From Paradevosia shaoguanensis (lineage in GTDB: Bacteria; Pseudomonadota; Alphaproteobacteria; Rhizobiales; Devosiaceae): a stretch of 64,000 nt of DNA. Shown here one piece after another: positions 1 to 64,000 of the stretch. The notes beneath the pieces were generated by a model. It saw nothing but the letters and a program-made list of their open reading frames with translations, did no database searches and had not been told where the DNA came from. Each line of letters opens with the position of its first letter. The first letter of the stretch is position 1. Made by a program: the position numbers and the translations under genes. The stretch spans positions 124,001-188,000 of the forward strand of contig NZ_CP068983.1 of assembly GCF_016801025.1 (NCBI RefSeq). The letters are read 5' to 3'.

Positions 1-5
1 CACGC

Positions 6-887
6 TCATTCCTTGAGGCCCGTCGAGGCGATGCCCTGGACGAAGTTGCGGCGCAGCAGGATGAAGAGCGTCACCGACGGCACCAGCACGGCGGCCGAGG
101 CGGCGCTGAGGCGGCCAAGGTCGACGGTGAAGCCGGTCTGGAAGAGGGCAAGGCCCACTTCGATGGTGTAGCTCTCGCGGGTGGTGGTGACGATCATCGG
201 CCAAGCAAAGGCGGTCCAGGCCTGGAAGAAGGCGAGGACGCCCAGCGCACCGAGCGCGCCGCGCAGCAGCGGCAGCACGATGCGCCAGAAGATCCAGAGC
301 TCCCCCGCCCCGTCGATGCGCGCGGCTTCGAGGAGTTCATCGGGGATCGAGTGGATGACGTTCTGGCGGATGAGGAAGATGCCGAAGCTCATGACCAGAT
401 AGCCGAGCAGCAGGCCCCAGGTGGAATTGAGGATGCCGAGCGCCTGCGCCTGGAAATAGAGCGGGATCATGTAGACCTCGAACGGCACGATGGCCGTGGC
501 GAGGAACAGCGCGAAGATGACGTTGAGCGTCTTGTAACGGAACTTGCCCAGGATGTAGCCGGCAATGGCCGAGGTCGCGAGGATGGCAACGGTCGAGAGG
601 CCGGCGAAGAGCAGGCTGTTGCCGATCCATATCAGGAGCGGGGTCTGGCCGAGGACGGCCGCGAAATTGTCGAGCGTCGGATTGGCCGGGATGATCGTGG
701 GCGGCCAGGCCAGCATTTCCTGCGGGGTCTTGAAGGCGTTGGCCACCAGGAACACCAGCGGCAGGATCATGAGGATGGCGAAGAGGAAGAGGACGATGTC
801 GATGGAAAGATCGACCGCGCGCTTCTTGAAGCGCAGGCGTGCGCCCTCGGCCTGTTCGATGGCGATGTCGCTGACGGCTTCGCTCAT
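6..887 (-). CDS. Sugar ABC transporter permease, MalG type
   Basis: Inner-membrane permease of a carbohydrate uptake (CUT1) ABC importer, 293 aa, the usual length. About six hydrophobic segments are visible, the first at about residues 28-50. The cytoplasmic EAA loop that docks the ATPase is present (EAARIDGAG, from about residue 187). It overlaps the stop of the MalF-type permease by 4 bp, so the two are translationally coupled. It is the last gene of this transporter in view; the ATPase, if local, lies beyond the left edge. The upstream nag genes suggest an amino sugar or amino-sugar oligosaccharide as substrate, which is inference. Confidence 0.93.
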   Translation of the reverse strand: MSEAVSDIAIEQAEGARLRFKKRAVDLSIDIVLFLFAILMILPLVFLVANAFKTPQEMLAWPPTIIPANPTLDNFAAVLGQTPLLIWIGNSLLFAGLSTVAILATSAIAGYILGKFRYKTLNVIFALFLATAIVPFEVYMIPLYFQAQALGILNSTWGLLLGYLVMSFGIFLIRQNVIHSIPDELLEAARIDGAGELWIFWRIVLPLLRGALGALGVLAFFQAWTAFAWPMIVTTTRESYTIEVGLALFQTGFTVDLGRLSAASAAVLVPSVTLFILLRRNFVQGIASTGLKE

Positions 888-1774
888 GCCCGGGCTCCCT
901 TCTCGCGCAGGAGGGTGAACTGGACGAGGGTGAGGACCAGCACAATGGCCAGCAGCACCACGGCCTCGGAGGCGGCGTAGCCGACGCGGTAGTTGCGGAA
1001 GCTGTTCTCGAGCATGTCGAGCACCAGCACGCGGACCTGGCGGCCGGGCGCGCCCTGCGCGTCGGAGGCGAGGACGAAGGCCTGCGCGTAGACGTTGAAG
1101 CCGGAAACAAGCGTCACCACGGAAACGTAGAGGGTGATGGGCTTGAGCATCGGGATCGAGAGGTGCCAGAACGATTGCGGCCCGGAGGCGCCATCGAGCT
1201 TGGCAGCTTCATAGAGCGAGACCGGCAGGCTCTTGAAGCCAACGATATAGATGAGGACGGCGTAGCCGAGTGCCTGCCAGGAGCAGAGCACGATGACGCA
1301 GATGACCGAGAGCACCGGATCGAACAGCCAGGCCTGCGGCTGAATGCCGAAGAGGCCGAGGAAGGCGTTGAGCGGCCCGAGGCGGGCGTCGAAGATCCAT
1401 TTCCAGGCCATGGCGGCCGGAACGAGCGAAACCACGTGGGGAATGAACACCGCCGTCTCGTAAAAACCGGCGAAGCGGGAGCGCGTGCGGTGGAAGATGA
1501 GGGCTGCCAGGACCATCGCCAGTGGAATGGTGATGATGAGGACGCCGAAAGCGATGATGGTGGTGTTGAGCAGCGCTTCCTGGAAGAGCCTGTCGCCCAT
1601 CAGCTCCTGGAAGTTGGCCAGGCCGATGAACGGCTTCTTCTTGGAGAGGATATCCCACTTGTGCAGGCTGAGCCTGAGCGTATCTGCGATCGGAAACATG
1701 CGCACATAGGCGAAGATCGCCAATGTGGGCAGGATCGCGAGCATCGCGAATATCCATCGTTTGCGCTTGAGCAT
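884..1774 (-). CDS. Sugar ABC transporter permease, MalF type
   Basis: Inner-membrane permease partner of the downstream MalG-type protein, 296 aa. A first transmembrane segment lies at residues 8-28, followed by a periplasmic stretch and further hydrophobic segments. The EAA loop begins near residue 189 (YEAAKLDGASG). It is separated from the binding-protein gene by about 70 bp containing a strong hairpin (1795-1820), and is followed by a 4-bp overlap with the next permease. This gene order (binding protein, MalF, MalG) is standard for CUT1 importers. Confidence 0.93.
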   Translation of the reverse strand: MLKRKRWIFAMLAILPTLAIFAYVRMFPIADTLRLSLHKWDILSKKKPFIGLANFQELMGDRLFQEALLNTTIIAFGVLIITIPLAMVLAALIFHRTRSRFAGFYETAVFIPHVVSLVPAAMAWKWIFDARLGPLNAFLGLFGIQPQAWLFDPVLSVICVIVLCSWQALGYAVLIYIVGFKSLPVSLYEAAKLDGASGPQSFWHLSIPMLKPITLYVSVVTLVSGFNVYAQAFVLASDAQGAPGRQVRVLVLDMLENSFRNYRVGYAASEAVVLLAIVLVLTLVQFTLLREKGARA

Positions 1775-1794
1775 GGCTCCCCCTTGAAAACTGG

Positions 1795-1820
1795 CTTCGG
1801 GGCGGCGGACCGCCCCGAAG
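1795..1820 (-). terminator. Intercistronic hairpin after binding-protein gene
   Basis: Perfect 11-bp inverted repeat (CTTCGGGGCGG / CCGCCCCGAAG) with a 4-nt loop, between the binding-protein stop and the first permease. There is no T-run, so full termination is unlikely. Such hairpins commonly protect the 3' end of the binding-protein message or attenuate readthrough, giving more binding protein than permease. Confidence 0.6.
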
Positions 1821-1842
1821 AAATATCGTCCGACGTTTGCGC

Positions 1843-3165
1843 TTACTGCGCCAGCAGATCTTCGCGGGCGAGGATCTGGTTGGTTTCGTCGGCGGCGGTC
1901 TTGAGGAAGGCGTCGATCGCCGCATCATCCCCCGCCAGGGCAGCGTTGCCGAAGGCGTTGGTGAGCTGGGCGGCGAGGCGCGTCAGCACTTCCTCGATCG
2001 GGCCGATGGCCGGGAGCGTAAAGAACTCATAGCCTTCCGGGTAGTTCACGAAGGCGCCGAAAGCCGGAACCTTGTCGGTGACGACCGAGTAGTCGACGCC
2101 CGAGCGGTTCGGGAGCCAGCCCACGTTCTGGAGGAGCCAGACGAGGTTTTCAGGCGAGTTGGCAGCCTGCGTGTATTCCCAGGCCAGCTTGGCGTCATCG
2201 CCTTCGGCCGAGACATAGAGGTTCGTCGGCAGGGCGATGGAGCCGCGCGGCAGCGGGGCGGTGGCGTACTTGAGGTCCGGAGCCTTGGAGGCGATATCGC
2301 CGATCACCCAGGATTCACGGATGAACATGGCGGTCTGGCCACGCTCGAAGGCTTCCGCGTCGGCCGGCATTTCCGGCGTGACGGTCTTGAGCGTGTGGAC
2401 GTTTTCCAGGTACTGCTTGAGCGCCTTGCGGCCGGCTTCGTTGGCGTAATCGGCCTTCCACTTGCCGTCAGCCGACTGGACGAGGACGTTGCCGCCGTAC
2501 TGGAACAGGTTGATCCAGAACTTTTCGGCAATACCCTGGCCGCCACCCGAAAGACGCATTGACCAGCCCGACACGGTCGGGTTGCCGTTAGCGTCGCGCT
2601 GGGTCAGCTTCTCGGCGTACTGGCTGTATTCTTCCATGGTCTTGGGGGGCTCGGTGAGACCGGCCGCCGCGAACATGTCGGTGTTGTAGAAGAGCGAACC
2701 CTGGCCGCGGAACAGCGGCACGCCGTAGACCACGCCATCCTTGCTGACGGCATCGATGAAGAACTGGCCGAAATTGGCCGGGTCCTTGACGAAAGCCGAG
2801 ACGTCATCGGGCGCAGCCGGCAGCAGCTCGTTCTCGATGTAGCGGCTGGCGGTGGAACCGGGCAGCTCGATGATGAGCGGGCCGGCGGAACCCGAGGTGA
2901 GGCCCAGGGCGATGCGCTTTTCATGCTCGCGCAGGGCGATGGCCTCGACCTTGACGGTCAGGTCCGGATGAGCGGCCTTGAGGCCTTCGGCGACGTGCTC
3001 GTAGAACGGCGCCATTTCCGGATAGCCCGACCAGACGGTGAGCGTGGCAGCGGAAGCCGCCGACAGGCCGGCGAAGAAACCCGCACCAAGCACGCCGCTC
3101 AGCAGCGCCGCCTTGGCCAATCCCCTCGTGAGTGCATTCTTCTGTGTTTTGACCGCAGTAGTCAT
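1843..3165 (-). CDS. Sugar ABC transporter substrate-binding protein
   Basis: Periplasmic solute-binding protein of family 1 (CUT1 type), 440 aa from the chosen start. The N-terminus is basic, then hydrophobic, ending in an ASA signal-peptidase site near residue 39; the mature protein starts ATLTVWSG, typical of sugar binding proteins. An in-frame start 17 codons upstream (3216) is possible, but the ATG at 3165 is preceded by AAGGGGAATGGG and begins directly with the signal peptide. It heads the transporter unit and has its own promoter with a LacI-type operator at 3217-3228. The nag context suggests an amino-sugar ligand. Confidence 0.92.
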   Translation of the reverse strand: MTTAVKTQKNALTRGLAKAALLSGVLGAGFFAGLSAASAATLTVWSGYPEMAPFYEHVAEGLKAAHPDLTVKVEAIALREHEKRIALGLTSGSAGPLIIELPGSTASRYIENELLPAAPDDVSAFVKDPANFGQFFIDAVSKDGVVYGVPLFRGQGSLFYNTDMFAAAGLTEPPKTMEEYSQYAEKLTQRDANGNPTVSGWSMRLSGGGQGIAEKFWINLFQYGGNVLVQSADGKWKADYANEAGRKALKQYLENVHTLKTVTPEMPADAEAFERGQTAMFIRESWVIGDIASKAPDLKYATAPLPRGSIALPTNLYVSAEGDDAKLAWEYTQAANSPENLVWLLQNVGWLPNRSGVDYSVVTDKVPAFGAFVNYPEGYEFFTLPAIGPIEEVLTRLAAQLTNAFGNAALAGDDAAIDAFLKTAADETNQILAREDLLAQ

Positions 3166-3206
3166 CCCATTCCCCTTTATTGACGCGGTGCTGTGATAGC
3201 CCGCAA

Positions 3207-3235
3207 AAGCTTGCATGCAACCGGTTGCGCGTCAA
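3207..3235 (-). promoter_or_regulatory. Promoter with LacI operator GCAACCGGTTGC
   Basis: On the minus strand TTGACG (3235-3230) acts as a -35. A 17-bp spacer holding the perfect 12-bp palindrome GCAACCGGTTGC (3217-3228) follows, then a weak -10 (AAGCTT). The same palindrome, with the same GTCAAGC two bases beyond it, occurs at 7309-7329 in front of nagB. A repressor bound between -35 and -10 would block polymerase directly. The likely repressor is the LacI protein at 7405. Confidence 0.7.
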
Positions 3236-3265
3236 GCGTTCCGCGGGTTTCGTGTCCCCAGGTTT

Positions 3266-4528
3266 TCACTTCGTAAGGCCCTGGGAAGCCAGTTGCGCAA
3301 TGGCGGCATCCGCCAGCGCCTCGGCCGAACCTGCTGCAAAACCAGCGGGCTGGCCGTAATAACGATGCGCCTCATCGACCTCGTAGCCACCGAACGGAAA
3401 TTCGCTGGCGGGCGAGATGTAGCCGGGATTGTCCTCGGCGAAATCGGCAATGATCGCGGGGCTTTCAGCCGGAAGCTGCGCGCGGATATGCAGCGCGGTT
3501 TCGGCGAAGATTTCACCCGGCAGGCCGACGATGGGCAGCCCGCCCCAATCGAGCACGGTGACGCGCTCGACCATAGGCGCGAGGGTCTGCGGAGCGATGT
3601 TTTCGGCCCAATCGATCCAGTGGCCGAGAAGGGCCGCCCGTGCCGGAGCGGCACCGGCCATTTCGCTGCGCCACTCTGCCGCAAGGGTTTTGGGAGGCGC
3701 GGTCTCGCGCCGTTCCTGGCGGAGGACGACTTCGGCATTGCCGACGGCGATGCGAGTGCCAAGCGGCGCTTCGGGCGCCGCAAGGGCGGCCTGCGCAATG
3801 CGGCCACCGATTCTTTCGGCGGCCTCGTAAGTGCGATCCGGATTGGCGGCAAGGCTGACCGAGGCGTGAGCGGAGTGGCCGGTATTGGCGTCGCCCGTGC
3901 AGCCGGTGAGGAACAGGGCCACGGCGCCCGGATAGGCCGCCTCGATGTCGCGGCGCACGAAGTGCGGGTAGTCGGCGGTCCAGAGGCGATTGTCGGCGCC
4001 GAGCACCACGGGATGGCAGGCGTAGGAGGTGACGACCGCGATCATCGTACCGTCTTCGGCGCGGATGCGGATGACGGGGACGGCGCGGTCGACGGTGCCG
4101 CCGGCATGGCGGCGGTTGCGAGCGACGTCGGGATCGGTGCCGAGGCCGGCGGCGAGCGTGGCAGGACGCTGATTGGCGACGGCCTGGTTTATGGCCTCGA
4201 TGCAGGCGGCTTCGAGCCGCGCCAGATAAGCAGAATCGGAGGCGAGGCTGAGGCGGCCGGCCATAGAGACGGGCCCGCCGTGATTATGGAGGGCGGCGAT
4301 GAGAACGTTGTCCTGCGGAAGGTTGCAGGCCGCGCGAATGCGGGCGCTCATCTCGCCATGGAGGCCGATGACATCGGCGACGGCGAGCGCGGTGTCGTTG
4401 ACGGCGACGGCGCGCACGGTCAGCGCGTCATGGGCGCCGGTGGCAGGCTCGCTGCGAGCGGCGAAGCCCGAGAGCAGCAGGCCCGCAGGCGGAGTGATAT
4501 CGACGATGGAGGCGCCGGCGCGGATCAT
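3266..4528 (-). CDS. Neutral ceramidase-like hydrolase
   Basis: 420-aa protein resembling the N-terminal catalytic domain of neutral/alkaline non-lysosomal ceramidases, a zinc amidase fold. Visible marks are an N-terminal AGASIVDITPP, a histidine motif LHNHGGP near residue 90, and SYACHP near residue 180 followed by TGCTGDAN. It is far shorter than true ceramidases (about 650-750 aa) and has no obvious signal peptide, so it is probably cytoplasmic. The start at 4528 overlaps the nagA stop (ATGA). Placement in a nag operon suggests hydrolysis of an amide or N-acyl bond on an amino-sugar derivative rather than ceramide; the true substrate is unknown. Confidence 0.75.
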   Translation of the reverse strand: MIRAGASIVDITPPAGLLLSGFAARSEPATGAHDALTVRAVAVNDTALAVADVIGLHGEMSARIRAACNLPQDNVLIAALHNHGGPVSMAGRLSLASDSAYLARLEAACIEAINQAVANQRPATLAAGLGTDPDVARNRRHAGGTVDRAVPVIRIRAEDGTMIAVVTSYACHPVVLGADNRLWTADYPHFVRRDIEAAYPGAVALFLTGCTGDANTGHSAHASVSLAANPDRTYEAAERIGGRIAQAALAAPEAPLGTRIAVGNAEVVLRQERRETAPPKTLAAEWRSEMAGAAPARAALLGHWIDWAENIAPQTLAPMVERVTVLDWGGLPIVGLPGEIFAETALHIRAQLPAESPAIIADFAEDNPGYISPASEFPFGGYEVDEAHRYYGQPAGFAAGSAEALADAAIAQLASQGLTK

Positions 4529-5673
4529 GCGGATTTCCTCTGCCCTGCGACCCAGACCTCGCGCAGAGCGAGGCGGCGAGCACCGGGTTGCCAATCGAAA
4601 GCAATGAGATCGGCGGGCTGACCCACCTGCATCAGACCACGATCCCTGGCGAAGCGGCCGGGATTGACGGTGGCGAGGCGCAGGGCTTCGGCGAGCGAGA
4701 GGCCGGCCAGATCGATGGCGATGGCGACGTTGGCGTTGAGCGGGAGGCCGGCGCCGGCGAGATAGGGCGTGCCGGCAATGCCCACCCTGCCCTCTGCGGT
4801 GACCTCGACGCGACCGCCTACCTGCTGCTCGTAGATGCCGGGCGGGAGGCCGGCGAGCGCGACGGTGTCGGAGACGAGCACGGAGCGGGCCAGAGACTTG
4901 GCGCGCAGCATGACCTTGAAGGTATCGGCCGGGAGGTGATGGCCATCGGCAATGAAGGTGGCGGAGAGACGATCGTCGGCCAGTTGCGCCCAGATGAAAT
5001 TGGGGTGGCGCGGCAGGCTGGCGGCGGCGCCGTTGCCGAGATGGGTGGAGAGCACGGCGCCCGCCTGGGCGGCAGCGTGGATCTGCTCGGGGGTGGCGGC
5101 GGTGTGACCGATGGCGATGTGAACGCCGCGGCGGGTGAGCTCGGCGATGTAGGCGATGGCCTCGGGGTATTCGGGCGAGAGCGTCACCATGCTGACGAGG
5201 CCGTTGCAGGCGGCCTGCCAGCGCTCGAATTCGGCGAGCGCGGGCGCGCGGACATGCTCGAGCGGATGAGCGCCGCGGGGGCCATCGACCGGGGAAATCG
5301 AGGGGCCTTCGACGTGAATGCCGACGATCATGTGCGCAGCCAGCGGATCGATGCGGCGCGCTTCGGCAATGGCGGCGAGAGCGGCGAGGATGCTCGGCTC
5401 GGCGGCGGTGATGATTGTGGGAAGGAAGGTGGTGACGCCTTCCAGCGCCATTCGTTCACAGAGCGCGATGACGGTTTGCGCCGTCACCGTGCCGGTATTG
5501 AGATCGATGCCGCCAAAACCATTGACCTGCAGGTCCACCAGGCCCGAGGCGATATAGGCCTCGGCCGGTTCGGACGGGCGGGTGATATCGGCGATCCGCC
5601 CATCCTCGATGCCGACGGCAAGGGTGATGCCGGTGGCCGGGTCCTTGCCGGTAATGGTCTGGCGTGCCGTCAC
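4525..5673 (-). CDS. nagA: N-acetylglucosamine-6-phosphate deacetylase
   Basis: 382-aa amidohydrolase that removes the acetyl group from GlcNAc-6-phosphate, giving glucosamine-6-phosphate for NagB. Metal and active-site motifs are present: HVEGP (Glu), STHLGNGA (His) and VLVSDTV (catalytic Asp), plus ADGHH. The usual THLFNAM is THLGNGA here, seen in divergent NagA forms. The start is a GTG at 5673 that overlaps the previous stop (GTGA); longer in-frame ATGs would run deep into the upstream gene. It lies between the SIS-domain gene and the ceramidase-like gene, overlapping both by 4 bp. Confidence 0.88.
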   Translation of the reverse strand: MTARQTITGKDPATGITLAVGIEDGRIADITRPSEPAEAYIASGLVDLQVNGFGGIDLNTGTVTAQTVIALCERMALEGVTTFLPTIITAAEPSILAALAAIAEARRIDPLAAHMIVGIHVEGPSISPVDGPRGAHPLEHVRAPALAEFERWQAACNGLVSMVTLSPEYPEAIAYIAELTRRGVHIAIGHTAATPEQIHAAAQAGAVLSTHLGNGAAASLPRHPNFIWAQLADDRLSATFIADGHHLPADTFKVMLRAKSLARSVLVSDTVALAGLPPGIYEQQVGGRVEVTAEGRVGIAGTPYLAGAGLPLNANVAIAIDLAGLSLAEALRLATVNPGRFARDRGLMQVGQPADLIAFDWQPGARRLALREVWVAGQRKSA

Positions 5674-6449
5674 AGTGCGCGCACCCGATCGTGGAAGCGG
5701 GCAATGAAGCGGGCATTGGCTTCGTCGCCGCCCGGGGCATTGCCACTGCGCCAGACCGGCGGCTCGATGCCGCGCTCGACGAGCTTGGCGACCGTGCGGA
5801 TGACCAGGCAATTGAGCGCGAAGGCATTGGCGAAGGTCGAGATGGCGGCGATATCCTGGCTCATGCCGGGAACGCGGACCACGGCATCGCCGATCGGCAC
5901 CTTGGTATCGATGGCGAGATCGACGATATCGAGCAGGTTATGCTTGGTGGGATGGCGCGCCGGATGATCGGGCGCGGTATTGGCCGCGTGCTGGCGCGAG
6001 CTGACGCCGATGACGAAGACGCCGCGGCGCTTGGCTTCGAGCGCCGCATCGATGAGCGCGGCGTTGATGCCATAGGCGTTGACGAGGATGAGCAGGTCGC
6101 CCTCGCCCAGCCGCTGGTCGGTGATGACGACCTTGCCGTAGCCGGGGGTGCGCTCGATGGCCATGGAGCGCAGGGCGCCGTTGGAGAGCAGCGTGCCTTC
6201 GTCGAGAATGGCGCTCACATGCATGAGGCCGCCGGCGCGGAAGAAGACTTCCTGGCTGGCAAGGTTCGAGTGGCCGCCAGGGCCATAGATATAGACCAGG
6301 CGGTCGGCAGCGATCTGGTCGGCCACGCGCGCGGCGGCGGCGTCGAGTGCGTCACGCTCCTCGCCCAGGATGCGCTGCATGATCGACTGGGTTTCGCCGA
6401 AATAGGCCGCGCAGAGCGCGTCGGCATCGATGGTCTTGGTCTCAGGCAT
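5670..6449 (-). CDS. SIS-domain sugar isomerase (UPF0309-like)
   Basis: 259-aa protein with a single sugar-isomerase (SIS) fold that binds phosphosugars. The glycine-rich region YGPGGHSNLASQE, the RAGGL stretch and a Ser/Thr loop before a UNQ-like ILVNAYGIN segment fit the UPF0309 group. The start ATG at 6449 overlaps the nagB stop by 8 bp. It sits between nagB and nagA, so it probably isomerises or epimerises a phosphorylated amino sugar feeding the NagA/NagB steps (for example an N-acetylmannosamine-type intermediate). That reaction is inference; the family has no firm general assignment. Confidence 0.8.
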   Translation of the reverse strand: MPETKTIDADALCAAYFGETQSIMQRILGEERDALDAAAARVADQIAADRLVYIYGPGGHSNLASQEVFFRAGGLMHVSAILDEGTLLSNGALRSMAIERTPGYGKVVITDQRLGEGDLLILVNAYGINAALIDAALEAKRRGVFVIGVSSRQHAANTAPDHPARHPTKHNLLDIVDLAIDTKVPIGDAVVRVPGMSQDIAAISTFANAFALNCLVIRTVAKLVERGIEPPVWRSGNAPGGDEANARFIARFHDRVRAL

Positions 6450-7230
6450 CGGGATCGGACTCCGCATCCAGGTAAAGCGTGCAGTTGGACTGCTGGCGCA
6501 GGATGCTGGCCGGGCAGTCGGTGGAAATCGGGCCATGGAGCGCCGCGGCAACCGCCGCGCGCTTGACGCTGCCGGGCACGACGCAGAACAGGCGATCGGC
6601 GCGCAGGAGCCGCGGAATGGTGAGGGTGACGGCGCGCTCGGGAACGTCCTCGAAGCGATCGAAGCAATCGTCATCCACCTGCTGCTGGCGGCAAACGTCG
6701 TCGAGTTCAACGACCTTCACGTCGAGCGGATCGCGGAAATCGGCGACCGGGGGATCGTTGAAGGCGATGTGGCCGTTGACGCCGATGCCCAGGCAGATGA
6801 AATCGAGCGGAGCCTCATCGAGCAGCGCGGCATAGCGCCGGACCTCGGCCTCGGGATCGGGTTCGGGCACGATGCGGTGCACGGCCTTGAACGGCAGGCG
6901 ACCGAAGACATTGGCATCGAGCCAACTGGCAAAGCGCTCGGGAGCGCCGGCAGGCAGGCCGATATATTCATCCATGTGGAAGGCGACGACGCGCGACCAA
7001 TCGATGCCGGGAGCTTCGCAAAGCGCGGCCAGCATTTCGGACTGGCTGGGCGCGGCGGCGAAGACCATGCGCACCTCGGCCTTGGCGGCAAGGCGCTCGC
7101 GCAGGGCCTCGGCGACATCGCGGGCGCCGGCGGCGCCCATGGCGGCACGGGTCGGAAAGGTGAGAACTTCGAGCCGCTCGACATGGCGGCTGGCCGGCTG
7201 CTGGGTACGGGTGGCGACAGTCGAGCTCAA
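6442..7230 (-). CDS. nagB: Glucosamine-6-phosphate deaminase
   Basis: 262 aa from the chosen start. Converts glucosamine-6-phosphate to fructose-6-phosphate and ammonia. The conserved FHMDEYIGL (catalytic Asp) and GIGVNGHIAFNDPP (active-site His) are present; Asp replaces the usual Glu in FNEP, a variant seen in related sequences. The reading frame is open to an ATG at 7287, but that would lie about 10 bp from the predicted -10. A TTG at 7230 has GGAG at a good distance and gives the usual NagB length (E. coli 266 aa). First gene of the nag operon, under the LacI operator at 7307-7322. Confidence 0.88.
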   Translation of the reverse strand: MSSTVATRTQQPASRHVERLEVLTFPTRAAMGAAGARDVAEALRERLAAKAEVRMVFAAAPSQSEMLAALCEAPGIDWSRVVAFHMDEYIGLPAGAPERFASWLDANVFGRLPFKAVHRIVPEPDPEAEVRRYAALLDEAPLDFICLGIGVNGHIAFNDPPVADFRDPLDVKVVELDDVCRQQQVDDDCFDRFEDVPERAVTLTIPRLLRADRLFCVVPGSVKRAAVAAALHGPISTDCPASILRQQSNCTLYLDAESDPDA

Positions 7231-7298
7231 AACCAACTCCAGTATGCGATAAGGGCGCCGCAACGGCCACGGCCGCATTGGCGCCAAGAAGTCCGGCG

Positions 7299-7327
7299 AC
7301 TATTTAATGCAACCGGTTGCATGTCAA
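7299..7327 (-). promoter_or_regulatory. nagB promoter with 16-bp perfect LacI operator
   Basis: Minus-strand -35 TTGACA (7327-7322), then a spacer containing the perfect palindrome ATGCAACCGGTTGCAT (7307-7322), then an AT-rich -10 region (TAAATA/AATAGT). The core GCAACCGGTTGC and the flanking GTCAAGC are shared exactly with the site at 3217-3228. The site also lies about 80 bp upstream of the divergent lacI-type gene, so autoregulation is possible. Confidence 0.75.
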
Positions 7328-7404
7328 GCTGTTGCGGGACTTGTCCCGGCATGCTTTGTTGCCGCCGATTTCTGGGCAAAATCAACGAATCGCGTGGGGC
7401 GAGG

Positions 7405-8400
7405 ATGACGGGACGTCGGGATGGAGTGACCATCAGCCAGGTGGCGAAGGCCGCGGGCGTTGCACGCTCCAGCGTTTCGCGCGCCTTTACGCGGCCGGAC
7501 ATGCTCAGCCAGCAGACGGTGGAGCGCATCCTCGCGGTGGCCGAGGAACTGGGCTATGTGCCCAACCACACGGCGCGTGCACTTTCCACCGGCCGGCACG
7601 GCAACGTGGCGCTGATCGTGCCCGACGTCGCCAATCCGTTCTTTCCCCCGCTGATCCGCTCGGCGCAGATGGAAGCGGACCGCTTCGATTTCTGCGTGTT
7701 CCTTGGGAATTCGGACGAGAAGGCCAAGCAGGAAGACAAGCTGGTGGGGCGTTTTTCGGGACAGGTCGAGGGGCTGATCCTGGCCTCCTCGCGCCTTTCG
7801 GACGAGCGCATCCACGCGCATGCCGCGCTGCGGCCGCTGGTGCTGATCAACCGCGACGTGGCGGGGATTTCGCGCATTCTCATCGACAGCGGTTCAGGCG
7901 TGAGCGAAGCGGTGGCGCACCTGGCCGAGCTTGGGCACAGATCGCTGGTCTATGTGGCGGGACCATCGAGCTCATGGTCGAACGCCCAGCGCCGGATGGC
8001 GGTGCGGAAGTCGGCTACAGCGCTCGGGCTCGAGGTGCAGACGATCGCGGCCGCGGTGCCCTCGTTCCAGGCGGGGCGCAATGCCGTGCCGGCGATCCGG
8101 GCATCGGGGGCGACGGCAGTGGTGGCGTTCGACGACCTCATGGCGCAGGGCATCCTGGCGGGAATGAGCGAAGCCGGCGTGCGGGTACCGGAGGAATTCA
8201 GCGTGGTCGGGTGCGACGACGTGCTGGGCGCAGCGACCTACCCGCCGCTGACGACGGTTTCCAACCGCTCGGTCGAGGCGGGAAAGGCGGCGTTTTCGCT
8301 GCTGATGGACGTGCTGGACAGCAGCGCGATCCGGGATGTGCGGTATATGCTGGAGACGCATGTGGTGGTGCGGGGGACTACGGGGCCGGCGCCGCGGTAG
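7405..8400 (+). CDS. LacI-family repressor of the nag unit
   Basis: 331-aa regulator. The helix-turn-helix lies at about residues 9-28 (ISQVAKAAGVARSSVSRAF), followed by the hinge helix and a periplasmic-binding-protein-like effector domain to the C-terminus (SVVGCDD is typical). The ATG at 7405 has GGGGCGAGG just upstream; the open frame extends further 5' but without homology. Divergent from nagB, with the GCAACCGGTTGC operator between them. It probably represses both the nag enzymes and the transporter, with an amino-sugar phosphate or imported sugar as inducer (inference). Confidence 0.9.
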   Translation: MTGRRDGVTISQVAKAAGVARSSVSRAFTRPDMLSQQTVERILAVAEELGYVPNHTARALSTGRHGNVALIVPDVANPFFPPLIRSAQMEADRFDFCVFLGNSDEKAKQEDKLVGRFSGQVEGLILASSRLSDERIHAHAALRPLVLINRDVAGISRILIDSGSGVSEAVAHLAELGHRSLVYVAGPSSSWSNAQRRMAVRKSATALGLEVQTIAAAVPSFQAGRNAVPAIRASGATAVVAFDDLMAQGILAGMSEAGVRVPEEFSVVGCDDVLGAATYPPLTTVSNRSVEAGKAAFSLLMDVLDSSAIRDVRYMLETHVVVRGTTGPAPR

Positions 8401-8498
8401 GGGCTGGATCAGGGTGGGCACCGGCGAGCGCCGGAAGTGGCTCGCGAGCCTAAGAGATTTCCATGAGCGCGTGACCGCGACATCGGGGTTGGGGCGCC

Positions 8499-8543
8499 GC
8501 CCTCACCCGCCCTTCGGGCACCTTCTCCCACAAGGGGAGAAGG
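8499..8543. repeat. RIME-like palindromic intergenic repeat
   Basis: GCCCTTCGGGC followed by CCTTCTCCC-ACA-AGGGGAGAAGG. This paired-hairpin layout matches short palindromic repeats widely scattered between genes of Rhizobiales. It fills most of the 225-bp gap between convergent lacI and DUF488 genes and could form a bidirectional terminator. No other copy was seen in this window. Confidence 0.55.
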
Positions 8544-8625
8544 AACGGTGGGGCCCGACACGTTGAGGGGAGTTGGGTTGGCCCGGACGTGCTGGTCTGC
8601 AACCAGGGCGCCCCGCCCTAGCCGC

Positions 8626-8979
8626 CTAATGCCGCGATTTAAGGACGTCCGCCAGGACCACGGCTTGGTTGTGCTCTTCGTCGTGCGCGCCATAGAGCAG
8701 CGTGACGTGGCCTTTTGTGGCCAGGTCTCTGAGTTCAGCCATGGCGGGGTTGCGGGAGAGTTCGGCGGAATAGCGCTTCTGGAATTCGGGCCAGCGGTCG
8801 GGCTGGTGGCCGAACCATTCGCGCAGTTCGGTGCTGGGGGCGACATCCTTGAGCCAGAGGTCGTAGTGGGCGTTTTCCTTGCTGAGGCCGCGGGGCCAGA
8901 GGCGGTCGACGAGGATGCGGGTGCCGTCGGAGGGGGATGCGGGTTCGTAGACGCGCTTGATGGAGATTTCGCTGGCCAT
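8626..8979 (-). CDS. DUF488 family protein
   Basis: 117-aa cytoplasmic protein of the DUF488 family, recognisable from an N-terminal IKRVYEPASPSDG, the strongly conserved ILVDRLWPRGLSK and LREWFGHQPDRWPEFQKRY, and a C-terminal VTLLYGAHDEEHNQA. The ATG at 8979 is preceded by AAGGAG; upstream in-frame codons overlap the neighbouring gene and lack homology. The family has no established function. The next gene upstream (DUF763) ends about 10 bp before its start, so they probably form an operon. Confidence 0.88.
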   Translation of the reverse strand: MASEISIKRVYEPASPSDGTRILVDRLWPRGLSKENAHYDLWLKDVAPSTELREWFGHQPDRWPEFQKRYSAELSRNPAMAELRDLATKGHVTLLYGAHDEEHNQAVVLADVLKSRH

Positions 8980-8989
8980 GACTGGCTCC

Positions 8990-10246
8990 TTAGCCCTGCT
9001 CCGCCTTGCGCCTGGGCTCGGCCACATCGTCCCAGACGGTGCGGCCGCCATAGGCTGGCGAGAGACGACGTTCCTCGGCAATGAACGCGTCGAGCGAGGG
9101 ACCGGTTGCCTTGGCTTCGAGGCGGCGGGCCTGTTCGTCGAGGCGGCGGATGGCGCCCAGTTCTTCCTCGCTGCCGAGCCGGGCTTTGGTGACGGCCGAT
9201 TTCAGCACGCGGATGGTCTCGTCATAGACTTTTAGCGGCACCGGAAACGGGTGGCCGTCCTTGCCGCCATGGGCCATCGAGAAGCGGGCGGGATCGGCGA
9301 AGCGGTGCGGGGCGCCGTGGATGACTTCGGCGACCATGGCCAGCGACTTGACTGTGCGGGCGCCGACGCCCGGCACGAGCAGGAGCTGGGAAAAATCCTC
9401 GGGACCACGATCGGCAGCAGCGGCGAGCGCGCCGTGAAGGCGGCGCAGCATCACGTCCTTGGGGCGCACGTCGTGGTGCGCAGGCATGATGAGATGGGGC
9501 AACAGGGGCTGGTCGGTTTCGACGGGCTCGACCGGCTTGCCTTCGAGGCGACCGATCTCGGCCACGATGCTGTCGGGGCCGAGTTCGCCGAGCATGCGAA
9601 GCTGGGCACGGCGCGAGGCCTCGGCACGATGATCGGCGAGGTTGACGATATTGCCCTGCCCCTTGCCGTCGATGGCGGCGTGGGGATCGTCGAGGAAGCT
9701 GGTGAGGCCTTCGGAGAGCCAGTGGTAGCGGCGAGCCTGGCGGGCATCGCCCTTCATGCCCTGCTGCACGACGACCCATTTGCCGTCATCGGCCACGATG
9801 AAGCCGTGGAGGTAGAGATCGAAGCCATCCTGCACGGCGGCGCTATCGACCTTGGCGACGAGGCGGCTGGCTTCGGCGAGGGCTTCGCCATCGAAGCCGA
9901 TGCGCTGGCCGATGGCGATCAGTTGCGCGGGGGTTTCGCGCGAGTGCTTGCCGCGGCCGCCGCAGACATGGAGACCGAGCTCCTTTTCGAGTGGCCCGAG
10001 GCCACGCTTCAAGGCGCCGATGACGCTGGTGGTGATGCCGGAGGAATGCCAATCCATGCCCATCACGGCGCCGAAGGACTGGAACCAGAAAGGATGCGAG
10101 AGCCGACGCAGGAATTCGTCGCGACCGTATTCGTGGATGATGGCCTGGGTGACGACCGCGCCGAGCCGGGCCATGCGCTGGCTGAGCCAGCGCGGCACGT
10201 AGCCGCTGTGGAGCGGGAGGTCGGCGTTTCCAGCCCGTTGGGCCAT
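8990..10246 (-). CDS. DUF763 domain-containing protein
   Basis: 418-aa protein of the DUF763 family: NADLPLHSGYVPRWL at the N-terminus, GMDWHSSGITTSV and CGGRGKHSRETP in the first half, and a helix-hairpin-helix-like LVPGVGARTVKSLAMVAEVIHG in the middle, which suggests nucleic-acid binding. Start ATG at 10246 with AAGGA upstream. Function unestablished in the family. It is followed within 10 bp by DUF488. Confidence 0.88.
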   Translation of the reverse strand: MAQRAGNADLPLHSGYVPRWLSQRMARLGAVVTQAIIHEYGRDEFLRRLSHPFWFQSFGAVMGMDWHSSGITTSVIGALKRGLGPLEKELGLHVCGGRGKHSRETPAQLIAIGQRIGFDGEALAEASRLVAKVDSAAVQDGFDLYLHGFIVADDGKWVVVQQGMKGDARQARRYHWLSEGLTSFLDDPHAAIDGKGQGNIVNLADHRAEASRRAQLRMLGELGPDSIVAEIGRLEGKPVEPVETDQPLLPHLIMPAHHDVRPKDVMLRRLHGALAAAADRGPEDFSQLLLVPGVGARTVKSLAMVAEVIHGAPHRFADPARFSMAHGGKDGHPFPVPLKVYDETIRVLKSAVTKARLGSEEELGAIRRLDEQARRLEAKATGPSLDAFIAEERRLSPAYGGRTVWDDVAEPRRKAEQG

Positions 10247-10337
10247 GGGGGAGTTCCTTGGGTGTGTAGTGGAGATTAGCACAAATAGGGAACAAATCTA
10301 TAGCGGGGGTGCCCACTGCGCTCGCAACCGACACGGT

Positions 10338-10425
10338 ACCCGGGCGGAGACCCGGGGCCCATTGCACCGCTCCACCCGTGTGGAGCGATCCGTGGGCCCC
10401 GGCTCTTCGGCCGGGGAAGTGCGGT
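10338..10425. repeat. Interspersed palindromic repeat, copy A
   Basis: GC-rich element with nested inverted repeats: GGGGCCCATTGC, CTCCACCCGTGTGGAG, ATCCGTGGGCCCCGGC, CGGCCGGGG. A close copy lies at 24039-24130 and shares most bases in the same order. Both are in intergenic gaps. It resembles the CCCCGGA/TCCGGGG-type palindromes scattered through many Hyphomicrobiales genomes. It lies in the 300-bp gap 10247-10546, which otherwise holds only the tandem repeat below. Confidence 0.6.
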
Positions 10426-10454
10426 GGTGGGGCGGGTTTGGAGTGTCAAGGCGG

Positions 10455-10486
10455 GGTTGGGAGGTTGGGAGGTTGGGAGGTTGAAG
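10455..10486 (+). repeat. GGTTGGGA tandem repeat, possible G-quadruplex
   Basis: Three exact head-to-tail copies of GGTTGGGA (10455-10478) followed by a partial fourth. The plus strand has several closely spaced G-runs that could fold into a G-quadruplex. It sits in non-coding DNA upstream of the DUF763 gene and downstream of the SGNH hydrolase gene. No function is assigned. Confidence 0.5.
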
Positions 10487-10546
10487 GGCGCGTGGGATCG
10501 AGGGGCGAGGCGGGCGTGCAGATCGGTCAACTTCAGGGCGGGTCGG

Positions 10547-11212
10547 CTAGAGCCGTTCCGCAGCCAGCACTGCTTCTGCGATCACTGCGTGCCCCAGGTC
10601 GTTGGGGTGGGTGATGTCGGGGGACGCCAGGGAGCCGTCGGGGTGGGTGGCCATGGTTTCGTAGACCGGGGCGTAGAAGGTGTGGAATTCGGTGGCGAGG
10701 GCGCGGACGGCGGTGGCGAAGGCGGCGAAGCCGGGGCGGGATTGGTTGGTGAAGCCGGGGCCGCCCCTGGCAAAGCCGATGGTGGGGATGAAGGGCGGGC
10801 TGCCGAGACAGAGAGCGTTGCCGTAGGCGGGGACGACGTCGGCGAGGATCGCGCGGTAATCGCGGACGAAGGCGGCGAGATTGAAGGTTTCGGGGGCTGC
10901 GGTGTAGCGGGCGTCGTTGTAGCCGTAGAGGACGACAAGGGCGTCGGCCCGGGCGTCGCCGAGCAACGCGCCGCGGTAACGGGAGATGCCGTTGCCGGGG
11001 CGCGGCTGGCCATCGGCCATGAGGGAGCCCTGGAGCACGGTGCCGGAGATGGCGGCGTTGGCGAGTTCGACGCCGAGCCGTTTCGCCACAAGGCGTGCCC
11101 AGGAGCGATCGGGGCTGGTGGCGCCCTCACCTACCGTGATCGAATCCCCGAAGACGGCCAGGGTGCGGATGCCCTGCCCCAGGCAAAAATCCCCAAAACG
11201 TGTGATCGGCAC
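10547..11212 (-). CDS. SGNH/GDSL hydrolase
   Basis: 221-aa esterase/lipase-like hydrolase. The block I nucleophile motif is FGDSITVG (Ser near residue 24), the oxyanion Gly and Asn blocks include LYGYNDARY, and the catalytic Asp-His pair is in DITHPND near the C-terminus. There is no signal peptide, so it is probably cytoplasmic. It is divergent from a LacI regulator with tandem operators between, so it is likely controlled by that repressor and may deacylate the sugar ligand imported by the neighbouring CUT1 transporter (inference). Confidence 0.85.
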   Translation of the reverse strand: MPITRFGDFCLGQGIRTLAVFGDSITVGEGATSPDRSWARLVAKRLGVELANAAISGTVLQGSLMADGQPRPGNGISRYRGALLGDARADALVVLYGYNDARYTAAPETFNLAAFVRDYRAILADVVPAYGNALCLGSPPFIPTIGFARGGPGFTNQSRPGFAAFATAVRALATEFHTFYAPVYETMATHPDGSLASPDITHPNDLGHAVIAEAVLAAERL

Positions 11213-11237
11213 CCCGTTGACTCCCGCCGCGCAATGT

Positions 11238-11271
11238 TGCTAATACGCATTAGCTGCTAATACGCATTAGC
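11238..11271. promoter_or_regulatory. Two identical tandem LacI operators
   Basis: The 17-mer TGCTAATACGCATTAGC occurs twice with no gap (11238-11254 and 11255-11271). Each contains the near-perfect dyad GCTAAT-ACGC-ATTAGC with the central CG typical of LacI sites. On the minus strand TTGACT (11278-11273) and GCTAAT with a 17-bp spacer form a plausible promoter for the SGNH gene, with the first operator inside the spacer. The LacI gene starts 19 bp downstream on the plus strand, so the pair can govern both directions. Confidence 0.78.
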
Positions 11272-11289
11272 AGTCAAGGGAGGGCTTTC

Positions 11290-12327
11290 TTGGTCAAGGC
11301 AGGACGGTTGACGCAGCGCGATATCGCGCAGCTCGCTGGCGTGAGCCAGGCTACGGTTTCGCTCGTCCTCAACGACGCCAAGGCGGCCGAGGGGCGCATC
11401 CCCGACGAGACGCGCGAGCGCGTGCTCAAGGCCATCCGCGACACCGGCTATGTGGCCGATCCGATCGCGCGGCGCATGGCCAAGGGGCTCAACCGCATCC
11501 TCGGCGTCTTCACCTACGAACCGGCCTTCCCGAGCGCTCAGGCGGACTTCTTCCTGCCCTTCCTGCTGGGCATCGAGGAAAGCGCGCAGGAGCACCGCTA
11601 CGACCTGCTGCTGCTGACCGGCGTGGCGCGTACAGGCGGGCGACGCAAGATTTTCGACGAGAACAACCGCCTGCGGCTGGCCGATGGCTGCGTCATTCTC
11701 GGACGCGATTTCGACCGCGCGGAACTCAAGCAACTGGTCAAGGGCGACTTCCCCTATGTCGCGGTCGGCCGCCGTGCCGATGCCGGGGGACCGGTGCCCT
11801 ATGTGGGCGCGGACTATGCCAAGGCGACGGCAGAGCTGCTGGAGCTGGCCAAGGCCAGGGGGCACAGCAAGTTCGCCTATGTCGGGCCGTCTAAGGGGCC
11901 GGAATCCTCGATCGACCGCTGGGACGGATTCAATTCCAGGCTCGATGGGGCGGAACTGGTGCTTCACATCGGTACCGTCGGCGGGCCGGCGGCAGAGGTG
12001 CTGGCGGCCATTCGCGCCAGCGGGGCGACGGTGGTGTTCTTCACCGAACTGGCAGACGCGATCGTCGTCGAGGCGGCGGCGCGCTCGCAGCATCTTTCGG
12101 TGCCGGGCGATCTTTCTATCGTGGTGCTCGGCAGCCATGTGCGGCCGGCCCATACCGGCACGCAATTCACCACCTTTTCGATCCCCCGCGAGGAGATGGC
12201 GCGGCGCGCCACGGCGATGCTCGTCGAACGGATCGAGACCAACAGCAAGGGCGGACAGGTGCTGCTGCCCTGCGAAACAGCCGAGGGAACAACCCTTGGC
12301 CCTCCTCAAACCGGAAGCGTTAAGTGA
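11290..12327 (+). CDS. LacI-family transcriptional regulator
   Basis: 345-aa regulator with a helix-turn-helix at about residues 7-27 (LTQRDIAQLAGVSQATVS), a hinge region and a sugar-binding-type effector domain (IVVLGSHVRP near the C-terminus). The start is a TTG at 11290 with GGGAGGG 8 bp upstream; no ATG fits. It is the first gene of an operon with the FAD oxidoreductase (GTGA overlap at 12324) and probably the transporter. The tandem operators directly upstream suggest autoregulation. Confidence 0.9.
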   Translation: MVKAGRLTQRDIAQLAGVSQATVSLVLNDAKAAEGRIPDETRERVLKAIRDTGYVADPIARRMAKGLNRILGVFTYEPAFPSAQADFFLPFLLGIEESAQEHRYDLLLLTGVARTGGRRKIFDENNRLRLADGCVILGRDFDRAELKQLVKGDFPYVAVGRRADAGGPVPYVGADYAKATAELLELAKARGHSKFAYVGPSKGPESSIDRWDGFNSRLDGAELVLHIGTVGGPAAEVLAAIRASGATVVFFTELADAIVVEAAARSQHLSVPGDLSIVVLGSHVRPAHTGTQFTTFSIPREEMARRATAMLVERIETNSKGGQVLLPCETAEGTTLGPPQTGSVK

Positions 12328-13934
12328 AAGAATACTCGGCAGATATCCTGGTGGTCGGCGGCGGCCTTGGCGGCGTGGCGGCAGCATTGGCGGCCCTGCG
12401 CAACGGCCGCTCGGTCATCATGACGGAAGAATTCGACTGGATCGGCGGCCAGCTCACCAGCCAGGCCGTGCCGCCCGACGAGCATTCGTGGGTCGAGCAG
12501 TTCGGCGTCACCCGCTCCTATCGCGCGCTGCGCAACGGTATCCGTCAGTATTATCGCGACCATTACCCGCTGACCGAGCGTTCGCGCGGCTGGGTGGACC
12601 TCAACCCCGGCGCCGGGCACGTATCGCGCCTCTGCCATGAGCCGCGCGTGGCGCTGGCGGTGATGGAGGCGATGCTCCTGCCCTATCGCGGCGGCGGACG
12701 GCTGACGGTGCTGCAGCCCTATAAGCCCGTCGGCGCGGACGTCGATGGCGACGTCGTGCGGTCGGTGACGCTCAAGCATCGCGATACGGGCGACAAGGTG
12801 GTGGCGAGCGCGCCCTATATCATCGACGCGACCGAGCTCGGCGACCTGCTGCCGATGACGGGCACGGAATATGTGAAGGGGTTCGAATCTCAGGCCGAGA
12901 CAGGCGAGCCCAGCGCCCCGAGCGAGGCGCAGCCGGACAACCAGCAGGCGGTTTCGATCTGCTTTGCCGTCGACCACGTCGATGGCAACCACGTGATCGA
13001 CAAGCCGGACAATTACGATTTCTGGCGAGCCTATCAGCCGCATTTCTGGGGCGGGCCGCTGCTCGGCTGGAACTCACCGCATCCGCGCACGCTCGAGATC
13101 GTGACCCGCTCGTTCACGCCGAACCCGGATGACGATCCGCTGCTGGTCGATGCCGATCAGCGCCGCAATCCGGGCGACGGGAACCTGTGGACGTTCCGGC
13201 GCATCGCGGCGCGGCGCAACTTCATGCCGGGCGCCTACGAGTCCGATATCTGCCTCGTGAACTGGCCGATGATCGACTATTTCGAGGCACCGATCGTCGA
13301 TATTTCGGAGGACGAGTACGCCAAGCGGCTCAAGGCAGCCGCGGACCTGTCCTATTCCGTCTTCTACTGGCTGCAGACCGAGGCGCCGCGCACCGATGGC
13401 GGGTTCGGCTTCCAGGGGCTGCGCCTGCGCGGCGACATGACGGGCACCGAGCATGGCCTCGCCATGGCGCCCTATATCCGCGAGAGCCGCCGCATCCGTG
13501 CGGTGACGACCGTGGTGGAGCAGGACCTTTCGCTCGCCGTGCGCGGGGAGAGGGGCGCGGTCAACTATCGCGACTCCATCGGCGTGGGCATGTACCGCAT
13601 CGACCTGCATCCTTCGACGGGTGGGGACAATTATATCGATGTGGGCTCGTGCCCGTTCGAGATCCCGCTCGGCGCGCTGCTGCCGCAGCGCGTGAAGAAC
13701 CTGCTGCCGGCGGGCAAGAATATCGGCACCACCCACATCACCAACGGCTGCTACCGACTGCATCCGGTGGAGTGGAATATCGGCGAAGTTGCGGGCCTGC
13801 TGGCTGCGCACTGCCTTGAAAACCGGCTGACGCCGCATGCCGTGCAGGCAGACGACGCGCTGCTCGGCGACTTCCAGACCCGGCTCTATGGCGAGGGCAT
13901 CGAGACCCGCTGGCCGGATGTCCGGGGCTATTAA
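12324..13934 (+). CDS. FAD-dependent oxidoreductase
   Basis: 536-aa flavoprotein of the FAD_oxidored family. The dinucleotide-binding motif GGGLGG lies at residues 12-17, and EEFDWIGGQLTSQAVP follows, a motif typical of the family; later come YIIDATELGDLLP and a C-terminal GKNIGTTHITNGCYR. The start is GTG overlapping the lacI stop. Such proteins are often found next to sugar ABC transporters under LacI control, but substrates are mostly unknown. Here it probably oxidises the imported carbohydrate or polyol. The transporter's binding-protein gene follows 24 bp downstream with a good AAGGAGGA site. Confidence 0.85.
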   Translation: MKEYSADILVVGGGLGGVAAALAALRNGRSVIMTEEFDWIGGQLTSQAVPPDEHSWVEQFGVTRSYRALRNGIRQYYRDHYPLTERSRGWVDLNPGAGHVSRLCHEPRVALAVMEAMLLPYRGGGRLTVLQPYKPVGADVDGDVVRSVTLKHRDTGDKVVASAPYIIDATELGDLLPMTGTEYVKGFESQAETGEPSAPSEAQPDNQQAVSICFAVDHVDGNHVIDKPDNYDFWRAYQPHFWGGPLLGWNSPHPRTLEIVTRSFTPNPDDDPLLVDADQRRNPGDGNLWTFRRIAARRNFMPGAYESDICLVNWPMIDYFEAPIVDISEDEYAKRLKAAADLSYSVFYWLQTEAPRTDGGFGFQGLRLRGDMTGTEHGLAMAPYIRESRRIRAVTTVVEQDLSLAVRGERGAVNYRDSIGVGMYRIDLHPSTGGDNYIDVGSCPFEIPLGALLPQRVKNLLPAGKNIGTTHITNGCYRLHPVEWNIGEVAGLLAAHCLENRLTPHAVQADDALLGDFQTRLYGEGIETRWPDVRGY

Positions 13935-13958
13935 GAACCAAAAAGGAGGAACGTCAAA

Positions 13959-15227
13959 ATGACCAGAATTACCCAACTGAAGGCAGCCGCCTTCGCGGCG
14001 GGCATCATGCTGCCGCTCATGGCGGGCACGGCGCTGTCGCAGGACGCCGTCAACCTGCGCATGACGCTGTGGACCGCCAACGAGGCGCATCTCAAGCTCT
14101 TCAACGAGATTGCGGACGCCTACAAGGCCAACCATCCGAACGTGACGGTGACCTTCGACTCCCTGCCCTTCGATGGCTACACCACCACGCTCACCACCCA
14201 GATCGCCGGCGGCAACGCTCCCGATCTCGCCTGGATCCTCGAAACGACGGCCGGTGACTTCGTGAACTCGGGCGCGCTCTCTCCGCTCAAGGCCACGTTC
14301 GAAGGCACCGAAGGCTACAACCTCGCCGACGTGACGCAGAGCTCGCTAGCCCTCTGGAGCGCGGATGGCGAGATCTATGCCTATCCGTTCTCGACCTCGC
14401 CCTTCGGCATGTTCGTCAACAACGACGTCATCAAGGCCGCCGGCCAGAAGACGCCGGCCGAGATGATCGCCGCCGGCGAGTGGAACTGGCAGAACGCCAT
14501 GGCCGTCAACGCCGCGGTCGCCGCCTCGGGCAAGCAGGGCCTCATCGTCCGCGACTTCGACTACAAGGTCTGGGACAACCTGGCCTCCATCTGGAACGGC
14601 TGGGGCGCTTCGCCCTGGAGCGCGGACGGCAAGACCTGCACGATGACCGAGCAGCCGATGGTCGATGCGATGACCTTCATCCACGACGCCATCTTCAAGC
14701 AGAAGGCCATTCCCGGCCCGGGCGTCAGCGCCGACTTCTTCGCTGGCGACGCCGCCATGACCATCACCCAGATCAGCCGCGCCTCGCTGCTGCCCAAGGA
14801 GAACCCGTTCTCGTGGGATCTGGTGCCCCTCCCCGCCGGCCCGGCCGGTGAATATGCGGTGATCGGCCAGGCCGGCATCGGCGTCTTCGCCAACAGCAAG
14901 AACCCGCAGGCCGCCGCCGATTTCCTCGCCTTCTTCACCAACCCCGAGAACAGCGCCAAGCTCGCCCAGTTCTTCCCGCCGGCACGCGCCTCGCTGCTGA
15001 ACGCGGAAGTGCTCGGCGCCGCCAACCCGCTGCTCACGCCCGAGCAGATCGAGGCTGTCGTGGTCAAGGGCATCTCCACCGGCGTCGTGAAGCCGGGCCA
15101 TGCCGGCTTTGCCGAAATCCAGCAGACGGCCCGTGCCGCGCTCGACGCCCTCTGGGTGGCCGACGCCGACGTTCCGGCAGTGCTGAAGTCGGTCTGCGAC
15201 CGTATCCAGCCGCTGCTCGCCCAGTAA
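13959..15227 (+). CDS. Sugar ABC transporter substrate-binding protein
   Basis: 422-aa periplasmic solute-binding protein of family 1. The signal peptide spans about residues 1-27 (basic start, hydrophobic core, TALSQ cleavage region). The mature domain shows LRMTLWTANEAH and FDSLPFDGYTTTLTTQ, typical of CUT1 binding proteins. AAGGAGGA precedes the ATG. It is followed only 11 bp later by the permease gene, with no intercistronic hairpin, unlike the other three binding-protein genes here. The ligand is unknown. Confidence 0.93.
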   Translation: MTRITQLKAAAFAAGIMLPLMAGTALSQDAVNLRMTLWTANEAHLKLFNEIADAYKANHPNVTVTFDSLPFDGYTTTLTTQIAGGNAPDLAWILETTAGDFVNSGALSPLKATFEGTEGYNLADVTQSSLALWSADGEIYAYPFSTSPFGMFVNNDVIKAAGQKTPAEMIAAGEWNWQNAMAVNAAVAASGKQGLIVRDFDYKVWDNLASIWNGWGASPWSADGKTCTMTEQPMVDAMTFIHDAIFKQKAIPGPGVSADFFAGDAAMTITQISRASLLPKENPFSWDLVPLPAGPAGEYAVIGQAGIGVFANSKNPQAAADFLAFFTNPENSAKLAQFFPPARASLLNAEVLGAANPLLTPEQIEAVVVKGISTGVVKPGHAGFAEIQQTARAALDALWVADADVPAVLKSVCDRIQPLLAQ

Positions 15228-15238
15228 GGACCGAACCA

Positions 15239-16168
15239 ATGGCCGTCGCCACGCAACAGCCACCGGATCGGGCGCGCAAGCGCCCCTTCTGGACCATCGA
15301 GCGCCGCGACGGCCTCGCCGGTTACCTTTTCATCGCGCCCCAGCTCATCGGGATCATCGTCTTCGTCCTGATCCCGCTGGGCCTCGTCTTCTGGTATTCG
15401 CTCCACGAATGGAACGTGCTCGCGGGCACCTTCAAGTTCCAGGGCGATGCCAATTACCGCAAGCTTCTCGCCGACCCCGCGATCCCCGAAGTGCTCGGCG
15501 CGACCGCGATCTTCTCGGTGGGCCTCGTCATCCTTAACATGAGCCTGGCGCTGCTGCTGGCCGTGCTGGTGAACCAGAAGCTCAAGGGCATCGTGGTCTT
15601 CCGCACGCTCTACTTCTCGCCCGTCGTGGTTTCGCTCGTGGCCTGGACCATCGTCTGGAGCTTCCTGCTGCAAGCCAATGGTGGCATCAACGGGTTGCTC
15701 GCCATGATCGGGATCGAAGGCCCCAACTGGCTGCGCCACCCCACCACCGCGATGATCTCGGTCATCGTGGTGCAGGTGTTCAAGAACGTGGGCCTCAACA
15801 TGGTGCTGTTCCTTGCGGCCCTCCAGGGCGTGCCCAAGGAGCTCTACGAGGCCGCCCGCGTCGATGGCGCCTCGCGCTTCAAGCAGTTCCGCCGCATCAC
15901 GCTGCCGCTCATCAGCCCGACGATCATGCTGACCTCGATCATCACCATCGTCGGCTCGCTTCAGGTCTTCGCCCAGATCGCGGTGCTGACGCAGGGCGGG
16001 CCCGGCATGTCGACGACGGTGCTCGTCTATTACCTCTACCAGCAGGCCTTCCAGTTCCACCGCTTCGGCTACGGCGCCACCATCTCGATCCTGCTGTTCG
16101 TGATCGTCGCCGTTCTCACCTTCGCCCAGTGGCAGATGCGCCGGAGGATCGTGTTCTATGAAAACTGA
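15239..16168 (+). CDS. Sugar ABC transporter permease, MalF type
   Basis: 309-aa inner-membrane permease. A cytoplasmic N-tail of about 25 residues precedes the first membrane segment (about residues 28-53). The EAA loop YEAARVDGASRFKQF lies near residue 202. It overlaps the following permease by 11 bp. Part of the complete CUT1 importer 13959-18062. Confidence 0.93.
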   Translation: MAVATQQPPDRARKRPFWTIERRDGLAGYLFIAPQLIGIIVFVLIPLGLVFWYSLHEWNVLAGTFKFQGDANYRKLLADPAIPEVLGATAIFSVGLVILNMSLALLLAVLVNQKLKGIVVFRTLYFSPVVVSLVAWTIVWSFLLQANGGINGLLAMIGIEGPNWLRHPTTAMISVIVVQVFKNVGLNMVLFLAALQGVPKELYEAARVDGASRFKQFRRITLPLISPTIMLTSIITIVGSLQVFAQIAVLTQGGPGMSTTVLVYYLYQQAFQFHRFGYGATISILLFVIVAVLTFAQWQMRRRIVFYEN

Positions 16169-17000
16169 GTTCTCCCCCCGCGCCAAGGTCGCGATCTACG
16201 GGCTGCTCTGCGTGCTCGCCATCCCCTTCGTCTTCCCGACCTGGTGGATGGTGACTTCGTCGGTCAAGCCCATCGACCAGATCTTCGCCTTCCCGCCGGA
16301 CCTCATCCCGCGCTCCTACGATTTTTCCACCTATGCGCAGGTGTTCAAGCTGCAGCCCTTCGCGCAGCAATACTGGAACTCGGCCTATATCGCGGCCATC
16401 GTCACCATCGGCACGATGGCGGTGTCCTCGATGGCCGGCTACGCCTTCGCGCGGATCAAGTTCCCCGGCGCCAATTTCATCTTCATGGTGGTGCTGCTGG
16501 GGCTGCTGATCCCGTCGGAAGTCACCATCGTGCCGCTGTTCCAGATGTTCCTCAAATGGGGGATGGTGAACACGCACTGGCCGCTGATCCTCGTGCCGAT
16601 CTTCGGCGCGCCCAGCGTCTTCGCTACCTTCGTCATGCGCCAGTTCTTCATCTCGCTGCCCGGCGAGCTGGAGGAAGCCGCGCGCGTCGATGGACTGGGG
16701 CGATTCAAGATCTTCTGGACCATCGCCCTGCCCCTCGCCCGTCCGGCGCTGGCAGCAGTGGCGATCTTCACCTTCCTCCACTCCTGGAACCTCTATCTCG
16801 AGCCCATCGTGTTCCTGACGAGCCCCGAGCGCTTCACGCTCCCGCAGGCGCTGACGCAGTATGTCGACGTCTATCAGGGCCCGATGTGGAACATCCAGTT
16901 GGCGGCCGCGACGCTTACAGCGATCCCCGTCCTCATCGTCTTCATCTTCGCGCAGCGCCAGTTCATCGAAGGCCTCGCGCATACCGGTCTCAAAGGTTAG
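16158..17000 (+). CDS. Sugar ABC transporter permease, MalG type
   Basis: 280-aa inner-membrane permease with about six hydrophobic segments and the EAA loop EEAARVDGLGRFKIF near residue 173. It overlaps the MalF-type gene and is followed 3 bp later by the ATPase gene, so the order binding protein, MalF, MalG, ATPase is complete. Confidence 0.93.
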   Translation: MKTEFSPRAKVAIYGLLCVLAIPFVFPTWWMVTSSVKPIDQIFAFPPDLIPRSYDFSTYAQVFKLQPFAQQYWNSAYIAAIVTIGTMAVSSMAGYAFARIKFPGANFIFMVVLLGLLIPSEVTIVPLFQMFLKWGMVNTHWPLILVPIFGAPSVFATFVMRQFFISLPGELEEAARVDGLGRFKIFWTIALPLARPALAAVAIFTFLHSWNLYLEPIVFLTSPERFTLPQALTQYVDVYQGPMWNIQLAAATLTAIPVLIVFIFAQRQFIEGLAHTGLKG

Positions 17001-17003
17001 CCC

Positions 17004-18062
<1,059 letters not shown>

Positions 18063-18126
18063 GTGCCCCCCTCCCCGCAAGGGGATGGAGACCGGCTGGT
18101 GCGACCGCGTTCCAAGCCTGCTGGCC

Positions 18127-18151
18127 GGAACCTTTCGTCTTTCGTGTCATT
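18127..18151 (+). promoter_or_regulatory. Possible EcfG-type stress promoter
   Basis: GGAAC, 16 bp, CATT, against the alphaproteobacterial general-stress consensus GGAAC-N16/17-CGTT (one mismatch). It ends 39 bp before the start of the 43-aa membrane peptide gene. Tentative, since such a short pattern can arise by chance. Confidence 0.3.
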
Positions 18152-18190
18152 GTGCCAAACTCGACACTCGCATTGCGAGGAGGGGACGCG

Positions 18191-18322
18191 ATGACTACTG
18201 GTGAGACACTGTATCTGATCGGCACGATTGCGATTTTCGTGCTGCTGCTCGGCGCCATGGGCTGGGGCATGCTGCAGACGCAGGGGCTGGAGCGACCGCC
18301 GATCGACGGCGATCATCACTAA
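18191..18322 (+). CDS. Small single-pass membrane peptide (43 aa)
   Basis: Short ORF with a clear ribosome site (GAGGAGGGG, about 6 bp before ATG). It encodes a short polar start, one hydrophobic helix of about 20 residues (LYLIGTIAIFVLLLGAMG) and a polar His-rich C-tail. It is convergent with the exoD-like gene, 6 bp apart. Family and function not recognised. A similar-sized membrane peptide is encoded at 44767. Confidence 0.6.
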   Translation: MTTGETLYLIGTIAIFVLLLGAMGWGMLQTQGLERPPIDGDHH

Positions 18323-18328
18323 TCTTCG

Positions 18329-19006
18329 TCAGTGGAGCAGGTCGTCGACCTCGTCGACCACGGCTTCGCCGACTGCCAGCCCCACCACGAAGATAAGCCA
18401 CAGACAGACATAAAGCAGCACCACGCCGATGAGGGCGATGACTGTGCCGAGCATCATTGCGACCCCATCCTTGTTGAGGATGCCCACGCAGATGATGGCG
18501 AGGCCCAGTGACGGCAGCGTATTGGTGAAGGGGATGGGGAAGAGCATTGCCCCGCCCAGCAGGAACGCGAACACCGCCACGAAGGGCAGGAAGCCGCGCG
18601 AGGCCATCCAGGTGAAGCGGGCCTTGGAAAAACGCGAGATGACCCGCGTGAAGCGCGCAAGGAATTCGAGCAGCTTGAGCATGAGGCCAAGCGGCAGGCG
18701 CCGGTCGCCGACGAAGGACCAGAGCCGGATCGGGCGATCGGCCATCATCATCACCGAGAAGGCCATGATGGCGAGGCCGATAACCACGCTATAGCCGGGC
18801 GGACCAGGCAGCAGATTGAGCAGCGAAAAGACGAGGATCGCCAAGGCGTGCGATTTGCCGCCGAGGAGCTCGATCAGGCTGTTGCAGGTGATCTTCGCAT
18901 CGGGCTGGTCGGCGACTTCGTGGAGCCGCGCGAGGACGTCGGCGACGATGCCGGCAAGCGGAGAATCCGGCGGGAGATCGGCGGAGGCTGACGAGGCGTT
19001 GCTCAT
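18329..19006 (-). CDS. ExoD-like exopolysaccharide synthesis protein
   Basis: 225-aa inner-membrane protein of the ExoD family. A soluble N-part of about 60 residues contains the conserved ITCNSLIELLGGKSHALAIL, then several hydrophobic segments follow (PPGYSVVIGLAIMAFSVMM and the C-terminal half). ExoD of Sinorhizobium meliloti is linked to exopolysaccharide production and alkali tolerance; the molecular role is unclear. The ATG at 19006 has GAGG upstream; a TTG two codons earlier is less likely. Confidence 0.83.
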   Translation of the reverse strand: MSNASSASADLPPDSPLAGIVADVLARLHEVADQPDAKITCNSLIELLGGKSHALAILVFSLLNLLPGPPGYSVVIGLAIMAFSVMMMADRPIRLWSFVGDRRLPLGLMLKLLEFLARFTRVISRFSKARFTWMASRGFLPFVAVFAFLLGGAMLFPIPFTNTLPSLGLAIICVGILNKDGVAMMLGTVIALIGVVLLYVCLWLIFVVGLAVGEAVVDEVDDLLH

Positions 19007-19208
19007 GGGCAAGCCTCGGCGGAAATATTGGTGAGGTCCGGCACTTCGGCCGGGGACGTCTGCGACGATGTTGGGGTGACAGATGAATTGGTGATCTTCT
19101 GCCCCTCCCCGTTGGCTGGCTTAAGCCTTCGAGTTGAAGGCACTACGAGCCTACCTGCCTTGAGCGAAGGCGCGATGGGGTGGCTGTCCCTCTATTTGGC
19201 AATACGTC

Positions 19209-20357
19209 TCAAACTGCCGCCGTGGCACGGGTCGACGCCGCTGTGGGCAGGCCGAGAAAGCCCATGAGTTCGGAAGCGGCGGCGCTACCCGCGCGGTTGG
19301 CGCCGATGGTGGAGGCCGAGGGGCCATAACCAACGAGATGGATGCGCGGGTCCTTGAGGACCTGGGTGGCGAGCCGGCCAGTCATGGTGATGCCGCCGCT
19401 CGGTTCACGCAGCATCAGGGGCGCGAGGTGATCGAGCGAGGAGCGGAAGCCGGTGCACCAGAGGATGACGTCGGCATGCTGGACGCTGCCATCGTCCCAG
19501 CGCACGCCGTCTTCGGTGATTTCGGCAAACATCGGCAGGCGCTTGAGGACGCCGCGGGCGCGCATGGCTTCGATGGCGGGTGTGTTGCGCAGGCCCGTGA
19601 CGGAAACCACGGAATTGGGTGGCAGGCCGTTGCGGACGCGGTCTTCAACGAGTTTTACGGCGGCACGGCCGTCCTCCTCGGTGAAGCCGCCTTCGCGGAA
19701 GATCGGCTCGCGTCGGGTGACCCAGGTGGTGGAGGTGACCGTCGAGATTTCGTTGAGAAGCTGGATAGCCGATATGCCGCCGCCGACGATAACGACATGC
19801 TGGCCGACGAATTCGGCGGCGGTGCGGTAGTCGCGGGTGTGTAGCTGGCGGCCCTTGAAGCGGTCGCGGCCGGGATAGTCGGGGATATACGGCGTTTCCC
19901 AGGTGCCCGTGGCATTGATGATGCCTCGTGCCGAGAAGTGGCCGCGATCGGTTTCGACGCGCAGGCGGCTGGCGCGCTCGCAGACAGCCAGCACCGTGGT
20001 GGGGCGGACGACTTCCAGGCCGAAGGCCTTCTCGTATTCGGCGAAGTAGCGGGGCACGGCGATGGCGGCTTCGACCTCGTCGGCGCCCTCGCCCACCGTT
20101 TCGGCGAAGGACATGCCGGGAAGATCGTGGATGCGGTTGACGGTGCTCAGGGTCAGCGATGGCCAGCGGAACTGCCAGGCGCCGCCGGCCTGGGGCGACT
20201 GATCGAGGACGATGAAGCCGCGCCCGACATCGAGCCCGCGACGCTTGAGGTGATAGGCCGACGACAGGCCCGCCTGCCCGGCTCCGATGACGACGATTTC
20301 GGTCTTGATGGCAATGCCCGATTGGGGCGGCGGAGGCGTGTCGGGGTTCGGGCGCAT
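19209..20357 (-). CDS. Flavin-containing NAD(P)-binding monooxygenase
   Basis: 382-aa oxidoreductase of the flavin monooxygenase/CzcO-like group. The FAD motif GAGQAGLS lies near residue 26, and a second Rossmann motif GGGISAIQ near residue 195 binds NAD(P)H. LWCTGFR in the C-terminal half is typical of these enzymes. GTG and ATG are adjacent; the ATG at 20357 follows TTGAGGTG. No clear operon partner. The 200-bp gap between it and exoD shows no gene. Substrate unknown. Confidence 0.85.
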   Translation of the reverse strand: MRPNPDTPPPPQSGIAIKTEIVVIGAGQAGLSSAYHLKRRGLDVGRGFIVLDQSPQAGGAWQFRWPSLTLSTVNRIHDLPGMSFAETVGEGADEVEAAIAVPRYFAEYEKAFGLEVVRPTTVLAVCERASRLRVETDRGHFSARGIINATGTWETPYIPDYPGRDRFKGRQLHTRDYRTAAEFVGQHVVIVGGGISAIQLLNEISTVTSTTWVTRREPIFREGGFTEEDGRAAVKLVEDRVRNGLPPNSVVSVTGLRNTPAIEAMRARGVLKRLPMFAEITEDGVRWDDGSVQHADVILWCTGFRSSLDHLAPLMLREPSGGITMTGRLATQVLKDPRIHLVGYGPSASTIGANRAGSAAASELMGFLGLPTAASTRATAAV

Positions 20358-20422
20358 CACCTCAAGGTAGTCGCGCCGGGCCGCGTTCGCCAGCCCGGCA
20401 CGACAGGACTTTGCAGCGACGA

Positions 20423-20809
20423 TCAGGCGAGCGCCTTGGCCTTGAGCTTTTCGAACTCGGCCTGGGTGATCGTGCCCTGGTCGAGCAGGACCTTGGCGCT
20501 GGCGATCTGGTCGGCGGCGTTGGTGCCGGCGACGCGCTTGATATAGGCATCCGCCTCCTCACGCGCTTCGTTGACCTGCTGGGACTGCCGGTCGGCCATG
20601 CCACCGCCGCGTGCGATGAGGTAGACGAGCGCCGTGATCAGCGGGAAGACGATGAGGAAGATAACCCAGATCGCCTTGGCGAAGCCGCCAAGCGAGCGAT
20701 CGCGAAACAGGTCGACGATAATCTGGAACAGCACCACGAGGTAGGCGATGAAGAAGAACGTGGAGACGATCAGCCAGAGAAATTCCCAGAAATTGGAAGA
20801 AAAGGTCAT
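20423..20809 (-). CDS. PLDc_N/SHOCT-domain membrane protein
   Basis: 128-aa small membrane protein. Two hydrophobic segments (about residues 8-32 and 44-66) form a PLDc_N-like membrane domain, and the C-terminal 30 residues (AKVLLDQGTITQAEFEKLKA) form a SHOCT oligomerisation motif. Start ATG at 20809 with AAGGGAG upstream. Function unknown; such proteins are usually envelope-associated. Confidence 0.85.
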   Translation of the reverse strand: MTFSSNFWEFLWLIVSTFFFIAYLVVLFQIIVDLFRDRSLGGFAKAIWVIFLIVFPLITALVYLIARGGGMADRQSQQVNEAREEADAYIKRVAGTNAADQIASAKVLLDQGTITQAEFEKLKAKALA

Positions 20810-20966
20810 CGAAGCAGCTCCCTTGCTCAGCCAGTACCCGCATTGTCGCCGCAAGCGCTTGGGCGGCAGCCTGCATTAACCGAGTAGAGTCAGGAGTATA
20901 GCGGAGGTTACCGGGGCGCGATTGGCCCACAATCCCGTGACTTCGCAATCCGTCCAATAATTCGCG

Positions 20967-21824
20967 CTAGCCGTTGCGACGCCGCCAGGCAGCGGGCGCT
21001 TCGCCTTCGCGCAGACGGAAGAAGCGGGAGAAATAGGCCGGGTCCCTGAAGCCGGTCTCGAGCGCGATATCCTCCACCGAACGGATGGTAAAAAGCAAGA
21101 GCCGCTTGGCTTCCAGCAGGCGCCGGCTGAGCACCACTTCCTTGGGCGGCATCTTGAGGACCTGGCGGGAGGCCTTGTCGAGTAGGTGCGGCGTGGTGCC
21201 GAGAAGATCGACATATTTTTCCATCGGCCAGCCCTCGCGGAAATGCTCGTCGACCGAGCGACGGAATGCCAGAGCGAGCGCCAGCGCGGGAGACGAGGCG
21301 ATGCTCGGCCGGTCGGCATTGAGGCGGGCTATGTAGGAGAGCGAGACGGCGACGAGGTTGGTCAGGATGTCGTCGTTGCGGACGCCCTGGCGGTATTCTC
21401 GTGCGATCATGGCCAGAGTGTCGGCAAGTCCGGTCCAGGCTGGCGAGTGCGGCTCGCCACCGACGAAGACGGGGCCATCGAGCGCCAGGCTCGTCTGGGC
21501 GGCCAGTTGCTTGAGCATGCCGTCGGCGACGGAGACGACCAGCGCGTCCGTACCCGGCTCGATGGTGAAACCATGGACGACATTGCTGGGGACGAAGCTC
21601 GCAGTCGGCGCCGAAAAGTCCCAGACCTGGTCCTCGATGCGATAGACACCCCGGCCGCTGGTCCAGAAGGTGATCTGCCCCATCTGCGCATGCTTGTGCG
21701 GCAGAACCTTGCCTAAATGTATGTTATTTCTTTCTCTTACGGTTTCAACATGGAGAAATCCCACGTCGAGTGCGCGACTGGGTTCGCCGTAGACAAAGAA
21801 ATCCGGAATATCGACCTGTTTCAT
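20967..21824 (-). CDS. hpaA: AraC-family activator of 4-HPA hydroxylase genes
   Basis: 285-aa regulator. The N-terminal cupin domain (residues about 1-150; LPHKHAQMGQITFWTSGRG) senses the aromatic acid, and the C-terminal AraC helix-turn-helix pair has SVEDIALETGFRDPAYFSRFF. Layout and sequence match the HpaA/PobR group that activates hydroxylases of hydroxylated aromatic acids. It is divergent from hpaBC with about 90 bp between, the classic arrangement. The inducer is likely 4-hydroxyphenylacetate. The chosen ATG starts the cupin domain; the frame stays open 45 codons upstream into the intergenic region. Confidence 0.85.
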   Translation of the reverse strand: MKQVDIPDFFVYGEPSRALDVGFLHVETVRERNNIHLGKVLPHKHAQMGQITFWTSGRGVYRIEDQVWDFSAPTASFVPSNVVHGFTIEPGTDALVVSVADGMLKQLAAQTSLALDGPVFVGGEPHSPAWTGLADTLAMIAREYRQGVRNDDILTNLVAVSLSYIARLNADRPSIASSPALALALAFRRSVDEHFREGWPMEKYVDLLGTTPHLLDKASRQVLKMPPKEVVLSRRLLEAKRLLLFTIRSVEDIALETGFRDPAYFSRFFRLREGEAPAAWRRRNG

Positions 21825-21915
21825 TTCGCCGGAAAAAGTACCAGCGATTTTACTCCTTTGTCCATGCCGTCGCGAAGCGGACGCGCCTATCCTCGGGACA
21901 AAGAGGAGGATCGTG

Positions 21916-23451
21916 ATGCGATCAGAAGATTTCCGCGCGGACAAGTCGCGCCCGTTCACCGGCGCCGAATACCTGGCCAGCCTGAGGGACGACCGCGAGG
22001 TCTATATCAATGGCGAGCGCGTTGCCGACGTCACGGCCCACCCGGCCATGCGCAATTCCGCCCGCTCGCTGGCACGGCTCTACGATGCGCTGCACGACCA
22101 GAACCGGCGCGAGACACTGACCTCGCCGACCGATACCGGCTCGGGTGGCTATACGCACAAATATTTCCGCGTGGCGAAGTCGAGTTCCGAGCTCGTCGCG
22201 CAGCAGGGCGCGATCGCCGAGTGGGCGCGCATGTCCTATGGCTGGATGGGGCGCACCGCCGACTACAAGGCGGCGCTGATGAACACGCTTGGCGCCAATG
22301 CCGACTGGTACGGCCCGTTCAAGGAGAACGCGCAGGCCTGGCACAAGCGTGCCCAGGAAGCGGTGCTCTTCATGAACCACGCCATCGTCAACCCGCCCAT
22401 CGACCGTCACAAGCCGGCCGACCAGGTGAAGGACGTCTTCGTCCACATCACCAAGGAAACCGATGCGGGCATCTATGTGTCGGGCGCGAAGGTGGTGGCG
22501 ACGTCGTCGGCGCTCACGCACTACAATTTCCTGGCGCAGAGCTCGGCCACGGTGACGGAAGACCCGTCGCTTTCGGTGATGTTCATCGTGCCGATGAATG
22601 CACCTGGCATCAAGATGTTCTGCCGCGTCTCCTATGAAGAGACCGCCAATCGCGTGGGGCAGCCTTTCGACTATCCGCTCTCCTCGCGGTTCGACGAGAA
22701 CGACGCCATCCTCGTGCTCGACAATGTCTTCATCCCCTGGGAAGACGTGCTGGTGCTGCGCGATGCGCCGAAAATTCTGTCGTTCCACCCGGCCTCGGGC
22801 TTCATGCACGGCTATTGCTTCCAGGGCTGCACGCGCTTTGCGGTGAAGCTGGACTTCCTGGCCGGGCTCCTGGCCAAAGCGCTGCGCGCGACCGGCGGCG
22901 ATGCATTCCGCGGCAACCAGGCGGCGCTCGGCGAGGTCATTGCTCTCAGGCACATGTTCTGGAGCTTTTCGAACGCCATGGCCTACAATCCGCAGCCATG
23001 GGCCAATGGCGCGGTGCTGCCGAACCTCGAGGCGGCGCTTTCGTACCGCACCTTCATGTCCGAAGCCTATCCGCGCGTGATCGAGACGATCCGCAAGGTC
23101 ATCGCCTCGGGGCTCATCTACCTGCCGTCATCGGCGCGGGACTTCGACAATCCGGAGATCAACCGGTACCTGGCGCAATATGTCCGCGGGTCGAACGACA
23201 TGAGCCATATCGAGCGCATCAAGATCATGAAGCTGCTCTGGGATGCGACGGGCACGGAGTTCGGCGGACGCCATGCGCTCTACGAGCTCAACTATGCCGG
23301 TGCGCCTGAAGAGGTGCGGCTGCAGGTGCTCAAGGGCGCCGAGCGCGGCGGGCGGCTCAAGCAGATGGAGGAACTCGTCGATACCTGCATGAGCGACTAC
23401 GACGAGAACGGCTGGACCGGCGACACCTGGCTGCCGCCCCTGAGCAACTGA
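21916..23451 (+). CDS. hpaB: 4-hydroxyphenylacetate 3-monooxygenase, oxygenase
   Basis: 511-aa large subunit of the two-component flavin hydroxylase that converts 4-hydroxyphenylacetate to 3,4-dihydroxyphenylacetate (homoprotocatechuate) with FADH2 supplied by HpaC. Typical HpaB blocks are present: RVADVTAHPAMRNSARS near residue 35, TGSGGYTHKYF, and the C-terminal LYELNYAGAPE. Length is usual for the family. ATG at 21916 follows AGAGGAGG; a GTG one codon earlier is possible. The flavin reductase gene follows 17 bp downstream. Confidence 0.93.
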   Translation: MRSEDFRADKSRPFTGAEYLASLRDDREVYINGERVADVTAHPAMRNSARSLARLYDALHDQNRRETLTSPTDTGSGGYTHKYFRVAKSSSELVAQQGAIAEWARMSYGWMGRTADYKAALMNTLGANADWYGPFKENAQAWHKRAQEAVLFMNHAIVNPPIDRHKPADQVKDVFVHITKETDAGIYVSGAKVVATSSALTHYNFLAQSSATVTEDPSLSVMFIVPMNAPGIKMFCRVSYEETANRVGQPFDYPLSSRFDENDAILVLDNVFIPWEDVLVLRDAPKILSFHPASGFMHGYCFQGCTRFAVKLDFLAGLLAKALRATGGDAFRGNQAALGEVIALRHMFWSFSNAMAYNPQPWANGAVLPNLEAALSYRTFMSEAYPRVIETIRKVIASGLIYLPSSARDFDNPEINRYLAQYVRGSNDMSHIERIKIMKLLWDATGTEFGGRHALYELNYAGAPEEVRLQVLKGAERGGRLKQMEELVDTCMSDYDENGWTGDTWLPPLSN

Positions 23452-23468
23452 CGCCAGAGGAGGGGTAG

Positions 23469-23981
23469 ATGCCCGACCTCGTTACCAAGACCGAATTCCG
23501 CAACGCGATGGCGCGGGTCTGCGCGCCCGTCAACATCATCACCACGGACGGCTCTGCCGGCCGTGGCGGGTTCACCGCCACGGCGATGTGCTCGGTGTCG
23601 GACGAGCCGCCTACCCTGCTGGTCTGCATGAACGGACGGTCGGCGCAGTGCGACCTGTTCCTCGCCAACAAGCGGTTCTGCGTCAATGTGCTCACCCACG
23701 AGCACATGCACCTGGCCGGCAAGTTCGCCGGCGGGACGCAGGACATGACGGAGCGCTATGCGGCGGCGCAATGGCTCAAGATGGCGTCAGGCACGCCTGC
23801 GCTGGCCGACGCCATCGTCAATTTCGATTGCGAGATCGAGATGGTGCACCATGTGGGCACGCATAACGTGATGATCGGGCGGGTGACGGGCGTCCGCCAT
23901 CGGCCGGACGGCAACGCCCTGCTCTATGTCGACCGCACCTATGTGCATGTCCCGACCCAGCTTGGCAGCTTCGGCGGCTAG
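23469..23981 (+). CDS. hpaC: 4-HPA monooxygenase flavin reductase component
   Basis: 170-aa NAD(P)H:flavin oxidoreductase of the HpaC type. It starts FRNAMARVCAPVNIITTDG, with the GFTATAMCSVSDEPPTLLVC flavin-binding block and a C-terminal GRVTGVR segment. Supplies reduced flavin to HpaB. The gene has GGAGG upstream and forms a two-gene operon with hpaB. Confidence 0.92.
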   Translation: MPDLVTKTEFRNAMARVCAPVNIITTDGSAGRGGFTATAMCSVSDEPPTLLVCMNGRSAQCDLFLANKRFCVNVLTHEHMHLAGKFAGGTQDMTERYAAAQWLKMASGTPALADAIVNFDCEIEMVHHVGTHNVMIGRVTGVRHRPDGNALLYVDRTYVHVPTQLGSFGG

Positions 23982-24038
23982 GGTCCGTACTCAATTGCAC
24001 CGGTAGATGAGGTTGCGATGGCCGCCCCACCCACCGGA

Positions 24039-24130
24039 CTTCCCCGGACTTGATCCGGGGCCCATTGCCCCCTCCACTCGAGTGGAGCAATCCGTGGGCC
24101 CCGGCTCTGCGGCCGGGGAAGTTCAGTGGT
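24039..24130. repeat. Interspersed palindromic repeat, copy B
   Basis: Begins with the dyad CCCCGGACTTGATCCGGGG, then GCCCATTGC, CTCCACTCGAGTGGAG, ATCCGTGGGCCCCGGC and CGGCCGGGGAAGT. Most of this matches copy A at 10338-10425 in the same order; the first dyad differs. It occupies the 240-bp gap between hpaC and the EamA gene and could act as a bidirectional terminator for these converging genes. Confidence 0.6.
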
Positions 24131-24221
24131 TGTGGCGCGCAGACGGACAGCGCTTCCGTTGGACTCTGTCAGACGAAGAAATAAGCGCTCTGGGGGCGCC
24201 GGGACTTGTTGAGGACGGACC

Positions 24222-24656
24222 CTAGGGGACGGCGACAAGCACCGCACCGGCCGTGATCAGGGCAATTCCCACCCAGTTCACGGTCGAATAGCGCTCGCCG
24301 AGGAAGGTGAAGGCGAAGACGGCGACAAGCACGACGCTGAGCTTATCGATCGGCGCCACCTGCCCCGCGGGCCCGAGCTTGAGCGCCCGGAAATAGCAGA
24401 TCCACGACGCGGCTGTCGCCAGGCCCGAGAGCAGCAGGAACAGCCAGGTCTTGTTGGAGACGGTGCTGGGCGATTGCCAGTTGCCGGTGGCAAAGACCAT
24501 GCCGCCCGCCGCCACAAGGATGACGATGGTGCGGATAAAGGTGGCGAAATCGGAATTGATGTTTTCGATGCCCACCTTGGCGAAGATCGCGGTCAACGCC
24601 GCGAAAGCGGCTGACAACAACGCCCAGATAAGCCAGGATTCCCCGGTGCCTGCCAT
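24222..24656 (-). CDS. EamA/DMT transporter, single-domain
   Basis: 144-aa membrane protein equal to one EamA domain of the drug/metabolite transporter superfamily, with about five hydrophobic segments. Most DMT proteins have two such domains (about 300 aa), so this half-size form would have to dimerise. Start ATG with AGGAGG upstream. Near the hpa genes it might export or import aromatic compounds, but nothing in the sequence shows the substrate. Confidence 0.8.
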   Translation of the reverse strand: MAGTGESWLIWALLSAAFAALTAIFAKVGIENINSDFATFIRTIVILVAAGGMVFATGNWQSPSTVSNKTWLFLLLSGLATAASWICYFRALKLGPAGQVAPIDKLSVVLVAVFAFTFLGERYSTVNWVGIALITAGAVLVAVP

Positions 24657-24716
24657 TTTCAACCTCCTGCCAGACAGCAGGAGCATAGCGAAAGCGGCGA
24701 GTCGCCCAAAATGAAT

Positions 24717-24750
24717 GACCCGGCCAGGAGGTGGAAACTCCGGCCGGGTC
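24717..24750. other. Hairpin in permease/EamA gap
   Basis: Inverted repeat GACCCGGCC (24717-24725) / GGCCGGGTC (24742-24750), with an inner GGAG/CTCC pairing. One of three consecutive hairpins downstream of the amino-acid permease gene. Confidence 0.5.
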
Positions 24751-24776
24751 AAAACTTCAATCGGCGAAGATTGAAG
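24751..24776 (-). terminator. Intrinsic terminator of the amino-acid permease gene
   Basis: On the minus strand CTTCAATC-(6-nt loop)-GATTGAAG is followed directly by TTTT. It lies about 97 bp after the permease stop codon. The form fits a Rho-independent terminator. Confidence 0.6.
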
Positions 24777-24823
24777 CAGCGCCCAAGTACTCCAAGCGGC
24801 GGCCGAGAGCAACCAGAAAGTGA

Positions 24824-24847
24824 GGCGGCGGCCCGAAGACCGCCGCC
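24824..24847 (-). terminator. GC-rich hairpin after the permease stop
   Basis: Perfect 8-bp stem GGCGGCGG / CCGCCGCC with an 8-nt loop, 26 bp after the permease stop on the minus strand, followed by CTCACTTTCT. Probably a 3'-end stabiliser or a first weak terminator ahead of 24751-24776. Confidence 0.45.
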
Positions 24848-24872
24848 CCTGCTTGCCCCCAGGGAGGAGACG

Positions 24873-26318
24873 CTAGTAGCGAGCGCTGCCCAGCGCCTCG
24901 AACGCCGCGGCACTGCGCGAGCGCAGGCCGATAGCGAGAGCGGCGCCGACCAGTGCAGCGATCAGCACGATGGCAGGCAGGAACCAGCCCAGGGTGCCGG
25001 AGGCGCCCGAGAGGTTGCCGAAGTTGATGACGATCTGCGAAATCACGACGAGAAAGGCCAGGCCGGACAGCACCGGCAAGATCCACGCCTTGAGCGGATT
25101 GGCCTCGAGCCCGGCATTGCGCGAAAAGAAGGCCACGACCGCAAAGGACGTCGCCGCCATCAAGACGATGATGCCCAACGTGCCGACATTGGTGAGCCAG
25201 GAAAAGAGGTTGAGCACCGGGTCCTGCCCGGTGACGGCGAAGAGCGTTATCACTGCTACGGCGATGACGGTCTGGACGATCGAGGCGACGTGCGGGCTCT
25301 GGAACTGGCGGTGCGTCACGCCGATCCCCGAGGGCAAGAGGCCTTCGCGGCCGGCGACGTACATGTAGCGGGCGACGCCGTTGTGGAACGCGGTGACGCC
25401 GGCAAAGAGGCTGGTGACGAAGAGAATGCTCATCAACTGGCTCAGCCAGGTGCCGACATAACGGTCGGAGAGCGTGAAAAGGAAGGTGGTCGGGTCTTCG
25501 AGCGCACCGATCTCGCCGACGAGCTTGTCCACGCCCGCACCATTGGCCATGAGCCAGGAGGTGAACATGTAGAAGATGCCGATGAGTAGCACCGAGATAT
25601 AGGTGGCGCGGGGCACCGTGCGGGTCGGCTCGCGGGCTTCCTCGGAATAGATGGTGGTGGCTTCAAAGCCGATGAAGGCGGCAAAGCAGAAGAGGATGCC
25701 GATGGCGGGCGAGCCCTGGAAGAACTGCGCCGGCGTGAACGGCGCGAGGCTGAGGCCGCTGTCGCCGCCCTGCCCGATGATGGCGAAATCGAGGATGAGC
25801 ACCACGAGGTATTCGAGAACCACGAGGACGGTGAGGACCTTGGCCGAGATATCGACGCGGCGGTAGCCCAGCACGGCCACCAGCGCGATGCCGAGATAGC
25901 ACCAAGCCCACCACGGCAGGTTGATGCCCCAGCCGGCCAGAAGCCCGGAGGTGGCAGCGCCGAAGAGGCCGAAGACGCCGATCTGCATGCAATTATAGCT
26001 GACAATGGCGATGATCGCCGCGGCGCCACCGGCCACGCCACCCAGCCCGCGGGTAGTATAGGCGTAGAAGGCGCCGGCATTGCGCACGTGGCGCGACATG
26101 GCGACATAGCCGACCGCGAAGAGCAGCAGCAGCGCAGTGACGAGAATGAAGGTGGCGGGGATGCCCGCCCCGTTGCCCAGCAACATGCTGAGCGGCACGC
26201 CGCCGGCTACCGCGGTCAGCGGCGCAGCGGCGGAAACGACGAGAAAGGTGACGGCCGCAACGCCAAGGCTGTTCTTGCGCAGCTGATTGGCCTGGCCGTC
26301 GGAAGTTGTTGTGGTCAA
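24873..26318 (-). CDS. APC-family amino acid/amine permease
   Basis: 481-aa inner-membrane permease of the amino acid-polyamine-organocation superfamily with about 12 to 14 hydrophobic segments. Conserved marks are an N-terminal SAAAPLTAVAGGVP, the helix-6 region FAAFIGFEATTIYSEEAREP, and GREGLLPSGIG. The start is a TTG at 26318 with GGAGGGAG upstream; no ATG fits. Its promoter carries both regulatory motifs found at the 37.4 and 50.6 kb promoters. With the aromatic amino acid decarboxylase nearby it may import tyrosine, DOPA or an arylethylamine (inference). Confidence 0.88.
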   Translation of the reverse strand: MTTTTSDGQANQLRKNSLGVAAVTFLVVSAAAPLTAVAGGVPLSMLLGNGAGIPATFILVTALLLLFAVGYVAMSRHVRNAGAFYAYTTRGLGGVAGGAAAIIAIVSYNCMQIGVFGLFGAATSGLLAGWGINLPWWAWCYLGIALVAVLGYRRVDISAKVLTVLVVLEYLVVLILDFAIIGQGGDSGLSLAPFTPAQFFQGSPAIGILFCFAAFIGFEATTIYSEEAREPTRTVPRATYISVLLIGIFYMFTSWLMANGAGVDKLVGEIGALEDPTTFLFTLSDRYVGTWLSQLMSILFVTSLFAGVTAFHNGVARYMYVAGREGLLPSGIGVTHRQFQSPHVASIVQTVIAVAVITLFAVTGQDPVLNLFSWLTNVGTLGIIVLMAATSFAVVAFFSRNAGLEANPLKAWILPVLSGLAFLVVISQIVINFGNLSGASGTLGWFLPAIVLIAALVGAALAIGLRSRSAAAFEALGSARY

Positions 26319-26357
26319 GGCTCCCTCCTGCTCAACCGTGATGCACCTCCTCCGATC

Positions 26358-26374
26358 GGTTTATTATTCGAACC
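26358..26374 (-). promoter_or_regulatory. Inverted repeat GGTTC-N7-AAACC, permease promoter
   Basis: Minus strand GGTTCGAATAATAAACC. Closely similar sites at 37436-37452 and 50670-50686. It starts 46 bp downstream of the TTGACA of the HpaR-like element and ends about 39 bp before the TTG start. The binding protein is unknown; the IclR or FeaR-like regulators of this window are candidates. Confidence 0.55.
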
Positions 26375-26414
26375 ATTGGTGCATTCGGAAAGTCTGACAG
26401 CGTTTCCCGATCGC

Positions 26415-26440
26415 TGTCAACTTATTTCACGTGTTAAGTA
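26415..26440 (-). promoter_or_regulatory. HpaR-like operator with -35, permease promoter (S1)
   Basis: Minus strand TACTTAAC-ACGTGAA-ATAAG-TTGACA. 23 of 26 bases match the site at 37372 and 22 of 26 match that at 50606. The dyad TTAAC/GTGAA lies immediately upstream of a consensus -35. Lies between hpaR and the permease gene. Confidence 0.65.
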
Positions 26441-26472
26441 TATGAGCGCAGGAATGCCGGCGGAGCTGCCGT

Positions 26473-26901
26473 CTATTCCTGGCTTTTGATGAGGGCTTCG
26501 AGCATGTCGAGCAGCTTTTCGAGCTCTTCCGGCCCGTACTTGCGTTCGATCTCGCGATAGATGGCGCGGCGCTCGGGGGCGAGTTCCTCGATCATGGTCA
26601 TCCCGGCGGGGGCGATGGCGAGCTGCACGCGGCGGCCGTCGTCCTCGAACTTTCCGCGGGTGATGAGGCTGCGATCTTCCAGCGCCTTGATGATGCGCGT
26701 GAGGCTGGGCGCCAGAATCGAGGCGCGCTCGGCGACCTCGGTGGCATCGAGCGGGCTGTTTTCCCCCAGGACGCGCAGAACGCGCCATTGCTGCTCGGTG
26801 ACGTCGTGCCGGGCCAGCATGGGCCGGAAGTTGAGCATTACCGCCTCGCGAGCGCGCAGCAGCGACATGGGCAGCGATCTGCGAGTATTTCTTGGCAGCA
26901 C
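26473..26901 (-). CDS. hpaR: MarR-family repressor of homoprotocatechuate operon
   Basis: 142-aa winged-helix regulator of the HpaR/HpcR type: TRRSLPMSLLRAREAVMLNFRPML, then VTEQQWRVLRVL, and the DNA-recognition helix region SILAPSLTRIIKALEDRSLI. HpaR represses the meta-pathway genes and is released by the aromatic acid. The start is placed at a GTG (26901) preceded by GGAGG at 5 bp; this keeps the conserved NTRRSLPM, which the downstream ATG would lose. Divergent from hpaF with a TTAAC-N2-GTTAA site between them. Confidence 0.9.
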   Translation of the reverse strand: MLPRNTRRSLPMSLLRAREAVMLNFRPMLARHDVTEQQWRVLRVLGENSPLDATEVAERASILAPSLTRIIKALEDRSLITRGKFEDDGRRVQLAIAPAGMTMIEELAPERRAIYREIERKYGPEELEKLLDMLEALIKSQE

Positions 26902-27000
26902 GACGGCCTCCGACAAGTCTCTGGTATGGCAGGCCATGCTCTGCCAATAGCGGCTATATTCCGTTTTTCCCGCCGATGGCAAACGGGTCGCGCAAACGGC

Positions 27001-27036
27001 TTGACACGGACCGTAATTTATTTAACACGTTAAGTA
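27001..27036 (+). promoter_or_regulatory. hpaF operon promoter with HpaR operator (S2)
   Basis: Plus-strand TTGACA at 27001-27006, followed by the dyad TTAACACGTTAA (27022-27033) over the -10 region. Read on the minus strand, TACTTAACGTGTTAAATAAATT matches 20 of 22 bases of the site at 50606. It lies in the hpaR/hpaF divergent gap, so it can repress the catabolic operon and hpaR itself. The second GGTTC motif of the other three promoters is absent here. Confidence 0.72.
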
Positions 27037-27068
27037 CATTCAACCGGCCGCAGAGTCGGAGGGAGCCG

Positions 27069-27455
27069 ATGCCGCATTTTTCGATCGAATATTCTGCCAA
27101 TCTCGACGAGCGCGTCGACATGCAGGCGCTTTGCGCGCTGATTTCGCTCACAGTGCTGGAGACCGGGCTCTTCGAGGTCGGGGCGGTGCGCGTGCGGGCT
27201 TTCCGGGCCGAGGCCTACAGCATCGCCGACGCCCTGCCCGAGAACGGCTTCATCGACATGTCCTTCCGTATCGGCCAGGGCCGGACGGATGAAGAGAAGC
27301 GACGAACCGGCGAGGCGATCTTCAAGGCAGTGGGCGACTATCTCGCGCCGCTCTTTGACACCCCCCATTTCGCCCTTTCGCTCGAGATCCGGGAAATTCA
27401 TCCGGACCTGAGCTGGAAGAAGAATGCCATCCACCCCCGCCTGCGCGGCAAGTAA
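27069..27455 (+). CDS. hpaF: 5-carboxymethyl-2-hydroxymuconate delta-isomerase
   Basis: 128-aa tautomerase-fold enzyme. PHFSIEYSANL at the N-terminus provides the Pro1 that acts as general base after Met removal, and EIREIHPDLSWKKNAIHPRL is at the C-terminus, as in the HpaF/CHMI family. Acts after HpaE in the homoprotocatechuate pathway. ATG at 27069 with GGAGGGAG upstream. First gene of the operon running to hpaI. Confidence 0.92.
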   Translation: MPHFSIEYSANLDERVDMQALCALISLTVLETGLFEVGAVRVRAFRAEAYSIADALPENGFIDMSFRIGQGRTDEEKRRTGEAIFKAVGDYLAPLFDTPHFALSLEIREIHPDLSWKKNAIHPRLRGK

Positions 27456-27469
27456 ACGGTACGACTGCC

Positions 27470-28987
<1,518 letters not shown>

Positions 28988-29075
28988 AAAGCCCCGGGCC
29001 TTTGATTTCGATCAAGGCGGCGCTCCGCGGGAGGAGCAACGTCGCCGCGGCGCCCACGCGCCGACAGGAGGAAAA

Positions 29076-30056
29076 ATGTCTCTACCCAAACCCGTTCTCT
29101 ACCCGCCGTTCAACATCGTGCGCCTCAGCCACGTGGAACTGGCCGTTACCGATCTTGCCAAATCCCGCGCCTTCTATGTCGATACGCTCGGCCTGCAGGT
29201 GACTGACGAGACCAAGGACACGATCTACCTGCGTGCGCTCGAGGAGCGCGGTCACCATTGCATCGTGCTGCGCAAGTGCGAGCGCGCCGAAGCGCGCGAC
29301 CTGGGTTTCAAGGTGTTCGACGACGAGGACCTCGACAAGGCGGCGCATTTCTTCAAGGGCAAGGGCCTGCCGGTGGAATGGGTCGAGCGCCCCTACCAGA
29401 GCCGCACGTTCCGCACGCATGACCCGCACGGCATTCCGCTCGAATTCTATTCGAAGATGGAGCGCCTGCCGCCGATCCACCAGAAATACGCGCTCTACAA
29501 AGGGGTGAAGCCCCTCCGCATCGACCACTTCAACTGCTTCTCGCCCAATGTCGACGAGTCCGTTGCTTTCTATAACGAAATCGGCTTCCGGGTGACCGAA
29601 TATACCGAGGACGCCGAGAGCGGGCGGCTGTGGGCGGCGTGGACGCATCGCAAGGGCGGCGTGCACGATATCGCCTTCACCAATGGCCGCGGCCCGCGCC
29701 TGCATCACGTCGCGTTCTGGGTGCCGACCCCGCTCAACATCATCGACCTGCTCGACCTCATGGCCACGACCGGCTGGGTCGCCAATATCGAGCGCGGGCC
29801 GGGGCGGCACGGCATTTCCAACGCCTTCTTCCTTTACGTCCGCGACCCGGATAATCACCGCATCGAGATCTATTGCTCGGACTACCAGACGGTGGACCCG
29901 GACCTCGAACCGATCCGCTGGGACCTCAAGGACCCGCAGCGGCAGACCCTGTGGGGCGCACCCGCGCCGCGCTCGTGGTTCGAGGAAGGGAGCTCCTTCG
30001 CCGATGCGAAGGTGCGCGATCCGGAGCTGGCAGCCCAGCCCATCATCGCACCCTGA
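29076..30056 (+). CDS. hpaD: 3,4-dihydroxyphenylacetate 2,3-dioxygenase (VOC type)
   Basis: 326-aa extradiol ring-cleavage dioxygenase made of two vicinal-oxygen-chelate modules. Metal ligands read as H151 (RIDHFN), H211 (LHHVAF) and E264 (HRIEIY), with a second-sphere His at 197 (VHD). This is the Brevibacterium/Arthrobacter-type enzyme, not the LigB-type HpaD of E. coli, although the other pathway genes are E. coli-like in order and type. Cleaves homoprotocatechuate to CHMS. AGGAGG precedes the ATG. Confidence 0.94.
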   Translation: MSLPKPVLYPPFNIVRLSHVELAVTDLAKSRAFYVDTLGLQVTDETKDTIYLRALEERGHHCIVLRKCERAEARDLGFKVFDDEDLDKAAHFFKGKGLPVEWVERPYQSRTFRTHDPHGIPLEFYSKMERLPPIHQKYALYKGVKPLRIDHFNCFSPNVDESVAFYNEIGFRVTEYTEDAESGRLWAAWTHRKGGVHDIAFTNGRGPRLHHVAFWVPTPLNIIDLLDLMATTGWVANIERGPGRHGISNAFFLYVRDPDNHRIEIYCSDYQTVDPDLEPIRWDLKDPQRQTLWGAPAPRSWFEEGSSFADAKVRDPELAAQPIIAP

Positions 30057-30077
30057 TCCCCGCAACCGGAGGCTTTC

Positions 30078-31508
30078 ATGAACAACGACGATTTCCGCTC
30101 CTGGTCCACCAAGGCCGCGCAATGGGGCGTGGATTATCGCGAAGGCCTCCGAGAGCGACCGGTGCGCGCGCCGCTGGTGCCCGGCAAGGTGCTCAACGCC
30201 CTGCCCTCGGTTCCGCCCGAAAAGGCCGAGCCGATGGAGAAGATCTTCGCCGATTTCGAAAATCTCATCGTGCCGGGAATGACGCATTGGCAGCATCCCC
30301 GGTTCTTCGCCTATTTCCCCGCCAGCGCCGCGCCGCCCTCGGTGATCGCCGAGTACCTGGTGGCGGCAATGGGCGCGCAGTGCATGCTGTGGCAGACCTC
30401 GCCGGCGGCGACAGAACTCGAAATCCGCATGATCGACTGGCTGCGCCAGGCAATCGGACTGCCGCAGGGATTTGGCGGCGTCATCCAGGATTCGGCCTCG
30501 TCCTCGACGCTGGCTGCGGTGCTGACCATGCGCGAGCGCGCGCTCGAATGGCATGGCAATGCCAAGGGCCTCGCCGCCAACCCGCAATTGCGGGTCTATA
30601 GCTCCAGCCTCGTCCATACCTCGATCGACCGGGCGATCTGGATTTCGGGTATCGGGCAGGAAAACCTCGTCCGCATTCCGGCCGTAGGCGCGCTGCAGTC
30701 GATGGACCCGGCGGCGCTTGAAGCAGCGATCGTGGCCGACAAAGCTGCCGGCTTCCTGCCGGCGGGCATCGTGGCCTGTGTGGGCTCGACCAGCGTGGGC
30801 TCGACCGACAATATCCGCGCCGTCTGCGAGATCGCCAAGCGGCACGGGCTTTATGTCCATGTCGATGCGGCATGGGCCGGTTCGGCGATGATCTGCCCGG
30901 AATTCCGGCACTTCTGGGACGGGATCGAGATGGCGGATTCGGTCGTCTTCAACCCGCATAAATGGCTCTCCGTGCAGTTCGACTGCTCGGCGCATTTCGT
31001 GCGCAATCCCGAAGACCTGGTGCGCACGCTCGCCATCAAGCCGGAATATCTCAAGACGCACGGCCATGACGGCGTGGTCAATTTCTCGGAATGGTCGGTG
31101 CAGCTCGGCCGCCGGTTCCGGGCGCTGAAACTCTGGTTCGTGCTGCGCGCGGAAGGGCTCGAGGGCCTGCGCACCATGATCCGCAATCACGTCAAATGGG
31201 CCGAGAAGCTGGCCCGGCGCCTCAAGGCGGAGCCGGATTTCGAGATCGCCAGCGAGCCGATGCTGTCGCTGTTCTCGTTCCGCTACACCCCGCGCGGCGC
31301 AGCCGACCTCGACGCGCTCAATCTCGCGCTGGTCAACGCCATCAACGATGACGGACGCATCTATCTCACGCAGAGCACTTTCGAGGGCAAGCTCGTCATC
31401 CGCTTCCAGGCCGGCCATTCGGACATGACCGAGGCCGATGCCGATGTCGCGTTCGACACCATTGTCGAGATCGCCCGTTCCCTCGCAATCGAGAAGAAGA
31501 CCGCATGA
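30078..31508 (+). CDS. Aromatic-L-amino-acid decarboxylase (AADC type)
   Basis: 476-aa PLP enzyme of group II decarboxylases, very like animal and plant AADCs. The PLP Lys is K295 in FNPHKWL, the cofactor Asp is in HVDAAWAG (D263), and VHTS (H180) stacks on PLP. Tyr324 in the flexible loop (KPEYLKT) and H180 are the residues typical of true decarboxylases rather than aldehyde synthases, so the product should be an amine (tyramine, dopamine or similar). It sits between hpaD and the semialdehyde dehydrogenase with a 4-bp overlap, so it is cotranscribed with the meta pathway, an unusual position. Confidence 0.92.
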   Translation: MNNDDFRSWSTKAAQWGVDYREGLRERPVRAPLVPGKVLNALPSVPPEKAEPMEKIFADFENLIVPGMTHWQHPRFFAYFPASAAPPSVIAEYLVAAMGAQCMLWQTSPAATELEIRMIDWLRQAIGLPQGFGGVIQDSASSSTLAAVLTMRERALEWHGNAKGLAANPQLRVYSSSLVHTSIDRAIWISGIGQENLVRIPAVGALQSMDPAALEAAIVADKAAGFLPAGIVACVGSTSVGSTDNIRAVCEIAKRHGLYVHVDAAWAGSAMICPEFRHFWDGIEMADSVVFNPHKWLSVQFDCSAHFVRNPEDLVRTLAIKPEYLKTHGHDGVVNFSEWSVQLGRRFRALKLWFVLRAEGLEGLRTMIRNHVKWAEKLARRLKAEPDFEIASEPMLSLFSFRYTPRGAADLDALNLALVNAINDDGRIYLTQSTFEGKLVIRFQAGHSDMTEADADVAFDTIVEIARSLAIEKKTA

Positions 31509-32962
31509 AACTCAAGGATTCGACGCTTCTCCGGCAGGCCGCCTATGTCGCGGGCCGCTGGATCGAGGCCAAGGCGCCCGCTGTCGTCGCCGTGACCAAC
31601 CCCGCCACCGGCGAGGTGATCGGCAACGTGCCCAGGCTCGGCGCCGCTGAAACGCGCGAGGCCATCGAGGCGGCGCGAGTCGCGCAGGTGGAATGGGCCG
31701 GGCGGACTGCCAAGGAGCGCTCGGTGATCCTGCGGCGCTGGTTCGAGCTGATGATGGCCAACCAGGACGACCTGGGGCTTATTCTCACGCTCGAACAGGG
31801 CAAGCCGCTGGCCGAGGCCAAGGGCGAGATCGCCTATGGCGCCAGCTTCATCGAATGGTTCGCCGAGGAGGCTCGGCGGGTCTATGGCGACATCATTCCG
31901 GGCCATCAGCGCGACAAGCGCATCATGGTGCTCAAGCAGCCGATCGGCGTGGTTGGGGCTATCACGCCCTGGAATTTTCCCAACGCGATGATCACGCGCA
32001 AGGCGGGGCCGGCACTGGCGGCGGGTTGCGCCATGGTGCTCAAGCCTGCTTCGCAGACGCCGTTTTCGGCCATTGCGCTGGCGGTGCTGGCCGAGCGCGC
32101 GGGTGTCCCGGCGGGGCTCTTCAGCGTGCTCACCGGCTCGGCTTCCGAGATCGGGGCGGAGATGACGGCCAACCCCACCGTCCGCAAGATCACGTTCACC
32201 GGCTCGACCGAGATCGGAGCGCAGCTCTTTGCGCAGAGCGCGCCGACTATCAAGAAGCTCGGGCTGGAACTGGGTGGCAATGCGCCCTTCATCGTCTTCG
32301 ATGACGCCGATCTCGATGCGGCGGTCGAAGGTGCGCTGATCGCCAAGTTCCGCAACAATGGCCAGACCTGCGTCTGCGCCAACCGCATCTATGTGCAGGA
32401 GGGCGTCTATGACGCCTTCGCCGAAAAGCTCGCGACGGCCGTGGCAAAGCTCAAGATCGGCAATGGTCTCGATGATGGCGTGGTGCTCGGTCCCCTCATC
32501 GACGACAAGGCCGTTGCCAAGGTCGAGGAGCATATCGCCGACGCGTTGGGCAAGGGCGCGCAGGTGAGCCTTGGCGGCAAGCGCCATGCGCTGGGCGGCA
32601 CGTTTTTCGAGACCACGATCCTCACCGGCGTGACGCCCGAGATGGCGGTGGCCCGCGAGGAGACGTTCGGCCCCCTCGCCCCGCTTTTCGCCTTCAAGGA
32701 CGAAGCGGATGTGATCGCGCAGGCCAACGACACGGAATTCGGGCTCGCCTCCTATTTCTACGCGCGCGATCTCGCCCGTGTCTGGCGCGTGGCCGAGGCG
32801 CTCGAATACGGCATGGTCGGGGTCAATACCGGCCTCATCTCCACTGCCGAAGCGCCGTTCGGCGGCATCAAGTCCTCGGGCCTGGGCCGGGAAGGCTCGA
32901 AGTACGGCATCGAGGAGTTCACCGAGATCAAATATGTCTGCCTCGGCGGCATAGCGGCCTAA
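31505..32962 (+). CDS. gabD: Succinate-semialdehyde dehydrogenase
   Basis: 485-aa NAD(P)-dependent aldehyde dehydrogenase of the GabD group. It shows TLEQGKPLAEAKGEI, ITPWNFPNAMITRK, catalytic Glu in LELGGNAP and catalytic Cys in NGQTCVCANR. It starts with ATGA overlapping the decarboxylase stop. In this operon it would oxidise the succinic semialdehyde released by HpaI, passing carbon to succinate. Action on an arylacetaldehyde is also possible but less likely from sequence. Confidence 0.9.
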   Translation: MKLKDSTLLRQAAYVAGRWIEAKAPAVVAVTNPATGEVIGNVPRLGAAETREAIEAARVAQVEWAGRTAKERSVILRRWFELMMANQDDLGLILTLEQGKPLAEAKGEIAYGASFIEWFAEEARRVYGDIIPGHQRDKRIMVLKQPIGVVGAITPWNFPNAMITRKAGPALAAGCAMVLKPASQTPFSAIALAVLAERAGVPAGLFSVLTGSASEIGAEMTANPTVRKITFTGSTEIGAQLFAQSAPTIKKLGLELGGNAPFIVFDDADLDAAVEGALIAKFRNNGQTCVCANRIYVQEGVYDAFAEKLATAVAKLKIGNGLDDGVVLGPLIDDKAVAKVEEHIADALGKGAQVSLGGKRHALGGTFFETTILTGVTPEMAVAREETFGPLAPLFAFKDEADVIAQANDTEFGLASYFYARDLARVWRVAEALEYGMVGVNTGLISTAEAPFGGIKSSGLGREGSKYGIEEFTEIKYVCLGGIAA

Positions 32963-32974
32963 GGAACAAGAACA

Positions 32975-33847
32975 ATGAGCAAATACGGACGCCTCGCCAC
33001 CGTCACGGCCGCCGGCAAGACCCGGTATGGCGCCATCACCGATGCCGGCTTCGTAGACTTGACGCGCACCGAGTGGCCAAGCCTGCGCGAAGTGATCGAG
33101 GCCGGGGTGCTGCGGCAGCTCGTGGACGAGGCAGCGGGCAAACCGGCGGATTTCGCCGAGGGCGAATTCACCTATGCCATTCCGGTGCCATCGCCCGAAA
33201 AGATCATCTGCGTGGGGGTCAACTACCCGGACCGCAACGAGGAATACAAGGACGGCCAGGCCGCGCCCTCCAATCCCTCGCTGTTCCCGCGCTTTGCGCG
33301 CTCGTTCGTCGGGCACGACGTGCCGCTGACGCGCCCCACGGTTTCGCCACAGCTCGACTACGAGGGCGAGGTGGTGCTGGTGATCGGCAAGAGCGGGCGG
33401 CACATTTCGGAGGCCGCCGCGCTCGACCATGTCGCGGCGCTGACGCTTTGCGATGAAGGCACCGTGCGCGACTGGGTGCGACACGCCAAGTTCAACGTGA
33501 CGCAGGGCAAGAATTTCGACGGCACCGGCTCGATCGGCCCGTGGCTCGTCCCCTATGTCTCGGAAGACCAGATCGCCGATATCCGGCTCACCACGCGCGT
33601 CAACGGCGAGATCCGCCAGGACGATCGGACCAGCCGCATGATCTTCGGCTTCCGCAAGCTCATCAATTACATCTCGACCTTCGCCACGCTCGTGCCCGGC
33701 GACGTGATCGTGACCGGCACGCCGACCGGTGCCGGTGCACGGTTCGACCCGCCGATCTGGCTCAAGCCGGGCGACACGATCGAGGTCGAGGCAGAAGGGA
33801 TCGGCACGCTGCGGAATGGCGTGGTCGACGAAGGAGTATCCGCATGA
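32975..33847 (+). CDS. hpaG: FAH-family isomerase/decarboxylase
   Basis: 290-aa fumarylacetoacetate-hydrolase-fold protein. The metal-binding YEGEVVLVIG and GPWLVP blocks and the C-terminal TGTPTGAGARF are typical. In the homoprotocatechuate pathway it would act as 5-oxopent-3-ene-1,2,5-tricarboxylate decarboxylase. It has one FAH domain, whereas E. coli HpaG has two fused ones; with HpaF separate, a single domain is enough. It overlaps hpaH (ATGATGA). Confidence 0.85.
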   Translation: MSKYGRLATVTAAGKTRYGAITDAGFVDLTRTEWPSLREVIEAGVLRQLVDEAAGKPADFAEGEFTYAIPVPSPEKIICVGVNYPDRNEEYKDGQAAPSNPSLFPRFARSFVGHDVPLTRPTVSPQLDYEGEVVLVIGKSGRHISEAAALDHVAALTLCDEGTVRDWVRHAKFNVTQGKNFDGTGSIGPWLVPYVSEDQIADIRLTTRVNGEIRQDDRTSRMIFGFRKLINYISTFATLVPGDVIVTGTPTGAGARFDPPIWLKPGDTIEVEAEGIGTLRNGVVDEGVSA

Positions 33848-34647
33848 TGACCCCGCAAGAGGTCGAAGACGCCGCCGCGCGGCTTTTCGAGGCTGAACGC
33901 ACCCGCACGCAGGTACGCATCCTGAGCCTGGATTATCCGCAGGCGACGATGGACGACGCCTATGCCGTGCAGGCAGCCCTCGTACGCCGCAAGATCGCGG
34001 CTGGACGCAAGGCCAGGGGCTGGAAGATCGGGCTCACGTCCAAGGCAATGCAATATGCGCTCAACATCAACGTGCCGGATTCGGGCATCCTGCTCGACGA
34101 CATGTTCTTCCCGGACAGCGCCACCATTCCGGCCGACCGCTTCATCCAGCCGCGCGTGGAAGCCGAGATCGCCTTCGTCATGAAGTCGGACCTCAAGGGG
34201 CCGGACGTCAACATCTTCGACGTGCTCAACGCCACCGACTTCATCACCCCGGCCATCGAAATCCTCGATACGCGCATCCAGCGCGTGGACCCGGAGACCA
34301 AGAAGGTGCGGACCTTCTTCGATACCATCGCGGACAATGCCGCCAATGCCGGCATCATCACCGGTGGCCGCCCCGTGCGTCCGCTCGATGCCGACATGCG
34401 CTGGATCGGCGCGATCCTGCTGCGCAATGGCGAGATCGAGGAGACGGGCCTGGGTGCGGGCGTGCTCAACCATCCGGCCGCAGGCATTGCCTGGCTGGCG
34501 AACCGGCTGGCGCAGTATGGCTCTTCCATTTCAGCCGGTGACGTGGTGCTTTCGGGCTCATTCATCCGACCGGTCGAGGCCCGGCACGGCGACACCATCG
34601 TCGCCGATTTCGGCCCCTACGGCACGGTCAGCGCCTATTTCGCCTGA
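33844..34647 (+). CDS. hpaH: 2-oxo-hept-4-ene-1,7-dioate hydratase
   Basis: 267-aa hydratase of the HpaH/MhpD family. [16 protein letters not shown] near residue 55, the metal-site [15 protein letters not shown] near residue 100 and EILDTRIQ are conserved. Adds water to 2-oxohept-4-ene-1,7-dioate before aldol cleavage. The start at 33844 overlaps the upstream stop; the open frame reaches further 5' only as antiparallel noise. Confidence 0.92.
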
Positions 34648-34658
34648 GGATTTTCGAT

Positions 34659-35456
34659 ATGCCTGCTCCCCTTAACAAGTTCAAAGCCGCCATCGCCCAT
34701 GGCGACCGCCAGATCGGCCTCTGGCTGGGCATGGCCAATGCCTATGCCGCCGAACTGTGCGCGGGGGCGGGTTTCGACTGGGTGGTGGTCGATGGCGAGC
34801 ATGCGCCCAACACCCTGCCCGTGATGGCAGCCCAGTTGCAGGCCATCGGTGACAAGACCCATCCCGTGGTGCGCGCGCCGATCGGGGAAACCTGGATCAT
34901 CAAGCAGCTTCTCGATATCGGGGCGCAGACCGTGCTCGTGCCGATGGTCGAGACTGCCGAGCAGGCGCAGCAACTGGTGCGTGCCATGAACTACCCGCCC
35001 AAGGGCGTGCGCGGCGTCGGCGCGGCCATGGCCCGCGCCTCGGCCTTCAACCGTATTCCCGACTATTTGACGACGGCCAACGAGCAGATGTGCCTGCTGG
35101 TGCAGCTCGAAAGCCGGGCGGCGATGGCGAACCTCGAGGCTATTGCTGCGGTCGAGGGCGTGGACGGCGTCTTCATCGGACCATCGGACCTGGCAGCGGA
35201 TATGGGCTTTCTTGGCAGGCCGGGAGCGCCGGAGGTGCAGGCGGTGGTCGAGGACGGGCTGGCCCGCATCATCAAGGCGGGGAAGCCGGCCGGCATACTC
35301 ACCGCCGACAACGCGCTGGCGCAGCGTTATCTCGATCTTGGCGCGAGCTTCGTGGCCGTGGGCACCGATGTGACGCTCTTCTCGCAGGCGACGAGCGCGC
35401 TTGCGGCGAAGTTCAAGAGCGTGCCGGCACCGGCCAAGGGCGCCAGCGGCTATTGA
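34659..35456 (+). CDS. hpaI: 4-hydroxy-2-oxoheptanedioate aldolase
   Basis: 265-aa class II pyruvate aldolase of the HpcH/HpaI family, producing pyruvate and succinic semialdehyde. The catalytic His is H48 (VDGEHAPN), with the conserved Arg R72 and metal ligands E151 (QLES) and D177 (GPSDL). Last gene of the hpa operon. Its stop abuts the stop of the convergent permease gene with no base between, so transcription terminators must lie within coding DNA or be Rho-dependent. Confidence 0.93.
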
Positions 35457-37217
35457 TCAGGGCGGCCAGACCAGCATCAGCGCAGGAACGGCCGTCAGCA
35501 CCACGAGGATCGATAACGGCAGGCCAAGCCGCCAATAGTCGCCGAAGCGATAGCCGCCCGGACCCATGACCAGTGTATTGCACTGGTGCCCGATGGGCGT
35601 GAGGAAATCGCACCCTGCCCCGATGGCTACGGCCATCAGGAACGGCTCCGGCCGCAGGCCGAGGCCACCGGCAAAGGTGGCGGCGATGGGCGCCATCACC
35701 AGCACGGTTGCCGCGTTGTTGAGGAAAGGCGTCACCGCCATGGCCACGACGAGGATCAGCGCCAGCGCGCCATAAGGCGGCAGCACCGAGGCGACGCCGG
35801 ATAGCCATGTGCCGATGAGCGCCGTCGCGCCTGTGGTCTGCAGCGATTGGCTGACGGGGATGAGCGCGGCAAGCATCACCAGGATAGAGGCATCAAGGCG
35901 CGAATAGACTTCGCGCAGCGGCAGGGCGCCAGTGATGACCATCATCAGGGCCGCCGTGAAGAAGGCCACAGGCACCGTGACCGCGCCCACGGCTGTTGCC
36001 GCCATCGCCGCGAGCAGGATGACGATGGGGGCGATGCCGTTGCGGAAGCTGCCGAGGCGCAGGCCGCGCTCGATGAGCGGCAGGCAGCCCCATTCCTGGA
36101 GCAGTTCGGGCAGCGTGCCGACAGGGCCACGCAGCAGGATCACGTCGCCATCCTCGAAGCGGATGGAGCCGAGACGCTGGGTGAAGCGGGTTTCGCGGCG
36201 GCTGATCGCCAGCAGGTTGACCCCGCTCATGTCGAACAACAGCAATTCCTTGGCCGTGCTGCCGATAAGTCGAGAATTGACGCCGACCACGGCCTCGACC
36301 GTTTCGGTGCGTGCCTCATCCTGGATGCTTTCCTGGCGGCTATGCGACAGCGTGAGGCCGCCGCGGGCGACTGCCTTGTCCAGCGCTTCCGGCTCGCCTT
36401 CGAGGATGAGGATATCGCCCTGGCGCAGCACGGCGTCGGGAAACGGCGTACGACGGCGGCCGTTGGTATCGAGGAGACTCGTCACCATCAGCCGGCCGCC
36501 GCCGAGCTTCTGGAGATCGCCGACGGTCTTGTCGATCGAGGATGAGCCCTCGGGGACGCGGGCTTCGGTGGTGTAGTTCTTGATCGCCACCGCCTCCTGG
36601 ATGGAGGCGTTCTCGCGCCGGCGCTCGGGCAACAGGCGATAGCAGAGCACGAGGAAGATGACGCCAACCACCGCCAACAGCGCGCCGACGGGCGTGAAAT
36701 CGAACATCGTGAAGCTCTCGCCGGTGAGTTCGACGCGCAGGCGAGAGACGATGATATTGGGCGAGGTGCCGATCTGGGTCATCAGGCCGCCCAGGAGCGA
36801 GCCGAACGACATCGGCATCAGGAACATGGAGGGCGAGACGCCGGAGCGCGTGGCCATCTGCAGCGCGATCGGCATCATGATAGCCAGCGCGCCGATATTC
36901 TTGATGAAGGCAGAGAGCATCGTGACCGTGAGGACGAGCAGAATCAATTGCGAGCGCGGCCGCGAAAGGTTGGGCGCGAGGCGGTTGATGGCCACCTCCA
37001 TGACGCCGGAACGGGCAACGGCCGCGCTCACCACCAGCGCGCTGGCGACGATGATGACGATATCGTCCGAAAAGCCCGAAAACGCCTCGCCGACCGGCAC
37101 GATGCCGACGGCTACCGAGATGACCAGGGCCCCGGCCGCCACCAGGTCGTAGCGGATTCGTCCCCATACGAACGCAATCATCATCAGTGCGATGACTACG
37201 AACGACAACACCTGCAT
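35457..37217 (-). CDS. SLC13/DASS-type permease with RCK_C domains
   Basis: 586-aa inner-membrane protein. Two blocks of hydrophobic segments (about residues 1-200 and 395-586) flank a central soluble region with two TrkA-C (RCK_C) domains, a layout seen in bacterial SLC13-like proteins. TQIGTSPNIIVSR in the first half and FLTPIGHQCNTLVMGPG near the end are the paired substrate/sodium motifs. Likely a sodium-driven importer of an anion or organic acid. The start is uncertain: ATG 37217 begins at the first membrane helix, while a GTG three codons earlier or longer forms up to 37355 are open. Confidence 0.83.
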   Translation of the reverse strand: MQVLSFVVIALMMIAFVWGRIRYDLVAAGALVISVAVGIVPVGEAFSGFSDDIVIIVASALVVSAAVARSGVMEVAINRLAPNLSRPRSQLILLVLTVTMLSAFIKNIGALAIMMPIALQMATRSGVSPSMFLMPMSFGSLLGGLMTQIGTSPNIIVSRLRVELTGESFTMFDFTPVGALLAVVGVIFLVLCYRLLPERRRENASIQEAVAIKNYTTEARVPEGSSSIDKTVGDLQKLGGGRLMVTSLLDTNGRRRTPFPDAVLRQGDILILEGEPEALDKAVARGGLTLSHSRQESIQDEARTETVEAVVGVNSRLIGSTAKELLLFDMSGVNLLAISRRETRFTQRLGSIRFEDGDVILLRGPVGTLPELLQEWGCLPLIERGLRLGSFRNGIAPIVILLAAMAATAVGAVTVPVAFFTAALMMVITGALPLREVYSRLDASILVMLAALIPVSQSLQTTGATALIGTWLSGVASVLPPYGALALILVVAMAVTPFLNNAATVLVMAPIAATFAGGLGLRPEPFLMAVAIGAGCDFLTPIGHQCNTLVMGPGGYRFGDYWRLGLPLSILVVLTAVPALMLVWPP

Positions 37218-37371
37218 GGACGTCACGAAGCGGGGACTCCCAGGTAACTCAAGGACTTGCTCTAGATCAGGCGAACGCGCTCGGCCGCGCTTCGTTGCAC
37301 GGACGGTATTCGGGCGGGCTACGCGCCGCAATCCCCAACGAGGAATAAGCGCCATATTGGGGCTGCGCAGT

Positions 37372-37397
37372 TACTTAACACGTGAACTATATTGACA
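37372..37397 (+). promoter_or_regulatory. HpaR-like operator with -35, amidohydrolase promoter (S3)
   Basis: TACTTAAC-ACGTGAA-CTATA-TTGACA. Matches S1 at 23 of 26 and S4 at 22 of 26 positions. The dyad centre at 37380.5 is 63.5 bp from the centre of the downstream GGTTC repeat, exactly the same spacing as at 50.6 kb. It lies in the 256-bp divergent gap between the SLC13 and amidohydrolase genes. Confidence 0.65.
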
Positions 37398-37435
37398 AGC
37401 CTGCCCTGCCTGCCCCAATCTATATTTGGATTTGC

Positions 37436-37452
37436 GGTTCATTTATTGAACC
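37436..37452 (+). promoter_or_regulatory. Inverted repeat GGTTCA-N5-TGAACC
   Basis: GGTTCATTTATTGAACC, a perfect 6-bp inverted repeat with a 5-bp AT spacer, ending 21 bp before the amidohydrolase ATG and just upstream of its ribosome site. Related sites occur at 26358 and 50670. Confidence 0.6.
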
Positions 37453-37473
37453 ACCAAGGGAGGGGCGAATTCG

Positions 37474-39120
37474 ATGGCGGCAGCCGAGCTGATCCTGACG
37501 AACGGGCGTTTCTATACCGTCGACCGCGCCCGCCCCTGGGTGGAGGCCGTCGGCATCGCCAATGGGCGCATCGTGGCGCTCGGTTCGGAGAGCGAAGTTC
37601 GGTCTGCGCAGCCGGGCGCCAGGATCATCGACCTGGGCGGGCGGATGGCGATGCCGGGGATCGTGGACGTGCACAACCATGTCCTGATGGGCGGCACCTC
37701 CGACCTTTTCGAGTTGCGCTTTTCCGGCGATGCAACGGTTGCGGAAATCTGTGCGCTCGTGCGCGCCGCAGCCGAGAAGGCAGCGCCGGGCCAGTGGATC
37801 ATGGGCGCGCAATGGGGAGCAGACGCCATTGCCGAACTCAATACCACAGAGGCGCTCGCGCAGCTCGATGCGGCGGCGCTGGGGCATCCCGTCTGCCTGC
37901 GTGACGAGACGGCCCATAATCGGTGGGTGAACTCGGAGGCCATGCGTCTCGCAGGGATCGACGAGGCTTCGGCTGATCCGGAAATGGGCTCGTTCGGGCG
38001 CGATCCCAAAACCGGCAAGCTCACCGGCATGATGATCGAATCTGCGGCCGGCATCGTCGAGCGGGTGGCAGCGGAACAGTTCACCGAGGAAATGGGGCGT
38101 GCGGCCGCGGCGCAGGCGATCAAGACGCTCAATTCCTTCGGCGTGACAGCCTTTCTCGAAGCGGCCTCGATGCAGTCGACGCTCTCGGCGCTTCACAGCC
38201 TCGACCAGCGCGGGGAGCTCACCGCCTGGGCGGTCGGCGCCATGCCGGCGATGGAGCCGAACTTCATGTTCGGGATCGCGGGCGACGAACTGTTTGCCCT
38301 GCGCGAAAACTATCGCTCGGCGCATGTGCGGCCGGATTATGTGAAGATCTTCCTCGATGGCGTGCCGGGCGCGAAGACCGCGGCATTTCACGATGCCTAT
38401 CTCGAAGACCCGATCCATGGCTGCTGCTTCCGCGGCGCGACCATGGTGACCTATCCCGAGCTTATCCGCTGGCTGGGCAAGTGCGAGGCCCAGAGCCTTT
38501 CGGTCAAGATCCACTGCGCGGGCGATGCCGCCGTGACGCAGGCGCTCGATGCGATCGACGTGGTGCGCAGCTTCAACGGCCCGACCGGGCTCATCCACCA
38601 CATCGCCCATGCCAGCTATATCGCACCGGACGATATTGCCCGTTTCGCCGAACTCGGCGTCGCCGCCGATCTCTCGCCGATGATCTGGTTTCCGACCACG
38701 TTCCTCGAAGGGCACAAGGAAGCAATGGGCACCGAGCGCGCCGAGCGCTTCTGGCCCAATGCGGACCTGCTCAACGCGGGCGCCCTGCTCGCGGGCGGTT
38801 CGGACTGGCCGGTGATCCCGAACCCGGATCCGTGGTCGGGCATAGAAGGCCTCGTCACGCGCCAGAACCCTTCGGGCGCCTTCCCGGGTGTGTCGCTCTG
38901 GGCCGAGCAGGCGTTGGACCTGGCGACCGCCGTCGAGGTCTTCACGCTCAATTCGGCCAAGGCGATCGGGCTCGACAAGGACATAGGCTCGCTAGCGGTC
39001 GGCAAGTCCGCCGATATCATCGTGCTCAGCCAGAACATCTTCGATGTGCCGGCTGATGCCATTGCCGACACCCAGGTGCTCACCACCTATTTCGAGGGCC
39101 GCGAGGTGTATTCGCGATGA
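37474..39120 (+). CDS. Amidohydrolase family 3 protein (YtcJ-like)
   Basis: 548-aa metal-dependent hydrolase. The first metal motif is HxH at H67/H69 (VDVHNHV); [23 protein letters not shown] and LIHHIAH follow, and GSDWPV near residue 450 supplies the catalytic Asp. Substrates of this family are amides, cyclic amides or formamides and cannot be read from sequence. GGGAGGGG precedes the ATG. It overlaps the COG0523 GTPase gene by 4 bp, and an HAAT transporter follows, so the unit probably imports and hydrolyses one amide-type compound. Confidence 0.85.
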
Positions 39121-40136
39121 TCCCGGTCACGGTCCTCACCGGCTTCCTGGGCAGCGGCAAGACCACGCTGCTCAATCGGCTGCTCTCGGAGCCCGACCTG
39201 GCCGGGACGGTGGCGATCATCAACGAATTCGGGGAAATCGGCCTCGATCACCTGCTGATGGAGGTCACCGAAGAGCGCCTGGCCCTGCTCGACAATGGCT
39301 GCGTCTGCTGCACGGTGCGCGACGATCTGGTCGAGACGCTCAAGAACCTCGAGGCGCGGCACGCCGCCGAGGGGCTGCCGCCGGTGACACGTGTCATCCT
39401 CGAAACCACGGGGCTCGCCGATCCCGCCCCGATCCTCCATGCGCTGATGGTCGAGCCCGACCTCGCGCAGCGCTACCGGATCGACGGCGTCGTAACGACG
39501 GTCGATGCCGCTAACGGCGCGGATACGCTCATGCGGCACCCCGAAGCGCGCAAGCAGGCAGCGGTGGCGGACCTCATTGTCGTCACCAAGACCGATCTTG
39601 CGCCGCTGAACGAAATCGAAGCCGCAGTCGCCGCGATCAATCCCATGGCGCGACGGCTCGCCGTGGTGGATGGGCAGGTGCGGCTTGCCGACGTGCTCGG
39701 ACTTTCCTCCGGGACCCAATGGGCGGAAGAAGCGGCCCAGGCCGTCGAGCACGATCACGCCTGCACCGATCCACATTGCGGGCATCACCATTCACACCAT
39801 TCGAGCGACATCGCCTCCTACGCCTTCGTCGTCGAGGAGCCTGTGGCGTGGGCGGATTTCCGGCAATGGCTGGACTATTTCGCCGCGCTCAAGGGCGCCG
39901 ACCTGCTGCGGGTCAAGGGGCTCGTCCATATCGCCGAGGAGCCGGAGCGCCCCGTGGTCATCCATGGCGTGCAGCACATCTTCCATCCGCCGCGCCGGCT
40001 TGAGGCCTGGCCATCGGACGATCGGCGCACGCGGCTGGTTTTCATCGTGAGGAACATGGAGCGCGAGATGATTGCGCGGACTCTCTCGAAGTTCGCCCGT
40101 CTCGCCCCGCAAGGGATCAGAAGCGCGGCCGCCTGA
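39117..40136 (+). CDS. COG0523/CobW-type G3E GTPase metallochaperone
   Basis: 339-aa G3E-family GTPase. Walker A GFLGSGKT lies at residues 9-16, the metal-binding CVCC at 62-65, the guanine-specificity TKTDL near residue 157, and a His-rich linker ([16 protein letters not shown]) near residue 210. The CobW C-terminal domain follows. These proteins deliver Zn or other metals to client enzymes. Translational coupling (ATGA) to a metal-dependent amidohydrolase suggests that enzyme is its client, as nitrile hydratase activators are for theirs. Confidence 0.9.
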
Positions 40137-40173
40137 AGAAGCCGCGCTCACTGAAAGAGGGAAAGGGAAACCC

Positions 40174-41361
40174 ATGAAGCATCTACTGACACTATCGGTA
40201 CTGGCCGGTTCGACCTGCCTTGGCCTGGCAGCCATGACCGGCTCGGCGGCTGCCGCCGGCCCGACCTGCGATGGCGGTCCGATCCAGATCGGGGCGGTTT
40301 CGACCGTTACCGGCGTCGTCGACTTCTCCGATGCCCCCAAGGCCGCCGCGGCGGTATTCGAACAGCTCAATGCCGCCGGCGGCATCAACGGCTGCAAGGT
40401 CGAATACACGATCGCCGACGACAAGGGTGACCCGCAGGTAGCGGCGCAATCGGCCCGCGACCTCATCGACAACAAGGGCGTGGTGGTGATGGCCGGCGGC
40501 GCCAGCCTTCTCGATTGCGCCGTGAACGCGGCTACCTACGATCGCTCGGGCGTCCTGGCCGTGCAGGGCGTGGGCGTGGATGCGCTGTGCTTTAACGCGC
40601 CAAGCGTCTCGCCGGTCAATGTCGGTCCCTTCACGCTGACCACGGCCATGCTCGACTACGCCACCAAGGAGCTCAAGGACGAGAAGGTCTGCGCCTTCTT
40701 CCTCATCCTCGGCGGTACGCAGGAAGCCTATACCGGCGCCATCCGCGCCTGGGAGCAGATGAACGGCAAGCAGGTTCACCTGATGGACCTCACCCTGCCC
40801 GCGCAGGGCGACCTGACGCCCTATGTCATCAAGGCGCGTGATGCCGGTTGCGATGCCGTGCTCACCAACCAGGTCGAGCCGGGTGTCGTACAGTGGGTCA
40901 ATACCGCCGACGCGCAGAAGGTCGAGGGCATCGACTGGCTGTTCCTCGCCCCGGGCTATACCGAGGGCGTGGCCAAGGCGCTCGCCGCCTCCAAGCAACC
41001 GATCTATGTCGGCACCGAATGGGAGCCCTATACCGAGGCTTCTAGCCCGGCCAATGCCGATTGGATCGCGACCATGGACAAGGCGGGCCTTGCCAAGACC
41101 GCCTTCTCGCAGGGCGGGTACCTGGCCGCCAAGGTCGTCTCGGACGTGATCGCCGGCATCGATGGCCCGGTCACCCGCGAAGCCGTCACCGCCGCGCTCA
41201 AGGCGGGCAAGCCGATGAAATACGATATTGCCGGTTCGGCCTATGTCTTCGGCGACGCGCCCAAGCATGCCTCCATGCAGGCCACCAAGGTCATGCAGTT
41301 GCAGGATGGCGTGTGGACGGTCAAGACGCCGGACTGGTTCGTGCTCCCCGCTGCCAACTGA
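40174..41361 (+). CDS. Branched-chain-type ABC transporter binding protein
   Basis: 395-aa periplasmic binding protein of the LivJ/Peripla_BP_6 type. Signal peptide about residues 1-28 ending SAAAAG. The mature part starts GPIQIGAVSTVTGVVDF and has AAVFEQLNAAGGINGCKVEY, typical of HAAT receptors. The chosen ATG has AAAGGGAAA upstream; the frame is open into the preceding gene. A hairpin (41377-41400) separates it from the permease gene. Confidence 0.92.
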   Translation: MKHLLTLSVLAGSTCLGLAAMTGSAAAAGPTCDGGPIQIGAVSTVTGVVDFSDAPKAAAAVFEQLNAAGGINGCKVEYTIADDKGDPQVAAQSARDLIDNKGVVVMAGGASLLDCAVNAATYDRSGVLAVQGVGVDALCFNAPSVSPVNVGPFTLTTAMLDYATKELKDEKVCAFFLILGGTQEAYTGAIRAWEQMNGKQVHLMDLTLPAQGDLTPYVIKARDAGCDAVLTNQVEPGVVQWVNTADAQKVEGIDWLFLAPGYTEGVAKALAASKQPIYVGTEWEPYTEASSPANADWIATMDKAGLAKTAFSQGGYLAAKVVSDVIAGIDGPVTREAVTAALKAGKPMKYDIAGSAYVFGDAPKHASMQATKVMQLQDGVWTVKTPDWFVLPAAN

Positions 41362-41376
41362 GCGGCAACCTGATTA

Positions 41377-41400
41377 CCGGGCGGCCAGGAGGCCGCCCGG
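41377..41400 (+). terminator. Intercistronic hairpin after binding-protein gene
   Basis: Perfect 10-bp stem CCGGGCGGCC / GGCCGCCCGG with the tetraloop AGGA, starting 15 bp after the binding-protein stop and 19 bp before the permease ATG. No T-run. Likely 3'-end protection or partial attenuation that favours binding protein over membrane subunits. Confidence 0.62.
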
Positions 41401-41419
41401 AACGCCCCGGATCAAGCCC

Positions 41420-42289
41420 ATGAATTCCTTCTTCACTCCGGCCGTGGCCGGGCTTTCCGCGGGGGGCGCCTATGCGATCCTCGGGGTCTGCGCGATCTTC
41501 ACCTACCGGTTGGTGGCGGTCGTCAATTTCACCGGCGCGGCCATCGGCGCAACCGGCACCTTCGTCATGGTCGCGCTCTATGAGCACGGCGTGCCGGTCT
41601 TGCCGGGCGCAATTGCCGGCATTGTCGCCGGCGCACTGACTGCGCTCATCATCGGCCTCGTCATGACTACCTGGTTCGCCGGCGCCAATGCCTCGACCAA
41701 GGCCGCCGTCACCGCCGCGCTGCTCGTCGGCATAGTCGCAGTAGGCCTGCGCCTCACGGGTGGGCAGCACCCGCATGCCTTTCCGGACCTCGTTCCGGGC
41801 TCGGCCTTCCGGCTTGCCGGCGTCGAGGTGACCAACGCGGCGGTGCTGACCGTCATGCTTGCGGTCGTCTTCACCGTGCTCGCCGAACTCTTCCTCGCCC
41901 GCACCCGCACCGGCCTCCAGCTTCGCGCGCTCTCCGAGCGTCCGATGGCGGCCGAGCTCATCGGCATCCGCGTGCGTATCCTCGCGCTCGGCGTTTGGGC
42001 CGTGATGGGCGCCGTCACCTCGTTCGCGCTTATGATTATCGCTCCGCTGCGCTCGCCCGATTTCATGTCGCTGAGCCTGCTCGTCGTTCCGGCGCTCGCA
42101 GCCGCCCTTATCGGCGCGTTCAGGAGCTTTCGCGCAGCGCTGCTGGGCGGGCTCATGATCGGCATCGTCGAAGGCCTGGTTTCGGGTCTCGACGCCTTCA
42201 GTCAATACCGAAGCACCGTTCCGTTCCTGGTGATCCTGGCGGTGCTCCTCTGGTCCCAACGTGGAGCCCGCTGGGATGAAGCACGCTAG
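41420..42289 (+). CDS. HAAT ABC transporter permease, LivH type
   Basis: 289-aa inner-membrane permease with about eight hydrophobic segments. AGGAYAILGVCAIFTYRLVAVVNF at the start is the usual LivH opening, and ALSERPMAAELIGIRV is the cytoplasmic coupling loop. ATG at 41420; a longer frame runs back through the hairpin and is not used. Overlaps the fused LivM-LivG gene by 14 bp. Confidence 0.9.
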   Translation: MNSFFTPAVAGLSAGGAYAILGVCAIFTYRLVAVVNFTGAAIGATGTFVMVALYEHGVPVLPGAIAGIVAGALTALIIGLVMTTWFAGANASTKAAVTAALLVGIVAVGLRLTGGQHPHAFPDLVPGSAFRLAGVEVTNAAVLTVMLAVVFTVLAELFLARTRTGLQLRALSERPMAAELIGIRVRILALGVWAVMGAVTSFALMIIAPLRSPDFMSLSLLVVPALAAALIGAFRSFRAALLGGLMIGIVEGLVSGLDAFSQYRSTVPFLVILAVLLWSQRGARWDEAR

Positions 42290-43988
42290 CCTTCGCGCCG
42301 CCCTCAACACCGCGCTCTCGGTCGCCGTCATCGGCGTACTGGTCTATGCGCTCCTGCCCAATTACTGGGTATTCCTCATCACCGCCGTCTTCATCGTCGG
42401 CATCGCGCTGCAAAGCCTCGGGCTCGTTGCCGGCCGCACGGGCATGATCTCGCTCTGCCAGATGTCGTTTGCTGGCGTCGGCGCCTGGGTTACAGGCTAT
42501 CTCAACGTTTCGGGCTTTCCGGGCGGGCTGCCGGTCTGGATCGTCACCGGCGGGCTGGCGGCGGTGCCGGTCGGCATCGCGATAGGTTTGCCGGCGCTTC
42601 GATTGCGCGGCATCAACCTCGCCATCGTCACGCTCGGCTTCGCTGCCGCGTTCGATACGGTGCTTGCCACCATCACCTTCCCCGGCCAGACCACCTTCAC
42701 GCAGGTGCCGCGCCCGATATTCTTCGAGAGCGACCGGGGCTTTTTCATCTTCGTGGTGCTGGTTTATGGCGTGATCGCGGTTGGCCTCGAATTCCTCAAC
42801 CGCTCGCGGCTGGGCGCCTCCTGGCTGGCGGTGCGCCATTCCGAGCGCGCGGCGGCGGCCAATGCGATCAGCGTCCCGCGGGCAAAGCTTTCGGCCTTCG
42901 CCATCAGTGCCTTCATCGCCGGAATTTCGGGCGGCCTGCTGGCCGGCTATCTCGGCACGCTGGTGTCGGAAAACTTCAACATGATGCAGTCGCTTTCGCT
43001 CTTTGCGGTGGCGACGATGGTGGGCGCGCATTTCACGCTCGGCGCAATCCTGGGCGGCGTGTTGATCACGCTCTTCCCCGAACTGCTGCGCCGTCTCAAC
43101 CTGCCGCAGGACGTGGGGGCCGTGTTCTTCGCCCTGGGCGCCGTGCAGGCCCTCTCGACCGGCGAAACCATCAGCGAGACCTGGGCGCGGCTCGGTCGCA
43201 AGCTCATGCCAAAGCGGAAGAGCGGCGCTGCCCGGGTTGCCGGCCCCCTGCCCTCGCCCGCACAGCATGCGGACGGCACCGCTCTCGAGGTCAAGGGGCT
43301 CACCGTGCGCTATGGCAATGTCGTGGCGCTCAAGAACATCAGCCTCACCGTGCCCGCACGCACGGTGGTCGGCCTTATCGGTCCCAATGGCGCGGGCAAA
43401 TCGACCATGGTCGATGCCATTGCCGGCTTCCTGCCGCGCTATGAAGGCTCGGTCCTGCTCGACGGGCAGGCAGTCGATGCGCTCTCGGCAACCCGGCGCG
43501 CGCAGATCGGCATTCGCCGGACCTGGCAGACGACCCGCATCGCGCCAGAGCTGCGCGTAGGCGAATATGTCCGCCTCGCCGCCGGCAATATCGGCGATGA
43601 GGAGCTCAATGCCGTGCTCCAATGGCTGGATTGCCCGACGCCCGACACGCTGATCGCCATGGTGGATGCGGGGACGCGGCGCCTGCTCGACGTTGCGGGA
43701 GTCGTCGCGGCACGCCCGCCCGTTATCCTCCTCGATGAACCGGCGGCCGGCCAGTCCTATGCCGAGGCGCTCCAGCTGGGCGAGCGGATCGCCGAGATTC
43801 CGCAGAAATTCGGCTCGGCGGTGCTGCTCATCGAGCACGACATGGATCTCGTCCGCCGCGCCTGTTCGAGCATCACCGTGCTCGATTTCGGCCAGGTGAT
43901 CGCCACGGGCGATCCGCAGACGGTGCTCGCGCTGCCGGTGGTGCAGAAGGCCTATATGGGCATCGAAGTTGAGGAGGCCGCAGCATGA
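42276..43988 (+). CDS. Fused HAAT permease-ATPase (LivM-LivG)
   Basis: 570-aa fusion. Residues about 1-310 are a LivM-type permease (IGIALQSLGLVAGRTGMISL; loop SERAAAANAISVPRAK), a 20-residue linker follows, then a LivG-type ATPase from about residue 335. Walker A GPNGAGKST, Walker B ILLDEPAAG and switch EHDMDLV are intact. The ABC signature is altered: the LSYGQ-like block reads VDAGTRRLLDVAG. As ATPase sites pair one signature with the partner's Walker A, the LivF protein next door (normal LSGGEQ) may carry the active site. Such fusions occur in rhizobial HAAT systems. Confidence 0.9.
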   Translation: MKHASLRAALNTALSVAVIGVLVYALLPNYWVFLITAVFIVGIALQSLGLVAGRTGMISLCQMSFAGVGAWVTGYLNVSGFPGGLPVWIVTGGLAAVPVGIAIGLPALRLRGINLAIVTLGFAAAFDTVLATITFPGQTTFTQVPRPIFFESDRGFFIFVVLVYGVIAVGLEFLNRSRLGASWLAVRHSERAAAANAISVPRAKLSAFAISAFIAGISGGLLAGYLGTLVSENFNMMQSLSLFAVATMVGAHFTLGAILGGVLITLFPELLRRLNLPQDVGAVFFALGAVQALSTGETISETWARLGRKLMPKRKSGAARVAGPLPSPAQHADGTALEVKGLTVRYGNVVALKNISLTVPARTVVGLIGPNGAGKSTMVDAIAGFLPRYEGSVLLDGQAVDALSATRRAQIGIRRTWQTTRIAPELRVGEYVRLAAGNIGDEELNAVLQWLDCPTPDTLIAMVDAGTRRLLDVAGVVAARPPVILLDEPAAGQSYAEALQLGERIAEIPQKFGSAVLLIEHDMDLVRRACSSITVLDFGQVIATGDPQTVLALPVVQKAYMGIEVEEAAA

Positions 43989-44695
43989 GCGCGCTCGAAA
44001 TCAAAGGCCTCGTCGTCAACCGCGCGGGCGTGCCGGTCGTCCGGGGCGTCGACCTCGTGGCACTGCCCGGCGAGATCAGCGTGCTGCTGGGCTCGAACGG
44101 CGCCGGCAAGACGACGCTCCTCGAAGGCATATCCGGCGTGATCCCGACCGCCGGCGGCTCGGTCACGCTCGACGGCGCCAACGTCACCAAGGCCAATGCC
44201 GGCTTCAAGGCCCGCGCCGGGCTTGCCCATGTCGAGCAGGGTCGCGCGGTCTTCACCGAGATGACCACCGAGGAAAACCTCCAGGTCGCCCTTCACCCGG
44301 AGGCCCGGCTGGAGGAAGCCTATGCGCTCTTTCCCGAGCTGTTGCAGCGGCGGACCATCAAGTCCGGCATGCTGTCGGGCGGCGAGCAGCAGATGCTGGT
44401 GATCGCCCGCGCGCTGGTCGGGCGACCCAAGGTGGTGATGATCGACGAGATGTCGGCCGGCCTTGCGCCGGTGGTCGTCAGCCGCCTGATGGGCGCGGTG
44501 CGCAAGCTCGCCGATACCGGGGTCGCCGTGGTGCTGGTCGAACAGTTCGCCGCGCTTGCCCTGGCCATCGGCAACCGGGCCTATGTGCTGCGGCGCGGGC
44601 AGATGGTGCATGAGGGCGGGTGCAGCGAACTGGCCAAGGATCCGGCCCGGCTCCACCACCTCTACCTAGGCGATGCGGGTGACGCCGCGGCCTGA
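43985..44695 (+). CDS. HAAT ABC transporter ATPase, LivF type
   Basis: 236-aa ATPase. Walker A GSNGAGKTT near residue 35, signature LSGGEQQMLVIARAL near residue 133, Walker B VVMIDEMSAGLAP and switch VEQFAALAL. It overlaps the fusion gene by 4 bp. Pairs with the ATPase half of the fusion protein to drive uptake. Confidence 0.93.
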   Translation: MSALEIKGLVVNRAGVPVVRGVDLVALPGEISVLLGSNGAGKTTLLEGISGVIPTAGGSVTLDGANVTKANAGFKARAGLAHVEQGRAVFTEMTTEENLQVALHPEARLEEAYALFPELLQRRTIKSGMLSGGEQQMLVIARALVGRPKVVMIDEMSAGLAPVVVSRLMGAVRKLADTGVAVVLVEQFAALALAIGNRAYVLRRGQMVHEGGCSELAKDPARLHHLYLGDAGDAAA

Positions 44696-44766
44696 TGGGC
44701 ACGGCGTTATCCATCCGTTTACCATATTGGCCTACCCAAGCTCTTTACACAGTAAGGAGCCGGGAC

Positions 44767-44880
44767 ATGCAGATCGGTTATGGCGCCATCGGCCTGGCGC
44801 TGCTTATCGTGATCGGCCTCATCATCGCGTCGGCGCCAATCATCCGCCACCTGCGCAGCCGCCGCCGTCACCACTGGTAG
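44767..44880 (+). CDS. Small single-pass membrane peptide (37 aa)
   Basis: Short ORF with AAGGAG seven bases before its ATG. One hydrophobic helix (residues about 5-25, GAIGLALLIVIGLIIASAP) is followed by a strongly basic tail rich in Arg and His. No family recognised. It lies between the HAAT ATPase gene and dps, with a hairpin at 44921-44945 after it. Comparable in size and topology to the peptide at 18191. Confidence 0.55.
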   Translation: MQIGYGAIGLALLIVIGLIIASAPIIRHLRSRRRHHW

Positions 44881-44884
44881 ACCG

Positions 44885-44909
44885 GCAACCTTTATCCTCT
44901 TGAGGCGTT
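44885..44909 (+). promoter_or_regulatory. Possible EcfG-type promoter of dps
   Basis: GCAAC, 16 bp, CGTT, one mismatch to the alphaproteobacterial general-stress promoter consensus GGAAC-N16/17-CGTT. It lies about 70 bp upstream of the dps ATG; dps genes are common members of that regulon. Confidence 0.4.
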
Positions 44910-44920
44910 AGGGAAATGTA

Positions 44921-44945
44921 GCGGTCGTGCCCTTGGCACGGCCGC
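44921..44945 (+). terminator. Hairpin between small peptide gene and dps
   Basis: 11-bp stem GCGGTCGTGCC / GGCACGGCCGC with one G-U pair and a CTT loop, followed by a weak CTTTG. It either terminates the upstream transcript or forms part of the dps leader (the dps ATG is 34 bp downstream). Confidence 0.4.
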
Positions 44946-44979
44946 CTTTGCCTGCTTGCTTTCAGGAGGACTGATAACG

Positions 44980-45516
44980 ATGAGCGAACGTACCAATGCG
45001 GCCGAAAAGGCCCGCCGTGCACGACTGGCAACCCCCACCGACCTCAAGGCCGATGCGACGCGCGACATCTCGGCCGCGCTTCGGGGCCTGCTCGCAGACG
45101 TTTTCGCGCTCTATCTCAAGACCAAGAATTTCCACTGGCATGTGAGCGGGCACCACTTCCGTGACTACCACCTGCTCCTGGACGAGCAGGGCGAACAGAT
45201 TTTCGCCATGACCGACCCGATCGCCGAGCGCGCCCGCAAGATCGGTGGGCTGGCCCTGCATTCGATCGGAGATATCTCGCGCCACCAGCGCCTGGCCGAC
45301 AACGACGCCGACTACGTCGATCCGCAGGATATGCTGGCCGAGCTGCGCGACGACAACCAGCGGCTGGTGACGATCCTGCGCGAGGTGCACGACACGGCCT
45401 CCGGCTACGGCGACGTCGCCACAACCAGCCTTCTCGAAGTCTGGATCGACGAAACCGAACGCCGCGTGTGGTTCCTGTTCGAGTCGACCCGCGGTGGCCC
45501 AGGGGCCAACGACTAG
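44980..45516 (+). CDS. dps: DNA starvation/stationary-phase protection protein
   Basis: 178-aa ferritin-like Dps. The ferroxidase motif KTKNFHWHVSGHHFRDYHLLLDEQ and DPIAERARKIGG match the family. The dodecamer stores iron by oxidising Fe2+ with peroxide and shields DNA. The N-terminal basic tail (AEKARRARL) may aid DNA binding. Start ATG at 44980 with AGGAGGA upstream. Convergent with hugZ, another iron-related gene. Confidence 0.94.
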   Translation: MSERTNAAEKARRARLATPTDLKADATRDISAALRGLLADVFALYLKTKNFHWHVSGHHFRDYHLLLDEQGEQIFAMTDPIAERARKIGGLALHSIGDISRHQRLADNDADYVDPQDMLAELRDDNQRLVTILREVHDTASGYGDVATTSLLEVWIDETERRVWFLFESTRGGPGAND

Positions 45517-45555
45517 AGGTTCAAGTTCGCGTCCTCGGCGGAGCGGGTGCGGAGG

Positions 45556-45573
45556 GTTCCGAGCGTTCGGAAC
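45556..45573. terminator. Hairpin between convergent dps and hugZ
   Basis: Stem GTTCCGA / TCGGAAC with a 4-nt loop GCGT in the 129-bp gap between the two convergent genes. It could serve both directions; the T-tract is poor. Confidence 0.4.
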
Positions 45574-45645
45574 GATCTTCCGGGCCCGGTCTTCGCCGGG
45601 GAGGCCATGTGCGGCGTAAGAACTAGAAGCCGGCTCCCTCCGACC

Positions 45646-46410
45646 TCACGTCCCCAACCCCTTCCGCGCCTCGCGGACCATCGCCACCAATTCCTCACGG
45701 ATCTGGTCCGACGATTTCAGCGGCTCCGGGAAGAACACGCGCTCCACCACATCCCCGCTGGCGATATCGAAGCCATCCGCATCGATCCCGACCAGTGTCC
45801 AACGGCCGCCTTCAGCCTTGGCGAAATAGCGCGCATAGAGTTCGACCGCGTCGAAATGATCTTCGTTCATGTGCTCGATGGCATTGGCCTCGGCCGTCGC
45901 AATGTCGGCATTGGCCGGCGAGAGCGTCAGAACCTCCTCGGCCTTCATCGCATAGGCACGGCCGAAGCCGCCGTTGAGGCTCGCCTTCTGTACCGCGAGG
46001 CGGAAGAAGCGGAAATCGCCGAGACCGACATAAAGCGCCGCCTTGGGCTGGTGCCGCAAATACCGACCCTCGAGGCGCTTGTGCTCGTCGCTGTCGCGGG
46101 CAATCTCCACTGCCCGGCAATCGATGCTGATGCGGGCGTGAGCCAGCGGATCGCCCTTGCCCGGCTCACCCAGCAGGAGGGCGCAGCGCGGATCGTTGCG
46201 CAGCGCAGCGCTATGCGCGGCCAGGCCCGAAATGAGGATCACCGGGGTGCCGTCGATATCGGTCGAAACGCCGACACGGCTCACCAACGGCGCGCCGGTT
46301 GCCGGCTCCAGCGCCGCCAGCGCGCCGTAGCGCGAGGCGCGCAGCAGCGTCTTGGCGAGCCTGATCGCCTGCGCATCGACCGGTTGCAGCACGGACTTGG
46401 CTTCGGACAT
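45646..46410 (-). CDS. HugZ-type haem-utilisation protein
   Basis: 254-aa protein. An N-terminal split-barrel (PNPOx-like) domain, about residues 10-150 (SRYGALAAL, VSTDIDGTPVILISGLAAHSAAL), is followed by a C-terminal DUF2470 domain with EHMNEDHFDAVELY. The pairing is that of HugZ/HutZ haem-binding proteins, which degrade or store haem in the cytoplasm. An iron-responsive TGA-N9-TCA box lies about 45 bp upstream, in keeping with expression under iron shortage. Confidence 0.85.
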   Translation of the reverse strand: MSEAKSVLQPVDAQAIRLAKTLLRASRYGALAALEPATGAPLVSRVGVSTDIDGTPVILISGLAAHSAALRNDPRCALLLGEPGKGDPLAHARISIDCRAVEIARDSDEHKRLEGRYLRHQPKAALYVGLGDFRFFRLAVQKASLNGGFGRAYAMKAEEVLTLSPANADIATAEANAIEHMNEDHFDAVELYARYFAKAEGGRWTLVGIDADGFDIASGDVVERVFFPEPLKSSDQIREELVAMVREARKGLGT

Positions 46411-46454
46411 TTATTCTCTTCCCCATTCTGAACGGGGACAGGCTTAGACTAACC

Positions 46455-46469
46455 TGATTACAACAATCA
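46455..46469 (-). promoter_or_regulatory. Iron-responsive (RirA IRO-type) box of the hugZ-like gene
   Basis: TGA-TTACAACAA-TCA, an exact TGA-N9-TCA match to the iron-responsive operator bound by RirA in rhizobia. It is 45 bp upstream of the haem-utilisation gene start and overlaps a likely -35 (minus-strand TTGATT). Confidence 0.55.
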
Positions 46470-46471
46470 AG

Positions 46472-47821
46472 TTAAACACCGCCCAGGGCGACATCGAGCG
46501 CACCGAGGATCGTATCGACCTCTTCGGCCTTGAGGATCAGCGGCGGCGACAGGATGATATTCGGTCCGGAAATGCGGATCATGATGCCTTGGGCAAAGGC
46601 GGTATCGGCCACCTGCCCCATCAGCTTCTTGTCCGCAGCCTTCTTGGTCGCGCGGTCGGAAACCAGCTCCAGCGCCACCATCAGGCCCTTGCCGCGCACA
46701 TCGCCGACTACCTGGTGCTTATCCTGGAGCCGCTTGAGACCGGCCAGCAATTCCTCTCCACGCAGCCGGGCGTTCTCGGCAAGATTGAGCCGGCGCGTTT
46801 CGGCGAGGGCCGCGATGCCCGCAGCGCAACCGACCGGGTGCCCGGAATAGGTGTAACCCGTGCCGATATTGCCGAAGGTGGTCTTGTCGGCCTCGAAGGC
46901 CTCGGCGACCTTGGTGCCGATGAGCGTGGCGCCGAGCGGGAAATAGCCCGAGGTGATGGCCTTGGCGATGCACATCATGTCCGGCTGCACGCCCCAGAGG
47001 CGCGAACCCGACCACGCGCCGGCACGGCCGAAACCGGTCACCACCTCGTCGGCGATGAGCAGGATGTCGTGGTTGTCGCAGATCTTGCGGACCAGCGGCA
47101 TGAAGGTCTCATGCGGCACGATCACGCCCCCGGCGCCCAGAACCGGCTCCATGATGAAGGCGGCAATGGTATCTGCGCCCTGGAAGGCGATCTCGTCCTC
47201 GATGGCCGCCCCGACGAGCTGGGCTAGCTTGGCCGGGTCACTCTCGGTAAACGGATTGCGATAGGTCCAGGGGGCCGGCACGTGGAAGAAACCGGGCATC
47301 AGCGGCTCGTAATTGCGCCGGAAATTGGCGTTGCCGTTCGCCGAGGCGCCGCCGAAATGGGTGCCGTGATAGCCTTTCTTGAGCGCGAGGAACTTGGTCT
47401 TGTCAGCCTGCCCACGCACTTTCCAGTATTGCCGCGCCAGGCGCAGCGCGGTCTCGACCGAGTCCGAGCCGCCGGAGGTGAAGAAGGCGCGCGCCATGCC
47501 TTCGGGCGCGAAGAACTGCGTCACCTCATAGGCCAGCTCGATCGAAGTCGGGGTCGAGGTGCCGCGGAAGCCGGAATAATAGGGCAGCACGTCGAGCTGC
47601 CGGGCGATGGCCTGCTTGATGGGGTCGCAGCTATAGCCGAGATTGACGTTCCAGAGGCCGGCTACGGCGTCGAGCACCGTGCGGCCCTCGATATCGGTCA
47701 CATGCGTCCCCTCGCCTTTGGCGATGATGCGCGGCGGGTTGGCGCGCATGTCGGCCGGGTGAGCCATCGGGTGCCAGATGCTGCGGGCGTTCTGCTCCAC
47801 GAGGAAATTGTCATCGCGCAT
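46472..47821 (-). CDS. Class III aminotransferase (omega-transaminase type)
   Basis: 449-aa PLP-dependent aminotransferase. It has SIWHPMAHPADM at the start, FTSGGSDSVETALRLARQYW, KKGYHGTHFGG, ADEVVTGFGRAG and the PLP Lys in CIAKAITSG. This matches the omega-amino acid/amine:pyruvate group. ATG 47821 has GAAGAAAG upstream; a TTG six codons earlier overlaps the previous stop but lacks a ribosome site. Last gene of the IclR-UPF0261-HAD operon. The amine donor is unknown; an arylethylamine is possible. Confidence 0.88.
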   Translation of the reverse strand: MRDDNFLVEQNARSIWHPMAHPADMRANPPRIIAKGEGTHVTDIEGRTVLDAVAGLWNVNLGYSCDPIKQAIARQLDVLPYYSGFRGTSTPTSIELAYEVTQFFAPEGMARAFFTSGGSDSVETALRLARQYWKVRGQADKTKFLALKKGYHGTHFGGASANGNANFRRNYEPLMPGFFHVPAPWTYRNPFTESDPAKLAQLVGAAIEDEIAFQGADTIAAFIMEPVLGAGGVIVPHETFMPLVRKICDNHDILLIADEVVTGFGRAGAWSGSRLWGVQPDMMCIAKAITSGYFPLGATLIGTKVAEAFEADKTTFGNIGTGYTYSGHPVGCAAGIAALAETRRLNLAENARLRGEELLAGLKRLQDKHQVVGDVRGKGLMVALELVSDRATKKAADKKLMGQVADTAFAQGIMIRISGPNIILSPPLILKAEEVDTILGALDVALGGV

Positions 47822-47835
47822 GGGGATCGCTTTCT

Positions 47836-48492
47836 TCAAAGGCCGAAATAGGCGAGCGCCTCGTCATAAGACTTGGCGGGGTTTGTCACATCGAAATGCA
47901 CGGTCTTCATGCCGGCCCGTCGGGCCCCGGCGATGTTGCGCAACTGGTCATCCACGAAGACGCAGGCCTCGAGCGGCAGGCGCAGCTCGTCGGCTACCTG
48001 CTGGTAGGCGCGCGGGTCGGGCTTGAGGATGCCGGTATAGGTGGCGTCGACTATGGTCGCGAACGGCTTGAGCAGCGGCAGCTTGGTACGGAATTCCGCG
48101 CCGTAGAAGAGATCGAGTTCGTTCGAGAGCACGGCGAGCTTGTAGCCAGCCACATGCACCTGCCCGATCGCCCTGCGCGCTTCGGGGCGGATCACGGCAT
48201 CGGGGTCGGCGCCGCGGGCACGCTTGACGAAGGTCTGCATGTCCGACCAGTCCTCGTTGACCAGACGGCCGACTTCACGGGTGCGGGCATGCCAGTAGTC
48301 GCGCTCGGAAATCTCGTCGCGCTGCATCTTCTGCCAGAGGGGATCGGTCGAGGGATCGAAGGGCCCCCGCCAGGTCAGCGCGCCCCTGGGCAGGCCCAGG
48401 GCCTCCTCGGTCAGCGCGTGGGTTTCGAACAGGGTCTTGGAAACGACGCCGCCGAAATCGAGGACCAGTGCCTTTACGCCCAGCGCGCTCAT
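47836..48492 (-). CDS. HAD-superfamily phosphatase-like hydrolase
   Basis: 218-aa HAD hydrolase. Motif I is LVLDFGGVV, with Gly where DxD phosphatases have the second Asp, a form common in the haloacid dehalogenase/epoxide-hydrolase-N group. Motif II LSNEL, motif III Lys in LKPDPRAY and motif IV FVDDQLRN are present. It overlaps the UPF0261 gene by 4 bp and precedes the aminotransferase. Substrate unknown. Confidence 0.82.
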   Translation of the reverse strand: MSALGVKALVLDFGGVVSKTLFETHALTEEALGLPRGALTWRGPFDPSTDPLWQKMQRDEISERDYWHARTREVGRLVNEDWSDMQTFVKRARGADPDAVIRPEARRAIGQVHVAGYKLAVLSNELDLFYGAEFRTKLPLLKPFATIVDATYTGILKPDPRAYQQVADELRLPLEACVFVDDQLRNIAGARRAGMKTVHFDVTNPAKSYDEALAYFGL

Positions 48493-49748
48493 GCCGCCTC
48501 CGTCGCGTCGGGGCGTCCGGCCGGCACGATGCCTGCGGCCACCCAGCGGTCGAGAATGGCGAGCGCGGTTTCGACGAAGGCGCGATCGTTGATATGCGCG
48601 TCGATGGCGTGGAGTTCGGCGGGCGCGGCAACGCTCCTGCCCATCTCATCGACAAAGGCGGCCAGCCCCGCAGGATCATAGAAGGGCTCGCCCTCCTGGT
48701 CCCACTGCTCGATGCCGCGCGTCGGCAGGATGAAGGCCACGGGCGCCGTCGCGGTCGAGAGTTTCGCGCCGATCTTGCGCGCCACTTCGCGGCGGGTTTC
48801 CTCGTCGGCGGTCACCATGCCGATGAGGCGGTTATGGGCGTAGTAGGTACGCGCCTGGAGGTGGCTGGGCGGGGTTTGCCAGGCCGGCATGTCGATCATG
48901 TCGATGGCGCCCGGCGCGACGATCTGGGGAATACCGGCAATACCGGCGTTTTCCAGCCGATCCGGCCCGGAATTGACCACCGAGCCATTGTGGAAATTGG
49001 CCAGCTCCTGGAGCGAAAAGTCCATGACGGCGACAAAACCCTTCTGCGCCGCCAGCGCTTCGAGGGCGCGTCCGCCCATGCCGGTCGTGTGGAACACCAC
49101 CAGCTCGTAGCCGCGCTTTTCGAGCTCCGGCTTGAGGTCGACCATATAGGCGAGGCACGACTTGCCGAGCGAGCTCATGCCGATCACGGGCTTGGCCTTG
49201 GTCGGCACCACCACGGCCTTCGCCGCGCCAACCACCGCACCCGCAGCCTGGGACAGCACGGCCTTGCAGATGCTGTTGAGCCCATAGAGCCCGCCGGCCC
49301 AGAGGATCATCATCAGATCCGTCGCGATGCGGTCGGGGGGCAGCAGGTGGGAATAGGCGATGGTCGAAACCACGAATTTCGGCACGCCGAGCGGCAGCGC
49401 CAGCGCTACGTCGAGGGCAAGGTCCGTACCCATCGTGCCGCCAAGCGCGATGAAGGCATCGATCCTGCCTTCGGCATGCAGCCGACGCGTCAGGGCGGCA
49501 GCGCCCTCGGCCATGTAGGTCATGGCCGACATTTCGTCACCACCCGCTATGGCCTTGTCGAGATGGTGGCCGGCGGCGGCGAGTACGGTGTGCTTGTCGT
49601 AGTCGGGCTTGTAAGGCGGCTCGCCCAACACGCTCACATCCATCGAGATGGGCTGCCCGCCGGCCTGGCGGATGCAGTTCTCGATGAAGCGAAGTTCGTC
49701 GGCCTTGGTGTCGCCAGTGCCGATGACCAGGATTCTCGGAGTGCTCAT
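48489..49748 (-). CDS. UPF0261 / Tm-1-like ATP-binding protein
   Basis: 419-aa protein of the UPF0261 family, related to the N-terminal ATP-binding part of plant Tm-1. Typical are RILVIGTGDTKADELRFI, MDVSVLGEP, ALGGTMGTDLAL near residue 105 and a C-terminal FILPTRGIEQWDQEG. Usually a TIM-barrel partner gene lies next to it, which is absent here; instead it overlaps IclR and HAD genes. Biochemical role not established. Confidence 0.87.
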   Translation of the reverse strand: MSTPRILVIGTGDTKADELRFIENCIRQAGGQPISMDVSVLGEPPYKPDYDKHTVLAAAGHHLDKAIAGGDEMSAMTYMAEGAAALTRRLHAEGRIDAFIALGGTMGTDLALDVALALPLGVPKFVVSTIAYSHLLPPDRIATDLMMILWAGGLYGLNSICKAVLSQAAGAVVGAAKAVVVPTKAKPVIGMSSLGKSCLAYMVDLKPELEKRGYELVVFHTTGMGGRALEALAAQKGFVAVMDFSLQELANFHNGSVVNSGPDRLENAGIAGIPQIVAPGAIDMIDMPAWQTPPSHLQARTYYAHNRLIGMVTADEETRREVARKIGAKLSTATAPVAFILPTRGIEQWDQEGEPFYDPAGLAAFVDEMGRSVAAPAELHAIDAHINDRAFVETALAILDRWVAAGIVPAGRPDATEAA

Positions 49749-50533
49749 GCCACTTTGTCTTTGACTGCGCTTCGGGAAGCGAATGGAACGCTGCGCCCGT
49801 TGAGGCGCGCCGAAATCTTCTGGGCCGCGACCAGCACGGCCTCGCCATGCCTCTGCGCCGTTTCCTCGCTCACCCTGGCGAGCGGGCTCGCGACCGAGAG
49901 CGCGCCTATGGCATAGCCCTCGCGATCAACCACCGCCGCACCGACGCTGAAGACGCCTTCGGCCCTGCCCTGGTCGCTGATCGAGTAGCCGCGCTCGCGC
50001 GTTTCATCGAGCATGGCGAAGAGCTTTTCGGGGTCGGTGACGGTGAAGGGGCTGTGCTTGTCGAGCTTGCGGGCGAGGTAGGTACGCGCGTAGTCGGGCT
50101 TGGTGAACGCCAGGTAGGCGATGCCCGAGGCCGTGGCGTGGAGCGGAAAGCGGTCGCCGATGGAGACGCTGATGCGATTGGGCTGAGCCGATTCCTCGAC
50201 ATAGGTGGAGGTAAGGAAATCGGCATCGAATTCGGAAAGATGCGCGGTCTCACCGGTTTCCTCGGCCAACGCCACGACGAAGGAGCGCGCACTTTCGAGG
50301 AACGGGAAATGCGCCTCGCGGATCCGGGCGAAACGCACCGTTGCCGGACCCAGCCGGTAGAGCCGCGAGCTCTCGTCCTGCTCGATCAGCCCACCCGCGG
50401 CGAGCGAGAGCAGCAGGCGCCGCGTGGTGGCCTTGTCGAAGCCGACGATCTTGGCGAGTTCGGTCAGACCCAGCTCCGGCCGCTGGACTTCGAAAGCCTC
50501 GAGCAGGGTGATTGCCTTGCCGACAGTGCTCAT
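49745..50533 (-). CDS. IclR-family transcriptional regulator
   Basis: 262-aa regulator. A winged helix at residues about 1-60 (LGLTELAKIVGFDKATTRRLL) precedes an effector domain from about residue 75 (LHATASGIAYLAF; ISDQGRAEGVFSVGAAV). ATG 50533 with AAGGGAGA. It heads a four-gene minus-strand operon joined by 4-bp overlaps and is divergent from an aldehyde dehydrogenase operon. The GGTTC inverted repeats at three promoters are possible targets. Confidence 0.9.
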   Translation of the reverse strand: MSTVGKAITLLEAFEVQRPELGLTELAKIVGFDKATTRRLLLSLAAGGLIEQDESSRLYRLGPATVRFARIREAHFPFLESARSFVVALAEETGETAHLSEFDADFLTSTYVEESAQPNRISVSIGDRFPLHATASGIAYLAFTKPDYARTYLARKLDKHSPFTVTDPEKLFAMLDETRERGYSISDQGRAEGVFSVGAAVVDREGYAIGALSVASPLARVSEETAQRHGEAVLVAAQKISARLNGRSVPFASRSAVKDKVA

Positions 50534-50605
50534 ATTCTCTCCCTTGATGCCCGCCCAGCCTGGGGTTCGGGCCGCGTCAACCAACGATGTTTCGGCTCGC
50601 ATCAT

Positions 50606-50631
50606 TACTTAACGTGTGAAATACATTGACA
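50606..50631 (+). promoter_or_regulatory. HpaR-like operator with -35, ALDH promoter (S4)
   Basis: TACTTAAC-GTGTGAA-ATACA-TTGACA, matching S1 and S3 at 22 of 26 positions each and S2 at 20 of its first 22. Located in the 197-bp gap between the divergent IclR and aldehyde dehydrogenase genes. Confidence 0.65.
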
Positions 50632-50669
50632 CCACGTCAGGATGTTTGCAAGTCTGTTTATGAAATCAT

Positions 50670-50686
50670 GGTTCGGATAATGAACC
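50670..50686 (+). promoter_or_regulatory. Inverted repeat GGTTC-N7-GAACC, ALDH promoter
   Basis: GGTTCGGATAATGAACC, beginning exactly 44 bp after the start of TTGACA in S4, the same distance as in S3. It lies about 44 bp before the aldehyde dehydrogenase start. Confidence 0.6.
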
Positions 50687-50697
50687 TATAAGCAGAG

Positions 50698-50718
50698 CCT
50701 CGCAAGCAGTCTGCGAGG
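50698..50718 (+). other. Leader hairpin overlapping ribosome site
   Basis: Stem CCTCGCA / TGCGAGG with a 7-nt loop. The right arm ends at the GGGAGGAG ribosome site of the aldehyde dehydrogenase. An alternative pairing GCAGA (50692-50696) / TCTGC (50710-50714) excludes it, so the leader could switch between two folds. Confidence 0.35.
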
Positions 50719-50730
50719 GAGGAGACGGCA

Positions 50731-52209
50731 ATGCTTGAACAGGGCGCAATCGACCGGCTGGCGGCGCAATCCATCGCTCCGCAGGGTCATGTCATCGGCG
50801 GCAAGCGCCTCGCGGGCGAGGCCGTGTTCGATGTCGTGAGCCCTATAGATGGCAGGGTCTTCACCAGCATCGCCGAAGGTAGCGTCGCCGATGTCGACCG
50901 TGCCGTCGCTGCCGCTCGTGCCGCCTTCCCGGCCTGGCATCGCGCCGGCCCAGGCTTCCGCAAGAAGGTGCTGCTCAAGCTGGCCGATCTCATCGAGAAA
51001 CACGCGCTCGAACTCGCCGTGCTCGGTGTGCGCGACAACGGCACCGAGATATCCATGGCGCTCAAGGCCGAGCCGCTCTCGGCCGCAGGCACCTTCCGCT
51101 ACTACGCGGAGGCGGTCGACAAGGTCTATGACGAGATCGCGCCGACCAGCCAGGATGTGCTGGCCCTCGTCCATCGCGAGCCGCTGGGCGTCGTCGGCGC
51201 CATCGTGCCGTGGAATTTTCCGCTGATGATCGGCTCGTGGAAGGTCGCCCCTGCCCTCGCCGCCGGCAATACAATGGTGCTCAAACCCGCCGAAATCGCC
51301 TCGCTCACCCTGCTGCGCATCGCCGAACTGGCGCTCGAAGCCGGCATGCCCGAAGGCGTTTTCAACGTCGTCACGGGGCGCGGCTCGGTTGCCGGCAAGG
51401 CGCTGGCGCTGCACATGGATGTCGACGCGCTGGCCTTCACGGGCTCGGGGCCGGTCGGCCGCAAGCTGCTCGAATACTCGGCGCAGTCCAACCTCAAGCG
51501 CGTCTTTCTCGAACTGGGCGGCAAGTCGCCGAACATCGTCTTCAATGACGTTGCCGACCTCGACAAGGCGGTTAAGGTCAGCGCCAACGGCATCTTCCGC
51601 AATTCCGGGCAGGTCTGCGTGGCCGGCTCGCGCCTCCTGGTGCAGGAGGGCATCTACGACGCCTTCCTCGAAAAGCTCGCGGCGATGACGGTGAAATACA
51701 GGGTGGGCAATCCGCTCAGCCTCGAAAGCGATATCGGGGCCATTTCCAGCGCCGATCAACTGGCCAAGGACATCGCCTTCCTCGAAAGCGCGCAGCGCGA
51801 AGGCGGCACCGTCCGCACCGGCGGCAAGCGCCTCCTCGAGGAAACCGGCGGCTTCTACCTGTCCCCGGCCATCGTCGAAGGCGTCACGCCCGACATGACG
51901 CTTTCGCGCGAAGAGGTCTTCGGGCCAGTCCTCGCCGTAACCCGCTTCAAGACGATGGAGGAGGCGATCGCCATTGCCAATTCCACCGTCTACGGCCTCG
52001 CCTCTGCCGTGTGGACTTCCAGCCTCGCGACCGCCCACACCATGGTGCGCGCCATCAATGCCGGGGTCGTACACGTCAACACCTATGGTGGCGCCGACAT
52101 CACCGTGCCGCTCGGCGGCTTCAAGCAGTCCGGTTTCGGCCGCGACAAGTCGCTTCACGCCCTCGACAAATATACCGACCTCAAGACCGCCTGGATCGAC
52201 CTCAAGTGA
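50731..52209 (+). CDS. Aldehyde dehydrogenase (arylacetaldehyde-type)
   Basis: 492-aa NAD(P)-dependent aldehyde dehydrogenase with VPWNFPLMIGSWK, catalytic Glu in LELGGKSP and Cys in NSGQVCVAGSR. It most resembles the betaine/phenylacetaldehyde dehydrogenase group. ATG with GGGAGGAG upstream. It carries an HpaR-like operator and is followed by an aminotransferase gene (GTGA overlap). A role oxidising phenyl- or hydroxyphenylacetaldehyde to the arylacetate would link it to the hpa pathway; that is inference. Confidence 0.85.
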   Translation: MLEQGAIDRLAAQSIAPQGHVIGGKRLAGEAVFDVVSPIDGRVFTSIAEGSVADVDRAVAAARAAFPAWHRAGPGFRKKVLLKLADLIEKHALELAVLGVRDNGTEISMALKAEPLSAAGTFRYYAEAVDKVYDEIAPTSQDVLALVHREPLGVVGAIVPWNFPLMIGSWKVAPALAAGNTMVLKPAEIASLTLLRIAELALEAGMPEGVFNVVTGRGSVAGKALALHMDVDALAFTGSGPVGRKLLEYSAQSNLKRVFLELGGKSPNIVFNDVADLDKAVKVSANGIFRNSGQVCVAGSRLLVQEGIYDAFLEKLAAMTVKYRVGNPLSLESDIGAISSADQLAKDIAFLESAQREGGTVRTGGKRLLEETGGFYLSPAIVEGVTPDMTLSREEVFGPVLAVTRFKTMEEAIAIANSTVYGLASAVWTSSLATAHTMVRAINAGVVHVNTYGGADITVPLGGFKQSGFGRDKSLHALDKYTDLKTAWIDLK

Positions 52210-53590
52210 CCGCCCTCGCCTCCAATGCCGCCACCATCGACGACCTGATCGACCGCGAGCAGCAGCGCTTCGCCGATAGCCACCCCGCCTCGCGCGCCAA
52301 TTGGGAGCGCGGCAAGCGCCACTTCCTCTATGGCGGCCCGTCGCACTGGATGCGCCGCTGGGCCGGCGGCTTCCCGCTCTATGTTGAGGAAGCCAAGGGT
52401 GCCCGCCTCACCGATGTCGACGGCAAGTCCTATGTCGATTTCTGCCTGGGCGATACCGGCGGCATGTGCGGCCACGCACCCGAGGCCGTCACCGAAGCCG
52501 CTATCCGCCAACTCCAGCGCGGCACCACGACCATGCTTCCGACCGAGGAAAGCCTCTGGGTCGGCGAAGAACTGGCCCGGCGCTTCGGCCTTCCCTACTG
52601 GACCCTCACCACTTCGGCCACGGACGCCAATCGCGGGTCCATCCGGTTCTCGCGCATGGTCACCGGGCGGGACAAGGTGCTGGTCTTTTCCGGCTGCTAC
52701 CATGGCGGCGTCGAGGAGGCGCATGTCGAGCTGCGCGACGGCAAGGTGTCGCTGCGCAACATGATCCATCCCAACGGGGTCGATCACACCCACGTCTCCA
52801 AGGTCGTCGAGTTCAACGATTTCGATGCCGTGCGCGCCGCGCTTGCCGATCGCGACGTTGCCGTGGTGCTCATGGAGCCGGTCATGACCAATTTCGGCAT
52901 GATCCCGGTCGCCGAAGGCTTCCTTGATTTCGCACGCGAGGAAACCCGCAAGACGGGCACTCTCCTCATCATCGACGAAACCCACACGATCTCGTCCGGC
53001 CCCGGCGGCTATACGCGCCTCCACGGTCTCGAACCCGACTTCTTCGTGGCCGGCAAGGCCATTGCGGGCGGTATTCCGGCCGGCATTTTCGGGGTCAGCC
53101 AGGAGACGGCCGAAAAGATCTGGGCGGCCGTGCCCTATGTTAACCCGCGCCAGCGCCAATCGGCGCATCTGGGCATCGGCGGCACTTTGGCGGGCAATGC
53201 GCTCACCATCGCTACGATGAAGGCTGTGCTCGAAAGTGTGCTCACACCAGCCAATTTCGAGAAGATGATTGCCAATGCCCGGCGCCTTGCCGAGGGTGCC
53301 CGCGCCGTCATCTCGGCCAACAACCTGCCCTGGCATGTGACGCAGATCGGCGCGCGCGCCGAGATCATGTTCACCCCCCGCCCGCCGCGAAACGGTGCCG
53401 ACGTCATCGCCACGCGGCGCGGCGATCTCGAAACGCTGCTCCATGCCTTCTACATGAACGAGGGCATCCTGGTGACGCCGTTCCACACCATGTTCCTGAT
53501 GTGCCCGGCCACGACCGAGGCGGACGTCGACCACCACACCGCCGTCTTCGGCCGGTTCGTCGAACTCCTCAAGCAGGAAGGCATCGTCTG

Positions 53591-53591
<1 letters not shown>
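52206..53591 (+). CDS. Class III aminotransferase (GSA-aminomutase-like)
   Basis: 461-aa PLP enzyme with DIDGK-like DVDGKSYVDFCLGDTGGMCGHAP, FSGCYHG, DETHTISSGPGG (PLP-ring Asp) and the PLP Lys in FVAGKAIAGGIP. It differs from the aminotransferase at 46472. The GTG start overlaps the ALDH stop by 4 bp; no downstream ATG preserves the N-terminus. Coupled to an aldehyde dehydrogenase, it probably turns an amine into the aldehyde used by that enzyme. Amine identity unknown; arylethylamines are a candidate. Confidence 0.85.
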
Positions 53592-54366
<775 letters not shown>

Positions 54367-54370
<4 letters not shown>

Positions 54371-55140
54371 CCGGCCGGCTTCAGGGCAAGACCGCTCTCA
54401 TCACCGGCGCCGCCACCGGCATGGGCCGCGCCACCGCCGAGCGCTTCGCTGACGAGGGCGCAAGCCTCATCCTCTTCGGTCTCGGCGGCGCGGACCTCGA
54501 TGCAGCCGGCAAGGCTGCCGGCGCGAAGGTCGTCCACGGCGACATCACCTCGAAGACCGACGTATCGCGCGCCATCGAGGCCTGCGGCGAGAGCCTCGAC
54601 ATCCTTGTCAGCGCCGCCGGCATCATCCTCACGGATTATCCGGAAACCGTCACCGACGAGGGCTGGGAAAAGACCTTCGCGATCAACGTCACCGGTACGA
54701 TGAATGTCTGCCGCGCTGCCCTGCCTCTGCTGCGCCGACGTGGGGGAGCCATCGTCAACATCGCTTCGGTCGCCGCCTTCAACAGTGGGCCGGGCATGAC
54801 CAGCTACGCGTCGAGCAAGGCAGCGCTCGTCGCCTATACGCGCTCGATCGCGGTAGCGCACGGCGCCGACGGCATCCGCGCCAATGTCATCGCGCCCGGC
54901 TGGGTGCGCACGCCGATGAGCGACATGGAGATGGATGACGTCGCCCGAGCCAATGGCACGACGCGCGAGGAAGAATTCGAGAACCTGCGCCAGCGCATCG
55001 GCCTGCGCCGCATTGCCGATGCGTCGGAAATCGCGGCGTGCTGCCTGTTCCTGGCGAGCGAGGACGCATCGTTCGTCACCGGTACCGTGCTCGTCGCCGA
55101 TGGAGGAGGTCGCGCGCCGGTCGCCAATCGCGCGGTTTGA
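54367..55140 (+). CDS. SDR-family oxidoreductase
   Basis: 257-aa short-chain dehydrogenase: TGAATGMG near residue 14, SAAG in place of NNAG, catalytic Ser in NIASVAA and YASSK near residue 150, plus a C-terminal GTVLVADGG. Paralogous to the preceding gene but clearly different in the substrate loop. Last gene of the operon that starts at 50731; a hairpin follows at 55145-55169. Confidence 0.9.
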
Positions 55141-55144
55141 GACT

Positions 55145-55169
55145 TGACCGCCGGATGGTCCGGCAGTCA
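55145..55169 (+). terminator. Probable terminator after second SDR
   Basis: Nested stem TGAC-C-GCCGGA-(TGG)-TCCGGC-A-GTCA followed by CTTT. Lies 5 bp after the SDR stop and before the FeaR-like gene, separating the two units. Confidence 0.5.
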
Positions 55170-55207
55170 CTTTGGGCCGAATAGGCCAACACTGTAGGGA
55201 GGCAGGG

Positions 55208-56161
55208 TTGGAACTGTTGCAGAGCCAGGACCTGGTGCAGCGCACCTGGTCGGTCGTTCCCTACGAACAATGGGCGGACGACCTTCACACCATCTGCGGG
55301 AACTTCAATCCCGTGACCGTCGGCAAGGGCGATGGCGTCATCGGCGCCGCGCGCGGGATCGATGTGGGCGGCATGAGCTTCGCCCATGTCTCGAACAATC
55401 TCGACCGCGTGCATCGCTCGATGGACGACATCCGGCGCGATGCCAAGGAACACCTCTTCCTCATCGTGCAGGTCGAGGGCTCGTGCGGGGTCGAGCATTA
55501 CGGCCGACAGAGCATCCTCGATGTCGGCGATTGCATCCTGGTGGATTCGACCAAGCCGACCACGTTCCATTTCGGCGGTCTCTTCTCAAACCACCTCTCG
55601 ATGCACCTGCCCCGGCAGATCATGTATTCGGAGGCCAAGGTCGGCTTCGACGTGGCCCGCAAGCTCGATGGCCATGACCCCATGGCCGTGATGCTGCGCG
55701 CGCTCATCGCCAAGATCATGACCTCGGACGAGGACGGCTCGCCGCATCTGCGCGAGCTGATGTTCAACGCCACCCGCCAGGCCTTCGTCACGGGCGGCGG
55801 CGAGACTGCGCTGGCGCCGGTCAGCGACAGCGCCAGCAAGCGGCTCGAAATCGTCGACATCCTCATCGACCGCCACCTCACCGATGCCGAGCTCGGCGCC
55901 AAGTGGCTCGCCACGCAGATCGGCGTCTCGATCCGCACGCTGCAGGAGGATTTCCAGGGTCTGGGCGTCACCTGCACCACCGTGATCCGCGACCGGCGCC
56001 TGCGCCTTGCGCGCGAGCGCATCGAGCAGATCCGCGAGGCGGGAAGCAAGGAGACCATCGCGGAGGTCGCCTATTCCACGGGGTTCAACGACATCTCGTA
56101 CTTCAACCGCAGCTTCAAGGAGCTGTTTGCCTGCGCGCCGCGTGACCTCCTGAAGCAATAG
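55208..56161 (+). CDS. FeaR-like AraC-family regulator
   Basis: 317-aa regulator. The N-terminal sensor domain has CGNFNP, DVGDCILVDSTKPTTF and HLSMHLPRQIM, the same landmarks in the same order as FeaR of E. coli, which activates arylethylamine oxidation genes. The C-terminal AraC pair of helix-turn-helix motifs includes YSTGFNDISYFNRSFKE. TTG start at 55208 with GGGAGG at 5 bp; the upstream in-frame ATG overlaps the terminator. An 11-bp direct repeat at 56167-56199, just downstream of the gene, is its probable target. Confidence 0.82.
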   Translation: MELLQSQDLVQRTWSVVPYEQWADDLHTICGNFNPVTVGKGDGVIGAARGIDVGGMSFAHVSNNLDRVHRSMDDIRRDAKEHLFLIVQVEGSCGVEHYGRQSILDVGDCILVDSTKPTTFHFGGLFSNHLSMHLPRQIMYSEAKVGFDVARKLDGHDPMAVMLRALIAKIMTSDEDGSPHLRELMFNATRQAFVTGGGETALAPVSDSASKRLEIVDILIDRHLTDAELGAKWLATQIGVSIRTLQEDFQGLGVTCTTVIRDRRLRLARERIEQIREAGSKETIAEVAYSTGFNDISYFNRSFKELFACAPRDLLKQ

Positions 56162-56166
56162 GCGTC

Positions 56167-56199
56167 TCGCCCCGCGTTTGAGTCCAATTCGCCCCGCGT
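56167..56199 (+). promoter_or_regulatory. Direct repeat TCGCCCCGCGT, AraC-type site
   Basis: TCGCCCCGCGT occurs exactly at 56167-56177 and 56189-56199, 22 bp apart (about two DNA turns), the arrangement of AraC-family activator sites. A weak -10 (CATACT, 56231-56236) and a GGGAGGAG ribosome site follow, leading to the aldehyde dehydrogenase at 56263. Confidence 0.6.
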
Positions 56200-56262
56200 C
56201 CCTCTCCAAGACGCGTTCCGGCCGGCGATTCATACTCCTCTCAGTTCTGGGAGGAGCCCGAA

Positions 56263-57669
56263 TTGAATCCCTATGCCCTTGTGATCGACGGCAAGCGCGT
56301 CGAGACCGTCGCTCATGTCGAAGTCAGGAACCCCTCGACCGGCGAAACCGTCGGGCTGATGCCCCTGGCCACGCCCGCACAGCTCGATCTCGCGGTCCAG
56401 GCGGCCGCGCGTGCCTTCAGGTTGTGGAGCCGCACAAGCGACGCCGAACGGAAGAAGGCCTGCCACGCGGTCGCCGATATCATCGCCGCCCACCAGGAAG
56501 AGCTGGCTCTGCTCCTCACGCTCGAACAGGGCAAGCCGCTCAACGGCCTCGGTTCGCGCTTCGAGATGGGCGGCACTCTCGCCTGGACCCGCTACACCGC
56601 CGACCTGACGCTGCCCGTCGAAATCCTCCAGGACAATAACGAAGGGCGCGTAGAGCTGCATCGCAAGCCGATCGGCGTCGTCGGCTCGATCACGCCGTGG
56701 AACTGGCCGGTGATGATCGCCTCCTGGCACATCATCCCCGCCATCCGCGCCGGCAATGCCGTGGTCCTCAAGCCATCGCCGCAGACGCCGCTTTCGACCA
56801 TTCGCATGATCGAGCTGGTCAACGAGGTGCTGCCGCCGGGCGTCGTCAACGTCATCACGGGCGACAACGCGCTCGCCGCCCTGATGACGGCGCATCCGGG
56901 TATTGACAAGATGACCTTTACCGGCTCGGCCGAGACCGGTCGCAAGGTGATGGCCTCGGCCGCCGCGACGCTCAAGCGCCTGACGCTGGAGCTCGGCGGG
57001 AACGACGCCGGCATCGTCCTTGGCGATGCCGATCCGAAGCAGATCGCGCAGGGCCTCTTCTGGGGCGCGTTCATCAACAACGGCCAGACCTGCTCGGCCC
57101 TCAAGCGCCTCTACGTCCATGACAGCCTCTATGACGCCGTCTGCGATGAGCTCGCCGCCTACGCCCGCACCGTCACCATCGGCGACGGCCAGGACGAAGC
57201 CTCGATCCTCGGCCCCATCCAGAACGAGATGCAGTTCAACAAGGTGCGCGACCTCGTCGAGGACGCCCGCGCCAGGGGCGGACGCATCCTGACCGGCGGC
57301 GCGCCCATGGAGCGACCCGGCTATTTCTATCCGATTACCCTGGTGGCCGATGTCGACCACGGTTTCCGGCTGGTTGATGAGGAGCAGTTCGGCCCTGCAC
57401 TCCCGATCATCCGCTACGCGGATATCGACGAGGTCATCGAGCGCGCCAACAGCCTGCCGGTCGGCCTCGGCGGCTCGATCTGGTCCAGCAATATCGAAAA
57501 GGCACGCGAACTGGCCGGCCGGCTCGAATGCGGCATCGCCTGGGTCAACAAGCACGGCGCCATCCAACCCAATGCGCCGCATGGCGGCATCAAGCAATCC
57601 GGCATCGGCGTGCAGTTCGGCGTCGAAGGCCTCAAGGAACTGACTGTCGCCCAGACGGTCCTGAGCTGA
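56263..57669 (+). CDS. Aldehyde dehydrogenase
   Basis: 468-aa NAD(P)-dependent aldehyde dehydrogenase, slightly short for the family. It has LLTLEQGKPLN, ITPWNWPVMIASW, catalytic Glu in LELGGNDA and Cys in NGQTCSALKR. TTG start with GGGAGGAG upstream. First gene of an operon with a GMC oxidoreductase and an HAAT transporter, so it probably oxidises the aldehyde made by the GMC enzyme. Confidence 0.88.
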   Translation: MNPYALVIDGKRVETVAHVEVRNPSTGETVGLMPLATPAQLDLAVQAAARAFRLWSRTSDAERKKACHAVADIIAAHQEELALLLTLEQGKPLNGLGSRFEMGGTLAWTRYTADLTLPVEILQDNNEGRVELHRKPIGVVGSITPWNWPVMIASWHIIPAIRAGNAVVLKPSPQTPLSTIRMIELVNEVLPPGVVNVITGDNALAALMTAHPGIDKMTFTGSAETGRKVMASAAATLKRLTLELGGNDAGIVLGDADPKQIAQGLFWGAFINNGQTCSALKRLYVHDSLYDAVCDELAAYARTVTIGDGQDEASILGPIQNEMQFNKVRDLVEDARARGGRILTGGAPMERPGYFYPITLVADVDHGFRLVDEEQFGPALPIIRYADIDEVIERANSLPVGLGGSIWSSNIEKARELAGRLECGIAWVNKHGAIQPNAPHGGIKQSGIGVQFGVEGLKELTVAQTVLS

Positions 57670-57672
57670 GCC

Positions 57673-59268
57673 ATGGAACGCTACGATTACATCATCGTTG
57701 GCGGCGGTTCGGCAGGGTGCGTGCTGGCTAACCGGCTCTCCGAAGATCCGTCCTGCACGGTGCTGCTCATCGAATCCGGCAAGCACGACACCGATCCCTG
57801 GATCCACATCCCCGCGACCTTCTTCAAGGTGCTGGAGAAGGGCGAGGCGGTGCATCCCTACGCCTCCGAGCCCGAAAAGGGTCTCAACGGACGCCCCTCG
57901 ATCGTCCCGCAGGGCAATGTGCTCGGCGGCGGGTCCTCGATCAACGCCATGATCTATATCCGGGGACACCGGAACGACTACGACACCTGGGCGCAGTCCG
58001 GCTGCCCCGGCTGGTCCTACGAGGAAGTGCTCCCTGCCTTCCGCTCGCTCGAGAACAACGAGGCGTTCAACGGCGCCTATCACGGCCAAGGCGGCACGCT
58101 CTTCGTCTCCAACCCGCGTCACCGCCATCCGCTGACGCGCGCCTTCGTCGACGCCGCGCAGGAAGCTGGCCTCAAGGCCAATGCGGATTTCAACGGTGAG
58201 GAGCAGGAGGGCGTCGGCTTCTACCAGAGCACGACCCACAATGGCCGCCGCTGGAGCTCGGCGCAGGCCTTCCTGCGCGAGGCCGAGAGCCGCCGCAACC
58301 TGACCATCCTCACCGAGCGCAAGGTCGCTCGCATCACCTTCGAGGGCAATCGCGCGACCGGCATCATGCTGCTCGACGGCACGCAATACCGCGCCGACCG
58401 CGAAGTCATCCTCTCCGCAGGCGCCATCGCCACCCCGAAAATCCTGCAGCTTTCCGGTATCGGCGATGCCGAGCACCTTTCGAGCCTCGGCATCCCGGTC
58501 GTCGCGGACCTGCCGGGCGTGGGCGAGAACTTCCAGGATCACCTGGAAGTCCCGGTGCAGGGCGAAACGCGCGATCCCATCTCGCTGCTGGGACAGGACA
58601 AGGGCGTGAAAGCCGCCCTGCACATGCTCGAATACGTCCTCACCCGCAAAGGCATACTCGCGTCCAACGTCGTCGAGGCCGGCGGTTTTGCCGATACGGC
58701 GGGCGTTGGCCAGCCTGATATCCAGTTCCACGTCATTCCGACGCTGATCGGCTTCGTCGATCGCGATCCCGAGCCCGGCCACGGACTGTCCATCGGCCCA
58801 TGCTTCCTGCGTCCGCGCTCGCGCGGCACGGTCAAGCTGCGCTCGGCCAATCCCGGCGATCCGGCGCTCTTCAACGCCAATGCCCTCTCCGATCCGGCCG
58901 ATATCGAGACGCTGGTGCGCGGCGTCCAGCTTGCCATCCGCATCCTCGAAGCCCCTGCCCTCGCCAGGCTGGTCAAGCGCCGCGTGCTGCCGAAGCCAGG
59001 CGTCGAGAAGGACCCGGCGGCGCTCCGCGACTACATCCGGCAGACGGCCAAGACCGTTTTCCACCCCTCCGGCACCGCCCGCATGGGCCGGGCCGCGGAC
59101 AGGATGGCTGTCGTGGGACCCGATCTGCGCGTCCACGGCGTCGAGAACCTGCGGGTCGCCGACGCCTCGATCATGCCCAACCTGGTTTCGGGCAATACCA
59201 ACGCCCCCGTGATGATGATCGCCGCTCGTGCGGCCGCCTTCATCACCGGCAAGGCCATTAGCGCCTGA
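57673..59268 (+). CDS. GMC-family flavoprotein oxidoreductase
   Basis: 531-aa choline-dehydrogenase-like enzyme. The FAD-binding GGGSAG is near residue 9, the GMC signature GNVLGGGSSINAMIYIRGH near residue 82, and the catalytic His in FHPSGTARMG and the second His/Asn pair position in SGNTNAPVMM near the C-terminus. Oxidises an alcohol to an aldehyde, passing electrons to the respiratory chain. It directly follows an aldehyde dehydrogenase gene, as betA follows betB, but choline as the substrate is not certain. Confidence 0.9.
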   Translation: MERYDYIIVGGGSAGCVLANRLSEDPSCTVLLIESGKHDTDPWIHIPATFFKVLEKGEAVHPYASEPEKGLNGRPSIVPQGNVLGGGSSINAMIYIRGHRNDYDTWAQSGCPGWSYEEVLPAFRSLENNEAFNGAYHGQGGTLFVSNPRHRHPLTRAFVDAAQEAGLKANADFNGEEQEGVGFYQSTTHNGRRWSSAQAFLREAESRRNLTILTERKVARITFEGNRATGIMLLDGTQYRADREVILSAGAIATPKILQLSGIGDAEHLSSLGIPVVADLPGVGENFQDHLEVPVQGETRDPISLLGQDKGVKAALHMLEYVLTRKGILASNVVEAGGFADTAGVGQPDIQFHVIPTLIGFVDRDPEPGHGLSIGPCFLRPRSRGTVKLRSANPGDPALFNANALSDPADIETLVRGVQLAIRILEAPALARLVKRRVLPKPGVEKDPAALRDYIRQTAKTVFHPSGTARMGRAADRMAVVGPDLRVHGVENLRVADASIMPNLVSGNTNAPVMMIAARAAAFITGKAISA

Positions 59269-59322
59269 TCGTCCTTCACCCGGCGCGTGGAGGACGCGAC
59301 GGGGACAGGGGCGACGAAATCT

Positions 59323-59372
59323 TCCGGCCGCAAATGTCTGATCGCGGCGGCCGGAGCGAAAGAAGCGATCAG
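59323..59372 (+). promoter_or_regulatory. Candidate H-type pseudoknot upstream of binding-protein gene
   Basis: Two perfect 8-bp pairings cross each other: TCCGGCCG (59323-59330) with CGGCCGGA (59348-59355), and CTGATCGC (59338-59345) with GCGATCAG (59365-59372). Connecting loops are 7, 2 and 9 nt, the last being A-rich (GCGAAAGAA). The second stem ends one base before TGGAGGAGG, the ribosome site of the binding-protein gene. The two stems could form together or exclude each other. No known riboswitch class was recognised. Confidence 0.4.
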
Positions 59373-59386
59373 TGGAGGAGGAACGA

Positions 59387-60643
59387 ATGAAACTGCAATT
59401 GGCGGCACTCGCCGCAGGACTGACCTTCATCCTGATGTCGGCCGGCGGCGCCAGCGCTGCGGCGGTCTGTGGCGAAGGCACGGGACAGGCAGCGACCGGG
59501 GAGCCGATCATCATCGGCGCCATTACAGGCAAGACCGGCCCCGACGACTTTTCCAACTCGACCCGTGCCGCCAAAGCCTATTTCGATTGCCTGAATGCCA
59601 ATGGCGGCATTCACGGGCGGCCGGTGCAATACATGGTCGAGGACGACCAGTGGAACCCTGAGATCGCAGCCCAGCTCGCCGCCAAGCTGGTCGATGACCA
59701 GAAGGCCGTGCTGATGGTCGGCAATTCCTCGTTCGTGGAATGCGGGGCCAATGCCGATTTCTACAAGAAGGCCGGCATCACCGTGGTCGCCGGCGTCGGC
59801 GTCCCGCGCGAGTGCTTCTTCGCGTCGGCCATCGCGCCCACCAATGCCGGCCCGCGCGTCTCGATGCTCGGCGCCATGGGCTATGCGCTCGACCAGCTCG
59901 GTGCCAAGTCGGTGGTCTGCATCGGCCCCAACATCCCGAACGTAGGTTCGTGGTCCTGCGACGGCGTGATGCTGCTCGCCAAGGAAAAGGGCTTCCCGGC
60001 CTCGACCATCCTTATCGACCAGGGCAGCGCCGACTCCACCTCGGTCATGCTCCAGGCCGCCTCGTCCAATCCGGACGTGATCGTGCTCGGTATGTCCAAG
60101 GGTTCGGCCGTACCGTTGCTCGTCGCTGCCGAGGAACAGGGTCTCAATGAGAAGATCAAGTTCGTCTCGGCTGCGTCTGCCTATGACCTCTCGGTCCCCG
60201 AGACCATCGGGCCGGGCTGGGACGGCAAGTTCTACGTGAACATGGAGTTCAACGACCTCGAGGCCACCACGCCCGACAACCAGAACTGGCTCGCCGTGAT
60301 GGACCAGTACGGCCAGAAGAGCGACCCGCGCGATACCTTCGCCCAGGCCGGCTATCTCGCTGCACGTATCGCTGAAAAGGCGCTGATGAGCATCGATCCG
60401 GCCAACATCACCCGCGAAACCGCCGGCAAGGCCGTGGCCGACATCAAGGGCTTTAAGAGCGATATCTTCTGCGCGCCCTGGTATTTCGGCGCCGACCAGC
60501 CCCGCCACAACGCGAACAGCACCACGCGCATGGCGGTCAGCGAAGGCGGCAAGTGGAAGGTGGTTTCCGATTGCGCTCCCTCGCCCGATCCGGAACTGGC
60601 CGATATTCGCGCCTTCGAAAAGAGCGCCGGGATCAACCAATAG
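59387..60643 (+). CDS. Branched-chain-type ABC transporter binding protein
   Basis: 418-aa periplasmic receptor of the LivJ type. Signal peptide about residues 1-29 ending ASAAA; mature part GEPIIIGAITGKTGPDDF, then YFDCLNANGGIHGRPVQYMVEDD. ATG 59387 preceded by GGAGGAGGAA. Several Cys residues may form disulfides. A strong hairpin follows the stop. The neighbouring GMC and ALDH genes suggest an alcohol or amine-alcohol ligand. Confidence 0.92.
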   Translation: MKLQLAALAAGLTFILMSAGGASAAAVCGEGTGQAATGEPIIIGAITGKTGPDDFSNSTRAAKAYFDCLNANGGIHGRPVQYMVEDDQWNPEIAAQLAAKLVDDQKAVLMVGNSSFVECGANADFYKKAGITVVAGVGVPRECFFASAIAPTNAGPRVSMLGAMGYALDQLGAKSVVCIGPNIPNVGSWSCDGVMLLAKEKGFPASTILIDQGSADSTSVMLQAASSNPDVIVLGMSKGSAVPLLVAAEEQGLNEKIKFVSAASAYDLSVPETIGPGWDGKFYVNMEFNDLEATTPDNQNWLAVMDQYGQKSDPRDTFAQAGYLAARIAEKALMSIDPANITRETAGKAVADIKGFKSDIFCAPWYFGADQPRHNANSTTRMAVSEGGKWKVVSDCAPSPDPELADIRAFEKSAGINQ

Positions 60644-60655
60644 GTCCTGACGCCA

Positions 60656-60688
60656 GCGCGTCCCCGGAGCAGCATGCCGGGGACGCGC
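60656..60688 (+). terminator. Intercistronic hairpin after binding-protein gene
   Basis: Perfect 12-bp stem GCGCGTCCCCGG / CCGGGGACGCGC with a 9-nt loop, 12 bp after the binding-protein stop and 21 bp before the permease ATG. No T-run. Same position and type as the hairpins at 1795 and 41377. Confidence 0.62.
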
Positions 60689-60709
60689 CACTCTCACGGG
60701 GACGGGTCA

Positions 60710-61576
60710 ATGAATTTCCTGCCTTTCATCATTTCGGGCCTCGGCATCGGCGCCGTCTACGCGCTTTCGGGCGTGGGTTTGCTGGTCCTCTTCCGCGCCA
60801 CGGGCGTGCTCAACTTCGCGTTCGGCGCCATCGGTGCGCTTGGCGCGCATGTGGCCTGGCAGCTCATGGAGTGGGACTACCCGCTGCCGCTCGCCATCCT
60901 CGCGGCGGTCCTGACCTCGACCCTCGTCAGTTTTCTCTACGGGCGCTTCCTCGCCCCCCTGCTATCCTATCGCGACACCGTGGTCCGCGCCGTCGGCACG
61001 CTGGCGCTGGCGCTGTTCCTCATCGCACTCATGGGTGTGGTCTGGGGCGAGCTGCCGCGCCGCCTGCAGTTTCCGACCGACCAGATGTACCTGACGCTGT
61101 TCGGCGTCCGCCTCACCTTCACGCGCATCATCGCGCTGGTGCTGTCGATCGTCGTCGTCTCCGGCATCACGCTGCTGCTCAACACCACCCGCCTCGGGCT
61201 CGACATGCGCGCACTGGCCAATGATCGCGACCTCTCGGCGATCCTGGGCGTACGCATCACCCGCACCGAAACGGCCGCCTGGATCATCACCGGCGTCTTT
61301 GCCGGGCTCGGTGGCCTGCTGCTGGCCGACCTCGTGCGCCTGCAAGGCACGTTCCTGACCTTCCTCGTCATTCCGGCCATTGCCGCCGCCATCCTCGGGC
61401 AGTTGCGCTCGCTCTGGATCACTGCCTTTGCCGGGCTCGGCATCGGCGTCGCCGAAGCGCTGCTGACGCCGATCGACTGGATTTCGCCCTATCGCTCGGC
61501 CGCGCCGTTCGTCATCGCCCTCGTGGCCGTCATGATTTTGGGAAGCACCGCACAGGCGGCGCTCAAAGACCGATGA
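60710..61576 (+). CDS. HAAT ABC transporter permease, LivH type
   Basis: 288-aa inner-membrane permease: IGAVYALSGVGLLVLFRATGVLNF at the start, coupling loop ALANDRDLSAILGVRI. Start ATG at 60710. Overlaps the LivM-type gene by 4 bp. Confidence 0.92.
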   Translation: MNFLPFIISGLGIGAVYALSGVGLLVLFRATGVLNFAFGAIGALGAHVAWQLMEWDYPLPLAILAAVLTSTLVSFLYGRFLAPLLSYRDTVVRAVGTLALALFLIALMGVVWGELPRRLQFPTDQMYLTLFGVRLTFTRIIALVLSIVVVSGITLLLNTTRLGLDMRALANDRDLSAILGVRITRTETAAWIITGVFAGLGGLLLADLVRLQGTFLTFLVIPAIAAAILGQLRSLWITAFAGLGIGVAEALLTPIDWISPYRSAAPFVIALVAVMILGSTAQAALKDR

Positions 61577-62601
61577 GTGTTGAAAACCAGACCCTGGCGC
61601 GCCCCATGGCCCCCGCATCCACCATCCGCATCCCTCGCGAACTCTACGCCATTCCCATCGTGATGGCCGTGTTCACGCTAGCGGTCGCGGTCTTCGCCAA
61701 TTCCTTCTGGCTTACCGCCGCCACCTCGGCCGTGGCCCTCTCGCTTTCGGTGACGGGCCTGGCCATCCTTTACGGCCAGCTTGGGCTGGTCTCGCTCTGC
61801 CAATTCGCGCTCGTCGGCGTCGGCGGCTGGGTGACGCTGCGCATTGGCCACGCCTGGCATCCGCCCTTCGAGCTGTCGATGCTCGCGGGTGGCGCAGTGG
61901 CCGCAATCGTCGGCCTCATCTTCGGCATTCCCGCCCTGCGCCTGCGCGGTCTCTACCTCGCTCTCGTCACGCTCATGCTGGCCGGTGGCTTCCAGACGAT
62001 TATCGGCGCCTGGGGTTTTCCCGATGGCGGTGCCGGCTTCCTCGGTCGCGCCGATGGTGCAGGCCGCGCCATGCTGCCGCGACCGGATATCGCCCAAGGC
62101 TCCGTGCCCTATTTCGTCTATGTCTCGCTGATCGCCACGCTCGGCCTGCTCATCTCGCAATGGCACAAGGTGGCGAAGCCCGGCCGCGCCTGGGCGCTGA
62201 TCCGCAAGGGCGAGCACGTGGCCATCGCCTCGGGCGTCAACGTCCTCGCCTACAAGGCCTGGGCCTTCGCCCTGTCCGGCTTCCTCGCCGGCATCGCCGG
62301 TGCGCTGCTGGCGGGCAATGTCGGCCAGCTTGATGGTCGCGCCTTCACGGCGTTCGAAAGCCTCAACCTCTTTGCCCTCGCCGTCGTGGGCGGCGTCTAC
62401 AACTGGTACGGCGCCGTCATTGCCGGCCTCCTGTTGCGCGCCGTGCCCGCCCTCCTCACGGATCTGAGCATAGACGGCTACGTCACCATCGGCATTTTCG
62501 GCGTCGCGCTTTTCCAGGCTCTCGCCACCGCTCCAGCGGGTATCGCCGGCCAGATCGCTGGCCTCATCGAACGGCTGACCCGCCGGGGAGCCAGGCCATG
62601 A
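61573..62601 (+). CDS. HAAT ABC transporter permease, LivM type
   Basis: 342-aa inner-membrane permease with about nine hydrophobic segments; GLAILYGQLGLVSLCQFALVGVGG and LRLRGLYLALVTL are typical LivM features, and the coupling loop reads IRKGEHVAIASGVNVLAYK. Unlike the system at 42276, the permease and ATPase are separate here. Overlaps the next gene by 4 bp. Confidence 0.92.
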   Translation: MSVENQTLARPMAPASTIRIPRELYAIPIVMAVFTLAVAVFANSFWLTAATSAVALSLSVTGLAILYGQLGLVSLCQFALVGVGGWVTLRIGHAWHPPFELSMLAGGAVAAIVGLIFGIPALRLRGLYLALVTLMLAGGFQTIIGAWGFPDGGAGFLGRADGAGRAMLPRPDIAQGSVPYFVYVSLIATLGLLISQWHKVAKPGRAWALIRKGEHVAIASGVNVLAYKAWAFALSGFLAGIAGALLAGNVGQLDGRAFTAFESLNLFALAVVGGVYNWYGAVIAGLLLRAVPALLTDLSIDGYVTIGIFGVALFQALATAPAGIAGQIAGLIERLTRRGARP

Positions 62602-63302
62602 TCGCCATCGAAAACCTCGTCGTGCAATTCGGCGGCGTGCGTCCCATCGACAACCTCACGGCCACCATCTCCGCGCCAGTCTCGGGCCTGATCGGCCCCA
62701 ACGGCGCCGGAAAGACGACGCTGCTCAACGTCCTTTCCGGCTTCGTCAGCCCCGCCGCCGGCAAGGTCGCTGTCGATGGCCGCGACCTTCTCGCGCTACA
62801 CCCGCGGGGCCGCGTGAAATCGGGCCTGCGCCGCTCGTTCCAGACCGAGCAGGTCGTGGAAGACCTCACGGTCGCCGGCAACCTCTTCGCCATCGCCGAT
62901 CACGTCGTTGCGCCCTCCGAACGCGCCGCGGCGGTCGATGCGGCCCTTGCCTTCACCAACCTGCGCAGTGCTGCCCATACGCTCGGCCGCGCCCTCAACC
63001 TCTTCCAGCGCCGCCTCGTTGAATTGAGCAAATGCCTCATCGGCCAGCCGCGTCTCATTCTCCTCGATGAGCCTGCCGCCGGCCTCACCAACGAAGAGAG
63101 CGCCACCCTGCGCGAGATGATCCTGCGCATCCCCGGCGAACTCGGCGCCCAGGTGCTGCTCATCGATCACGACGTCGAGCTCATCCGCTCGATGTGCACG
63201 GAAACGCTGGTGCTCGACTATGGCCGCATGCTCGCGCTTGGCCCTACCGAAGAGGTGCTTGCCAGCCCGGATGTCCGCCGCGCCTATCTGGGGGAATTCT
63301 AG
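62598..63302 (+). CDS. HAAT ABC transporter ATPase, LivG type, altered signature
   Basis: 234-aa ATPase with Walker A GPNGAGKTT near residue 33, Walker B ILLDEPAAG and switch IDHDVELI. The signature region reads LNLFQRRLVELSKCL instead of the LSYGQQRR-type block, so the conserved Gly is Phe. The protein is a little short (family about 250 aa). Pairs with the LivF protein that follows. Confidence 0.9.
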   Translation: MIAIENLVVQFGGVRPIDNLTATISAPVSGLIGPNGAGKTTLLNVLSGFVSPAAGKVAVDGRDLLALHPRGRVKSGLRRSFQTEQVVEDLTVAGNLFAIADHVVAPSERAAAVDAALAFTNLRSAAHTLGRALNLFQRRLVELSKCLIGQPRLILLDEPAAGLTNEESATLREMILRIPGELGAQVLLIDHDVELIRSMCTETLVLDYGRMLALGPTEEVLASPDVRRAYLGEF

Positions 63303-63304
63303 CC

Positions 63305-64000
63305 ATGGTCGCCCGCTCGATCCTCGTGGAGAATCTCACAGTCGCCCGTGGTGGCAAGCGCGTCATCCACGGCGTTAGCTTCGCCGTCGCCCCCGGCCGG
63401 ATTTCAACCCTGCTCGGAGCCAACGGCGCCGGAAAGTCCTCCACCGTCATGGCCATGGCCGGCGCCATCCCCACCGATGGCGGCAAGGTCCGATTGGGCG
63501 AGGAAGCCCTTACCGGCCTCCCCTCCGACCGCATCCGCCGCCGCGGCGTAGCGCTCGTGCCGGAAGGCCACCGCGTCCTCGGCCAGTTGAGCGTCGAGGA
63601 TAACCTCCTCGTCGCCGCGCTCGATCCCACTGCCGCAGCCCGGAAATCCGGCCTCGACCGCGTCTACGCGATCTTCCCCGAGCTTGGGGAGCGCCGCCGC
63701 CAGCAGGCATCGGATCTGTCGGGCGGCCAGAAGCAGATGGTGGCCATGGGCCAGGCCTTCATCGCCCGCCCCGATTTCATGATCGTGGATGAACTCTCGC
63801 TCGGCCTCGCACCGACCGTGGTCCGCCGCCTCGCCGAAGCGCTCACCCTCGCGGCTGGCCAGGGCATCGGCGTGCTGCTCATCGAGCAGTTCGCCAATCT
63901 CGCCCTTGATCTCGCCCAGCATGCCATGGTCCTCGAACGCGGGCGTCTCGTCTATGACGGCCCTTCGGCCACGCTGCGCGAAAACCCCGAAATCCTCCAC
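63305..64000 (+). CDS. HAAT ABC transporter ATPase, LivF type (partial)
   Basis: First 232 codons of a LivF-type ATPase; the frame runs off the right edge without a stop, a few residues from the expected end. Walker A GANGAGKSS, signature LSGGQKQMVAMGQA near residue 138, Walker B FMIVDELSLGLAP and switch IEQFANLAL are all intact. With its normal signature it can complete one ATP site in a dimer with the LivG-type partner. Confidence 0.92.
   Translation, partial: MVARSILVENLTVARGGKRVIHGVSFAVAPGRISTLLGANGAGKSSTVMAMAGAIPTDGGKVRLGEEALTGLPSDRIRRRGVALVPEGHRVLGQLSVEDNLLVAALDPTAAARKSGLDRVYAIFPELGERRRQQASDLSGGQKQMVAMGQAFIARPDFMIVDELSLGLAPTVVRRLAEALTLAAGQGIGVLLIEQFANLALDLAQHAMVLERGRLVYDGPSATLRENPEILH

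Follow-up and report, generated by a model that had tools for sequence, protein, structure and literature searches.

In the 64,000-nucleotide stretch of Paradevosia shaoguanensis DNA analyzed here (the window), the gene of an aromatic amino acid decarboxylase (AADC) is embedded in an hpa operon for homoprotocatechuate degradation, and this linkage recurs in relatives. The locus is best read as a variant of the known 3,4-dihydroxyphenylacetate pathway, and its genes look like a putative, conserved pathway by which DOPA- or dopamine-like compounds would be consumed. We consider it probable that the AADC is a true decarboxylase which feeds HpaR-controlled homoprotocatechuate ring cleavage from DOPA-like amino acids or amines. 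Gene identities, operon layout, conserved linkage, conserved boxes and catalytic residues are directly visible in the DNA and its homologues. The conserved AADC-hpa linkage, the candidates for the amine-to-acid steps and a set of four palindromic sites are new.

Table. Features of the window on which the proposed pathway is built (positions counted from the first letter of the window; scores in bits).
Feature	Position	Strand	Basis
AraC-type regulator gene, probable, adjoining hpaBC	20967..21959	-	homology
hpaB-like monooxygenase	21913..23451	+	PF11794/PF03241; TIGR02310 764, below cut-off 885
hpaC-like flavin reductase	23469..23981	+	position and homology
APC-family amino acid/amine permease	24873..26318	-	PF13520
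HpaR-type box before APC permease	26423..26440	.	pattern scan; same place in sister species
hpaR, MarR-family regulator	26473..26982	-	TIGR02337 162, cut-off 121, match from residue 36
HpaR-type box between hpaR and hpaF (AADC operon)	27019..27036	.	pattern scan; same place in sister species
hpaF, 5-carboxymethyl-2-hydroxymuconate isomerase type	27069..27455	+	ORF, start picked from sequence; position and homology
hpaE, CHMS dehydrogenase	27470..28987	+	TIGR02299 772, cut-off 638
hpaD, VOC-type 3,4-dihydroxyphenylacetate 2,3-dioxygenase	29076..30056	+	PF00903; TIGR02295 430, cut-off 321
AADC, PLP-dependent aromatic amino acid decarboxylase type, 476 aa	30078..31508	+	PF00282, PDB relatives, residues
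SSADH, succinate-semialdehyde dehydrogenase	31505..32962	+	NF008415 869, cut-off 828; 4-bp overlap with AADC
hpaG-like isomerase/decarboxylase (FAA hydrolase family)	32975..33847	+	PF01557; TIGR02303 163, below cut-off 276
hpaH hydratase	33841..34647	+	TIGR02312 431, cut-off 351
hpaI aldolase	34659..35456	+	TIGR02311 383, cut-off 369
CitMHS/SLC13-type transporter under HpaR-type box	35457..37355	-	PF03600
HpaR-type box between SLC13-type transporter and amidohydrolase genes	37372..37389	.	pattern scan; same place in sister species
Amidohydrolase (Amidohydro_3) under HpaR-type box	37474..39120	+	PF07969
CobW-type gene overlapping amidohydrolase	39117-40136		PF02492
AT3, class III aminotransferase, candidate amine-to-aldehyde enzyme	46472..47839	-	PF00202; NF005683 742, cut-off 575
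HAD-family hydrolase of AT3 cassette	47836..48492	-	PF00702
UPF0261 / Tm-1-like ATP-binding protein of AT3 cassette	48489..49748	-	PF06792, PF23189
IclR-family regulator of AT3 cassette	49745..50605	-	PF01614, PF09339
HpaR-type box between IclR/AT3 cassette and ALDH2	50606..50623	.	pattern scan; same place in sister species
ALDH2, aldehyde dehydrogenase, candidate arylacetaldehyde dehydrogenase	50731..52209	+	PF00171; nearest PDB 6b4r KauB
Second class III aminotransferase (PRK07046 type), 3' of ALDH2	52233..53591	+	NF005453 621, cut-off 425 (ORF 52011-53591)

The 476 open codons of the AADC reading frame match PF00282 over residues 35-403 (E 3.7e-99, 332 bits for a cut-off of 27), the sole match to this family found in the 4.63-Mb genome. 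By sequence, the best solved relatives are 7xin (394 bits), a DOPA decarboxylase, and the pig-type DDC 1js3 (339 bits). The aligned residues H180, T238, D263, K295 and Y324 are present in the window and kept in 33 of 33 linked AADC copies (window included). When aligned with 1js3, K295, H180 and Y324 are the counterparts of pig K303, H192 and Y332, which we take to be the PLP lysine, the catalytic histidine and the loop tyrosine, respectively. Domain and residues thus point to an aromatic L-amino acid decarboxylase (group II PLP decarboxylase). The gene starts 21 nt past the end of hpaD (30056), with GGAGG ahead of its ATG, and its stop overlaps the SSADH start (ATGA, 31505-31508). Both this placement and the positions of H180, K295 and Y324 agree with the earlier note.

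The surrounding genes form what appears to be an hpa meta-cleavage cluster, with hpaD to hpaI in one direction and an accompanying hpaR; HpaG scores below its model cut-off, and HpaF was recognized as an open reading frame whose R. leguminosarum homologue (71%) bears the annotation 5-carboxymethyl-2-hydroxymuconate Delta-isomerase. The true start of hpaR probably lies further in than the ORF start at 26982. The HpaBC, HpaD and APC permease genes that had been noted nearby are all present, HpaC being identified by position and homology (a 75% homologue, annotated as flavin reductase, lies next to HpaB in R. leguminosarum). HpaB falls short of the TIGR02310 cut-off, so its 4-HPA specificity comes without certification by the model. 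The probable AraC-type gene is a 55% homologue of a helix-turn-helix gene adjoining hpaBC in R. leguminosarum, and the pattern scan gave no HpaR-type box at this gene or hpaBC.

For the comparison of neighborhoods, 110 loci were gathered (71 homologue loci, 20 chosen stretches, 18 plasmid records chosen among 40 listed of 409 matching, and the window). Six were dropped (L002, L007, L062 and L066, shorter than 9 kb; L059, with a match cut short; L159, whose 39% identity is below the 40% rule), leaving 104 in a set biased to close relatives and Rhizobiaceae. A locus was called linked if AT3 or two or more hpa genes lay within 12 kb, at identity thresholds that we set ourselves. This gave 33 linked loci (the window and 32 relatives) and 71 unlinked ones, the latter including L043 and L132, which adjoin an hpaI and an hpaR homologue, respectively. 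The window was labeled 'hpa+AT3' by hand because its AT3 is 15 kb off. Duplicates occur in the set (L140 is the L152 plasmid; L029 and L129 are protein-identical); for the tree, near copies were removed by hand and 83 rows were kept.

The AADC was found in an hpa cluster in 29 of the 104 loci, window included, usually between hpaD and hpaG or SSADH, a position common to several genera. Upstream, the nearest queried gene was an hpa or SSADH gene on the same strand, at most 163 bp away, in 28 of these 29 loci; downstream, this was so in 27. The conserved-neighborhood search proposed in the earlier note thus finds the linkage kept in relatives, and an arrangement that the note knew from no standard hpa cluster turns out not to be rare, within an alphaproteobacterial set biased to close relatives. 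Linkage within 12 kb was missing from 71 of 104 loci, including Mesorhizobium copies at 70-73% identity, indicating that it can be lost or that the function can differ. AADC was present alongside a close HpaD in six of seven sampled genomes; in G361, a member of the same order, HpaD identity is 87% but there is no close AADC. In the class draw, AADC and HpaD lay within 2 kb in two of six genomes having both, and on different contigs in four. The enrichment (P 3.5e-6) is based on a hand count, with AADC at at least 47% identity in 37 of 385 genomes, and ignores relatedness. The legume symbionts R. leguminosarum 9B, S. fredii NGR234 and S. sojae carry near-complete clusters on large plasmids.

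The 4.63-Mb genome contains four copies of an 18-bp palindrome that is similar to the published HpaR site. Every copy is inside the window, and all four boxes are kept at the same places in the sister species. The search pattern was derived from the window's own four sites; once reversed, it had 0 matches in the genome, and the shuffled window gave an expectation of 0.00. HpaR half-sites of the form TTAA-N4-TTAA are reported for Y. pseudotuberculosis and E. coli W (PMC7180172). This form is complete at only one of the four boxes (27019, before hpaF), the remaining three combining one TTAA with a TTCA/TGAA partner. Six rhizobial plasmid records contained 14 box sites, with five between the APC and IclR genes, four before hpaF and two preceding a stand-alone Shinella AADC. 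Allowing at most one mismatch, the box is missing from 18 of 33 linked loci. The pattern scan returned no site in genome G331, eight in G389 (two for the control; none before hpaF) and two each in G390 and G401 (five and four for the control), with one each between hpaR and hpaF. We infer that HpaR is the protein acting at the four boxes.

For the amine-to-aldehyde step, the earlier note had proposed only candidate aminotransferases. The enzyme is still a candidate, but it is now a specific and conserved one, AT3, under the same kind of site as the AADC operon. Its family, and a named omega transaminase among its nearest solved relatives, are consistent with an amine (omega) transaminase; the two best PDB chains are 6s54 ('aspartate aminotransferase family protein') and 5lh9 ('omega transaminase'). 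AT3 and ALDH2 lie 15-20 kb from AADC in the window, outside its operon, and homologues of both are found near AADC in relatives. Of the 32 linked relatives, 21 have AT3 at most 12 kb from AADC; hpa genes accompany the pair in 17 of them and are missing in four (L036, L135, L150 and L158). Homologues of the APC permease (69-75%) adjoin the AT3 cassette in L149, L150, L155, L156, L158 and L160-L164. The second class III aminotransferase has 5ykr ('probable aminotransferase') as its nearest PDB entry.

SSADH was rejected as the arylacetaldehyde dehydrogenase, since it scores above the cut-off of a succinate-semialdehyde model and the pathway ends in succinic semialdehyde; ALDH2 is the better candidate. 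Its top NCBIfam scores were with PuuC (531) and others, below cut-off in all of the best 25 models. No match to copper amine oxidase (PF01179) was found in the whole genome, as the earlier reading of the window had suggested. Flavin-type amine oxidase (PF01593) gave seven genome matches, five short and two over much of the model, none of them in the window; given these loci, such an oxidase may also serve the amine step.

The following substrates, order of reactions and transport are proposed from these genes. A DOPA-like amino acid would enter, perhaps via the APC permease; it would most likely be L-DOPA, L-tyrosine being possible where HpaBC is present. AADC would convert L-DOPA into dopamine, AT3 dopamine into 3,4-dihydroxyphenylacetaldehyde, and ALDH2 this aldehyde into homoprotocatechuate. 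HpaD would then open the ring, and HpaE, HpaF, HpaG, HpaH, HpaI and SSADH would yield pyruvate and succinate. HpaR is proposed to control these units through the four copies of one palindrome.

A route of this kind, from uptake through decarboxylation and acid formation to cleavage, had been suggested for tyrosine or DOPA. It gains conserved linkage, regulator-like sites and candidate genes, and the substrate now tilts toward DOPA rather than tyrosine. Indeed, no HpaB homologue at E <= 1e-30 was found in the four cluster-bearing relatives G389, G390, G401 and G331, which favors a catecholic substrate such as DOPA; the argument is drawn solely from these four genomes. A wider absence of HpaBC from relatives, including the sister species, had been deduced from loci cut at 10-12 kb and was rejected: the sister species does encode an HpaB, 99% identical, at a distance of about 20 kb. 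In R. leguminosarum, hpaBC adjoins ALDH2, and in L153, L154 and L161 it is within the cluster.

The AADC might be catabolic with another aromatic amino acid as its natural substrate, either beta-hydroxylated (3,4-dihydroxyphenylserine), tyrosine or a tryptophan relative. Many relatives' clusters add an APH-family kinase and a class III enzyme, as expected for beta-hydroxyamines, the nearest PDB entries of the latter being a phospholyase (5g4i) and an ethanolamine-phosphate phospho-lyase (6tor). Moreover, an alanine is found where the alignment places pig T82, presumably a pocket position. However, the window genome keeps AADC without such a phospholyase (none at E <= 1e-80), a tryptophan product is by established chemistry no homoprotocatechuate precursor, and 7xin, the best solved relative, is named as a DOPA decarboxylase. 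We regard a different substrate as unlikely.

A broader reading can be put forward tentatively: a widespread alphaproteobacterial island might, as a single HpaR regulon, channel several catecholamine-like and phenylethanoid inputs to homoprotocatechuate. The decarboxylase and the amine transaminase would be the entry for DOPA-type amino acids. Rhizobia and some roseobacters would use the kinase and the phospholyase for beta-hydroxylated amines of the octopamine/noradrenaline type, by phosphorylation followed by phosphate-eliminating deamination. Finally, aryl alcohols might enter via a pair of GMC oxidoreductase and aldehyde dehydrogenase. To our knowledge, a kinase-phospholyase route for aromatic amines has not been described, and a full-text search of the open-licence literature with the exact terms octopamine and phospholyase found no paper.

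Decarboxylation to dopamine, our preferred reading, would be bypassed if the AADC were an aromatic aldehyde synthase converting DOPA directly to 3,4-dihydroxyphenylacetaldehyde, with AT3 acting on another substrate. Such enzymes are marked by a change of the loop Tyr to Phe (plant type) or of the catalytic His to Asn (insect type), and loop Tyr and catalytic His together are taken to mark decarboxylases. The pathway would be shorter, and the plant-type change does exist in 18 of the 71 unlinked homologues. Nevertheless, both changes are absent from the window AADC and from all 33 linked copies, which keep Y324 and H180 (Tyr versus Phe, Fisher P 6e-4, relatedness ignored), and a synthase would leave no need for an aminotransferase with a box of the same kind. 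A synthase was rejected on these residues, as in the earlier assignment, and is improbable. Least credible is that the AADC makes amines to balance pH, to signal or to clear toxic DOPA and is a chance neighbor or a passenger among the hpa genes: 71 of 104 loci are unlinked, and in certain other bacteria pH balance is a function of aromatic amino acid decarboxylases (PMC12607914), but the same hpaD-hpaG/SSADH position in several genera, the shared box and the co-occurrence with a close HpaD in six of seven genomes argue against it.

If the preferred route is correct, soil, symbiotic and marine bacteria would use DOPA-like compounds for growth with decarboxylation as the initial step, giving a catabolic role to an enzyme usually discussed as a neurotransmitter maker or an acid-stress tool. 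Some plants release DOPA; since clusters are found on plasmids of legume symbionts, the system could bear on survival near such plants. Two unnamed co-travelling proteins, the UPF0261 and HAD proteins, would gain hypotheses of function, and the regulator sites would form a small, well-bounded set.

Among known systems, Pseudomonas putida U reportedly has a 3,4-dihydroxyphenylacetic acid catabolon for tyramine and dopamine (the title of Arcos et al. 2010). Judging by this title, it resembles the window in leading aromatic amines to 3,4-dihydroxyphenylacetate and its degradation. That system reportedly starts from the amine, with an enzyme of the amine oxidase type; the window, in contrast, has a decarboxylase in the hpa operon and an aminotransferase as candidate for the amine step.

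The hpa systems of E. coli W and Y. pseudotuberculosis share with the window an HpaR-type regulator, TTAA-N4-TTAA before the operon and the same ring-cleavage gene names (PMC7180172). The operon is given there as hpaG1G2EDFHIXBC, a list with no AADC-type decarboxylase; in the window, by contrast, hpaBC is outside the box-bearing units. The Acinetobacter baumannii TH hpa operon also includes an SSADH gene and is called the only reported version to do so, with no aromatic amino acid decarboxylase in the accessible part of the description (PMC12718150); the window adds another operon with SSADH. A decarboxylase gene in an hpa operon was not found among the matches listed for exact-term searches of open-licence texts (titles and abstract openings). 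For P. putida DOT-T1E, the excerpt of PMC3918161 reports decarboxylase activity, with no hpa genes there.

Like the window, the tdc operons of lactic acid bacteria pair a permease gene with one for an aromatic amino acid decarboxylase. They differ in being described as systems of acid resistance and amine exchange, in the size of the enzyme (about 620 aa) and in their four listed genes, among which there is no ring-cleavage gene (PMC12607914). With 7xin and 1js3, finally, AADC shares family, catalytic residues and near full-length alignment; it differs from them by its Ala instead of Thr at pocket position 82 and by a context of catabolic ring cleavage.

The AADC gene encodes 476 residues, and in the profile search PF00282 spanned it almost entirely (332 bits), as the sole match to this family found genome-wide. 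Among solved structures, DOPA/aromatic amino acid decarboxylases are nearest to it in sequence (7xin, 394 bits; 1js3, 339 bits), and alignment upheld H180, K295 and Y324, the residues named in the earlier note. The gene belongs to the same-strand series hpaF-hpaE-hpaD-AADC-SSADH-hpaG-hpaH-hpaI. It starts 21 nt after the end of hpaD, its ATG is preceded by GGAGG, and its stop overlaps the SSADH start as ATGA; the position claimed for it, between these two genes and overlapping the second, is thus correct. HpaD, HpaE, HpaH, HpaI, HpaR and SSADH scored above the NCBIfam cut-offs, HpaG and HpaB below.

Features of the window, and loci of relatives (L numbers) with related features
Feature	Position or loci	Strand	Context
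hpa operon with AADC	27069-35456		
AADC	30078-31508	+	hpa operon
SSADH	31505-32962		hpa operon
Transporter, amidohydrolase-CobW pair	35457-40136		
AT3, class III aminotransferase	46472-47839	-	AT3 cassette
HAD protein	47836-48492	-	AT3 cassette
UPF0261 (Tm-1-like ATP-binding)	48489-49748	-	AT3 cassette
IclR regulator gene	49745-50605	-	AT3 cassette
ALDH2, aldehyde dehydrogenase	50731-52209	+	divergent from AT3 cassette
AraC-type regulator-ALDH-GMC oxidoreductase unit	55172-59268		
Predicted box	26423		before APC permease
Predicted box	27019		before hpa operon with AADC
Predicted box	37372		before transporter/amidohydrolase pair
Predicted box	50606		between IclR-AT3 cassette and ALDH2
Kinase and phospholyase-type enzyme	L149:5041-7340; also L060, L150, L153-L158, L160-L164		in cluster
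AADC copies with Phe in loop	L003, L004, L005, L006, L008, L009, L013, L015, L019, L020, L032, L034, L035, L042, L044, L056, L072, L132		unlinked

The linkage of AADC to hpa genes is real and conserved. Homologues came from 71 loci on named genome contigs, from 385 genomes drawn evenly across the class together with 61 relatives including the window's own genome (20 stretches of both extended), and from plasmid records (18 taken from 40 listed of 409 matching). Their surroundings were searched with the window's proteins; 6 of 110 loci were dropped and 104 kept. A locus was called linked when at least two hpa genes, or AT3, lay within 12 kb of AADC, at identity thresholds set by the analyst. 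This applied to 33 loci: hpa genes and AT3 both occur in 18 (for the window's locus this label was assigned manually), hpa genes alone in 11 and AT3 alone in 4; the rule was not reached in the other 71. The conserved-neighbourhood search proposed in the earlier note thus gave 29 hpa-linked loci out of 104. The nearest queried gene upstream of AADC was a same-strand hpa or SSADH gene, at most 163 bp away, in 28 of these 29, and likewise downstream in 27. Carriers include R. leguminosarum 9B, S. fredii NGR234, Rhizobium sp. NXC24, S. sojae, E. canadensis, E. adhaerens, Stappia sp. BW2, Ruegeria sp. TM1040 and THAF33, and Phaeobacter porticola.

In the class draw, HpaD matched at E <= 1e-30 in 14 of 385 genomes and at 68% identity or more in 7, six of which carry AADC at 50% identity or more; the exception is G361, where HpaD is 87% identical and a close AADC is lacking. 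By hand count, AADC at 47% identity or more occurs in 37 of the 385, and its co-occurrence with HpaD is enriched (P 3.5e-6, relatedness ignored). The two genes lie less than 2 kb apart in only two of the six co-carrying genomes (G000, of the window's genus, and G331) and on different contigs in the other four. A quick tree was built from 83 rows after manual removal of near copies. It requires 10 or more changes of the linked/unlinked label, with 5 forced by the well-supported branches alone, indicating repeated gain or loss of linkage. Reduced clusters were seen in Rhodobacterales (L039, L040, L130): AADC adjoins an hpaI homologue with an hpaR-type gene near, hpaF lies just upstream in L039 and L040, and neither hpaD nor hpaE was recognised nearby.

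The genome search, like the earlier note, found no copper amine oxidase; the flavin amine oxidase family gave 7 genome matches, 5 of them short and all outside the window, and an enzyme of this family may act on the amine instead. For the amine-to-aldehyde step, the earlier note had only candidate aminotransferases. Such candidates are indeed present, and the step now has a specific one in AT3, which is linked in relatives. Its cassette, whole or partial, adjoins AADC and hpa genes there or lies up to about 7 kb away: it is complete in L012, L023, L060 and L149, without UPF0261 in L038, and reduced to IclR and aminotransferase in L144 and L145. In L036, L135, L150 and L158, AT3 is found with AADC and the stretch examined showed no hpa gene, which ties AT3 to AADC independently of ring cleavage. 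The two nearest solved relatives of AT3 are 6s54, described only as 'aspartate aminotransferase family protein', and 5lh9, an 'omega transaminase'. A coherent mechanism can be proposed in which every step has a candidate gene. The UPF0261 and HAD genes (47836-49748) accompany the aminotransferase in many loci.

In plant enzymes, exchange of the loop Tyr for Phe produces aldehyde synthases. The loop Tyr and catalytic His are kept in all 33 linked copies, and Phe occupies the loop position in 18 of 71 unlinked ones (10 Mesorhizobium, 1 further Hyphomicrobiales genome, 3 Bradyrhizobium, 1 Kiloniellaceae, genome G022 and 2 Rokubacteria), which by the plant rule would be candidate aldehyde synthases. 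Clusters with a transaminase would need the amine, and the pattern fits this, with statistics weakened by related rows. In Mesorhizobium and Kiloniellaceae, both states occur among near relatives. An hpaR-type gene adjoins the unlinked G022 copy (L132), so the linked/unlinked border is not sharp.

The hpaR-hpaF gap holds the palindrome TATTTAACACGTTAAGTA, which includes the TTAA-N4-TTAA half-sites described for HpaR of Y. pseudotuberculosis and E. coli W (PMC7180172). With a pattern derived from the window's own sites, four palindromic places, taken as putative HpaR boxes, were found in the window at up to 3 mismatches (0.00 expected in shuffles). A slightly wider pattern at up to 2 mismatches returned the same four only in the 4.63-Mb genome, and the reversed pattern none. 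Both TTAA half-sites occur only before hpaF. The sister species G385 has 5 boxes, 4 of them at the window's four places. Six rhizobial plasmid records hold 14: 5 between APC and IclR genes, 4 before hpaF, 2 before a stand-alone Shinella AADC, 1 between two regulator genes beside hpaBC (R. leguminosarum), 1 next to hpaR and 1 outside the stretch examined; the control pattern matched once in each of two records. At up to 1 mismatch, a box is present in 15 of 33 linked loci versus 3 of 71 unlinked, leaving 18 linked loci without one. In G389, 8 boxes stand against 2 control matches, and no box precedes hpaF; for G390 and G401 the counts are 2 each against 5 and 4, one box of each genome lying between hpaR and hpaF. 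No box was found in G331. In the window, the transporter gene and the amidohydrolase-CobW pair diverge around a box that is kept in the sister species; they perhaps serve uptake and hydrolysis of N-acylated substrates. Window hpaBC has no box and adjoins a probable AraC-type gene, an arrangement that fits separately controlled entry of 4-HPA.

No HpaB homologue was found at E <= 1e-30 in G389, G390, G401 and G331, all with an AADC-hpa cluster. A monophenol would not easily be turned into a catechol by this system there, which would make DOPA or dopamine the likelier input. HpaB is present at 91-100% identity in G000, G385 and several rhizobia, where it could add tyrosine, tyramine or 4-HPA. 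Between G385 (L142, L173) and the window, identity is 99% for HpaB and 93% for AADC. The distance from hpaBC to AADC is about 20 kb in G385 and about 6 kb in the window; a separate acquisition or exchange of hpaBC is possible.

In rhizobial clusters and that of Ruegeria sp. THAF33, the aminotransferase gene has those of an APH-family kinase and a class III protein as neighbours. The nearest solved relatives of the R. leguminosarum protein are a phospholyase and ethanolamine-phosphate phospho-lyase, and the pair suggests that beta-hydroxylated aromatic amines enter by phosphorylation-elimination. The window's genome has no homologue of this phospholyase at E <= 1e-80, so this route is not part of its own system. 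The regulator-ALDH-GMC unit might admit aryl alcohols; in R. leguminosarum, a homologous ALDH gene and a GMC gene lie beside hpaBC, together with two regulator genes that flank a box.

PMC12718150 calls the hpa operon of A. baumannii TH the only reported one with an SSADH gene; the window is a further case beside it. SSADH also lies within the hpa operon of R. leguminosarum 9B and P. porticola. The Y. pseudotuberculosis operon, as listed in PMC7180172 (hpaG1G2EDFHIXBC), includes no AADC-type decarboxylase, whereas the window's has one. In open-licence literature, none of the matches listed described an hpa operon with a decarboxylase gene. Ring cleavage and the enzyme families are known; their combination here and its predicted control were not found described in that literature. 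Tyramine and dopamine breakdown through homoprotocatechuate is known in pseudomonads.
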